From Bolinopsis microptera (taxonomy: Eukaryota > Ctenophora > Tentaculata > Lobata > Bolinopsidae), in assembly GCF_026151205.1 (NCBI RefSeq), contig NC_087072.1, positions 8,927,669-8,991,668 of the forward strand: a DNA stretch of 64,000 nucleotides, in the 5' to 3' direction. Of the stretch, positions 1 through 64,000 are shown piece after piece; the first letter of the stretch is position 1, and each line of letters starts with the position of its first letter. Position numbers and translations under genes: made by a program. The notes below the pieces were generated by a model. The model saw only the letters and a list, made by a program, of their open reading frames with translations. It searched no databases and was not told the DNA's origin.

Positions 1-913
1 TCAATCGATGTATTTTCGAACGCTCATTCCAAATCACCCCCCCCCCCCCCCCTTAAATAGGGTTAAAATGCTTCCCTGACGAGAAATTGACGAAAAACTG
101 TCTCGATCACGTGATATGACCGTTTAAGGAAGTTTGTCTAATTTCTCGTTAGGGTTAAGGTTTCAGCATATGTTTTTGTTAAGGATTGGGTTAGGGTTAG
201 GGTTTGGATCAGATTAGAGGGTTAGGGTTCCAAATAATCGTTCAGGACCAGCTAGAGATGAGAGAACGGGTTGAAAAAGTTACGTGACAGTCGAGTGTAG
301 AGTGATTAATCATCATCCCAATTTGTATTGCCATACGTTGTATGACCCGCCGCGCACGAGTGCGCGGCTCCACATGTATCGTAGAAACTCTACTATAGTG
401 AAACGACCGTGGGTGTCACGACTTACCTGGGGACCCCAGGCTATTATGTTCATAAACATAAAATAAAGATTCGGCGGAATTACAGGCTGAGCGCCGCCCA
501 GTAAGTCACGACGTGATACAAGTGCGCGACGGGTTTATAATCCATTAACAATGGACAATTAGCACAAATAAGTTTGCATAAATTTGGTATTAATATATAT
601 ATATGGCGTATAAATTTTCGTGTAGTGGAGAGCTAAGCATTATTTGATGCGATCCAGTAGTCAGTTAGTACATATTACAGTATAAGTATACAGTAATTCA
701 TCGTTATATTTGAACAGCGATCAATGATCAAAAGCATATAATATGGCAATAATATGCTTAACGAACGGGTACTAGCTACGTACATCATACATAGGGACAC
801 CGGCTCTTACTAATTCGCTCGCCCAAAAATTTCACATGAATTTGCTTTTTATGGTTTTGCAGCCGTAAAAACAGTTTTACATAAACCCTAATCCCAACCC
901 CATCCCTAAGCAT

Positions 914-982
914 TGTAGGTTTACAACCTACCAGGACGCGCGCCGAGTTGGACTCAGATATTTTACGAGTATCACCCGTTAA
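914..982 (+). repeat. Short hairpin-ended dispersed repeat (family B), copy 1
   Basis: About 70-90 bp. One end is the palindrome TGTAGGTTTACAACCTAC. The other end is the imperfect hairpin ACGAGTATCACCCGT, and between them lies 'ccaggacgcgcgccgag'. Further copies occur at 1876-1968 (minus), 40242-40303 (minus) and 41506-41585 (plus), with degenerate pieces near 16980, 39957 and 44490. No open frame. It is probably a non-autonomous mobile element with structured ends. Confidence 0.6.
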
Positions 983-1003
983 CCTAAGCATAACCCCAAA
1001 GTT

Positions 1004-1113
1004 GTAGCTCGCGATGCGTTACTGCGCCGCGCACTCAATGAGGCTTCTCTCGCTAGATCGGCGAGATGCGCTACTGTGCCGCGCCGAGCTGCGATGAATT
1101 GACATCGTCAATT
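1004..1113 (-). repeat. Dispersed repeat family A, copy 1
   Basis: About 110 bp, with the core 'cagctcggc...cccagtagtgcatcgcgctac'. Other copies are at 11770-11897 (plus), 41256-41362 (plus) and 16733-16823 (minus). Copies are CpG-rich compared with their AT-rich surroundings and carry no open frame. Confidence 0.6.
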
Positions 1114-1875
1114 ATGAATTAACCCCAAAGGTATTGATCATAGCCCTTACCACAACCTTAACCTGAGCCCTAAATAATCTAATTCATGTTTTACTAGCCT
1201 GTCACGTGACCAAAACGGTTTTTTGCCCATAACTCTCGCCAGGGAAGCATTTTTACTTTACGTCATATATGGGGCCTTGGGCGGGGTGATTCGGAATCAG
1301 CGTTCAAAAATACACCGATATAGATCAATTTCATACCCAACACCCTAAGGGCCTTTTCACAAGAATTTTCTTAAAATTTAGGAGCGGGGGATCCTTGTAT
1401 GTTGTATCACGTCGTGATCCCCACGGTCGTTTCACTATGATAGAGTTTCTACGATACAGGGGGGTCATATCATTGACTATTGTTAATGATCTGGCCCGGC
1501 GCGCGCTACTTCGTAGCTCGTGCCATCGGGCTACGATTTCGAGAAGAAAGCGGCACGCGCTACTTCGAAGAAATTTAGACGAGTAACATCCGTCAATCAT
1601 ATCATTATCACGTGATCGAGACAGTTTTTCGCCAATATCTCGTCAGGGGAGCATTTTAAAACTATGTCATGGGGGGGGGGGGGGGGGGGGGGTACATCGA
1701 ATGAAGTTGGTTTCAACTGTCGGAGGCCCTTTTAGAACAATCTCGAAGATCGACTGTAGAGTGTCAGTGATTTAGCACGCTCGTTATAAACCTATCCTGA
1801 GAGGATAATTTTCCATTCCCGAAAAAGATTTATAGTTTTGTGGTTACGCACGCAAAGCATAATATAATTGATAAT

Positions 1876-1968
1876 TTAACGGGTGATACTCGTAAAATAT
1901 CTGTTCCATATATTAGGACCGTCGACGAGTCCAACTCTGCGCGCGTCCTGGTAGGTTGTAAACCTACA
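1876..1968 (-). repeat. Family B hairpin-ended repeat, copy 2
   Basis: Reverse-orientation copy of the 914-982 repeat. It starts TTAACGGGTGATACTCG and ends GGTTGTAAACCTACA. It has about 24 bp of extra sequence in the middle relative to copy 1. Confidence 0.6.
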
Positions 1969-2675
1969 AAATATAATTGATAATGTAACCGAGGGCGTTT
2001 CTTATTACCCCATATATCACCTCGAGGACTAGAAGGCATAAGTCATACGTAATTTGTCAACGGCCCCTATTCTTTTTAACAAAACAAAGAACAAATTTAA
2101 TCTCATAAATATAAGTTATTTCACAAGTTTATTTAGCATATAACATTACATAAGCATAACGAATATACCACACTGCAACAAGAATTATCCACATATTACG
2201 TCAGCAATATCAAATAATTGGCAATTTTCAGACTCCAGTAATTTTTACGTGGTTAAAAATTATCTATAAGGTGCCTAGGATGCTCTTTTTAAAAAGATAT
2301 TTCGTACTTTGAAAGATTTACTACTAAAAATTATGTTAAGATTACGGAAAACTTTTCGAACTTTGTTCCCAAGAATGCTGACGAATTATGTGAACTCTCC
2401 CTAAACACTCAACGGTTTTTATAAATCTTCTCATAGTCATACAAGAGGATTCTCTATGTCCGGCTTTGATAGTATCAATGGAACACAAAGCATGCATCTT
2501 TAGGCGCCACTTTTTAAAACTTGCATCTCATCCCGACACTGTGATTATTAATAAGGTATAATATCAAATAAACAAAAAAGCTACTTTCACCGAATGCTGA
2601 ATAGCTTTCAAAACTTGAAAAAGTTGTCTCCAACTATTTAACTTTATTTGCCTTATATTTGAAAAGTTTCAATGG

Positions 2676-3285
<610 letters not shown>

Positions 3286-3289
3286 ACGC

Positions 3290-4165
3290 AAATCTTCGAA
3301 GTCGAAACTTTCAGCTTCAATCCATCGGTATTTTTCTGCGCTGAGCCAGTCAAATAGTCATAATTTGCCATTCTCTGTCTCTCACTATTATAACCATTTG
3401 AATCATCACCGATAAGGTTTCAGATCTAATCCTACTCCATCATATTTTATAGTTGATCCAGTATCAAAGCTTGTCATTAACATATTTAATATCTAAAGAT
3501 CTTAAAGCGCAGTATCTACATTCTTCGTCGTCACTACGAGAGCTAGAGGGGGTAAGTTCAAAACATTAAACACACCATCTAGTTCGACATCACTGAAACA
3601 TCAAGTCTCTATTGAAGAGTTAAATGGCCCTTTTTAGGATCAAAAAGATCGCCATCATTTTCAAGACCAGAAGGAAAAGCCTAACAAAAGTAACAATCAT
3701 AGCATGATGATTTTAGAGTACAGAAATTAACAAATAGTGACGACGATCAATGGAAATACTGAACTTTCCAGCCCATTTTTAGACAGCCTATAGTATTTTA
3801 CACATCTAGAAAAAATAAGCATCTGAATTTACACGCAATATTTTACAAAAACCCAGGAATGATTAATCTCAAATCACGCTTTTTTGCGAAATGTCAACCC
3901 AAATTCTGGAAACGAAAACAACAAAAAAATAACAAACACCCACCGGCGTGAAAGCAACATTGTCCTATTACAACAATACATTTATAAATAACTATCCTTG
4001 TGATAATACTCCAGTCTCGTATATCAATTGTGTTAATAGAGTGTTGCGTGGAATATTTTAGTAAGGTAAAAGGACGTAAGGGTGGAGTGTGGGATCGTGC
4101 CGAAAATTTAATCAAGCACAGGGTCAAAAACATGTAACAAAATTTTTATTGGTTTTGTTTCTTGG
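3290..4165. other. No gene recognised
   Basis: AT-rich sequence with no conserved protein motif. One minus-strand open frame (3894-4133) has no recognisable domain or splice partners. Confidence 0.5.
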
Positions 4166-4169
4166 ATAG

Positions 4170-4236
4170 TGTGGAATTCTGTCTCTTACAATTACAATGT
4201 ACTGTACATTGTAATTGTAAGAGACAGAATTCCACA
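4170..4236. repeat. Perfect 33-bp-arm palindrome with 1-nt loop
   Basis: 4170-4202 is the exact reverse complement of 4204-4236, with only T4203 between them. The element lies 49-115 nt beyond the cyclin J stop codon on the minus strand, so it probably falls in that gene's 3' UTR and would fold into a mismatch-free stem in the transcript. It could be a young inverted duplication, an RNA processing or stability signal, or a library or assembly foldback artefact. Confidence 0.85.
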
Positions 4237-4284
4237 TTATGTACATTACTAATAATCACAATTGAAGGAGCAAAGGCTCACCGG

Positions 4285-7200
4285 TCAGGCTAAGACTGAC
4301 TGTTCTGGACCATCTGCAGAGGTCTGAATCTTGGACATCATATCAGAGGGGACCTCCACATTCTCGGCCTCGGCATCCCTCGCTCTATAATGATAGTACA
4401 CACTAGGGATTAGAGTTAATGATAGTACACACAAAGAATTCAAATTCAATATTTATGACATATTTGTTGAAGGCATAGAAGGGCCGAATTCTGGCTTACT
4501 AATTTAACACTTGTTACGGGAGGTCTACAAAATTAGACTCTATTTCGAGAACCCCCGTTGAAGCGGGCTGTTGAAATAAATCAAATTAAGTAGTCCACAC
4601 GCGCGCGCGCACGGCCGGAACATATATCGCGCGCGTGCGCAAATTCCCAAGCAATACTTGCCACAACCGTAGTGACATAGTAACACTATATTTGCGCGTT
4701 ACATTTAGTCTATCGACGCGCCAAATTTCAAAACAACGATATTTACGATGCTGTTGTTTACAATATTAACACTGCTACATAGCATGAGTGAATTTTGTCC
4801 GAAGCGATATTTCAATAAACCCAACATGGAATAGAATCATAAGATAAATCACTTCTTTCAGTGGATTACCTGATAAGAGCTAGAGCGACTGGCTGCACTT
4901 GTGATACTGTAAATCCAGTCACCTCACGCAATTGAGGGGTCCAGGATGGAATCAGCCCTAAACAGTGCCTTGAAGAGGCGATGGCTCCTGCAGCGACCAA
5001 TGATGGTGCTAACTGCGAAAACGCGAAATCTGAAATATGAGTTACGTTAGCATCAATAGTTAATGTGCTGTGTTGCTGCGAGACTGAGAAACTCAACGTA
5101 ATAGAGCAAGTCATGATATAGAGCAAATCAGTTTAGAGTATTAGTTACCATGACAACAGAACATTAAGGACGTGATCTTATTTCATAACAAACCTTGGAG
5201 CGAAATGTCTAGAAAATATTTGCAGTATTTTGCTATGTATTTCATGATCTTCGCCTCCATGTTAACCGTCACCTAGAACAAGATTAATATAAAGATTCAA
5301 TATACGATATCAGTTTAGTAAAATTCGTTAGACAATTTCAAGTCGCTAAAAAAGATGGGGAACGCGTTTTTACGGTAGTTTTACTCGTTTTAATGTATGA
5401 CAAGCAGCGTTTATTCGTTATAACATAACGCTTCATTTTGGGAGACGATTTGACCCGATAAAGCTGCAAAAAACACGTACCTTTTCTCCGTTCAGATTAT
5501 CATCTCTGCTCAGAGCTGCCATCTTGTAATACTCAATATAGTGAGCTGAAACATAATATCTGATTAAGATCGTTTAAAAAAAATACAAATTTGAATTTTG
5601 ATCTTTATTACAGATTGAACATATCATAAATAACCATAGATAACCATAAATAAAAAGCCGCGCGTCGTCTGATTGCCTCAACTTGGATTAATAACAATTT
5701 CAATCGATAAAAGCTGAAGGATGGCAGCTCAAAAGGCCCAGTGCACCATCGACAAGATCAAGTATTCGAGTGCCAATAATGGCTTTTCCGAACCCCTTTT
5801 CGCCGATTGGCCCAGTGGTCCTAGTGAGCCACACCCTACTGCTAAACGGCACATGATGGTTTGTGTTTTAATACTTATTAATTTAAACGATTATTCAGTT
5901 GATGGTTATCAGGTTATAAATTATAGGTTATATTTTGTTTCCTTTTTACTAATCACGGCTGGACCATTCAGTCATACTACGGTGTTGAGGCAACCAGCTT
6001 CTGCAGTTTAATAATAGGAGACCAAATAAATGTAAATTAATCGAAATTCATAATTCATCGTCATAAAATATATTAATCAATAATATTCGATTAACAAGTT
6101 AATTTTATTCTTTTCCAACACTACTGCCCACCGGCAACGACGCGGCCATAGGGGTACAGGGTCCAGCCAGAGCTAACTGCTAAGCCACACGCCCATGGCG
6201 GCGGCAGCGGTTAAATAACTCTATTGTCAATTGTAAGTGTAGGAAATTTTAATTAATATTAGCACCCGTTTTTACTGGGACACGGGAGTAATTTTACTGA
6301 GCGTAACTTCTAACGCAATACTATATTTTTTGTTTCAAGTTTTAGATGTATTCCCTGATAAATCTAAAACTTGAATAAACCTTCCTAGTAAAGGATTCAA
6401 CTATCAAACAATGCTTGTAAGGATATTCGTCAGGGAAATATAAGCCCAAAAGAAGAATTTTATTCCAATAAATTTCTTCTAGAAAAAATACTTTTTTTGG
6501 AAGTTTTAGGGCCTATAAAATTATATCCACCGACATTTGATAGAAATCATACTCAGGTGTTCTTTATGTTTACAAAACGATATTAAAATTACCAGAAGTA
6601 GGCAAGACGAGATTCCAACAGAAGAATTCCAGCAGGAGCAGTTCCATTTGCCGGAACTCATTGGTAAGGAATGCGTTCTGTACAAAGTAGTTGAGAGTTT
6701 GTATTCGAGGAATCTTTACGTCGCATTCTTCAAACTTAGCTGCAGAAAGGGGGCTGTAGTTTTAAAATAAATGGTAATCACAAACTTTTGGTCAGTTACA
6801 TAAATTCTAAGATTCAAACACTCGACTCGACTTAGGGCGGCTTCAGCGTCCGAACAGAAATAGTCTTCTTCCAAATCTGTCTATCCAGCATGAGTTTGTT
6901 AATCTCTTTGCTGTCGTCAAGCCCCGTGTCCTTCCGAAGGATGTCAATGTATGTGAGATGTGGTCTTCCCCTTCGACGATGTCCTTGAAGGGGTTCCCAG
7001 AAGAGAAGTTGATGACTCAATAGTTTCAAACAGTAAGACTGCAGAACTTAAAAAACTGAAGAATTACAGATCACCGAGCCAATCAATTTCTTCATTGAAT
7101 ACTTTCTAAAATGCTAAATTTAATAACTACCAGCAATAAGAAGACAGCAGAGTGCTATGAGATGTAATTGAGCGTCCTCTATACTGTATTTATCCATGAA

Positions 7201-8456
7201 GTGGTCTAGACATGTGATCGCCAGATGAAGAGTCTCTGAAGCTATGTCACAGCGCTCGCAAATAGTTGCCACCCAGTCGACTAGGTACCTGGATCAAGTT
7301 AGACTGTTAGTTTCAGGAAATGGTTGCTATTAATAGATTAACTGTACCAATATGTACAGCTTACTTCCTGTTAGAGAACAGCCTCACCTTTTATACCTTC
7401 ATATTTAATTCAGAGAACTCCCAGTTTAGAGATTAAAAGGTAGTATGAAATGAGATAAAATTAAATTCCCGTGGAATGGGACCAAATATGAAATTTCAAT
7501 TTCCGCGAATTTTACAGTTGGACAAAACTGAAGTAATAAACTATGAAGTATAAAGAGATGTAAAGATGTGGAGTGCAAGCGGACCTTGGTCAGTGGACAA
7601 TTAGTCATTGCAACATAACCAAAACATGAATTTTCCAGTACCAAATATTTTACCAACGACCAATCAGTGATGTCAATGTGAGTGACGAAAGTCACCATCC
7701 AGGTATGGGAGGTATTGATAGCCAAATATCCGGAGAAAAATTTTATGAAAGGAAAATTATGAAAATGTCCTTCCGGTAGAACATTTTCAGATTTAAGCTT
7801 TCCGCCGCCCAGCCCACATTTCACTGTTTTGACTCAACTTTTCTTCAATTAACAATAATGAGTTCACTGTGGATGGCACAGCAAACAATTAAGGTACTGA
7901 AAGTTTGATTATCAAAGAAAGCTTTGATAAACGGAAAATCATCTGAAGAATAGAAAGAAACGTTTTGGCAGATTTTTGAATGGAAGCTTTTCTGCCGTTT
8001 CCTTGACCAAAATTTCACAGTTTTAGCTGAATTTTTACCAGAGACCAATCAGTGAGGTCAGTGTGAGTGACAGAAGTCACCATCGAGGTACTAGAAGCCG
8101 AATATCCGAAGAAAAGATTAATGAAAGGAAAATTATGAAAATGTCCTACCGCTACCGGTAGGACATTTTCAGATTTCAGCTTTCCGCAGCCCAAATTTCA
8201 CTGTTTTGGCTCAATTTTTAACCGATGAGGGCAAAAATGAACTAATGAAGTATGAGGAGATGAAGAGTGGCCAATTAGTCATTTCAACATCACCAAAATG
8301 AGACAAAAACAGAACAATGTTAAACATGAATTTTACAAACCTTCGTTTGTGAAGTTGCGGAGAGGAACCAGTTATCTTGGGAAGTTTTGCCTCCTTTAGC
8401 CTGAGAGCATCATGGTTATCAGGAGCCAGTGATTCTCTGTACCATGCCAACCACAT
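4285..8456 (-). CDS. CCNJ: Cyclin J, 7 exons, 274 aa
   Basis: Coding exons, in gene order: 8341-8456, 7131-7288, 6593-6739, 5481-5545, 5194-5272, 4870-5029 and 4285-4384. All junctions are GT-AG and stay in phase (825 nt with stop). Residues 1-38 carry the cyclin J N-terminal signature (LRLKEAKLP, SPQL). A cyclin box spans about 39-150 (YLVDWVATICE, LDHFMDKYSI, AKFEE, MELLLLEFFCWNL). A cyclin C-terminal domain follows (LAPSLVAAGAIASSR, then W..QLREVTGF). Known role of the family: cell-cycle/CDK-binding cyclins, with cyclin J important in insect oogenesis; a kinase partner cannot be seen here. The start was chosen because MWLAWY aligns with the short N-terminus of known cyclin Js. The tail after the cyclin fold is short, whereas vertebrate cyclin J has a long one. 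Introns hold a LINE fragment and direct repeats. Confidence 0.9.
5721..5859 (+). CDS. Possible nested exon (unrecognised), in cyclin J intron 3
   Basis: An ATG-initiated stretch of about 46 codons on the strand opposite cyclin J ends at ATG|GTTTGT, a donor form used by other genes in this window. The residues look protein-like (DWPSGPSEPHP) but match no family I know. A candidate second exon near 6164 (after GTACAG) would add seven residues and a stop, though that acceptor lacks a pyrimidine tract. It may equally be chance open sequence. Confidence 0.2.
6832..7029 (-). pseudogene. Non-LTR retrotransposon ORF2 C-terminal fragment
   Basis: The 65-residue frame contains GHRRRGRPHLTYIDILRKD followed by a D..W motif near the stop. 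This is the conserved tail found after the reverse transcriptase of many LINEs ('G.RRRGRP...'). No RT domain precedes it, so it is a 5'-truncated relic. It lies in cyclin J intron 2 on the same strand. It differs in sequence from the tail of the LINE at 13.4-16.6 kb, so it belongs to another family. Confidence 0.6.
7655..8215. repeat. Direct repeats inside cyclin J intron 1
   Basis: Two diverged copies of a roughly 175-bp unit begin near 7655 and 8041. They share 'gaccaatcagtga', 'agtcaccatc', 'gaaaggaaaattatgaaaatg' and 'atttcactgttttg'. A partial third copy of the last segment lies near 7975-8030. No coding signal. Confidence 0.6.
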
Positions 8457-8519
8457 TGCAGTCTCTGTAATGTTCGTACTGCCCTTTACATCACCCTTTC
8501 CAACACAAACTGCAACACA

Positions 8520-9370
8520 CTGTTATTAGGAAGGAAGCTCAAAGTTGAATGCAAAACTACATAGGGTTTAAACTAATAATTATTACAGATTTCAAGGTAA
8601 CGAAACGAAACAAAACGAAACATTTACTTATAACAATAAATTTAACAAGACAATAAAAAATAATCATGAATTACTTACCCTCCAGTTCACAGGGCTGGAT
8701 GGTTTGACAGAGTGGAAAAAACAATATTACATATTCATTGGCTTCTTCCTATCTGTAACCAATATTAATTAATTAAAATTTTAAATGGTATTGCTGCGAT
8801 AAGTTGACTGCAGCAGATCAGTCTTTTACTGTTTACATAATAATTAATAGTTAATAGTTATAGTATAGAAGTTTCTTGAACTTTTAACAGGTACCCCTCC
8901 TCATTTAACCCTCAATTAAGTTTCCTATCATTCGGCTGAGTCGACCAAGGGGATCGCATAGATTCAATGGATCCTTAGCTACTCCCTAGTAATATAAATT
9001 TAAGATATGGTCAACAGAAGTAGCTTGTGGGGAAGGATGGACGTTTTCAAAGGACCAGGGTGTTTTGGTAGAGGACCCTCCTACTGACTGCAGCCCCTGC
9101 GATTTTTGATTCCTAAAAAACTCTCAAAACGACTTATATTAGTTAAAGAGATCCTGGAGGACTGAGGAGTGGCACTTATTTGTCAACAAAGACAAACAGA
9201 GTTCATTCATTTTAACATCACGGGCAAAGATGAAATCGACAAAAAGGGTGAACCTCAAAAAATAGAGAACCCTGGAGGAGAGATTGAATCTCTTGGATCG
9301 CGACTCTGCAGTACAGTTAATATAAAACACTGCTGCATACTCGATAACGCTGCCTTTTGTTTTACTTAAC
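8520..9370. other. No gene recognised upstream of cyclin J
   Basis: Candidate 5' UTR/promoter side of cyclin J. An acceptor-like AATAACAG lies upstream of the start, near 8521. Two overlapping opposite-strand open frames at 9139-9369 show no recognisable motif. Confidence 0.4.
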
Positions 9371-10085
9371 TAGTGGCGTAACGTTGCCTGTTGGCACCCC
9401 GCTGAAAAAGTGCCCCCTCCTCTCTTAAAGTAGAAGCGTAAAATTGGACATTTTAAGTTATTTAAGCCGGTAAAATCTCTAAAAAAAGTGTGTTTCTAGA
9501 GCAAAATGCGCAGTTTTGATAGTACCTCAGTTAAGTTTTACAAAATTGCCCCACATTCAAACGACGGTTTGACGCACAGCAAGAGGACAGTGAGATGGGA
9601 TCCTAGTTGAGCCTTGACTATGTAGTACACTACAATGCGGGGGGATCATACACTTAGTACCGGACATGACGTTGGTGGGTGGGTCATTTTTTCTCCCAAA
9701 AACACAGTTAGTACATGGTACTCAAATTTTTTTTTGTGAGTTTTTTTTGGGTTTTTTGTAATTTTAAAATTTTCTGTGTAACGTTTTATCTAATTCGACT
9801 ACATTGAAAACAAAACCCCTACAAAATAGTGGGTATAATTTTCCCATTTCCAATGTTTAATGAGCTGTTTAAAGCAATTTATGGGTGGGTATCTTATTCT
9901 ATATACCTAAAAACAGTTAGTACCACGATTTTTCGACAGTTAGTACCGCAAAAGGCGGCAAAAGGGGTGGGTGTCTTACGTATTGTCCAAAAAAACAGTT
10001 AGTACCGCAAAGGGGGTAGGTGGGTCTAGTGAAAAATATCCAAAACTACACTTAGTCGACGTGATGTCCGGCACTTGGTACCTGA

Positions 10086-10121
<36 letters not shown>

Positions 10122-10285
10122 TACAATGTACGTAAAAAGATCATTCAAAACAATATATACATTCAATTAAATCAAGTGATGCAATTGGCAGAGCAAATAA
10201 CACTTAATTACTTTCGGTAGCGTAAAATTGCCTGTTAGCCCCCCCCCCCCCCCCCCACTCCTCCGGGCCTTTTGTTACGCCACTA
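9371..10285. mobile_element. hAT-like non-autonomous element with nested insertion
   Basis: Outer ends are 12-bp inverted repeats: TAGTGGCGTAAC on the left and GTTACGCCACTA on the right. This is the CAGTGGCG type common in hAT-like MITEs. Subterminal words 'gcctgtt(g/a)gc' recur in direct orientation near each end. I could not find a clean 8-bp target duplication. The middle is occupied by a second element (9638-10121). No transposase remains. Confidence 0.55.
9638..10121. mobile_element. Nested inverted-repeat element ending in G/C runs
   Basis: The element starts CGGGGGGATCA and ends TGATCCCC...CCCG, with a 34-nt C run at 10087-10120. Both sides are flanked by TACAATG (9631-9637 and 10122-10128), a probable 7-bp target duplication. 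The internal word 'agttagtaccgcaaa' and variants of 'cttagtaccggac' repeat several times. Non-coding. Confidence 0.65.
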
Positions 10286-10419
10286 ATGATTTTACTTTAC
10301 TTCTGAACTTTAAACTATCAAATATATACACAAACTACAATGTATAATGAACATGTACTGAAGAAGTACACTAAAAAGTTTTGTGGTCCTTTGGGCAGGT
10401 CCAGTTCTCAATCCTGGTT

Positions 10420-10757
10420 CTCCGATCAGTCGGCTGAGTATGGAGACACTGGCAGCGGCTGAGAGCCATAAATTAACCTAGTCTGGGCATAATACATACT
10501 AAGATTGGTGGCACGGCTGTACGAATCATTCTCCGATCATTCGGCTGAGTAAACCAAAGAGACACTGGCAGCGGCTGAGAGCCATAAATTAACCTAGTCT
10601 GGGCATAATACATACTAAGATTGGTGGCACGGCTGTACGAATCATTCTCCGATCATTCGGCTGAGTAAACCAAAGAGACACTGGCAGCGGCTGAGAGCCA
10701 TAAATTAACCTAGTCTGGGCATAATACATACTAAGATTGGTAGCACGGCTGTACAAA
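10420..10757 (+). repeat. Tandem repeat, about 116-bp unit, 3 copies
   Basis: Unit starts at 10420, 10531 and 10647, each beginning CTCCGATCA and running to 'cacggctgtac'. The first copy is 5 bp shorter. Related single copies of the 'cattcggctgag' core occur near 8930 and 39070, so the array grew from a dispersed repeat. Near-identity of copies 2 and 3 implies recent amplification. Confidence 0.8.
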
Positions 10758-10759
10758 CT

Positions 10760-11330
10760 AAGTACATTTAAGTACTATGTATTGTTTACAAAACACTACT
10801 ACTATACAATACATGCAGTTGTAGAAGAAGAGAACTGTAAAATTCCTTGAAGTGTCGGTGGAAGAACCAACCAACATCAACCATACCTTGTCATGCAAAA
10901 GTGGAGGTTATACAAGACGCAATTCATTCAGAGAGTAGAGACACAGAAATCTTGAGTACTGTTGCAAAGGAATTTAAACAAAGCCGCAGCTACATCTGTG
11001 CGACCAACACTTCAATTATCATATTGCGCCAAGGATACAGAGACACAATAGTGGAAAACTATTCATTATAGTATAATAGTACAGTACTGATACAATAGTA
11101 TGATACACAATCAAGTAAAATGGTATAATCCTAAAATAATTTAAGTTAAAAGAAATTGTATTTATTTAAATCTTTTAAATCGATCAATTACATACAAATT
11201 TACACAATGAATGAACAACATTAAATCTTTGTGAAAACTGGCCACGGGCCTAAATATTACATATCAATCAATTACAATTCATTAATATTACCAATATTAA
11301 AAACTATCGAAAATATGCAAGAAAGTATTC
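10760..11330. other. No gene recognised
   Basis: AT-rich. An open frame at 10847-11071 has no recognisable domain. Confidence 0.4.
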
Positions 11331-11331
11331 T

Positions 11332-11738
11332 CTAGCCAAAGGGCTCAATATTTAAATCTAAATCTTCAATATTGTCTGGTTTATATCGCAACTTGGGCCC
11401 TCTGTCCCCCCTTATCGAAATAACCGTTGTCTTTAATACCTCAAAGCGCAAGCGCTTTCTAAAATATGTAACTGAGTCTGAATAACGCTGACCCGTTGGA
11501 GATTCCATCTTTTGTGCGAGCTTTAAAATTAAATCAAGCGTTGCGCTTCGACTCCCATGCCTCCTGTTGTGGAGAAAACTAAAGGTGTAAAGGTAGCTTT
11601 TTCCACTTCTAGGACCCTTGCATTATATGGTCTTTTCTTCTCAGTCTCGTGAGCCAAATACATCATAGGAATTGGTTTAGCGGCGTTGGTTGGAGCAGGA
11701 GCGTGAAACACTCTTACATCAAAAAATGCTCTTTCCAT
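11332..11738 (-). pseudogene. Retroelement C-terminal ORF fragment, frameshifted
   Basis: The reading frame begins with AFFDVRVFHAPAP, continues to TFTPLVFSTTGGMG, then shifts frame near 11540 into a basic tail (RYSDSVTYFRKRLRFEVL) that stops at 11332. This arrangement (DVRVF, then FTPLVFS.TGG, then an RRLRF-type end) is typical of the C-terminus of long retroelement polyproteins in invertebrate genomes. Only this end is present and it is frame-broken, so it is a relic. Exact family not assigned. Confidence 0.6.
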
Positions 11739-11769
11739 GTATTTATTTAAAATACGTTAATTTTTTAGC

Positions 11770-11897
11770 GATTCACGATGTCAATCCTTCACAGCTCGGC
11801 AATCAGGCCCAGTGGTGCATATCGCCGATCTAGCGAATATGTGGTTGCGAGAAGCATTATTGGATGCGCAGCGTGGCCCAGTAGTCCATCGCGCTAC
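11770..11897 (+). repeat. Dispersed repeat family A, copy 2
   Basis: Full-length copy, from 'gattcacgatgtcaatcctt' to 'catcgcgctac'. It is closely similar to 41256-41362. Confidence 0.65.
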
Positions 11898-11899
11898 AA

Positions 11900-13255
11900 T
11901 TTTTTCCGTTCACACTCTTTTATAAAAAGGCAAAAGTGAAGGGTTACGAATGGTCGTTTTTGCAGAAAAACGTGGATTTTGGAGATAGCGGTAGGGGGGT
12001 CTGAATATGTTGTCATTACGGCCTTCCTTTCGTTAGTCAACTACACGCGCGTATGGCGCGCAAGGGTAGCTAATTGCGAAGATGTAATGTATATATATTA
12101 TCCTGTAGACAGTGTATGCGCGGCGCGAGTGTATTTTATAATGTATTAGTAGGTAGTGCGCCATCGACAGTGAGCCGCGCGTGCCGACTGTAGGATGGTT
12201 TTTTAGCGCTAATTTCGGCCAGCACAATTTTCTTCAAACAAATAGATATTGAGTATCCTTCCCGACCTCCAATTGCAACAAAAATTGGTAGGCTTACTTA
12301 AAAACTTACAAGGAAAGTGTCCGAAAAATTTAAAGCATATCCAACCATCAGACATTATGTTACAGCTAAAAGTAGCGTATTTTGCCCCATTTTGATTACT
12401 ATATCAACTCCGATATCCACCAAATTTTTCGGACAGTTGTGAAAGCCCTATTGGAAGGTCGTCGCCAATTTCCAGAATGATCTCATTTAAGGAACTGAAG
12501 ATAAATCCGAATAATACGACAAAAATGGTCAAATTTAGACGAATTTGGGTCAAATTACGCGACTTTTACAGCTACTTTTGCTCCAAAAGCCGCGCACCAT
12601 CAAATATGGCACCTAGGCGAAACTCACTGATCTTTCCAAAAAGGTATGACAAATTTGGTATTGGGGAAATTCTCACAATCTCTAGAAAACAGTGGTACAA
12701 AAATTTTTAAAATCCGAGCAAGTTTATTTTTATCGTGCACCTCCTAGTATTAGGCAATATACGCCCAATTTGTATGTGACATGCGTAGTATAGTGTACTG
12801 ATGTGTAAAATTGTAAAACATGAGTATAGTTCAATTTTTGCTTACAATTTCTTGAATTACAAATACAAATTAAGTTCTGCGGCAATTGAATTCAATCACA
12901 AGTGTTTCCCTATTTAAAACATAATGTTCATATTATGAAGTGATCAGTTGATTAGAGCTTGTATTGTAGTTGAAGTGAATGGAAATCTAGCGTCCCCCAC
13001 AACTGACAACGAAACAACGGGCGCAATTCTTGTTAGCTTTACTACTACAGTCGTGCTTGCTTTGCCACATTCGTAGCGAAGCAAGCATGATCGATAATGT
13101 GCGCGGCGCATCGGACATCGGAGTTCTTCAAAGTTGAAGTGCAAATATTTAAACTTAAAATTTAGGGAAAATAAATAAATTACTCCGACGGCGCGGCACT
13201 GAACAAAATTTACATATCAAAAATAAACAATTATCCTTCAAAAAAATTATAGCTA
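11900..13255. other. No gene recognised; repeat-like intergenic DNA
   Basis: Several open frames (12033-12227, 12477-12710, 12944-13144) show no protein motif. GC-rich words such as 'gcgcggcgc' resemble the family A/B repeats. Confidence 0.4.
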
Positions 13256-13462
13256 GCTTTGTCAACGGTAACAGAACACTGCGGCTCTAGACCAGTACAG
13301 GTCGAAAAATATAACCGGGACATCTGTCTCGTTAGGACTGCATGCGGTTCATCGGGTGCGAAGGGCCAGCATCCCTTCCACCTCAAATAACAACGCTACA
13401 GAAACAACAAGGAAAACCGTGATAGGAGTGATTCTCGGAATGCAAGGAATGGTGATTCCAGT

Positions 13463-16400
13463 ATGAAGCGGTCTGGGCAAAGCTGCAAGGACCCCAGGAC
13501 GCAGATGAGAACGAAGAGGTCACCTTATTGCCACAGTGTTATTAGTTCACACATCACCAACGTGAACGCCGAAAAAGGGAGATCATCCCCTTCCAATTTT
13601 ATAAAAAACAGACTTAACTTGGGGACGTGGAATGTTCTGTCTCTGGAAAGCAGCACATCGAAGCTTTATGAATTGTCACAGAATGTTTCTAAGTACAAGT
13701 TGGATGTTTTGGGTCTTACGGAAACACATACTGGTGAGGAAATGCTGGATAATGGGTCATTGTTCATTTATTCAGGGAGATCGGATGGGCATAGGAGGCA
13801 GGGTGTTGGGTTGGTTTTGTCAAAAACCGTCAAGAATTCGCTTATCTCTTACACCCCTATGTCGGAGCGTATCCTAGCAGCTAGACTACATAGTCGGCAC
13901 ATCAATATTTCTGTTGTGGTGGCCTATGCTCCTACGGAGGATGCGCAGGATAGCGTTAAGGGACGATTTTTATCAGCAGTTGGGTGGATCATTCGACAGC
14001 CTACCTAGTCACGACGTGAAGATTCTTCTTGGTGACTTCAACGCCAAGATTGAAGATTGGTCGCGACAACTCATCTTGGTCTGGGGTAATTGGAGGAGAG
14101 TCCTTACATGAGACGTCAAGTAATAACGGACTTCGACTGTTGGATTTCTGTGCCATGTATCAGTTGACAGTTGGGGGAACATTGTTTCAACACAAGGACA
14201 TCCATAAAGGCACCTGGAGGTCTCCCAATGGCCGTACTGTCAATCAGATAGATCATGTTTGTATCTCTACCAAGTGGAGTCACTCTCTTCTTGATGTTCG
14301 AACTTATAGAGGTGCAGACATAGGCTCTGATCACTACTTGGTCAAGAGTCCTATGAGGATCAAACTGATGGGAATCAAAAGATACAAGGGTCACATAGAA
14401 AAGCACCAGCTATCGAGCTTCTGCGTGACCAATCTAAGGTGCAGGAGTATTGCATCGCACTGCATAACCGATTCAGTGGTCTGCCGGTGGAAGAGAGTCT
14501 GGATGGAGAGTGGGAGTTGGTCAAGGAGGGCATCAGGGAGGTTTCTTTGGAGGTTTTGGGTCAACGCCCGCGCCGGAGGAAGAAGCAGCACTTGTCACAA
14601 GAGACAAAGGATCTCATCACGGAGCGGAGTAAGGTCAAGCAGAAATGCCCAAGTGATGGATTCAATAGATCTGAGTATTCTCTTGCTAATAAGCGTGTTA
14701 AGAAGAGCTGCAAGAAGGACGATGAGAACTGGGCTTTACGGGTTGCAGCCGATCTGGAAACAGCTTCTTCACACGGTCAGCAGAGGGAGGTCTGGCAGAT
14801 GATCAAGTCCTTGTCAGGCAAGAAAAGTCGGAAGTCAACTGCTGTCAGAGATAAAACCGAGAAGTTGATTTCTGACCCCGCTGCTCAACGAAAACGATGG
14901 GGTGAGCACTTCGCTGAACTACTAAACCTGCAGATAGGAGACGTGGACCTTTCAGACCTAGACAGTCTAGAGGTCGCACAATGTTTTCCGTATCTGAGTG
15001 ATAGTGATATACCCCCTAGCAGAACAGAGATCTCTGAAGCTTTAAAGAGTCTGAAGAATCACAAGAGCCCTGGAATTGATGAAATTTCCAACGAACAGCT
15101 GAAGTATGGGGCTCCTGGTCTTTTAGACAGGCTTGAGAAACTGTTTGCACGTGTATGGGAGACAGAGAATGTGCCAGAGGATTGGGTTAAGGGTATCATT
15201 GTTATTGTCCCGAAAAAGGGTGATACATCATACTGCTCGAACAACAGGGGCATTACCCTACGCTCCACGGCATCAAAACTCTATCAGATAATAGTGTTGC
15301 GACGGATGAATGCGGGGCTTGAAGAACTGCTCCGAGAGAATCAGTGCGGGTTCAGGAAAAACAGGTCTTTCATAGATCAGATTTATTCGCTCCGTACTAT
15401 TATTCACAACAGCATTGAGTTTAATCTCCCCCTTTACATAAATTTTGTTGACTTTAAAGCGGCATTCGATTCACTTAATCGGGAGTTTATCTGGAAAGCT
15501 TTCAGTCATTATGGCTTGCCTTGTAAATAAATTCGCATAATGCAAGCATTCTTTTGCGGCACCGTCAGCGCTGTCAGACATAATGGCGAGCTCTCTGAGT
15601 GGTTTGACGTTACATCTGGTTCTGGGCAGGGGGATATTCAGGGTCCACCTATCTTTAATGTTTGCATCAACCTGCCTGCGCAGCGGGCTGAGGATAACAA
15701 AGTGTTGTCACACGGGGCAGTGCTGCAGAGAGCTACCACCAGCTCTGGTCAGGATACAGTCGTCCTGGATACTGACTATGCAGATGATTTGGCTATCATG
15801 GACAACACCAAGGACGGTCTCCAGGAGACGACTGATCTTTTATGCAAGTATGCGGCTCAGGCTGGCCTCAGAATCAATGCGAAGAAAACAGAGGTTATGG
15901 CCATCGGCAAGAATACATCACAGAGGCCATATACTGAAGCATCAACAGTGGACATTACAGTAGGAGACACGGCTATCCAGCAAGTCAGCAACTTCACTTA
16001 CCTTGGGTCGATTATATCAAGTGATGGGACTATTGACCGGGAGTTGTCTGCACGGATCCAGAAAGCCTCAGGAGCATTCAATCAGCTCGGTAATATTTGG
16101 AAGAATCGCAATATCCAAACTAACACCAAAATACGGATATATGTTGCAGCGGTTCTAACAATATTACTTTATGGAAGCGAAGTCTGGAACACTACTTCAA
16201 AGCAACTACATCGCTTCGAAGTTTTTCATCAAAACTGTTTGAGGAGAATCCTTCGAATTAAGTGGTTCCACCGGACGAGCAATGTTCAAGTGTTGGAGCG
16301 GGCAAGAATAAACCCGGTTATAACCTACATCAGTGCCAACCGTCTTCGCTGGTTTGGACATGTTTCTAGAATGCCGGACACCAGGCTACCAAAGTATCTA

Positions 16401-16610
16401 TTTGATTGGACACCTGCTCACGGCCGAAGATCACGTGGGCGGCCAAAAAAGAATTGGCGAACCTGTGTCCTAGAAGACGCAGTAACATTCACAGGAGATC
16501 CAGACATTGTATTTGATAAGGTCCGAGAGTTGGCAGGAAACCGAAAGCACTGGAGAGAGATGATACGACATAAGCGGCAATTCCTTGGTGCAGGCCACTC
16601 GAATGATTGA
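13463..16610 (+). pseudogene. LINE (non-LTR retrotransposon) endonuclease-reverse transcriptase, broken
   Basis: Encodes, in order, an APE-type endonuclease (LGTWNVLSL near 13610; GDFNAK near 14030; NQIDHV near 14240; GSDHYLV near 14330), a reverse transcriptase (NHKSPGIDE, GFRKNRS, FVDFKAAFD, and the catalytic YADD near 15777-15790) and a C-terminal segment with LLYGSEVW, RLRWFGHVSRMP and GRRSRGRPKKNW. The frame changes about three times (near 13965, 14045 and 14420) and an in-frame TAA at 15528-15530 splits the RT, so this copy cannot make the full protein. The 5' UTR probably starts near 13260. After the stop comes only a very short 3' end with 'tatcaagtatcaagtaagta', a simple-repeat tail. 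The compact structure and tail suggest an RTE-like clade, but clade assignment needs a tree. Confidence 0.85.
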
Positions 16611-16619
16611 GGAGACCTT

Positions 16620-18600
16620 ATCTGTATCAAGTATCAAGTAAGTATGTCAATATAATATGATATAATTATTTATTTGTTATTTAGCTTCCTAATCTCGAAC
16701 GCTTTATATTTGATATTATGGTTTTTTTTGTTGCGCGATGCATATATGTACTACTGGGCCGTTTATAGATCGGCGAAATGCCTCATTGAGCCCTCGGCCG
16801 CAAAAGATTGATATCGTGAATCAACGGTTGCCTATTCAATTCATGCAAAAAGTCCGAAAAGAGCGCCGCGCATGAAAAGGGTTAGATGCGCTTTGTTAAA
16901 TCATAAATGTACGTATAATTTCAATGGCGAATCGTGAAGATGTCATCAAATTCTATTTTTATTTTTGATACTTGTACTGGTTTATAATCTATCAAGACGC
17001 GCGCCGACGATCTTGAAAGAAGCGCATCACGTAAGCCGCTTTTGTATTTGTATCACGTCGTGACCTTCATTGTCATTTCATTTAGTGTATCGGGCGAAAG
17101 TCACACTTGATGGAGATCCGAGACGGGTTTTCGCAGATATAATATAATCACGCCAGGGACCATTTTAACCCGGTCATGATCATGTGGGGTTGGGGTGCGC
17201 TCCTACCATGTACCACCTACTATGTACTAAATCACTCGCCCAAATTTTAAGAAAATTCTTGTGAAAAGGCCCTATGAGATTGATCTAAATGGGTGTATTT
17301 TTGGACGCTGATTCCGAATCACCCCCCACGAAGTAGGATAAAAATGCTTCCCTGGAGAGTTATGGGCAAAAAGCCGGTTTGGTTTGTATCACGTGGTGAC
17401 CCCCACGGTCGCTTCACTATAGTAGAGTTTCGACGATACAGGGGGAGCCGCGCACTCGTGTCTTTCAACGTATGACAAGGTTTGGTCACGTGACATGCTA
17501 GTAAAACATGAATTCGATTGTTTAGCGCTCGGGTTAGGGTTTGTGGTAAGGGTTATGGATAGCTTCGGGGTTAGGATTAGGGGTTTATGTAAAACCGTTT
17601 TGTACGGCTGCAAAACCATAAAAACCAAAGTCACGTGAAATTTTTGGGCGAGCGAATTGGGAATAGAACCGGAATCAGCGTTCGAAAATACATCGGTACA
17701 GTAGGGCTTCAACTGTCTAGATAAGAAATATCTCGGAGATATTTGTCTTGACAGTGTGTATCAAATTCAATTTGATCAAAGACGCACATTATTATTACGT
17801 TACTAATAATTCGATACGATTTTCTCAAACCAAAGCGCTTGCAGTGGCGTAACGTACGCCCGGCTTTGTAAGACGAGCGCGGCACGTTAGCATGGAGCAA
17901 GTGAAGCAACATCTGAATCAAAATAAAATTCCAAACAGAGAACTAATATACAGCAGTTTTAAGCTGAAGAGGCCACGTATTCTGTTTCCGAAGTACCATT
18001 TTCATGGAAAAGTTTCGTCTCCCAGTTCAGATTGAGAATCAACCTTACATCACATATTATCAAAAGCAGAAAAAAACCCGGCTCATTCTTAATAACAATA
18101 GGTGCTACTAATACTATCAGATAAGCTCCGTTTCTTTAAAAAGTGATTTAAATTAACACTCGTTTTTACTTCAGACAACCAGTCTATTGAAAAGGATTCT
18201 AGATTTTAAATATCACCTATTAATTTAATTGTCACGTATGGTCATTCAATGCATAACCGGAGAGTTTAAAAACGGAAAGGATTGATTACGGAGGGGGGAG
18301 GCCGAGGATAACAGTGATTACGTAATATCTGAATCGTTGAAGATCACAATCTACTGATCAGTATTTAAGAATGTAGTTATGTCAAGTGGAAGCAATAAAT
18401 TAAATGACCAAGACCAGCTCTTGCTATCAATATATCAAAGTTGAAAATATCAATTTCATGAAAATAAAGGGATATAAGTCGAGGAGTTGGATTAATATCT
18501 TGATGCTAAATATTTTAACATGGCAACCAACTTCTAACTTTGCCTTTCTGAAAGTTACAATAATTCTCATTATATAGCAACATAAATCATTTTGAGTATT
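16620..18600. repeat. Second composite repeat cluster, partly mirroring 1-2055
   Basis: Contains a family A copy (16733-16823, minus), a degenerate family B core near 16990, the block 17233-17690 that matches 1206-1395 and 1-120 in inverted or direct order, a lone CAGTGGCGTAAC hAT-type end at 17843-17854, and a decayed relative of the 2676-3285 element near 18275-18335. No gene seen. Confidence 0.6.
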
Positions 18601-18673
18601 TTAAAATAGTAGCAGGAAAATTATAACTTTTCAATAATAATTAACTTGCTCATAAGCATGACAAAATGTCAGT

Positions 18674-24210
<5,537 letters not shown>

Positions 24211-24568
24211 TCTGCCTCCTACAGTATCATTAACCGTGAGTTAAAGTGATCAGTCGAATTAAGAAGTAAAGCATGTTCACGTAAATAATCTTTGGAATTG
24301 GTTGGATTTTTAATTATTTAGAGAATAATAAAAAGAATTTAAGATAGCAACTTGTCATCTGTAAAACGTGAAAAACCACACAAAACATCCATCACAAATA
24401 ATTTAAAGTTATTGCATAGTATTTGAATCTGAAAACTTTATTTCCACACTGGTCAAATATTTATTGCTATATTCGATCATCTTTCAACTCTCTTAGAACC
24501 ATCACATGAAATGTTAAACTGTAAAAACGGTGATAAAACTAGTAATCACCCTCTTAAAACAACATTCT
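24211..24568 (-). promoter_or_regulatory. 358-bp CTNNBL1-DHX15 intergenic region with AATAAA signals
   Basis: Reading in gene direction, two AATAAA hexamers lie at 24460-24465 and 24437-24442, about 104-130 nt after the CTNNBL1 stop. Both are plausible polyadenylation signals. An acceptor-like ACTGTAG ends 8 nt before the DHX15 ATG, compatible with a 5' UTR intron or trans-splicing. Confidence 0.5.
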
Positions 24569-26215
24569 TCAAGTCAGCTGATTTATCATGTGATTAATGT
24601 TCAACTTTTCTTCGTTAGCCTTATTCTTATCATCGCCCAAACTGTCAGCATACTCCTGCATAATCTCCCTAACTGGCTCTAATGTCTCCCCCTTCAGATT
24701 TAACAGTTGTCTCACTCTATCAAAAACGGTGCTAATACCAGCAGTTCCTATACTGAGAATTATATAGTTTAGTCTCTGAAGTGTGAAGAGTCCAACGTCG
24801 AGTCTCTTCATATAAAACTCATTCTCCTTCTCCTCATCTACATCCTCCAATTGTAATTTCTCCTCTTCGATATCTCTGTCCACAGCCTTGGCTCGGTACA
24901 GATAGAAGAGATGAAGTTCAACAAGCCTGTCTACTTTGAGATGATCATCCTCAACAAACTTATTCATGAGTCTCTGGAGTTGGGAGCCTGATAAGTTTCT
25001 CAGCAGATGTGATATGATGGAGGTGACATGTTCCACCCACTCTTGTTCACTGAAACCACCACGTTTAACCTTCTTACCAGGAGTTTTCATGAAGCAAGGA
25101 AAGAGAGATCGTAGTCCGTATACATCTATAAACTTTGCGCAACAATTAATACCCTCATCTCCTTGGAGGGCAAAGTTGAGCACTTTGAGGGCAGGAGGTC
25201 GGGACATCTTTTTCTCTCGTAACATGAGGATCATCAGCTCTACACCCTCACCCTTTAGGAAGATATCCCTGTTTTCTGAAGCTAGCAAGGAGAGACAGAG
25301 ACTATCAAACAAGTTGTGCATCATTTCCTGCTCTTCAGCTATTTGAGGGTTACGTCTCTTGTAGAGCGCCAGGGCTTGCAACATGGTGTCTATACCCTCT
25401 ATGTTCCCTAGTTGGGTCCTATTAGAGACAGAGGATTGCAAAAGGATAGCAAGCAACTCAGAACAATACAACTTGTTCTGATCGAATGATCGTACCTTGA
25501 GTCTGTTAAGGATCCAGGCTAGGAGACCTTGTGTGAAGGCGTGATCTGCTAGTTCCGGATCTGCTTCCACTAAATTTTCAGCAATACCCAGAATGTTGTG
25601 GAGACCTTTGGCTTCATCCTCGTTTTTCTCGTCGAGAGCCTCGAGAACTTGAACAAGAACTGACATAATCTGGTTTTGGACAAGAGCTTCAACAAGCTCC
25701 AAAGCATCATCAATAGCTTCGTTGATAACATCAGTGTCAGTTAGTTCGTGAAGGAGATCAACCACTCCTAACACGATATCAGAGTTAGGATGCCCAAGAA
25801 GGGACACGATAAGCTTCACTCCTTTGCACTGTACCAGTACAGGGAACAGCTGGGGCTGTGTCGCTATAGTCAGACACTTTCCCACCTCCACATGAAGTTC
25901 TATCTCACTCTCCATGAACTTTTCCGGCTGTTCCGTGTGCTTGATGCGCAATTCCTGGTTCTTTGTGTACTTCTTCTCCAGATTCAGGATCATTCTCTTC
26001 ACTGTTCCGTCGTCCATCTCTGCTGTTTTGTCTTCGTCCAGCTCCATCACCAAAGCCAGACGTTCTTCATCCGTCATGTCTTCGTAGTTCTTCTTCTGTG
26101 GTGCCTCCACTGCTTTGCGTTTGAACATGCCCTCGAAGTCTCCATCTCCATCACCATCAGGGGCACGTTTCAACGTACGGGCTGGTTGGAAGTCTAGTAA
26201 TTCGTCTATATCCAT
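24569..26215 (-). CDS. CTNNBL1: Beta-catenin-like protein 1, single exon, 548 aa
   Basis: One uninterrupted frame covers the whole protein; the human protein is 563 aa. The N-terminal segment has an acidic stretch and a basic nuclear-localisation-like patch (MFKRKAVEAPQKK, about 30-42). A run of ARM-type helical repeats fills the rest, with recognisable CTNNBL1 blocks such as YEDMTDEERLALVMELDEDK, YCSELLAILLQ and KVLNFALQGDEG, and the C-terminal coiled segment YLYRAKAVDRDIEEEK. Known role: nuclear ARM protein bound to the CDC5L/Prp19 spliceosome subcomplex and, in vertebrates, to AID. Neighbours DHX15 and UTP18 have introns while this gene has none, so it may descend from a retrocopy or have lost its introns. 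CCTACAG sits directly before the ATG, a possible splice acceptor. Confidence 0.95.
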   Translation of the reverse strand: MDIDELLDFQPARTLKRAPDGDGDGDFEGMFKRKAVEAPQKKNYEDMTDEERLALVMELDEDKTAEMDDGTVKRMILNLEKKYTKNQELRIKHTEQPEKFMESEIELHVEVGKCLTIATQPQLFPVLVQCKGVKLIVSLLGHPNSDIVLGVVDLLHELTDTDVINEAIDDALELVEALVQNQIMSVLVQVLEALDEKNEDEAKGLHNILGIAENLVEADPELADHAFTQGLLAWILNRLKVRSFDQNKLYCSELLAILLQSSVSNRTQLGNIEGIDTMLQALALYKRRNPQIAEEQEMMHNLFDSLCLSLLASENRDIFLKGEGVELMILMLREKKMSRPPALKVLNFALQGDEGINCCAKFIDVYGLRSLFPCFMKTPGKKVKRGGFSEQEWVEHVTSIISHLLRNLSGSQLQRLMNKFVEDDHLKVDRLVELHLFYLYRAKAVDRDIEEEKLQLEDVDEEKENEFYMKRLDVGLFTLQRLNYIILSIGTAGISTVFDRVRQLLNLKGETLEPVREIMQEYADSLGDDKNKANEEKLNINHMINQLT

Positions 26216-26573
26216 CTGTAGGATCTACCTGATGGCATACGGGAGGTAAATATATTACCACTTATATATCGTTCAAAAATATCATAATTTAGGGAAAACT
26301 TGGAATTTAGTTTATAATTAAAATATTCAACTCACAATTATTTATTTAGGTTATCAACGATTAAAAGATAAAAGTTTACAACTTTTTTTGAGAAGTGACC
26401 ATCACTACTATTATCCACACCGAAATTACAAAGACTTGGACACTGATTTAGCACTAGTTAAAATTCTAGTTAAAATCAAACAAAAACATACAGTCAGAAT
26501 ATACTAAACAAATTCCATCTCGTCAACTTTAATAAATTACCCTCAGTAAAAAGTCTAAAAACAGTTCCAAATC
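26216..26573 (-). promoter_or_regulatory. 358-bp UTP18-CTNNBL1 intergenic region
   Basis: Contains an AATAAA hexamer on the minus strand at 26341-26346 (228 nt after the UTP18 stop) and the CTNNBL1 5' leader. No TATA element evident. Confidence 0.4.
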
Positions 26574-29500
26574 TCAATAAGACGGATAGTGTGTGAGTCT
26601 GTAAAGAAGAGCTTTCCCCTTGGTGGTCCCGACACCAATATAACCAGAGTTAGGAGAAAAGTGCATATCTGATACGTGGGCTAGGGGTGTGTTGGAGGTG
26701 GGCCAGTTTGGAACACATTGAAGAGAGTGGAGGTTTATCAGACGGAGCGAGTGTTTCAATTCCTGGGGAGGGATTATTTAATTAAATCATATGAAGAATT
26801 GGTTAATTTTTTGCTTTAGTCAACACTGTCCGGCACGCTCAAGTCACTATGTTCATTCTTTATCAACAAGCAGGCTTATTAAAAAATACATTCATTGTAT
26901 GCATGGAATGCCAATTCGCATGCCAGTCCATTCTTAGGTCACAGGGGTCACAGTTGGATATTTTCCGACTCATTCATCAAATTAGTTCCTGTCTAAAGCC
27001 AATTAAAGTAAATTAAATAGAGCCAATCAGATGATGTAGATCGAACGCCGATATAATTCAGTTAAAGGACCAGTTAACTGAAAAATAGTCTCCAATTTGG
27101 CTAAGATTTAAATCAGCTGTGACAAACTGGTAAAGAATCGTATCGCCGAAAGAACCAACTCTCTAGCGTACGTGTAACGCGTGTTATTGCAATAATAAGC
27201 TGTGGCCTCGTGACGTCATAAAGTCCCTCAGTGCGCGCTTGCATATAGCGTAATACATTGCAAATGTTTATCATCGTCAATAAAACACGTGTAACTCACT
27301 CAAATTTTAGAATTATGACTATTACCCTAGTTCTCCAAAATCCTTATAGTTTTGGCTATCATCCTAACTAAAGGAATAGCTGATTGGCTGTACAGTGCTC
27401 ACGTCATGATTATAAACAGTGATATAGGTTCTTGAACAGTGGCGGGTGAATGTACGGTTAGAAAGTTTCTGCTATTACAACTTATGTCATATGTGATAAT
27501 TGTGGATTGATTTCATTGCTTAATTACACAAGCAGGGAGACTTTACCGATTATTTTTCCCCAGTCCATGAAACTCTAACGAATTTAGAAAGGATCTAGAT
27601 AAGTAGGAGTTTGTTCAATTCCGAGAGCAATTATATTTATAGCATAGCGAAATTTCTAACTTTAATCCGAATGTGTCAGCCAGTACAGGAGACAAGAAGT
27701 CTGGCTACTTTACGGCCGTTCCTCTGGGACCATTAGTAGAAGTAGCTTCTATCAGAACAGTCACTCAACAGTGCCGTGGGAACAGAATTCCCGCCAAAAT
27801 ACCCGGTCTACCAAATAGTAATACTGATTGGAGTGTACGGTGTGAGGTGTGTTTTGAATTAGACTTACGGCTTACCTAGTTGTTATCCTAATTGCATTAT
27901 CATCGGTACATAACATAAATAAACTACTGGTAAGTTTAAATACCAAGTGCAAACGTGTTCAGTCAATCGACCCACTTAACAACTATAGAATCTCCAAGAC
28001 CCTATTATTCTCTGGCCATATAATACGGCACGATCGATTGTTAGATGGCTAAACGACCAACGTTAATCTATACAATTCTAAAACTATGAGCTAGCACTTT
28101 AATATAAAAATACACTTTTTATATTACTCCTGATTTTTACATTTCATGTAAAACATTGTCGCCACAGGTTGATCATGGACACTAACAGCTTAATTTGAGA
28201 TAAATGACTTATGAGTTTCTCTAAAGTTAACTCTAAAGTTGTGTAGTCCAGTCATTTATGGACATTTATGGAAATGAACCTGCAAATGTTCTAATACTCA
28301 CGAAACTTTGCACAGACCTTCCCGAAGTTATGAATAAACGATTTTCGTTTGGAGACATTTTTTTGACCGTGGAGAAAACCCAGGAGGGCCACGCCCATAT
28401 TGACCCAATAACATAACCGACCCCTTGCTTCTGAAGGTCGTAGAGACTTCAAAATAGGCTTAAACGAAGCCGCATATGCATGTTTATATAGGAGTTATTG
28501 AGCAACACATGGCCTAAAATCCATACTTTTCGATAAATTCGCCTAAAACCATTTTGGGCGTGGTGCTGAGCCCATTTTCGATCGGATCGTGATAGTCTTT
28601 AGACAGGGTGCAAAAGAACCGCAATTAGCATATTAATATATGACTTACGAACAAACATATGCCTTAAAGTGCTTACTTTTTCAGTTATTGGCGAAAAACT
28701 GATTTTCGGTTCCAGAAATCATGCAAAACTATGGGTATCTGGTAAATTGGGCTATGAAGGCCCTAAAGGTTTTTGAATGTGTGTAAATTGTGCAGAATGG
28801 CCATGTTTATATACAACTTATGAAGCAAAATGTACCCTAAATTACTTACTTTTCGAGTTATTCGGGGGAAAAGATTGTATTATGTCCATTTTCTACCTGT
28901 AAAATACAGTCTAACGAGCTCCTCTGCGCGCGCAAGGGACTTTATGACGTCATCGCCAAAATAATACAAACGCTATTTACACGCGTTAGAGAGCAGTTAG
29001 AGATTTAGGAATTTCGACTCGTTGCTTAGTTTGCTATTTGTCACATTCTGTCAAAATATGAGGATAACTTTTTTTTCAGTTAACTGGTCCTTTAAATCAA
29101 CTCTAAAGAAGCAGGACATCCACTGGGCACTGAGTTAAGAACACAAACCTTGCTAGAGATAGCGAGCAATTCTCCAGTGGAGTTGAAAACAGTCCTGTCA
29201 ACCTCAGTAGTCAAGTTCATGAGAACACGCAGAGGTTTACTGCTAGTTTTATAGATATCGTCCTTGTTGTAGATGTTGACCACTCCACTGTCACTTCCTA
29301 CTGCTACGTGACGTGACGAATGTCCTATCGAGGTCACGTGCAATGCGCCGTCGTCCTAGATGAATTGCATTTTATTTGTTTGCTATTAGAGCTGATGTTT
29401 ATCAATTTTTCGGAGGTAATAAATTCAAGGAATTTTAGTAATTCCATAAACGTTTAGACCAAAAAAGGACAACGAATTAAATGAAACTGACCTGAAATTC

Positions 29501-30771
29501 GTTGATAATTTTCCATGTTCTCATATCCCACAGAGAACAAAAACCACCATGTCCCGCGGTTAATATGATATTATCAGTCAAAAATGAACTGCAATTAATC
29601 CGCGTGCGATGAGTAATACACTTCACAAGTTGCTTATCTTTAGCACTAAAAACTGAAAACAATCCATCATTGCCCTGAAACCCCAGATATTCTCCATTTT
29701 CTGACAGCACAAAGTTTTTGTAGTGAACATCCGGCCGATTTCTGATTCCAGCCATTTTGATTGCGGTACACTTGTTAAGATCAAACGTGTAAAAATGCGG
29801 TCGCTTTGATCCCAAAATAACCTCACTGCCATCGGCTGTAAACTTAGCACAGTCTATAGGAAAGTTTGCGAAATGGTGTCTATGAAGGTGCTTGTTATTT
29901 TCCCCGTCAACTTCAAACAAGTCTAAAGATTTGGAGTAGCCCGCAACAAAGCCAATAGTAGCGGCAGGATGAAACTCAAGAGATTTAACAACACATTTAG
30001 CTCCTTTCCGAGAGTTGAGGTTCTTACACCGGGTTACGGATAACTTCTTTACAGGGAGAGATTTACTGGGCTGGGTCATGTGACCTGTTGAGGCCAGGAT
30101 TGAGGATTGGGAAGTCTTGTCACCAGTCGTCCAGTTTGGAGTGCCGTGGATCTTTTTGAACTGAGGTGAAAAGTGGGTTAATTTTTTGATTTTCCGTTCA
30201 ATGGTCTGACCAAAATCATCAGAATAAAATTATGGGGATTTTAAGAAAAATTGTTGTTAATAAAGATAATTTATTTTCCTCGAAATATCGAAATTTCCCG
30301 CTTTAATAGGACCGTTCCTGCTTACCTGACTCCTGAGCTTGACCTCCAGCTGCCTCCCTGACATGGTGTCACCATCTCCCGTCCTGAGCTTCTTGGTGAT
30401 GTTCCTGTCACCCAGACTGATCTCTCTGTCACACTCCTCCTCGTCACTCCACACTGCACGCTTTTCTCCTCTGTCTATCACAAACAGCGCATCATCTGGA
30501 AACAAAACAGTGTCAGTGGGATGCGGTGATTTCTTATAATTATCAGAGTTCCGAAACAGAATAACTGGTAAAAAAGTCATCACAATGAAGTCTCACCATG
30601 TGACGTTGATGGAGCCTTGTTAACAAACTGCTTCTCGATATCACCGAACAGTTCATTTTCTAGCTGCTCAGTTTCTGTCTGCAGATCAGGGGTTGTGGTG
30701 GATATCTCGTATGATTCAGTTGGTATAACAGGTTGTTTCCTAACCCCACCATTTGCACCTCGACGTAACAT
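26574..30771 (-). CDS. UTP18: U3 snoRNP-associated WD40 protein UTP18, 5 exons, 469 aa
   Basis: Exons: 30597-30771, 30326-30495, 29492-30160, 29149-29355, 26574-26762. All junctions keep phase (1410 nt). Residues 1-115 are acidic and low-complexity with LFVIDRGEKRAVWSDEEE, the conserved UTP18 linker before the propeller. WD40 blades follow (VVKSLEFHPAATIGFVAGYS, FCSLWDMRTWKI, VAVGSDSGVVNIYNKDD). The last exon gives the diagnostic end (HFSPNSGYIGVGTTKGKALL, then YRLTHYPSY). Known role: component of the SSU processome (UTP-B) that recruits the exosome helicase Mtr4 for 18S rRNA maturation in the nucleolus. The final intron is 2.4 kb because a 2-kb inverted-repeat element sits in it. The human protein is longer (556 aa), mainly in the N-terminal region. 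Confidence 0.9.
27062..29095. mobile_element. 2-kb long-terminal-inverted-repeat element in UTP18 intron 4
   Basis: The ends are TTAAAGGACCAGTTAACTG on the left and CAGTTAACTGGTCCTTTAA on the right, with TTAA at both borders (27062-27065, 29092-29095). The inverted similarity extends inward for about 190 bp ('gacgtcataaagtccct' at about 27213 and its complement at about 28938). A piggyBac-type TTAA target is one reading. The interior has about three diverged repeats (period roughly 180 bp, 28470-28880) and one short frame (27673-27879, beginning STGDKKSGYF) of unknown identity; no transposase motif was seen. Confidence 0.75.
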
Positions 30772-31403
30772 TTCTACTTGTGGTTATTTCATTGAGTTTA
30801 TTTAATTCACAACAAATATCTCATTCATAGCAGATCTTTTTTGTTGTTGGTAATTTCAGTTGTTACATTTTATTGTGTTGAAGGAGTCCTGTTCTTAGGC
30901 ACGTTTGGAGACCATAGATTTTCAGTACAATTTCAAGTAATGACAAAAGTTTATATATAAAAATAAACTGCTGTTTTTAAAATTATCAATACGGATTATA
31001 TTGAAAATTAAATACAGTTTATTACTGTAAAATTATAAATAATATCTTCGGCAGTCGACACTTAAACAAATATATGTGATTCAGGCAGATGATCGGAAAG
31101 CAGCTCTGTGAGAAAGCAGAACTCAAAAGTGCACCTTTCCATGAAATGTAAACATTGTCAAGCACTCAAGCAGCACGTGGACTAACACGTGACCTAGCAG
31201 CACGTGGGCTTACATTAGTGGGTTGGTGGGTAAATCAGCTGCTATCATAAATCTTAACATTCAAACAAATATGTATCAAGTAACATCGTCATTAAAAGAC
31301 TTAAGGCTGGTAACCAATAAAAGGTACATTTCAACAACAAGTCCCTCATGTTCAGTCAAGTGTTTTATGTGTTATGAGGGTGTTTTTGTTTTTAAAGTCA
31401 CAG
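30772..31403. other. 632-bp spacer between Nova-like gene and UTP18
   Basis: AT-rich, presumed 3' UTR of the KH gene and leader of UTP18. CACGTG words occur at about 31173, 31187 and 31201. No additional coding sequence seen. Confidence 0.4.
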
Positions 31404-34219
31404 TTAATTTCTTGGTCCACCTCGTCCACGGCTTCCCCCTCTTCCTCTAGCGTTACCACGGTCTCCACCAGCACCACCACTTGGGGCACCACCTCTACCT
31501 CCAGCTCCGCGGCTGTTGAATCCACCTCTTCCACCGCCTTGGTTCCCTCCACGACTACTCTGGAAACCGCCACGACCACCCTGTAAGTTGCCTCCTTGGT
31601 AACCTCCGCCTTGGCTGTCACTTGGCTGGAAACCACCTCTCTGATTGCCACCCTGATAAGGTGCACTTTGGTTTCCACCTTGGAATCCACCTTGGCTACC
31701 ACCCTGGTAACCACCACCACTTCCTCCACTACCACCCTGGTTGTACCCTTGGTTATATCCACCTTGGCCTGGATTACCACTAGCTGGTGTCTGATTGTAG
31801 CCGCCTTGTCCACCTTGGTTGTATCCACCTTGACTGCCCTGGTTATATCCACCTCCTTGGTTGGGGTTATTGTAACCACCACCACCAGTGCCGGGGTTGC
31901 TTCCATAGCCACTACTCTGACTGTCACTGCCTGGGTATTGCTGAATTGGGATATTGCTGGGATTGCTGCTGTTGTTGTTGGGATACTGCTGAATGTTGCC
32001 TTGGAATTGTCCGGGCTGACCAAACTGTTGAGTTGCTGCGTTGCTACCGTATTGTTGCACAGGCGGAGTAGGGTTGTTGAAGTTTCCTCCCATGTTTCCA
32101 CCCATGTTAGGTCCAGGTCCACCAATTGGGGCATTGGGGCCAGGTCCTCCCATGTTGTTGTTGGGTCCGGGTCCACCCATGTTGTTAGGGCCAGGTCCAC
32201 CCATGTTGTTGAAGCCGCCCATGTTGTTGACTGGGCCAGGAGGACCCTGACTGCCAGATCTGCCGACTGGTGCTACGTTAGGGGCTGGAGCGCCCTGACT
32301 TCCAGCTCTAGCTCCGTATGTTCCTCCTCCTCCCATCTGATTGTTGTACTGAAAAAGTGCAGATAAAATATATACAAAATCACCAAGAAGACATATGCCT
32401 GAGTCTCATTAAGACAAATATCGGGATCTCGTTGAGATGTAATTTTAGGAATCATTGTTAAAATAAGACCGAACAAATAAATATTAAAAAAAAACAAATA
32501 TCTTACCCCTCCTTGGCCGCCGCCCTGGTTGTTGAAGTTACCCTGGTTGTTCTGATAACCACCACCCTGGTTATAACCACCTTGGTTACCAGCTGGAGCA
32601 GCAGCAGGTGCGCCACTCATGAAGTTGTCGTAGTCTAAGTTCTTGTCAGTTCCACCATTGTTCAGTTGCACTGACATCTCCAGGATCTACAAATATACAG
32701 ATTAGTGACGCAGTCAACCAGGGGGGGGGGGGGCGGGGGGGCCGGGGGGAGGGGGGGGGGGGAGTCAACCAGGAACAAGACACAACCAGGAACAAGACAC
32801 AATTGAACGCTTGTTTTACATTGCAATGAAATATCAAATACTTTTCTGAAGTGGTTCACAAGTTCAGTTATACTCACATCCTTGATAGCTTTGAGAGTGT
32901 TGTCGTTGTCTCCAGACACCGTGATGGTCCTCTCCTCTAACCCAGGGATAGAGTCGTCTCTGCCCATAACTTTGATCCAAACACTAAACTCGCTCTTCAG
33001 CCGTTTCACGTTCTCACCACCTTTACCGATACACTTTCCTGCTGCGTTAGCTCCCACTACTATTTTACACTGCTTCTTTCTTGTCTCGTCTATACTCGGA
33101 CCTAGGGTACAATGGTGGGTTTAGTGAGTGTGTTTAGAGAAGGTAATTCTATTGAGCTGACTAAACTTACTTACTAACTTATACTACCCATCTCGCTTAG
33201 AATTAGTTTAATGTGGCTATGGCTATATTATATTATAGTATTTTTCATCAATAATTGAGGATATGACAGTTATTGAGGAATGAGGATATGACAGTATGAT
33301 AACAAATAAAACTCATGAAGTGTAGGTGGTGACACCTATGAAGTGGATACTAACCTCGTCTGGGGTTATCGTTGGCTAACTTCTCCTGAATGGTCTGTAT
33401 AGCTTTGACAATGTCCTCTGGGACACCCTCAATGTAGCAAGGTCTCTCGTTGGTGTTTGGGAAATATTTGTCGTTCTGAGAGGAAAAAAGGTGAAGGATT
33501 TATATACTAAAGTTCTAACTAACAGATAGTGTAAACAAAACGCTGGTATCTAATTATAAAACAGAATTATAAAACTTGCATTCTGCGCCAATTTTCTCTG
33601 TCAAAAGCAATTTAAATCATCACATGTGAAGGATTCAGTGAACAAAATCTTGAATAGTCAAAAGAAACTAATATTATTATCATTATATATAATATGATAC
33701 ATATATTATTATGCATTTTACCATCAGCTGAAGGAAATATCACATAATCCGGATAGCATGGATGATTACCTGAGAGAGTCTGATGAAACAACTGCTTTCT
33801 TCTTTTAGTTTCTTCATTTCTTCGCCTCCCTTGCCTATGATTGCTCCCACAAGAGAGTTAGGTACCAGAACCTTCATTCCGATTGCTCCTGGCTTCATTT
33901 GCTGAAATGTCCCCTCGTTAAAGAGTGGTATTGTTACACAGAACCAATAACCAATATTTTTTAACGTATATCTCGGGTAACGTTAGGAAAACAGCAAGTT
34001 AGTACTTTATCTTTGGCTAACTAACTAGTAACTATGCTATAGTTAGTTTTACCCCACCAGTTTTTTCCTCACCTTGAAACCCCGATCCTCTCTTCCGTCT
34101 CTGTCGCCTGCCTCGCTCCTCCAGGGGCGTTTGCGCTCTTCGCGTGAATCACTGCCACGTTCTCCACGGTTATCAACATCACTGCGGCGACCACGGTCTC
34201 GAGATTGGGTGTCGGACAT
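31404..34219 (-). CDS. Two-KH-domain RNA-binding protein, Nova/PCBP-like, with Gly-rich tail, 6 exons, 582 aa
   Basis: Exons: 34073-34219, 33770-33901, 33355-33475, 32878-33101, 32507-32686, 31404-32348 (1749 nt, all in phase). An Arg/Asp/Ser-rich N-terminus (1-49) precedes KH1 (about 58-120; GxxG loop GKGG at 72-75; then NTNERPCYIEG as in Nova KH1) and KH2 (about 144-207; GKGG at 159-162; RTITVSGDND). From about 225 to the end the protein is low-complexity: NNMGGPGPN repeats, then GGYNQGGxQ repeats, then RGG boxes (GGRGGF, RGRGGSRGRGGPRN). The known family binds YCAY-type or pyrimidine motifs and controls alternative splicing. No KH3 was found, unlike Nova or hnRNP K, so orthology is open. 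The prion-like tail suggests condensate formation (inference). It is the first gene of the four-gene minus-strand block. Confidence 0.85.
32721..32762 (+). repeat. G-rich tract in KH-gene intron 4
   Basis: Forty-two bases almost all G on this strand (interrupted by C, CC and A), lying within 35 nt of the exon 5 acceptor on the sense side. Flanked by a short duplication 'agtcaaccagg'. On the sense strand this is a C-run, possibly acting as the polypyrimidine region and as a site for poly-C-binding KH proteins (inference). Confidence 0.7.
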
Positions 34220-34249
34220 GTCTTGAGCTAAATAGCGCTATGTTAAAAG

Positions 34250-36745
34250 CAATATAAATAGTGCACTAAATAGCACTAAATAGCACTAAATAGCGCTATG
34301 TTAGTTCCTTGCTGTTATCAGGTAGCTACTGGGTAGTAACCAGCTTAGTAACCAGCTTAGTAACTTACAAGCTTCAGCAAATAGTACACTTCCGTGATAT
34401 CGTTAAATGATATAGAATTTCGATTACATATGCAGTGCTTATAGTTATATACTGTTATATTGTGTCTTAAAACAGCACCGGTCCATAAATGAACACATGG
34501 TAATTTTCTGGACGTAGATGAAGGAGTGCTGTTCTTCTTGTAAGCGCATTTTTATAAGGATTGCTGAGTATTATAGCTTCATTAAATTAGAGTATTGCAT
34601 TGTTTGTAATGTAGTTAAGACCGAGGATTAAGTTTGTGTGTATCAGATCATGTCTACATGTGTGTTTACACCGTGACGAATTCATATGGATGTGTTATCA
34701 GCACATTCATACTCGATACTCATAAGCACATTGATTAATCGAAAATTATGCGTACCATTTGCCAACACCAAATTGTTACAACCCCAAATTCGATTAAACA
34801 TTTATACAATTTTGCGCATAATTGATATGCAATATCTGTACGTAATTACGTAAATTTACGAGTTCAATAAACGAGTTGAATAGCAAGAGTGTGAAATTAT
34901 CTTGACAAAGAAATGTAATATCATATATAATGATAAGTAGCATCTACTCGGTTCTGTAATCGACATCATTGCTTAAATTCGATTCACATGAAAACTTCAG
35001 TAAGTTATTATCAATACAAACAAATTGGATATTTAACAAGGTAAAATATAGTTTTCAGAATACAGATTACAGTTCCATATCATTTACATTCTGCATAGAA
35101 TACGATACATAAGAATATTAACGAACAGATATTCATGGTCTCTGGTCTCGTGACAGAAACTCAGCATTGCACTGAGAAAACTAGATACAAATATTCCATC
35201 TATATTAAGATGTTATCTATGCCTGGGTGATGCAACTGTTGCTTAAACAGTGATACTGCTCTATATCTAGATGTAGCTATATAAAATTATCTCATGTATT
35301 CGTGTATACATTATTATTTTGCTGGTTTTTTACCTGACTAATGTTGGAATATCGATAGGAAACAAGTTTGGATGGAGAGGTCACAGTATCTTGATATTCA
35401 TGCTGGCCAGTGACCATTCAGAGATTTGGCCCAGTCAGGAACCTTTTAATTTCTATTTCTTAAAATATGTTCTGAGCTTCTAAAGTTCTAAACTTGGATA
35501 ACTTCGAATTCAAATTTGTATTCCCATTCGATTGATGAGAGTATCTTTTTTCTTTCTGTAGAATGGAATCCGCTAGAACAGGTATAAATGTGATATCTCT
35601 TCAGTGCAGAGCTTGATATGTACTTCTAGTATACAAGTTATATCAAATAGTATCATTATATCATCAAATAACAAGGCCACTAGCAACATGTTACACTCAG
35701 TCAGGATGTTTTGATGATATGAAACTCTTACTTGTAGGAAATTAATCTTATTTCCCAATGAAACAACACTGCATACGCATACGGAAATATTGGCTGTTTT
35801 GCAGAGGAAACTGAAAAGCCACCTTATCTGAGGCTAGGAACCAGGAGCCTAGTTATTTACCAAATGTATCACTGTAGGCGTTCGATGATTTTACCCAAAC
35901 CAAGGTGTTTTACCCAGTGACATTGTGTTGCTTTAAAAAAATAATATAACCTCTGTGTTACCCTGTACACTTCAGTCGTAGAAATCAACTTTAATACTCT
36001 CACATTTCTAATAACACAGTACTGTAAATGCTTTCTGGTACAAACGATTCCGATCTGAATTCAGTAGTTGACAGTAAACGTGTTGCACTGTTCCGTCTGC
36101 TTCACTTTCTTCTCAGGATAAGGCAGGTTAAAATGCTTTTACAGCTTTTACATGTGGAGTAACTTGGTTTCAAATTTGTCCCCTTTTTACAGATGTCTAG
36201 CAAACCATATTTAAATGTTTTGCATTATGTTGTAAATACTTCGTTTTTGGACGGTAGATATGTCAAGAGGATTGCTGAAGGGATTTGCATTGAATGTTAG
36301 TAGCAAAACTTAAAACCTACAGTCTAAATTTGTATATTTACTGCTCTGTTTTAAGTACATAGACTAACTGCATGGCATTTTATCTTAGGCACTTATCTTA
36401 AGAGCATGTTTCTGACATTAAATGTGAAAATTTGATTCAACTAAATAAGTAATTTTGTGTTTCTTATAGTCACCCTATGAAAACATTGACAGTTTCTACA
36501 GATTATATGCTTGTCAGTTGATGCTTATCTACTCTACAGCCATGCAGTTAGTCACAATGAAATACAATGATATCCTATTTTCAAAACTAAAACGTTACCT
36601 TTGTAGACAGAGAGCCCAAATCCAGAGTAAGATCTTGTAACAGTGAAATGGCAAAATAGTATATTAAATATTGATATTCACTCTAGGAATTATGGAATAC
36701 TCAAACTGTACACATATGCCATTGGGAGGTAGCTCATATATTTAT
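34250..36745. other. Gene-poor intergenic DNA
   Basis: Begins with a small tandem repeat of 'cactaaatag' (about 34260-34300) just upstream of the KH gene. Otherwise AT-rich, without convincing coding sequence. One 61-codon frame at 35573-35758 has no motif. Confidence 0.4.
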
Positions 36746-36749
36746 GATA

Positions 36750-37556
36750 CAGGGTGGCCCATAAAAGACTACCCATCCTTATCTCTTAAAATTGTAACAG
36801 GTCGTTGAGATCTTGATAATTATTTTAAAAACAAAAAGTGGCATAACTTATGTTCTGATAAATATTTTTGCTTCTAAATTTCACAGAATGTTAATAACAA
36901 GTAGCTAAACCTTTGTGGCAAGTTTTGTGTAAGTGCGAGCTTCACTGCGCTTATTTGACCAATTTAGCCCCTGAGCGAGCTAGCTTGAATTTCTCACCCA
37001 GAACTGTTTACATAGGTTAATAGGAACCACCAAAAAAATCCTGGGTAAAAAAATCAAAAAACCAGCGATTTATTCACGTTTTAACAATTCTATTCACCAT
37101 GATCCATCGACATTCCATTCTCTCTATATTTTAACTGATAAGGACTTTCACAGATGACGCTTCCTGCTTGTTTATATCGTTCTTCTCACATGGAATGTGC
37201 GATGCATCATGGTGAATAGAATTGGTAAAACATAAATAAATGGTGGTTTTTTAATTTTTTTACCCAGGATTTTTTTTGGTGGTTCCTATTAACCAACATG
37301 TAAACAGTTCTGGGTGAGAAATTAAAGCTAGCACCCTCAGGAGCTAACTTTGTCAGACAAGCTCAGACTCACACAAAACTTGGCACGAAGTTGTGTCTAA
37401 TTATGATTGGCATTCTCTAAAAATTTGAAGCAAAAATATTAATCAGAACATAAGTTATGGCGCTTTTCCATTCTGAAATAAAATAATTAGCAAGATCTCA
37501 GCGACCTGTTACAATTTTAAGAGATAAGGATGGGTAGTCTTTTATGGGCCACCCTG
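36750..37556. mobile_element. 807-bp foldback MITE, mariner-type ends
   Basis: Flanked by TA on both sides (36748-36749, 37557-37558). The left end is CAGGGTGGCCCATAAAAGAC and the right end is its complement. The arms run about 390 bp each with only a short spacer near 37150, so almost the whole element is one inverted repeat (for example 'accaccaaaaaaatcctggg' near 37027 against 'cccaggattttttttggtgg' near 37264). Non-coding. If transcribed it would form long double-stranded RNA. Confidence 0.85.
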
Positions 37557-37559
37557 TAC

Positions 37560-40240
37560 AATAATTACTCTACAGGGAGTACACACCATTGCAGAGGCAG
37601 CATTTTGTGATATTGACAGGGGCCTAAAATGAGTTCAATCAATATTAACGTTTGTAATCCAGGTCAGGCAATATGCTAGATTTTCAGGAATGTTATATAT
37701 TTGTACTTGAGTCCTAATTCAAGATAGCGAAGTCCAATGAATAATTTTAGGTCAGCTGAGAACATCTCAAAGAGCTATTTATTACGGGCAGTCCATCTCA
37801 ATATAAACTGGGTTCATTCTAAAGTTGTTGCATTTCCCTGTATTTACCCTTCATGCTGTAGCAAATGTCAATATTACATATCTATTCACGATCTATAATC
37901 TGAAAGAACAGTGTTTTTAGCATAAGCGTTCAGGTAATAAAGTATGTGCTGTGTTTGATATGTTCAAAAAGAACACTCCATTCAGAAAGAACAGTATATA
38001 GATAAACAATTTTGTTTCACTTAAGGTCTTGTATAGTTAATAAATGTGGTCTCCATGTTCTGTAAGATACATGATGATCCACGACAATTATAGAAATATC
38101 ATTTTTATGTATCAACAGTAATAAAGCATAGGTATCGTATCTGCTATTCCAGCAAGACTTTCTTAAAAGTCAACTAAGAAGCACTCTACTAAATCTAACC
38201 TAATATATTTCAGTGTACTGACATACTGTCTTGTAGTCCTTATTTCATTAAATCAAAAGAACGGTGCAGTGGATGTGAAATAGTTACAACATACCTCGAA
38301 AATCTGTTGGAAAGTTCCATTTCTGTTACCATCTTTTCAGAACACATCAAAGAACTGGAGTCTGTTATCCTTGGTGACCACCTTTAAGGGTGGAGTCATT
38401 TAAACAAAGGCACATTTAGACACAATTGAAACTTCTATGTGGATGAACTGTCAGCACCAAATATTAATGTCTGTTGCCGAAGTAAGAAAACTTGCCATGC
38501 ATTAACAATAATGATGTCAAAAACAAGTTCTGAATAAGAAGCATTGTTACAAAAAATGTAAGGAAGGGGGCCTTGAATCTTCTAGAGAAATACCTGAATC
38601 ACAGAACGACAGTCCTTGTCTGGTCACTGGTTTAACTTTGGTTAACGACATGAGATTGCTGTGGGAGTAGTGGTCATGCAACCATTAATGTCATATCACA
38701 TGACTCAATTAAAGATAATTATAAAATCATTCATTGTACATTAAAGATTAGAAAAAAGTGACCACTTATAAACTTGAGCTGGGAGTTGGGCCATATTTTT
38801 CTGATAATCAAATCATAAATCAATGCCAAACGAATCATATGGCTCAACTCACCACTAATAACCATGTGTTACAGTCATACTGGTCGAGTTGTGCTGAGTG
38901 TGGGTTACCACCTCAATCAGAGACAGTACGAAGGACCTTAATCAGAGACAGTCCTCTCGCTTTGTTAACATAGTTTTTTGCTATTATGGTTTACAGTGCA
39001 CTACATGTGAATTTGAAGGGTACCCTGTTGATTTGGCAAGTCCCTCTTCACTAGACCCTTAATCACAGTTTCTCGGTCATTCGGCTTAGTAGACCTTAGC
39101 AGAGCCCTAACGAAGTTCTTAGCTCATCGTATTAACTGATAGAACTGTACGGGCTCTCACCTGGAACCTTCCGATTACAGATTATAAACTGCACAACTAC
39201 ATCACTAAGAGTCACATAATATGCAAACACAGAATAACAGCTTATAGAAATGTATCAATTACAAAAGAAGATTAGGTTATACCGTTAATCGATAATTGAT
39301 TAATGTTTTAAACTGTATAGGAAAAGTGTGTCAAACAGTATATATACATTATACGTTCAAATAAATCAAGTGATTGGCAGAGCACAATCAAATTTTTAGT
39401 GTTGCAATTGGCAGAGCACAATTCATTGCTAGGTCAATAATTTATTTTTTAAAAACATTTTAACAAAACACATGTTTACTGTATACGCAAAAGAAATTTA
39501 ATACCTATAGGATAAACAAAGATGTAGTAGGTTAGACGTATGGCTGAGCTAAAGGAGTATTACATGGTATCATACTAGAGGACGCCTAAATGAAACTTAA
39601 AGTTAATTCAAATTTAAGTGAGATCAATTCCACAGATCATGATCAGAAACACAATTAAACAGTACGGAAAACATAGTCGAAGCATCAAAAGTACTTATCA
39701 CTTATACCAAGGACCGTTTTATAATATTACTAACTGATTGCTAAAATAGTATGGAATGACATTTTTAACCAAAAGAAATTTTAAATTATACAAATGAAAA
39801 ATGCATTTTCACCTGTGTGCGAGATAAAATGCATGAAAACCAAATTTATTTGGTAAATACAGCGTGTATAATATATTTATTTGTCTTTTGTTCAACTTTG
39901 TCACGTCTTTTTCCATTTTTGGCACGACTTGCACCATGCACGGTCGGAGCGCGTCTTGGTAGGTTATAAACCTATAAGCGGCGCTGGGCGCTGTTTTTAC
40001 ACCACATAATTTGTTTACTAGGTCTTATGTGTTACTTTTCTAATTGATATATGTAAAAATATTTAAATAATTATGAAGATCTAACTATAGATACAATAAA
40101 AATTCAAAATTGGTCCGCGCTAAGCTAGGCTTGCGATCGCAAGTTTAATAATTACATTTGTTTACAAATAATATTTTCTACAGCATACAGGCGCGATAAG
40201 CATTATTTTATGCGCGGCGCGGTTCAGTAGTGAAGTGTGT
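37560..40240. other. Gene-poor intergenic DNA with dispersed repeats
   Basis: No supportable gene. The stretch 39060-39420 shares 'cattcggctgag'-like and 'aaatcaagtg...ttggcagagca' words with 8930 and 10149-10760, so it is another copy of that repeat family. Confidence 0.4.
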
Positions 40241-40241
40241 T

Positions 40242-40303
40242 TTAACGGGTGATACTCGTAAAATATCTGTTCGGCGCGCGTCCTGGTAGGTTGTAAACCT
40301 ACA
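40242..40303 (-). repeat. Family B hairpin-ended repeat, copy 3
   Basis: Shortest copy: TTAACGGGTGATACTCG, then 'taaaatatctgttc', then 'ggcgcgcgtcctgg' and the palindromic end GTAGGTTGTAAACCTAC. Confidence 0.65.
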
Positions 40304-40809
40304 AAGTGTGTTACAATAAAATGATAACTGCAATTATTTGTTTCAAATAAGAAATTTAGCTTGGCGCGCGGGTTGTGGGTTGCGGTCGATTTTTTTATTA
40401 TTAAATACTTTTCAAATTTTACAGAGTACAGCAATAGATGAATATAAAATAGAATCGTTCAAAATATCGCCCCCATCTGTAAAATATGATGGGCACCCAA
40501 ACACGGTAACACATAGTGAACTATGTCCGCAGTAACTTGGACCCATTACATCGAATTAATCTAAATCCAAAAATTTATGAAAAACTATTTAATAACAAAC
40601 AAATCCATGGTGAATAACTGTGGATATAGAGTCAAAATTTGTATTTCAATACGTAAAATTCCAGATACATTAGATACAGGTCTGAAATGGTCATTAATGT
40701 GTGAGAAGGTGTGCGGGTGAAGTGTGATATGATGTTGAAAGTATAGGAAGGTAGATAAAAAAATTAATAAAACAAAAATAATAATAATATGGGGAGCAAA
40801 GAGACTAGG

Positions 40810-41019
40810 CTAGACTGTTGTTTCACTATCCAATAAACATTTCCATAGATGCTTAGTGACCTCAGCTTTGAAAAGACTAGTAGACACAATCTGTCTTACC
40901 TGTAAAGGGAGTCCATTCCACAGTATATGGGTTCTGTAGAAAAATGATTTTGCCAGTGGGCTATTTGAGGTACATGTGGTGTGTGAATTCTGACTTAACT
41001 TAGGTAAAATTGATGACAC
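40810..41019 (-). pseudogene. Non-LTR retrotransposon C-terminal fragment
   Basis: A 69-residue frame with SFFYRTHILWNGLPLQVR followed by a short FK.. segment matches the 'R....WN.LP..V....S...FK..L' tail found at the end of CR1/jockey-type LINE reverse transcriptases. The RT core is missing; this is a 5'-truncated relic. Confidence 0.6.
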
Positions 41020-41255
41020 AATAGACAGACTGTCGAGATTAGATTACAAATTTATAGTTTTTGTTTTACTTAATTATGTTAAACAATACCCGACCAGTTT
41101 TTCTATTTTTTGCTTATATTTGAAACATCCAATTATGAATTAGCTTTTCAAGCTAAATATGTATGAAAATAAATTATTATTTTACATGTTTTAATATTAC
41201 ATTTTGTTTTATAAGGGTTAAAAGATATTAAAATTAAAATTTCTATATTCTAGTT

Positions 41256-41362
41256 GATTCACGATGTCAATCCTTCCCAGCTCGGCGAGGCCCAGTGGTG
41301 CATATTGCTGATCTCTGGTTGCGAGAAGATGCGCGGCGCGGCCCAGTAGTGCATCGCGCTAC
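41256..41362 (+). repeat. Dispersed repeat family A, copy 3
   Basis: Starts 'gattcacgatgtcaatcctt' and ends 'gcatcgcgctac', like 11770-11897 but about 20 bp shorter through small deletions. A family B copy lies 144 bp downstream. Confidence 0.65.
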
Positions 41363-41505
41363 AAATATTCTAGCTTTAGACTAAAACTACAACAAATCAG
41401 ATTCACAAATTAATCATCATATTCATTTCAATAGTAAATACATTTTTTGTTTGCAGCAGTAGGCTCAAGGCTGTAACATTATTAATGCCCCAGCACACTA
41501 TCATT

Positions 41506-41585
41506 TGTAGGTTTACAACCTACCAGGACGCGCGCCGAGTTGGACTCGTCGAAGGAACAGATATTTTAAGAGTATCACCCGTTAA
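41506..41585 (+). repeat. Family B hairpin-ended repeat, copy 4
   Basis: Same orientation as 914-982 and nearly identical, with about 11 extra bp ('gtcgaaggaac') in the middle that copy 2 also has in diverged form. Confidence 0.65.
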
Positions 41586-42821
41586 ACTATCATGTACTAG
41601 TTTTATTCCGTTCGCGAAATCCCAAACCTTTCTTAACCGTAAAAAAATGTGTTCACATAAAAATTTCACTAGGATTCCATTTAGTGCGAGGATAAGTGTC
41701 AACCTTTGTCTAAATTAGTTAAAGAGTGATAACCATACTATGTATTAGGCTTCCTTCAAAACACCATGTTTATTCATTATACTGTATACATGTTCGTTTT
41801 ATGTGTCCTAGGTTGCTATCTACAAATGCAGTGTTTAGATATGCAATAAACCTTTATTTACTGTGCCTATCTACACCGGGTAGCTCAATTAATAATGTAT
41901 TGGGCCTCTCATTTCCCCAAACGTTTAGTTGAATAGCTTCTTTTGTGCAAGAAATGTGATTTATCATAGCTCATATCGTATTTAGTGGTAATTCGAGTAC
42001 ATATTCCATCCACAATACGATACAATACGTGCATTCAAAGTCCTAATGGGGTATATGAGACGCTTCACTGGTTGTTTGAGAGGCTACAAATACTGGGAAT
42101 TGGCATCATGAGAACCTCTATGCTGGGTATTTTCTATACCGTGCACTTTTCGTTTCCCCCATACTACACTTTCGATCCTTGATATTTTTCTGATTTAAAA
42201 TGGTAGAATGATAGTACCAGTTTCCATTCATAGGGTTAGGATTTAATCTCTCTCAATGTAGTGCAGCAGTCTTAAATTGTTGCTAAACTTTTAGTTTCAC
42301 TTCCTGTCATTGATAAATAACTTTAGAAATAAAGACAGCTAATTAGTCAGTTGAACCTGTATCACGGCTACCTGTCTGGAATCATTACCAGGGTGGGGAA
42401 CAAGTGGTATTTTTCTAATCATATATTAACTATGTTGCAAGAAATCAAGCGTGTAGAACTTGTTTTAAGCAGAGCTGAATCAGTGCTATCTTGACCAATG
42501 ATCATGTTGCAAATACTATTACAAATATGATATTCATCTTACCATCATGCTACCAAGCAAAATAAGTAAATCTAATTTAAATGTAGGTATTTTGCTTAAA
42601 CTTCAGTTTGAATTGCTTGGTTTGAGCAATGAGCATAATAATGACTTTACAAAGAAAGCTCTAGGCTTGAGTCTCTGGATTTAATCAAATTGTTTATATT
42701 TTAAATAAGTGTTCCATTCTATGACTTTCACATGACCTGATTAACTAACAATATTACTTGAAAACTTGTGAAGGTGACAGATTCATTAAAGTTATTGTTA
42801 GGTTGAATGACTTCTGATAAA

Positions 42822-43736
42822 ATGAGTGCCACACCTGACAAACTGGTAGAGTTCAAGGAGTGTGAGAGGTTTGCTCGTCGCAATGCCCTACCAGAACAAA
42901 GCATCATGCCTGTAAGTTACTGTAGGATTTATCAGATATTCTGAACATAAATACCACGTATTATACAGTGTGGGACGTGGGTCAAAAGTAACATTACATA
43001 CAAACATGCTAGATTTTTGCAAATTACTGTAGATAATTAATTGCTGCATCTGATCTGAAAAAATGAGGCAAAACGGATACAAGTTATCAAGTATTTTGTG
43101 TATATCGTTAACAAAATTGATTGGGTGATTATGTGACACGACACCTTAACTGGGCTGCATTCACAATTTAACTGGTCACCTAATCACGTGATCAGGTAAG
43201 CCAATCACCTGATCATACGTAATGAATAAGCTCGTTATGCTTCGTATCTCAGTCATCTTAGAAGCTAAAATTCTCATTTTTTCAGGACAAACGTAATTCG
43301 AATGGCCAAACACAATGCAATAAAATTTGGCTCGATCCAATTATCAGAACTTTTAAATACATGCGATAATAAACCTTCATTCGAACAAAAATGAACATGA
43401 ATATTCTTTGAATTAACATATTCCTCGAATGAGCGGTAATACTAAGTCATACCAAAAAGAATTACCAAATCGGGCACAGGTGACTGAGCTATAAAGGCCA
43501 ACGTATGTAACGTTACTTTTGGCCCACCCTGTATCTTCCTGGCTAGCACATTTCCAAAAAGATAGTATACAATTTGTTGTTTGGTATAATTAGACAATTA
43601 TATTGATCTGATTGTTGAATGCTAAAGTTGAAATTCATTTCAGGATATCATAGGGCCAATACTGGAGACAACAACTATCTCGTCGGAGGAAGGCACGTCA
43701 GCGGAAACCTGTCCCGAGATCAAAGCTAAAACTTAA
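42822..43736 (+). CDS. PKI-like cAMP-dependent protein kinase inhibitor, 2 exons, 60 aa
   Basis: Exon 1 is 42822-42911 (ends CCT|GTAAGT) and exon 2 is 43644-43736 (starts after TTTCAG). The phase is 0|0 and the stop is TAA. Residues 11-23 read FKECERFARRNAL. In the mammalian PKI inhibitory peptide the determinants are Phe at P-11, Arg at P-6, P-3 and P-2, Asn at P-1, Ala at P0 and a hydrophobic residue at P+1. All seven positions match here with identical spacing. Ala at P0 replaces the phosphorylatable Ser, making it a pseudosubstrate. Known family role: binds and blocks the PKA catalytic subunit and exports it from the nucleus. The C-terminal half (DIIGPILETTTI, then an acidic Ser/Thr stretch) has only a weak export-signal-like hydrophobic pattern. 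Length (60 aa) is close to the 70-80 aa of vertebrate PKIs. A MITE occupies most of the intron. Confidence 0.7.
42966..43531. mobile_element. TA-flanked inverted-repeat element in the PKI-like intron
   Basis: Ends CAGTGTGGGACGTGGGTCAA (left) and TTTTGGCCCACCCTG (right) are imperfect inverted repeats that continue into AAAAGTAACATTACATAC and its near-complement. TA borders are at 42964-42965 and 43532-43533. The 566-bp element has no coding frame. It resembles the 36750 element only at the CAGGGTGG terminus. Confidence 0.65.
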
Positions 43737-43739
43737 CAT

Positions 43740-46700
43740 CACCCCTCTACAACATCCACTATTTCAGAAAAACTAAATCTCAGTGTCAAAGTCCAGTGCC
43801 ACTAAATCTCTGTGTCATGGAATGTCCGGGACGAGTGATTTTTAAGGTTTTTAAGACGAAAATTGAGAGACTAGAGCCTAAGTGAGAGATAAAGTGAATT
43901 TATTGAACTCAAGACACCATATAAGGTGTTGCTACATGGGGACACTATCACCTAAAACAACCAAACGATGTGTATGGTCGGTTGAAGAGAATGACAAGTG
44001 ATTTATAGTCTTCAGTGATATTTACCAAGGAACTTAGGACTTAACTTAAGTGTTACTCCGCAAAGACTTCGATGTATTAGTATTTTTAAATACTAGCCAT
44101 AACAGTGCTGTTTGTTTTTGTTTGTTGTTTGCGGTTTAAAAGAATGACTCATGAATTTATAGTGAGCACTTTAAAGTACAATCTAGTGAATCGTCCATTG
44201 AAGGTCGCATTTTTGTATTTTTATCAAGATTTTTGATGACCACAAACTTTTTCCAGCAGAAAAACTGTGATTGTTTAATGTGCCAGTTTATCTTAGATTT
44301 CTTACAACGATATGACTAACTGTAATATTCATTAGTAGATAAATGCTCTTTTTGGTTTATCAAAAAATGATATACGTGTCCTTAATTTTGTATCACCTAA
44401 ATGTTTAACTCCCACTTTGACTCTTGAAAACTATTCAGAAAGAAACTAATTTACACATCCTTGAAATTTAAGGATGATACCCGGCACGCAGGTAGGTAAG
44501 TTATAAACCTACAACCTTGAAATGGAGATATAATTAAAAGAAGATAAATCGAGCAGTTCACTTAGTTGTTCAAAGAGAAGTCTGCGCCGAGTTAAAAGCT
44601 TTCGTCGTTGTACTTTAAAACGAGAGTTTGCTCTGAGAATTCATTGGGATTCATGTAACATGAACAAATGAAATATCGACAAGCGACGAGCAGGATGACT
44701 TTACACAGTTTATCCCATCGCTTGCACGTTATCAGCCCAGTTGTAAAATTGTAGTGTCCAGCAAGAATAATACGTTACATAACCTACACAACGCGTCTTC
44801 ATTCTGTTGATCGGATTTGATCACGTTTACAGCCACCTGTGTTACAGTTCATGTGTATATTTTTCAATTAGTAGTCACTTTTAACGTACTTCATATGTCC
44901 CCTGAGCTGATGATGTTTCATTTTGTCTCTTCGACCGTGACTTTCATGTAGATAATGCGTTTTTGCGATATTTTGTGTCCAGTTGTCCAGTTTTTGAGTT
45001 GTGATGAATCAAACATGTGTCCGATTCTTCATGCTACGAGTTGCAGTAAACGCAACGGTAATTTTATGATTTCATAATGGCAATTTTATGACTTTATTAC
45101 TTTATGAGTCTAAAATTGCCATACAGAATTTCTTTATGAGAATCGTGCTATCTTTATATATTCTTTATAAATTAGATGCGAGATTTGGGGCAGTTCGGGG
45201 GTTATGGGGGAGAGGACATGTCCAGTACAAGTCGCAGTGGTTTTCTGCACAAGTATATCGAGCTTAGAGCAGGTCCTTTAGGGAGACTCCATTCTGGTGT
45301 TCCATTCTACTCTTCTACTTCTGTAAGACATTAGAGCATTCTAATTATCTGGTAACCACTGACAATATTTAGGCATTACTGTATTTGGGCATTTCCACAA
45401 TAAATTTCTTGATGCACTAAACTTTGGGTAAAATTCTTGTCCATCAGCACTTAGCATGCGCATCTGCCCTTTTTGAAGAGCACCCGGTACCGGAACGTTA
45501 CAGGTTACTAATAGGACAGAACTAAGTCTGATCTACGCGATATTATAACCATATCCATATATCCCTGTCCCGCATCAGGGTTCACAGTTCCTCTTTAGGA
45601 TTTGTACAGGTTTCCTGGTTTCCATAAGACAAGATCACTGGCCAGCAGCTCAGAATGTACTGAATGAGGAATATACATACTTGTATGACTATACAGTATA
45701 CACTATACAGTATACATACCTGTATGACTATACAGTATACACTATACACTATACAGTATACATACCTGTAAGGAATTGATCAGAGGCTACTTTCGGTCAT
45801 TTTCAGCGGTAAGGTGGTTGAGGTAAGGGTAATTACAAATTGAACAAACTATCCACATAATATCCATGTGCTCAAGGTAAACCTTTAGGTTCCATCTCAA
45901 ACAGATTTCCAATAATAATTTCCAACAATACTTTCTAATAATAATTTCCAATAATAATTTCTAATAATACTTTCTCATAAAACGACCATAAATAAAAGAT
46001 CTAGATTGATCGGTAAGCTTTAGTAAGCTTGCATCATGTATGATTTGTAAAATTAACATACGTTTAAAGTTACAACATATCTAAGAACGGAACGGTCAAG
46101 TTTAGTCATTTTCTGCAAAAACCGCTAACAATCTTAGCTGGCCGCGTCAAAAAAACATATCCTAGAATATGTTGAATAATCTAATAATATGGTGGGTGGT
46201 GCATGTCGTCCTACTGGAGGGCAATGATCTGGCTGTATCAGGAGGAACTGCTCTCACCTGCATGGTATATTTTCTGATTAGATTCTATCATTGCTCTCTC
46301 TCTCTCTCTCATTGTTTATTTCCTCCGGTATGTTATTAGCATTCGTTACGTCCTGTTAAAGGTCTGTTAGAGATCTGTTGTTGAGTAATTCGCATAATGT
46401 TCCGGTTATAGCGGCTTGGCTAGTTGTTGAGTTGTTGAAAATATTTCAACTATTTCAACTCTTCTAGAATCAGAGTAGTTTTCTAGTCTTATAAACTGGC
46501 CTTTGGTTAGCGTTAGATAATTATTGCAGTGGTTCCATCTTTGAAACGCTTGGCGACCTGGCCAAAAAATGGTTCTTGTGCATGTTAAAACGTTTGAAAG
46601 TTGGTTTGAAGTTAAAGCTTTCCTGAAACTGAGAAATCATGAAGATTTTGAAAGTATAGAGTGTAAATACTAAACATATAAAAAAAGTCAGTTTATTCGT

Positions 46701-46900
46701 TTAACCTCCTACGCAAAACATAAACTAATTAGTCTAACATAAAGATCGGAGAACTATTAATAAAGACCAAAAATCTGTAAGTCACCTTATAAGGAATATT
46801 TTTAACTAAAAGTGCTGTTTTATTGAAATGAGAGTGTTTAATAAACTCACTTCAACCCTCGCGTCTTTATCTATCTTTAATGATCTACTCCGAGTCATTA
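43740..46900. other. 3' flank of PKI-like gene and intergenic DNA
   Basis: Includes the presumed PKI-like 3' UTR, short tandem repeats of 'tatacagtatacactatac' (about 45690-45770), 'aataataatttc' repeats (about 45910-45970) and a TC run (about 46294-46310). Only one candidate exon (45176-45322) was noticed. Confidence 0.4.
45176..45322 (+). CDS. Candidate exon, possible alternative first exon of the Ser-Pro-rich gene
   Basis: ATG followed by 49 open codons (begins MRDLGQFGGYGGEDM, ends FYSSTS) and a good donor TCT|GTAAGA in phase 0. The exon at 49270 also starts in phase 0, so splicing between them would keep frame. No domain recognised; support is only the open frame plus donor. Confidence 0.3.
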
Positions 46901-47156
46901 TAAATTTAATTTGATTCGAGAATCGTTGAAGTGGTGGGTGTCGGACTTTGTGGTGAATTATAGTATAAGACATCTTGTCGTCCACAATTTCGAATTAAAT
47001 GTCGTGAAGTTTTAACAGGATGCGGTGTTGGTGATCGTCCACGAAGTTCATCTTGTGACTTTCGGAGGAGTTCAGATATATAAAATGTCAATAATAATAT
47101 GGATCGAAAAATTCTCCCAATTCTCTCAAGACTTTGAAGTTCTGGGCAGGCATTAC

Positions 47157-47800
47157 GTGGTTGTGAGATGTCGAGTGAAAGATGGCAAATTATTAAGTTT
47201 TTATGAGATGCCGAGTGAAAGATGGCAAATTATCAAGTTTTTGTGAGATGTCGAGTGAAAGATGGCAAATTATCAAGTTTTCGTGAGATGCCGAGTGAAA
47301 GATGGCAAATTATCAAGTTTTATGAGATGCCGAGTGAAAGATGGCAAATTATCAAGTTTTTGTGAGGTGCCGTGTGAAAGATGGCAAATTATCAAGTTTT
47401 TATGAGATGCCGAGTGAAAGATGGCAAATTATTAAGTTTTTATGATATGCCGAGTGAAAGATGGCAAATTATTAAGTTTTCATGAGATGCCGAGTGAATG
47501 ATGGCAAATTATCAAGTTTTTGTGAGATGCCGAGTGAAAGATGGCAAATTATTAAGTTTTCATGAGATGCCGAGTGAAAGATGGCAAATTATTAAGTTTT
47601 CATGAGATGCCGAGTGAATGATGGCAAATTATCAAGTTTTTGTGGGATGCCGCGTGAAAGATGGCAAATCATCAAGTTTTTGTGAGATGCCGAGTAAAAG
47701 ATGGCAAATGATCAAGTTTTTGTGGGATGCCGAGTGAAAGATGGCAAATGATCAAGTTTTTGTGAGATACGGGATACCGAGTGGAAGTCGGAAGATGGCA
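47157..47800 (+). repeat. Minisatellite, 40-bp unit, about 16 copies
   Basis: Unit 'gagatgccgagtgaaagatg' plus 'gcaaattatcaagtttttgt', with spacing mostly 40 (some 39-41) bp. Copies differ by scattered point changes and a higher-order pair (about 47480-47560 against 47560-47640) is visible. Intergenic, no long open frame, and not a CRISPR array because there are no distinct spacers. Confidence 0.9.
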
Positions 47801-48708
47801 AATTATGAAGATTTCGTGAGATGCCGACTATGACATAGACTGGAAATCAAGTAATACCAAGTCCAAGTACTTTAATTTAAATTACAGTTCCTTATCAACT
47901 AGGAGCTTAGTGCGATAATTAATACCTGATGTTACTGGTTTGCGGTAATGAATGTCTCTTGTATACCTCAAGGCTCGAAACAACTCACTCATTAGTCATT
48001 ACAGAACAAAGGTATGATAAGTAACGAGGTATCGTATTTGGGTATGGCCATATTTGGGCATTGCTATATTTGGATAATAACATAATTGGGTATCATCATA
48101 CTTGAAACAATTGTTGCTTGACATCGATCGTTTCAAGTAAATGTTATGACTTGGTTCTCAGATTGAATCATAATTACCACAAACAGAATGGATATTAGCA
48201 GCATTTCAATGGGAATGAATATTTAAAATGAAATCCGATAAGAGTATCATTCCCTGGTACATATTTTAACTGTAATGAAATCACGTTCCTAAGCAACCTG
48301 GTCACATATCTGTCGATCTCTACCGCAAGGCGCTCCTACTGTCCAATTGGACACCGTTACCTTGACCACGTGATAAAATCCCACCAATCACATGCCGTCC
48401 TGACTCTCTGTAGTAATAAAAACAAGAAGTAGAACAGTGGCTGATAGTACTGATAACTCAGTAACTGGACCTTTTTAACAGTTGAGCGGTCTACCTTGTC
48501 TCCTCACAGCACTGCAGCACTGGGTCCGCAAGCACTGATCCGCGCTTTCTGATCGGCTAGTTTGCGTCACGTGATCACAATACTCTTCGCTGATTGGGAG
48601 GTCGACACAGGTTGTACATCTCACTCTCTCTCTCACTCTCCAGTTACTACGATTTGAGCTTTAGTATGTGTGCGTGTTGTATTCTTTAGTTGCTCCTGTG
48701 AAAATATC

Positions 48709-51700
48709 ATGCCTGTTCTAGGTATGGAGGCTCTTGCGGGGCCCTGTCACTCCGCTAACACATTCAGAGGTGCTCGACTCTCACCCATCAAGAAGGTCAG
48801 CCTGTCACTTTTACTGCATCATCATTAATTTTGTTGTCATTACTTTTATGTCTGCGCTGTCTTTGTGCTTGTTGTGAAAATGAAAATCACATAATATGCC
48901 AATTGCATGTCCTTGTATTGTGCAACACTTACATTCCGACCACCGCCCACCACATACAGACCACCTTACTGACAACCGTGCACAAATTCCCAAATCTTAT
49001 TCTCCCAAATTCTATTCTCAAATCGCGAACTTTAGGACATTCCTTGGTGTTTGATTCTCTGAATTCCTAACATAGCATCTCTGAGCGGGTGTTTGCGTCA
49101 ATATGAGGCATAACACACGCTTTAAATTACTGTGAGAACAACATGTCCAGACTACAAATATCTCAAGTTAAGAATAAAGAATATGATAGCAAGGACGGAC
49201 CACTACATGGTACATCAGCCACACTTCATACGACAAATCAGCTAGTTTCACGCCCCCTTTGTATCTCAGGTGGTTCCAGTAAGCCCTCTCCCTGGCTCCC
49301 CAATACAACTACAAGATGATATCCAGTTCGACCCCTCCTCCAGATACGTTACACCCGGATCAGTTGGTGGCTTCTTCAGGTTTCTTTATTTTCCTCGTTT
49401 GTTATTATCTGTTTCTATTTAACGTCTTTCTAACTGTCAACTAAATACCATGCAGGAATTATTGAGAAAGTTTAGAAGATCTTACACAATTCTTTGATGA
49501 AAACAAAATAAACAAGCTAAACTTAAGAATACAAAACATATTAGCTTAACTAATAACAAAACTGTGTTTTAAAGTTGGAATTCTACAAGACTAAGAAGTT
49601 TCTGTGTTTAAAATGTTCAACTCTTGAGTAGGTTTAGCTGCTAAGGTAAAAACAAAATGGAATGAAAATAATAATTTGTTTAAAACAGATGATTGAAGCA
49701 ATTAGAACTATTAGTATTCTGCGAACGATCCCTAACAGAGCCGATTTCGGACTGCTCGACACACACTAGCCAATCACAGGGCTTTATTCGGACCACTCGA
49801 CACACACTAGCCAATCACAGGGCTGTATTCGGACCTCTCGACACACACTAGCCAATCACAGGGCTGTATTCGGGCTACTAGCCAATCACCAAGTATTCAA
49901 ACCACTCAGACTGATATCTGGTTTGTGACGTGCGAATTTACACAATTACAATGGTCCATGGTTAGAGCGGTGCTCTTGCCAAACAAAGTGCTCCGTTAAG
50001 ATTACATTTCTTAGACCAACTTGTATTGTCTGATAGTCTACAAGTTTACCACAAGTAAAGATACGTTCCATACAAAATAAAGTGTTATCTTTAAACTATT
50101 AGTATTACCAAACAATTATTGAGCTCACGAGTTTCTGGAGTGGTTAAGCGGGTTACTTTGTAACTAAAATAGATTGTTTTAGAATATCTAGATCAATTTT
50201 ATTAAAAGCTTTATTGTTCTCGAAAATCTAAAATTATCAACCATATTGTCATGTAGATTGTAGAATTAATCGTCAAAAATCACTAAGTTAAAATGGTTAC
50301 AACAAGTTGTTACTGAAACCACTACTCAATGAAGAATTAGGGAAATAGTCACTAGATTCTTGAGAGAGCCGTGTTCTTTTAAAAGGCTCTCCAAACCCCT
50401 TGTACTGCCCTACACCATGTCCTACACCAGGGGTGTAGGAATGATTTTCGTCATGGGGGGGCCAAATTCAAAATATTTTTTGGCGCTTCGCGCCAAATCC
50501 TGAATTTCGAGGGTAAGGGCAAAAGGAAATTGCAGCATGTGCGGTATCGCGATTTTTCACGTTTGCCGCGACAAATCGCGATTTTTCAGATTCTGGCCTC
50601 ACGACAAATCGCGATTTTTTTCAGTTCTCCGCGTCAAATTGCGCATTTTCCTTTAAATCTACGGACCAAATTCGCGTTTTCTATAATTAGTAGGTATATG
50701 AAACCAATCAGTATCGCATCCACAACCTTCCGAATGTAGGCACGGACTTCAAAAAACCGAAAACAGAAAAATATATTTTCGGCTCAGAATGATCAAGGTA
50801 GCATGAAACATGAACAAAAGTAGTTTCCAGAAAAACTTTGAAAAATTTTGACTTAGAAAATTTTCGGTCCGAGTCATTCTCGATACGTACCTCTGAAAGC
50901 AGAGCTCCCGCTTCCAAGCTCGTATTGCGAAGGGGAGGCCTGCCTTCCGAGATCGCATTACAAAGGGGAACCCTCGAGTCCAAAAACATACATCGAACTT
51001 CGAAAACCGAAAAAAATATTTTTGGCTCATAATGATCAGGGTAGCATGAAACATGAACAAAAGTAGTTTCCAGAAAAACTTTGAAAAATTTTGACTTTGA
51101 AAATTTTCGGTCCGAGTCATTCTCGATACGTACCTCTGAAAGCAGAGCTCCCGCTTATGAGCTCGTATTGCGAAGGGGATGCCTGCCTTCCGAGATCGCA
51201 TCACAAAGGGGAACCCTCGAGTCCAAAATCATACATCGAACTTCGAAAACCAAAAAAAATATTTTTGGCTCATAATGATCAGGGTAGCATGAAACATGAA
51301 CAAAAGTAGTTTTCAGAAAAACTTTGAAAAATTTTGACTTAAAAAATTTTTGACTAAATAAATTTTCGGGGAAAAAATTTTTAGAAACCTAAATTAAAAA
51401 GTTGGCCCTTTTTGGCCCCTTGCCCAGATTTCATGGGGGGGCGATGGCCCCCCCTGCCCCCCCGCTTCCTACACCCCTGTCCTACACCATGTCCTACACC
51501 ATGTCCCACGCTGTGACTTACACTAGGGTACCTCCTCACTCTATACCTTAGTTTCCAACACCGCTTATAGACCATGTAACTGAGGAGGACCAGGTTGCTT
51601 AGCGCAAGCGCTACAAGCGAACAAAGTGCAAGCGCTGAATAGTAGTACGCAATGCTGATGAGCCGCGTATTGTGTGCTATGCTAATAACAAGGAGAGGAG

Positions 51701-54700
51701 TGGTGGTGAGGACGCAGAGACCTGTACAGAGTTGCACTAGATCGTGGGGGAAGTCTGTTTTAACGGTCAGGGGGTATATCTTGTTAAGGAGAATAAGGAG
51801 AATGTTAAGGAGCTGCAGGAGTGAGAGGTATCCGAGTGTTAAGAGTTGGTAGATTGATCTGGGGGAAGTGAGCTCCTCCACCAGCAGGGAAAGTATACAG
51901 ATGTCTGTGGAACCGTGTAGTGTGTTGTAGGTTACTGAGAGCTCCTGGTGGTGTCCCACAAACATTTCCCCGACTAGCTTGTTGATCTGTGTCCATGTGC
52001 GCGGCTCCTCGTTTCCCCCATAATACTCACTCACTAGTTCCTGAACGTGCGCCCTGCTCCCGTTACTCAGAGGAAAGAGATCATATCTAACTTCTCCTGC
52101 AAACAAGTCATGAACCATGTGACTGTGAGGAAGATACGCGTAGGTAAACGATAAGAAGTAGATCAGGATAACCAGAGTGATAGTTGTGTTTGCGGGACTG
52201 CAAGCAGTGTTGCGTGGAACTGGTTCCAGTGGGGGGATGGAGCGAGTGAGCTTGTAACGAGATGAGGCAAAGTTAGACAAAGCAGACAATGTTACAACTG
52301 AGAGAAGAGATCCTGTGCTCAAAATACCAAGATGACTGCATGTGTCAGACCTTGTCCACGAGTCCCTGCTGTAACAATAGTGGGGGAGCGCGTTTTTGTG
52401 GTCTGCGCGTACCCGCCAGCTTAACAAGAACACATACGATCCAACACCGGCAGAAACAAGCATTCCTCCCCTCAGGAGGAGCAGGTTGGTAGTTTTGGTG
52501 GGGTATTTGAAGTAGTCAGAGGAATGCTGGTAGGTGAGGTAGAAGAATGTGAGGATGTTAATGATGATGCTGAGCGCCCCCGCGATGATGATCAGGGTCT
52601 CCACTTGCTCACTCCCAAATATGTAGAACTCAGTGGATAGGAATGTTGTCTGGTTACACCCTACCCCACACTCGTCACTTGAGTCAGGGCAGTCTGCCAC
52701 ACCGTCACATACCTGGTAATACAGAACAGTTGAACTTACATTCCTACTCCTATTTGCCTTGTTTACCTTTATGGCCCAAAAAAGGCCAACAAAATCTGTT
52801 CAAGGCCCAAAAAAATCTTTGGGTGTTTCATCATCAGGCTGTAAATTATGGATAATATTATAAGGCCAGGTTTTATCGAACGTTGATATTGCCGTGCTTG
52901 AATATTGAGATTGAAAGTGGAAGTGAAAGGGAAGTTGCAAACCTGTTCGAATCTGATGTACTTGACAGGAGTGGAAGCACATTTGAAATGGTTAACACAG
53001 TTCTCCTCATCCTCCCAGTGCCCACAGTCGTTCAGAAGGTCACACACTTGCTCTGCAGTTATACATCTCTTATCTGTACACTGGTAAACCTGTATTGTTC
53101 AGATTAGTTTCTCTTTCTCTTTCATTTCTCCAATTTACAATTGTTTAATTTCACTTTCACTTTCATTTGTTCACATTTTGTCCTGATATGATTCAGGGTA
53201 CAATGTACATAAGGATTACTGAACTATATATAGATTATAGTCCAACAATCCTTATGTATCCTTTGTAAATAACATTTGTATATATTCACATTTTGGTCGG
53301 GCCAATATTGTTTATCAACATCCACCAAATGTTTGTCGACGTTCACTTTTGTACAAGAACATATGAATCTGTTAACATCAGCTGGTATAGGCCATAACCC
53401 ATACCAAAACACTAAATACTCCAATGTATTCACTGACTGTGTATTCTGTGATAATAAAATTCATTTTTTTACATAACCTGTCAAGAAACAGCATTTCTTG
53501 TGATTGGAGAGTAATCACTTCATAGCGTGACGTCATAGCGTGACGTCATAGCGTGACGTCATAGCGTGACGTCATCAAAGTGTCTGCTGATGGCTACATA
53601 TCAGCTAACAGTAGTATTAATGATCAACTGTAAACGATATACACTCGTCCAAACAAGTGTTAATATTGCGTGTAAAGTGCGTGTGTGTAAGACTTATCCC
53701 GATGTAAAATATGGCATGCTTTTCTCAAAGAATAGTCAGCTGTAATACATATATGCTGCTTTGGCAAAGTAATTTCACTGTACATAATATACGCGTGTTT
53801 AGTAAATATGTATTGGAATTAGTGTAATTGCTCCGCTAATATTCAGTATAACTTCTATTTTAACACGTGGGAGGTTAGTATCACGAAATATACATGGTTT
53901 ACTCTGAGTTTATTTTCGGCCTGGTTTATTTTGAGCATAATCTCTCTATAATTAGGGCTTCACAGATGGTATAATCACGCACTGTATCAGGTGTGTACCC
54001 TCACAATGCACTAGATATTCTAAATACTTTCAAGAAAAAATTCCAAATATTTAATACTTTAATAGTTATACGTGATAAATTCTCTATAGTTTTATGAATC
54101 TGGTGAGTATGCGGAATGGGAGGAATTCATGATATCACCGTTGAGTGTTCATTCTAATTTACCTACTTAGAATGATTAATACGATCAGTGTCACGTGTCT
54201 CGTTATTTGCACGTGTCTCGTTATTTGCACGTGTCACGTTATTTGCACGTGTGTTTACATGTCCTGAACACAATATGTTGGATTGCTTCTAAATTCAGCT
54301 GATGACCTCCCAGCCGTTAAGCACATCATTACAAGCAGCCTGAATGTGACGTAGCCTCATTATGAGAGACCCCTTATGAATCAACCCGATATTGACAGCA
54401 GACAGACTTACGAGTGGTTGTAGAAATAAGAAAAGCGGTCCCTGATAATGATATTAACGGTGATATTATCGTCATCGCATGAGTTGCGAAATATTTCCTG
54501 GTCTGCTATATTTAGACCACTAGTATTGTGTCTGATGAATGGTAATAGTGTCGAGCAGCATTCTCTAATAACTGTCAAAAGTATCCACTGATTGTAGCTT
54601 TAATGATACTACTGTAAAATGATTACTCAACACTCTGTTACTGTGAATATTTGGCTTGACTTTGGGGTGTTATTCTTGAGTTGTTCAGCGCTAAAATGGC

Positions 54701-57700
54701 TACATTTTGCCCAATTTAATGGGTTGGAACATATTATAACAAGAGTGAGAAAGTAACATTATAAATAACTTCTCGTCGTCAGGCCATCAACGACCTATCC
54801 ATTTTGATTGTCAGTTATAAATGTTCCCGTGCATAAAAATCTGACTGTTTTACACGATAATGTAGTGAGTAGAATAGAGCGACTAGTATGTATAGGGTAC
54901 AGTAAAACTCTGATTTACCGCGGTTTACAAATGTAATTAGATATTTGTTTAAAAGAAGAAAGATGAACAAAACTGACCAAATTATGATAAGTATCAGCAG
55001 GTGAGATCCTGGTGAACACCTGTAGTGTGTGGTCCCATTCTCTCAGACTGACTGCTAGATCCTCGTTCCTGCAATCCAGATCTTCTACTGGCTTGAGTAG
55101 CCGGGTATTAGCCTTCTCCTGCTCGCACAACCCTGCCAAGTGGGCGGTAATTAGTTATAATTAGCTGTAATCAGCGAAAATGAGCTTAATTTGATAATTG
55201 GGATGATAAAAATGGAAAGTAAGACGTAAGATATCAGTCAAATGAATTAAATAATAATGCTATAAATTATGAGCAGTTAAGTTAAATAATTACCAACCTA
55301 AGTGTCCTAGTAATGTGTATTCAGCTCCAAATGCACTTCTACAATCACGTAGGGGCTTTGATTTGAATAAATAGGATTGTCTATCAGTCGACAGCTCGCT
55401 TGATAGATAGTCCACTTCCACGCTCTGTTAAAACGCAAGGAAATATTTTCAATGTTCAATATAAAATCTTTAACTAACTTGTGAATATTTCTGCTTAAAC
55501 ACTTCACCTAGAACAGTCATCACCTTTCTTTAAGAACTCCACAGTTGTGCGTATTTAATAACTTAACTCAGCCATTATCAAAAATCATAATCCTGTTAAA
55601 TTACGTATTGCACATCAATCTGACTTCTGCAAATGGTTGTTTCAATTTGTCCACGAAGAAAAATCATTAAACTTAGTCGATGTTGGTTAATACGTGACAG
55701 AATCACAGACGTTAATTGTTTAGCGTTGATTGGTGAGATCCGCAAGTTATCAGTTTGCAAATGCCCTGTCTAATATTAGTATATGATCATACTATATTAA
55801 ATTAGAATTAAATCAGCAGCCTGCAAAAACAAGCCTTTTAAAGCGAACTACTCACCACGCAGTCAGTAAGCTCTCTGTGGATGTCCGTGGAACCATCCTT
55901 TGTACAGTGCGCGCTATCATCTCTCACGTGGTCCCAAAGTGCACGCCGCGTACTCGGACCACAGTGCGACTCATCTATACCACTGAGACAGTTCTTGAGT
56001 CCGTCACACAGCAGGTCTCTGGACAGAACCTTGGCTTCTCCCAGCGAACACTTGAACCCTGCAAAATATGTTTGGAAAACTTGAAATATACTGAAAGAAT
56101 CGATTTTTGTTATCTCAAATCTGTCTTGTTTCACCAGCTACAGTGTTTTTCTGAAAAGTACGTGTGTCGTGTATGTGTAGACTTGTTGAAGTGATGACGT
56201 CATCACAAAGTTGATGACGACACCAAGAACCCGCTACTCACTATTCGGTTATTATAACGGGTGATAGTGGTATTACACACTGGAAACTGGTGTGATTATC
56301 ATGTGTAGTATAAGGTCAGTATTATACTACTCATACTACATTTAGTCAAGCAATGATGGACAAAAGTTGTGCGGACGTCACTTTCTTCTTCAGTTATCGG
56401 ATTGCTCGAACTTTCGAACAAAGCGGAATTAAATTATTTCACCAGGAAATTTAACTGGGATTAATCAGGAATTTGTCGGGAATTTGAAAGGGACGGTTAC
56501 TGTAGAAGGTTTGTATATGGTTCAAGAATTAGGCTGTACATATTACGTTGGTGTGTGCTTGATCAATCTTAACAATGGTAATATGAAGAAATGAAGTCAT
56601 TGCTGTAATCTGATTCAGTCTTATCAGTAAAGACCGATAAACAACCTCTAAATGAAATACTAAAATTAGCATTCTTTTTTGACTTCTGTGATGTGATTGA
56701 TAAAGTGTAAAATTAGTGAATTTAACAATGTCAGGAGTGACGTCAGAAGATTCCTTAGATAACTGAGAATTGTTAGATGTCAATGAAAACAATACCAAAA
56801 GTGGCTAATAAATCTGCAATCTGCATCCATTTTTTAGATAAGATTATGACTTCAAAAGTCTGCAAATTAAATTATCGACCGTAACATGATCAAAGGAAAC
56901 TAATCATATTAGTTTAGAACTAGAATCATATTGACGTCATCTGGAATATTGTGGATATTCTGTAGAATTCTACAAAACTCTTGAAATCCAGTTCACGCTT
57001 CTTTCGACGAATTATAATTTGTTTAAACAACTAACTTCAAATTTGTTTGAACGAATTACAACTAACGTCATAACAGGCGATCGTTTAAACTCATAAAATA
57101 TTGACGTAGCAAAAATTTACCATGAAATCGTTTTGAAATACGATACGAGTTGAAATGTCAACTGCTAAGGGGTAAATAAACAATAACATAATAACAATCA
57201 GATCACAGATGATCACAGATGGTTAGGGACGGACGGACGGACGGACAAACCTTCGTGTTCAGTACACTGGAGCTCGTCAGTGCCGTCCCTACAATCTGAG
57301 ATACCGTCACAGTGTGACAATGCTGTGTAACATCTTGACTTGTCATTACACTGGTACCACAATGTCTCATCCTCATCAGAGCCGTCCAGACAATCGTCTA
57401 CCTGTGATCCAGACGATATATTAGTTACACTGTGTAACATTGTGTAACACTGTGTAACATTGTGTAACACTGTGTAACATTGTGTAACATTGTGTAACAT
57501 TGTGTAACATTGTGTAACATTGTGTAACATTGTGTAACATTGTGTAACACTGTGTAACATTGTGTAACATTGTGAAACACTGTGTAACATTGTGTAACAT
57601 TGTGTAACATTGTGTAACATTGTGTAACATTGTGTAACATTGTGTAACATTGTGTAACATTGTGTAACATTGTGTAACATTGTGTAACATTGTGTAACAT

Positions 57701-60700
57701 TGTGTAACATTGTGTAACATTGTGTAACATTGTGTAACATTGTGTAACATTGTGTAACATTGTGTAACATTGTGTAACATTGTGTAACATTGTGTAACAT
57801 TGTGTAACATTGTGTAACATTGTGTAACATTGTGTAACATTGTGTAACATTGTGAAACACTGTGTAACATTGTGAAACACTGTGTAACATTGTGTAACAT
57901 TGTGTAACATTGTGTAACATTGTGTAACATTGTGTAACATTGTGTAACATTGTGAAACATTGTGTTATATTAATACATATAGCGTTGCATAGTGCCAAAT
58001 AGTGTTATTCTTGACTTCAGAGCTAATATCAGTAAATGTATGGCGACTAAAATGAGCTTATTTATTATCAAACTCAGTAAACTAGTGAGATGAACAAAAC
58101 CCCCAACACATTAAACAAGCCTTTGAATCTACCACCGCTTAGTCACACGCACACACACACACTACACATACCACTCTCTCACAGTGCCCGAATAATAATT
58201 TGATATTAATGCACTGGAGTATTGGTTCTGAACCCAATAATAACAGTATAATAAAGTAGTAGCTTACCCCGTCACACAGCCAGAGCTCAGGCACATAGCT
58301 AACTGAGCCGGTAAATGTTCTAGAACTTTCCGAACACTTTACTTTCTTATCACAAACTTCCGCCTCGTCTATTCCACCTGACAGGATGAGGTTCGTATGT
58401 CTTAGTAAACTCGTTATCTTTGACAATATAGAGTGTAAAACACCGGGAAATGAATTCATCACAATATTCGACATATGTTCGGGAGCGAAATACTAAATGT
58501 ATAAAATATACAAGTTTTTACAGGGATATTACGAGTTGTCGTATACTCGTAATTTTATAAAATATTTAGCCTACTTTATTGACTGCTAATATGTAGTCCA
58601 CTGTCGTTATATCGAGTTACTCAGCCGATATAACATTTGAATATTAGATTCTAACATTTATTATACGCTTCGAGATTAAAAGTATACCCAAAGAAGATGT
58701 ACATTTAAGTAATTTAAGCGAAATATTAATAATATTTTATATTACTGCACTATAAATCGAGCATGTAAATTGTAAAGCGCCTGTCTTCAATTCTTAAGAG
58801 TGAAAGTGAAAATGAGGCTTTACCTAGACAATCAGAAATTCCATCGCAAATCTGATGTTTGTGGATGTGTCGAAAGTGGGGGTGATCAGTTGATGTCTTG
58901 TTTCTCCGCAAGCATTCCTGAGAAAGGTCCTCACAGAGAGCTGAGTCCAAGTTGTCAACACATCGACCATCAGCTTCTCCCTGACACACCTTATCTCGGG
59001 CTAGTGAAATAAGTAGCCCTGAAAGTGAAAGTGAAAGTGAAAGTGTATTGGTTAGCTCGTGCATTATCATACTGGGCAGGATCAATAATCTGTTTATTTA
59101 GACACATGATTTCCTTATTGGCCTTTTAATTTCAACTAATGTCACTATGTCATGAAACATTAACCCACGATGACATACCAGTATCAGTTGGGCACCTCAA
59201 ATCGTCCCCTTCCCGTCCCGTGTCGTCCCCAACTAGTCCCATATCGTCCCCAACTCCTTCCTCGCTCTTGTCACGGGAGGCAGTACAGTTGGACTCGTCG
59301 CTGTGGTCATCACACTCGTGACACCCGTTACATACGAACACCTGTCGATGTGAAAGTGAAAGTGAAAGTACTTCTGGAAGGGAGACGCTCATGTTTCGGT
59401 ACTGATAGTGAAAGTGAAAGTGAAAGTGATAGTGAAAGTACCTCTGGAAGGGAGACGCTCATGTTACGGTACTGGCATGTTACTCCGGTGACTGAACTGC
59501 AGTTCCATCTACGGGGTTTAGGAGAACATTTAGTAACATTAGTAAGGTTATAATTATTATAGATACATATATATATATTAAGACGCAATGAAACTAACGG
59601 ACCACGATGTATGGGGACTTCTATATATATTTTAGTGTCTCATTTCCAACTGATTATTTGTGAAGAAGAACCATCAAGGCCGCCTATCATTATTTAATGA
59701 TATGTAGATTATGCCTATTATTACACATGCCGCCTGTATACCTGTTCTATTAAGAATATTATCTGTTACCACCCATAAGAAATACCTGATATACTCTGTC
59801 ATGAAGTCCAGAGCTATGACCTGGCACCTGTCCTCTATCTCTATAAACTTCAGATCTTCTGTCAGTCTTGTCAGCAATTTCTCGCACTTTCCTCCGCACC
59901 TAGCTCACAGCAGGTTTTATAAATCATGGCTCAAAGGATTGCATATAATCACAAAGTCTGGAACATGCAACAAGTTCACGATTACGTAGATAGTGTGCAA
60001 ATACCAAGTTTTGATAAAGAAAATAGTGCGCAGTAAAGCGTCACAAAGATAAATTACCTAATCTCATCCTCGTCACTATTATCTTTGCAGTGTTGGACTC
60101 CGTCACAAATGTTCTTGTCAGGGAGCCATTTAACACTGTCACTGTAACCATGGGATAACACTTGGGCACACACTACACCTGTAATGATATATATGTACTT
60201 TCAGGGGAGAAAGTAAAAGTGAAATAAATTTGCCGGTTAGTCGTCATCCATCGCGATGATATAGCTTCTAGGTAGAAATGGAGTATGTATAGTGGTATGA
60301 TAGCCCTGTATAGTTGCCCTGTATAGTTTCCCTGTGGTCTACCACTCGTGATGTTGAAAACATTCAAAGGATATTTTCCATTGTCTGTTATTTCAAAGCA
60401 GCACGCCAAAAAGTGAGAGGTGCTATTTTGATCTAGAAATGGCATATGTTTAGTTGTTTTAGTTTCTTTCTAAAAGAGTATGCCTGACTTGCTCTGAGGT
60501 TACCTCCTCTTTGAAGTCATGATATTAACATGCTCCCCAATAGCTGTGGGCAGTGATCTAACATAAATCATAATGGTAACGGCTTATATTATAATGTTGT
60601 TACTTTTAATAAGATGACAAGCAACCACCCCCTTTAATCGGCCACACAAACGCTTTAGCTTTATTGTTTAATAAACCGCTCAATTTAGGGTCAAACCACA

Positions 60701-63700
60701 ACAAACTATTATTTTCAACGATAACTCGAAAATCAGTTAGAGTCCCAATCTCACCGTTCCATTTGTACCCTGGTATAAAGTGAAAGTGAAAGTGAAAGTC
60801 AACTACCTCCTTGGCAGTGTTCCTCGTCCTCATTATTTCTACAGTGTTTGTCTCCATCACAGATGTGTTCCTGTGACACTGCCGCATACAGGTTAGGGTG
60901 AGCTGATATCTCAGAATGTACACAGAACAAATCCTCCTTCTCACATCTGAAATACGGATTGTATATCTCCGAAGTTTCTTTTTTCATTGCCTGTCAAAAA
61001 TAAATTCCAGCATACAAAAGGAATGTTAAAGAAATGGTAAATCCCTAGGAAGGAATGTGACCTGCCGTCCCGGATTGCCGTCCCCCGACACCCACACAGA
61101 TGATACCCGTACTGCTCTCCAGTGCAGGTCCCCTCTCTTAGACCCTGGAAATAGCAGTCCCCTCCTTCACCGTACGATGCTGTGTAGTATTGTCCTGGGA
61201 ATGTGGCACTCTGTTTTAGGAATTTAATGTTCTTGGGTCAGAATACTTTGTTCTGTAAATTCTTTTAGTAGAAAAAAACTGTATCCTGCACCAGAAGAAT
61301 GTCTTCTGATTCAGCCAGTTTTTTTCTTAAAAGAGCTCATTTCCATCGACTATCGCCATTAATTCCTACATTCCACAGAGGATAAAAAACAAGATAAGTA
61401 AGATATTGTTACTAAGTAGCAAATTTAAAAAATAAGTACAAATTAAGAAACCTGGAGCCTCGAAACATTCGTAGATGGTTCGAGTTGAGTTGAGGATATC
61501 TTGACACGTGTGCCTCACGTGACTTTGTATTATCTTGAGAGGACAATGTCCGGAGTGAAGAAGACATCTTGCTAGTGGTAGTGCCACTACCGACCAAAAC
61601 AAGAAAAACATGGCCGAGCTCAAACAAGTTTGAACTTTGATCTAAAATCGTTGAGCTTAAATACTTAAATAGTTCTGTTTGTACGTGAAACGATTAGAAA
61701 TTAACTAGAAATTGTGATACCGATTTGGAATGAACTACTGGCTACATTATTTTCATCCGGAAATGAATGAGCAACTAACAATAGAGTTGATAGTAGTGAT
61801 GGATGCCTTTGTCAAGGCAACAAGTCATATTGTAATCGAACGTGGAGACCGATTTCTATTGCACTGATAATGATTGTCTGTGCGAATAAGAGATTATGTA
61901 ATTGTAAAGCGAATCACCAACACTACCTTGTCTCGGTAGAGATTCTTCACGTATAATAACATGGTAAGATATTCATCATATCAAAATATTCTTGAGACTG
62001 TGCTCCACGTGCAAATGATACCGAACCCTTGCACGTGCAAAAGACAGCAAGTTAACATTGCAGTACTCGTGTTTCCGGAATGACGTAACAATTCGGGTAT
62101 AGGGAGAGTAGTCTGCTGGTATTGACTATTGAGTCTTCACTCTTCACTTAATTCTCCACTTAATTCATGAAACATTAATTTTGTAATTTATGTCGGATAT
62201 TCCACATAATGTCAGTTACATGTCAAAAGTTATGTAACCTTATCATGTAATGGTAGGAACTGTTGCGAACATGAGTTTTGAAACTGACACTACTATTGAT
62301 AATAAGATAAGTGTAACACGGTATTATGAAGGAGTATCAGAGTGGGTGTTTTATAGAAATCAGCTTCTTGAACTGATTATTCTAATTTCATCTCAGCCAC
62401 ACAGGCAATCTATCTACGATATCATTAATCAGCCACTCCTCCTCTTCTTTTAAGGTTTAACCTCTGTGAATATGTTATACAGTTCGAACTTACAACTAGA
62501 AATAAGCGCCCGTATGAAATATGCATAATTTAGATCTACACGATTTTTGTGCACGCTTAATTTGCAATAGAATGTGTCAAGATGGCAAGCTCAGCCAAAA
62601 AAGAAGATCTTATGTTTAACTTTACTGCAGTTCATGTAGAAAACGTACCAGATATTTTATGATATAAATAGGACGGCTAAATTCCCATCTAAATTCCCCG
62701 TTGACAATTAAGTCTGAGTATTTCAAGGAGACTATAAGAATTAAGAATTAAACATTAAGTTGAGCTAAGATCAGTATAATTTTGGGACCTTTACTGATAG
62801 TTGAAATTCGACATATGACGTCATCTAGCGTCATCTAGCGTCATCTAGCGTGAAATATCGCCAGATGATGATAGATGACGCTAGATGACGCTAGATGACG
62901 CTAGATGACGCCAATTAGCGACATTGTCGCTAAGTGCACGGCACCTTTCGAATGTCGCTATCTATCTGGCGATATTTCACGCTAGATGACGCTAGATGAC
63001 GCTAGATGACGTCATATGTCGAATTTCAACTATCAGTAAAGGTCCTAATTTTGGACATGTCAGATTTAAGGTATCTGAACACAATTTTCTATCCAGCGGG
63101 ATGCGATCTATTGGATAATATGGGCAAAATTGTAAAATCACCAAGAATCGCACCACATAATTTATGACATATCAACTAAAAATTTGCTACAACGTAACCT
63201 CTTATTTCCTATGAACTTGCTACAATTTTGCTATAACGCTCTCACCTTTTCAGTACAAGAACCCAAGTCCTATCAGTAACCTTGCCCTCACTACACAACG
63301 ATTTCTACGTTCCAGCTAGGGGCTTCATGAAGCGACCTGTTGCTTCCAACAGATTTGTGGTGAGTTACCATGGTTACTGTTATTAGTTACTACGGTCACT
63401 AAATTGTTGACATTCTTCAGTTCATAGAGCACCGTTATTACTTGTTGTTTTAGCTAACAGATATTTAGATACCATTATATAATAATGAATCGGTGCCCGG
63501 TGGTATGCATTCTAATCGACCCGTTTATGAAATTACGCTGCATACCGTATTTATGTGAAGCAAATTGAACCCCAAATCGTCCTCGAAAACATTTTGGTCA
63601 CGTGATATGCATCGAAGTCGCTGGTTGGTTAGTTCGGATGATTTGGAACTGTTATATAGTGTTCCCTCTATTTCCCTCTATTTCAGCCAACCGAGGGAAG

Positions 63701-63794
63701 ATTAAGATCTAGTCAGGAGCTAAGCCCACGAGACAGATTGCGTGTGGAGAATGACTTGTTACTTTTAGCCAAGGAGCGGTTAAGGAAATCTATG
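48709..63794 (+). CDS. Unrecognised Ser-Pro-rich protein, 4 exons seen, incomplete at 3' end
   Basis: Exons 48709-48795, 49270-49379, 63254-63359 and 63687-63794 have proper splice sites and join in phase: AAG|GTCAGC then CAG|GTG; AG|GT then CAG|T; GTG|GT then CAG|CC; the last ends ATG|GTAAGG and the gene continues past the window. The first 137 residues contain repeated S-P sites (RLSPIKK, VSPLPGSP, ELSPRD), a basic GFMKRPVASNRF and a leucine-rich helix (RVENDLLLLAKERLRK). These suggest a proline-directed-kinase substrate with a short coiled segment (inference); I recognise no family. TTCTTTAG lies just upstream of the ATG. Intron 2 (49380-63253, about 13.9 kb) contains the entire LDLa-7TM gene on the opposite strand. 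Joining across so long an intron is supported by phase only. Confidence 0.55.
49745..49885 (+). repeat. Tandem repeat, 41-bp unit, about 3.5 copies
   Basis: Unit 'cggaccactcgacacacact' plus 'agccaatcacagggctgtatt'. Each full copy contains a CCAAT word. It lies in intron 2 of the Ser-Pro-rich gene. Confidence 0.75.
50297..50427 (-). pseudogene. Probable former C-terminal coding end of the LDLa-7TM gene
   Basis: Beyond the transposon (50428-51479) the receptor's reading frame resumes exactly in phase after the target duplication. It continues through the GHGVG repeat into about 37 hydrophilic residues rich in Ser, Lys and Arg (GQYKGFGEPFKRTRLSQESS onward) to a TAA at 50297-50299. This looks like the ancestral cytoplasmic tail, now cut off by the insertion. 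If the transposon were spliced out, the tail could still be used. Confidence 0.55.
50428..51479. mobile_element. hAT-like non-autonomous element inserted in a coding exon
   Basis: 14-bp terminal inverted repeats CAGGGGTGTAGGAA / TTCCTACACCCCTG. The flanking 8-bp target duplication is TCCTACAC (50420-50427 and 51480-51487). The 8-bp duplication and CAGGGGTG end are hAT-like. Caveat: the duplication lies in a short local repeat 'catgtcctacac'. The interior has a 243-bp unit in about two and a half tandem copies ('ggctca' starts at 50781, 51024 and 51267), plus short 'cgcgattttt' repeats near 50545-50620. No transposase. It carries a module shared with the 2676-3285 element. Confidence 0.85.
51381..61611 (-). 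CDS. LDLa-repeat seven-transmembrane receptor-like protein, 15 exons, about 1105 aa
   Basis: Exons: 61452-61611, 61062-61194, 60807-60946, 60058-60178, 59786-59899, 59442-59508, 59179-59341, 58824-59018, 58268-58377, 57251-57401, 55856-56058, 55298-55424, 54978-55132, 52943-53089, 51381-52712; all junctions are GT-AG and in phase. A signal peptide (MFFLFWSVVALPLARC) leads into a Cys-rich region (to about 98). About nine LDLa-like modules follow with CDG..DC...DE..C cores (for example HICDGDKHCRNNEDEEHC, HCDGISDCRDGTDELQC, VCDGVADCPDSSDEC), interrupted by unclassified segments (exons 12-13). The last exon holds seven hydrophobic segments from about residue 699 to 1043; segment 3 ends in SSRY, faintly like the DRY motif of class A GPCRs. 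There is a long loop of about 95 residues between segments 4 and 5. No LRRs, hormone-binding or kinase domain. The final 32 residues and the stop come from the inserted transposon. Ligand unknown; LDLa modules usually bind calcium and protein ligands. Confidence 0.8.
53528..53574. promoter_or_regulatory. Four tandem perfect CRE sites
   Basis: TGACGTCA, the palindromic CREB/ATF site, occurs at 53528-53535, 53541-53548, 53554-53561 and 53567-53574 in a 13-bp tandem repeat. It lies in the 1.9-kb intron 13 of the LDLa-7TM gene. Could be an intronic cAMP-responsive enhancer or a chance microsatellite. Confidence 0.55.
54192..54251. promoter_or_regulatory. Four tandem E-boxes, 18-bp period
   Basis: CACGTG at 54192-54197, 54210-54215, 54228-54233 and 54246-54251, separated by 'tctcgttatttg' or a close variant. 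It lies in the same intron as the CRE array. Candidate bHLH (MYC/USF/CLOCK-type) binding cluster. Confidence 0.5.
57228..57248 (+). repeat. GGAC tetranucleotide run
   Basis: About five copies of 'ggac' immediately downstream (sense) of the exon 10 donor of the receptor gene. Confidence 0.7.
57426..57966 (-). repeat. Decanucleotide minisatellite, about 54 copies, in receptor intron 9
   Basis: Unit 'tgtgtaacat' (ATGTTACACA on the sense strand), with a few copies changed to 'tgtgaaacac' or 'tgtgtaacac'. A 10-bp unit without stops leaves all three sense frames open. It sits just upstream of exon 10 (57251-57401), and the exon's own acceptor (TCACAG) makes it intronic. Confidence 0.9.
58799..60800 (-). 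repeat. (TTTCAC)n microsatellites next to receptor splice sites
   Basis: On the sense strand, short CACTTT runs lie at 60779-60799 (just past the exon 3 donor), about 59352-59370 and 59407-59439 (around exon 6/7), 59019-59044 (reading CACTTTCAG directly into exon 8) and 58800-58812 (just past the exon 8 donor). A diverged copy follows the exon 14 donor near 52915-52937. The stretch 59375-59440 also duplicates the end of exon 6 together with its donor. Confidence 0.65.
61630..62775. other. Upstream flank of LDLa-7TM gene; no further gene
   Basis: Lies inside intron 2 of the Ser-Pro-rich gene. Contains candidate promoter sequence for the minus-strand receptor. An open frame at 62250-62453 has no motif. 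Confidence 0.4.
62785..63045. mobile_element. 261-bp inverted-repeat MITE with perfect 8-bp target duplication
   Basis: Begins GGACCTTTACTGATAGTTG and ends with the complement; the arms are about 85-100 bp. Flanked by TAATTTTG at 62777-62784 and 63046-63053. Subterminal and central (AGATGACGCT)-type repeats fill it, and a CRE word TGACGTCA occurs in each arm (62816-62823, 63007-63014). The 8-bp duplication suggests hAT-type mobilisation. Located about 200 bp before exon 3 of the Ser-Pro-rich gene. Confidence 0.85.
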
Positions 63795-64000
63795 GTAAGG
63801 GGGGTTCTTACAAATCATTAATAATTCAGATTGTATCTAAAATTCATAAACATTTTTCCCTATATGTATGTTTATTCTCACTCAGTAACTAGCACTAAAA
63901 TTAGCGCTTAACTTGCCGAGAAATGATATCACTCACTTGACACTGCAATTCAACATTTTATATTCTTCTAAAATTAGATGGGATGTCATATATTTACATT

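Follow-up and report, generated by a model that had tools for sequence, protein, structure and literature searches.

The gene that we analyzed in a window of 64,000 nucleotides from the ctenophore Bolinopsis microptera (the window being the whole stretch of DNA under study) is best explained, with a probability of roughly 85%, as an atypical, intron-rich member of a large, presumably lineage-specific receptor family that lacks leucine-rich repeats (LRRs), which receptors of this type normally have, and joins an ectodomain of LDLa modules to a class A seven-transmembrane (7TM) domain derived from LGRs. Two genome searches, with 105 and 106 scored matches, 37 of which were common to both, indicated that this family comprises at least 174 distinct loci in the animal's own genome, including the locus in the window. 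The count is a lower bound, and the two lists do not form a sample suited to capture-recapture estimation.

The gene was modelled on the minus strand from position 61611 to 51381 as 15 exons with GT..AG introns, with all joins in phase and a product of 1091 amino acids. Rejoining the exons reproduced, at its exact span, the model predicted in an earlier, sequence-only reading. The signal peptide, Cys-rich start, LDLa modules and 7TM-like C-terminus claimed in that reading were all recovered in the product. Exon 1 (61452..61611; this and all following features lie on the minus strand) contains the ATG start codon, a signal-peptide-like segment that is hydrophobic over residues 1–19 on the Kyte-Doolittle scale, and a GT donor, and exon 2 (61062..61194) encodes a Cys-rich N-terminal segment that weakly resembles some paralogs. 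The acceptor of exon 3 (60807..60946) lies directly before position 60946, so that exons 2 and 3 are in phase; this exon carries LDLa-like module 1, and the paralog alignment starts there at about residue 118. LDLa-like module 2 is found in exon 4 (60058..60178; exon model and paralog alignment), and the exon model assigns a linker segment to exon 5 (59786..59899) and the first half of LDLa-like module 3 to exon 6 (59442..59508). The second half of this module, a sub-threshold LDLa match, is followed by an acidic linker in exon 7 (59179..59341).

Exon 8 (58824..59018) encodes a divergent Cys-rich segment and the start of an LDLa module with the sequence HKHQICDG, the HKHQ motif of which is common to paralogs. 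According to the paralog alignment, exon 9 (58268..58377) completes this module and contains the first half of the next, which ends in exon 10 (57251..57401) together with one more LDLa module; exon 11 (55856..56058) adds an LDLa module and the start of a family Cys-rich domain, which ends in exon 13 (55020..55132). Between them, exon 12 (55298..55424) carries the part of this domain with the sequence DCRSAFGAEYTLLGHL, which compares with DCR..YGE.YV.L in the paralogs (blastp and alignment). An LDLa module (best Pfam stretch, residues 601–630) and the first half of the last LDLa module are located in exon 14 (52943..53089; Pfam and alignment). Exon 15 (51381..52712) comprises the end of the last LDLa module, the 7TM domain, as recognized by hydrophobicity and paralog alignment, and an uncertain C-tail up to the stop at 51381.

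The frame of exon 15 extends over 472 amino acids from stop to stop, whereas no frame longer than 187 amino acids arose when the region was simulated 200 times with a first-order Markov model. Scored by the codon usage of paralog frames, the modelled frame was preferred in all 15 exons, a preference that was helped by stops in the other frames. The true 3΄ end of the gene is uncertain because the C-terminal ~45 residues (after about residue 1046) enter a repeat of 12 bp that lies near a tandem repeat of 243 bp. The locus is described as a predicted intact, intron-rich receptor gene. A search for a second copy within the window yielded nothing beyond matches of the gene to itself, cross-hits between LDLa modules and matches at chance level, and no match was found at E ≤ 0.01 in the 50 kb flanking it on either side.

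The Pfam family Ldl_recept_a matched the window protein with an E value of 4e-29. Nine stretches were detected at the lax cut-off of E ≤ 10 and 9–10 modules were counted by eye, in agreement with the earlier estimate of about nine. No LRR match was obtained in the window protein using Pfam, nor was any LRR family found at E ≤ 0.001 in a set of 28 frames (the last exon of the window gene and 27 paralog frames), so the reported absence of LRRs held in both. Seven C-terminal hydrophobic peaks (Kyte-Doolittle; residues 687–705, 727–745, 776–794, 824–842, 939–957, 976–994 and 1008–1026) match the seven membrane segments that had been proposed. The large loop that had been noted between TM4 and TM5 is likewise present (DLFAGEVRY..WTQINKLVGEMF..HGSTDIC, 51897..52109; residues about 850–920, counted by eye and placed by paralog alignment). 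This second extracellular loop (ECL2) is also long across the paralog family, with 75–78 residues in the five paralogs measured, and its extended motif W..I..LV..MF with the loop cysteine is present in the window protein; the W, M, F, G and C residues were invariant in an alignment of 29 sequences. No counterpart of the long loop was seen in the alignments of LHCGR and RXFP1.

We compared the full window protein with the paralogs using blastp, and all 30 paralog frames matched at E ≤ 1e-3. The best high-scoring pair (HSP) aligned residues 351–1043 with the single-frame paralog L024 (E = 3e-50). In a six-way alignment, the window protein and the paralogs were co-linear from about residue 118 and shared the fusion of ectodomain and 7TM domain, namely the HKHQ-type LDLa module, the DCR..YGE.YV Cys-rich domain and the two terminal LDLa modules. 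Because one HSP spans both parts in a single-frame paralog, the LDLa exons and the 7TM exon appear to constitute one gene. The sequence-only reading had suspected a lineage-specific family; the family exists and is larger than guessed, as counted within one genome. All 13 paralog pairs had dN/dS ratios below 1 (0.11–0.55 for the 7TM domain and 0.18–0.94 for the ectodomain; significance not assessed), with ectodomain values of 0.94, 0.78 and 0.72, not far from 1, among some closely related pairs. In the paralog tree, the terminal branch of the window gene measured 7.08 changes per column with an unresolved placement; because of this length and placement, we claim neither sister relations nor 'ancestral introns'. 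Separately, the first eight LDLa loci in the genome gave LDLa matches only, and a PF00001 search of the same genome, in which 147 of 1680 candidates were scored, listed for the most part short frames of the ordinary class A kind.

Searched alone, neither the window protein nor its last exon matched any GPCR model or structure in the Pfam and PDB-sequence searches, and 7tm_1 had no significant match in the window protein. In the set of 28 frames at E ≤ 0.001, LDLa and 7tm_1 were each detected in 26, and no family was detected in the last exon of the window gene; at E ≤ 0.1, 7tm_1 was found in 27 of 28 paralog 7TM domains. A PDB profile search with 28 paralogs, excluding the window sequence, ranked LHCGR (2.5e-27), RXFP1 (1e-26), FSHR (1.1e-24), TSHR (1.7e-22) and LGR4 (1.7e-11) ahead of somatostatin receptor and rhodopsin (4e-11 to 6e-11). 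LGRs were the closest solved GPCRs to the family 7TM domain whether or not the profile included the window sequence, which by itself gave no such match. The profile search of the last exon that had been recommended earlier reached no GPCR family directly, and reached 7tm_1 and the LGRs by way of the paralogs. The recommended structure prediction of the C-terminal part also yielded a model, which was poor (single-sequence AlphaFold2, mean pLDDT 43.9) and provided no GPCR fold match: Foldseek returned 65 matches at E ≤ 10 and none at E ≤ 0.001, with no GPCR among the best 50 of the 65.

The paralogs carry the class A motifs GD-x3-G-x-YL, the TM3 Arg, TDF-x-CWVPF and NSVINPLLY. Judged by these motifs and the profile ranking, the family 7TM domain is a class A domain of the LGR/relaxin-like branch, to which the window 7TM domain is assigned only through its homology to the family. 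The lack of class A signatures that had been asserted applies to the window member and not to its paralogs. The window 7TM domain retains the TM3 and ECL2 cysteines, N1.50, P6.50, N7.49 and the ECL2 motif, whereas D6.44, W6.48, N7.45, P7.50 and Y7.53, all five of which are kept in 28 of 28 paralogs examined, are replaced. D2.50 and R3.50 are also replaced in an ungapped reading, although these two calls depend on gap placement, since MAFFT opens an 8-residue gap that brings a later Arg into register with Arg3.50. The homology of the window protein to the family does not rest on these switch residues. The 'SRY' that had been taken as a class A signature is out of register with the family: its Arg lies 27 residues past the TM3 Cys, compared with 25 for the TM3 Arg in 26 of 28 paralogs (in the remaining two, the script counted an earlier Arg first). 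Because the switch residues are replaced, the window member is likely either to signal in an atypical way or to act chiefly by binding ligand, as a partner or decoy.

We considered the possibility that the receptor remains fully G-protein-coupled, with the late 'SRY' serving as DRY and compensating changes restoring activation. This has some plausibility, as the Arg-Tyr pair lies just 2–3 residues past the expected position and the seven hydrophobic segments, both cysteines and P6.50 are retained; however, the replacement of five residues that no examined paralog has lost makes such a re-invented switch the less convincing account. Decay of a recent pseudogene, its membrane domain drifting without constraint, could explain the very long branch, the lost switch motifs and the entry of the 3΄ end into repeats, and among the matches listed 8 of the 174 family loci contain a stop. 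We regard this as unlikely, because an unconstrained frame at 19–26% identity to its paralogs should long since have acquired stops, whereas more than 1040 codons and 14 GT..AG introns are intact, and the Cys pattern, TM hydrophobicity and ECL2 motif persist.

The 1.9-kb intron between exons 13 and 14, in a model without cDNA, leaves room for a chimera of the LDLa exons of one gene and a neighbour's 7TM exon. Separate transcripts for these parts had been named as a refutation of the earlier model; co-linear single-frame paralogs with the same ectodomain–7TM order, and the HSP that spans the junction, speak against it, and render a chimera very improbable. An insect-type gustatory-receptor-like channel with its N-terminus inside, rather than a GPCR, is hinted at by one weak Foldseek row (Gr64a, E = 2.6, probability 0.06) from a model too poor to be trusted. 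It is hardly credible, given that the signal peptide and LDLa modules demand an outside N-terminus and that the paralogs match 7tm_1 and LGRs.

LRR-less LDLa receptors of the LGR/relaxin-like branch are already in print for Ciona intestinalis: the account of its LDLRR-GPCRs describes 14 receptors with one or 2–10 tandem LDLa modules, no LRRs, a 7TM domain like that of relaxin/INSL3 receptors and a lineage-specific expansion (PMC2396169). The ctenophore family shares this architecture, the TM domain of the window member only by homology. By that description it differs in its at least 174 loci and in a window member without most class A switch residues, and it may also differ in its family Cys-rich domain and long ECL2. 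GRL101 and other multi-LDLa type C LGRs, described from snail, starfish and cnidarian (PMC4079206, PMC6267866, PMC2396169), likewise combine several LDLa modules with an LGR-type class A 7TM domain; GRL101 has LRRs, unlike the window protein and the 28 frames. RXFP1, LHCGR, FSHR and TSHR provide the best PDB profile matches, and the family loop motif FYGNDGVC aligns with YYGTNGVC of RXFP1; however, RXFP1 has one LDLa module and the glycoprotein-hormone receptors none, and all have an LRR ectodomain (see also PMC4837482). The family also resembles published ctenophore-specific GPCR radiations, which are large and in some cases variable in copy number, in accounts whose consulted parts name no domain make-up. 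Among the entries listed in our searches of open-licence PMC papers, none described a ctenophore family of LDLa/7TM receptors; this does not show that the family is new to the literature.

In the explanation that we favour, the N-terminal ectodomain, with its 9–10 LDLa modules and family-specific Cys-rich domain, faces outward and leads straight into a 7TM domain whose ancestry lies in the LGR (glycoprotein-hormone/relaxin) branch of class A GPCRs. The LDLa modules and long ECL2 would catch an extracellular ligand, probably a protein or peptide, and typical members would signal to a G protein through the normal class A switch. The size of the family suggests that it may sense many external or internal cues, possibly including chemosensory ones. 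A bolder and rather doubtful proposal is that well over 170 such receptors with a new extended ECL2 form a system for sensing or for self/non-self recognition that evolved independently. In it, the window gene would be a conserved 'switch-dead' ligand binder without classical G-protein activation, its 14 introns preserving a gene structure that the amplified single-frame copies have lost.

The window gene is a caution, in that domain searches with it alone would read 'orphan', whereas its own genome provides the placement. It also provides a natural experiment on which of the class A switch residues can disappear from a receptor gene that stays intact. With at least 174 loci and a recognisable hormone-receptor membrane domain, the family is a direct candidate for the ctenophore GPCR repertoire, and it places the combination of LDLa modules and an LGR-type 7TM domain without LRRs outside bilaterians.

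The gene was rebuilt on the minus strand of the window (G000:C1:8927669-8991668 in the assembly), from the ATG at 61611 to the end of the stop codon at 51381, and the rebuild gave coordinates identical to those of the in-phase, 15-exon model proposed in the sequence-only reading (51381..61611), with GT..AG introns throughout and a product of 1091 aa. The modelled reading frame was top-scoring in 15/15 exons (codon usage trained on paralogs), and the last exon (exon 15, 51381..52712) lies within an open frame of 472 aa, compared with a maximum of 187 aa in 200 Markov-1 simulations of the region. As also proposed there, the product combines LDLa modules (Pfam, E = 4e-29; 9 stretches at a lax cut-off) with a 7TM domain: its start is signal-peptide-like and its C-terminal part shows seven hydropathy peaks. 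A PRKCSH-like Pfam match fell under the curated cut-off. Because a 12-bp repeat encodes the protein after approximately residue 1046, and a 243-bp tandem repeat lies nearby, we do not trust the C-terminal tail.

A 10-bp unit, ACATTGTGTA, is repeated approximately 54 times at positions 57427-57965 in the exon 9-exon 10 intron, an array that reads through as long spurious frames. By eye, the exon 6-exon 7 intron (59342-59441) nearly duplicates the end of exon 6 and also holds TTTCAC repeats, as if tandem duplication had produced it. TTTCAC/GTGAAA simple repeats occur in several introns (59020-59045, 59403-59439 and near 60780-60800), make up the stretch ahead of the exon 8 acceptor, and seem to give FHFHFH in L006, another LDLa locus. 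Elsewhere in the window, adjacent plus-strand open frames with endonuclease- and reverse-transcriptase-like stretches and frame breaks (13391-16610) resemble, by eye, a non-LTR retrotransposon. Neighbouring minus-strand frames, namely a DEAH-box helicase-like (21503-22162), a beta-catenin-like-1-like (24569-26224), a WD-repeat-like (29477-30229) and a KH-domain-protein-like frame (31352-33120), look by eye like ordinary housekeeping genes.

Neither the last exon nor its TM2-TM3 part had a GPCR match in Pfam or among PDB sequences, and the window 7TM taken alone is an orphan. The structure prediction proposed earlier did yield an AlphaFold2 single-sequence model, but its mean pLDDT was 43.9 and a Foldseek search with it returned 65 matches at E ≤ 10 and 0 at E ≤ 0.001; we gave this result no weight.

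It is the organism's own genome that places the gene, as a member of a large paralog family. We searched the 264,652,675-base assembly (232 contigs) with the last exon (best 105 of 400 candidates scored) and with the 7TM of the paralog L033 (best 106 of 581 candidates scored). Among the matches listed, the last exon retrieved itself first and then paralogs at E-values from 7e-20 to 1e-9 and identities of 23-32%. At least 37 loci were common to both searches, and their union comprised at least 174 loci, window included, on contigs C1-C13, C14, C15 and C80, which supports the suggestion of a lineage-specific receptor family. At least 8 loci had a stop inside a match in either search; the open frames that contain most of the matches listed are 600-1300 aa long. 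In most of the 30 paralog frames that we read, a long ectodomain stretch runs unbroken into the 7TM, and a few (e.g. L051) start only just ahead of it; most of these frames are themselves unbroken, whereas the window gene has 14 introns. The paralog locus L020 (G000:C9:1890147-1899146) has by eye an SRCR-like domain at its frame start, before the LDLa modules, and runs into N within the 7TM. Dense LDLa clusters with short frames at G000:C5:8083118-8106621 and G000:C2:14236243-14333002 are probably multi-exon LDL-receptor-related genes outside this family.

Excluding two incomplete frames left 28 paralog 7TM regions, 27 of which matched 7tm_1 at E ≤ 0.1 (best 1.1e-17). In the alignment of the window last exon with 27 paralog frames, LDLa and 7tm_1 were each matched by 26/28 sequences (Pfam, E ≤ 0.001), the window exon had no Pfam match, and no LRR family was matched, consistent with the absence of LRRs noted before. 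In the best 60 of 301 PDB matches (E ≤ 1), a profile of the 28 paralogs retrieved LHCGR (2.5e-27) and RXFP1 (1e-26), then FSHR, TSHR and an unnamed family-1 receptor (8w1z, 8e-17), and further down LGR4 (approximately 2e-11), somatostatin receptor 3 and rhodopsin (4e-11 to 6e-11); adding the window changed little. Profile positions of approximately 167-236 (TM4 to the loop cysteine), for which the alignments shown with LHCGR and RXFP1 contain no equivalent, are the large TM4-TM5 loop (ECL2) described earlier, which spans 75-78 residues from start motif to cysteine in five paralogs measured and approximately 71 in the window protein (manual count).

We compared the full window protein with the paralog frames, and 30/30 aligned at E ≤ 1e-3. 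Several HSPs start near residue 120, and the best, with paralog L024, covers residues 351-1043 in a single piece (E = 3e-50). A six-way alignment is co-linear from approximately residue 118 onward: it passes through the LDLa modules, then through a Cys-rich domain that the sequences share (DCRSAFGAEYTLLGHLGLC compared with DCRHAYGEYYVFLSCLGLC and relatives), the final two LDLa modules and the 7TM. The first 118 residues are only weakly similar to some paralogs. Because that HSP is unbroken and the alignment co-linear, the LDLa and 7TM exons are, on sequence grounds, one predicted gene and not two. As point estimates from interdependent pairs, dN/dS was <1 in 13/13 paralog pairs, at 0.11-0.55 for the 7TM and 0.18-0.94 for the ectodomain, whose top values (0.94, 0.78, 0.72 and 0.6) belong to very close pairs.

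Residue positions were assigned through motifs and are numbered as is conventional for class A (6.48, for example). Compared with the 28 paralogs, the window member retains N1.50, the TM3 and ECL2 cysteines, P6.50 and N7.49, and carries replacements in TM6 (D6.44 to C, C6.47 to T, W6.48 to T) and TM7 (N7.45 to L, P7.50 to L, Y7.53 to L). D6.44, W6.48, N7.45, N7.49, P7.50 and Y7.53 are present in 28/28 paralogs, and D2.50 in 27/28, its window counterpart being G (aligned) or S (ungapped, by eye). By script, the distance from the TM3 cysteine to Arg3.50 is 25 residues in 26/28 paralogs; in the other two an earlier Arg was counted first, and the aligned column is Arg in 28/28. In the window protein, residues 24-26 after this cysteine are A, S and S, and the first Arg, within SRY, is residue 27; MAFFT put a still later Arg in the column through an 8-residue gap. 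The claim that class A signatures are lacking except for SRY holds for most switch residues, but the SRY Arg itself is displaced from the paralog position. Because a tree with LHCGR, FSHR and RXFP1 left the window member unplaced (end branch 7.08), we do not claim that it is an ancestral form.

This kind of receptor is already known, and the present family is a variant of it. In Ciona, 14 receptors are described that join LDLa modules to TMs resembling those of relaxin receptors and that lack LRRs (PMC2396169). Molluscs and cnidarians have GRL101 receptors with multiple LDLa modules, which belong to the LGR branch, and the comb-jelly LGR described in the same study carries 20 LRRs (PMC4079206). 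GPCR radiations in ctenophores are reported, with no account of their domains in the portion available (PMC13231562), and no paper describing a ctenophore LDLa/7TM family was among the literature matches listed.

LDLa modules are Ca2+-stabilised protein-binding modules, and a ligand could be caught by the LDLa array together with the long ECL2. Typical family members would couple to G proteins, and the window member would probably signal atypically or act as a binding partner. In RXFP1, activation requires the LDLa module (PMC4837482). Because of the family size, and because a GRL101-like receptor is raised in starfish sensory tentacles (PMC6267866), our guess is that this receptor family may have a chemosensory role.
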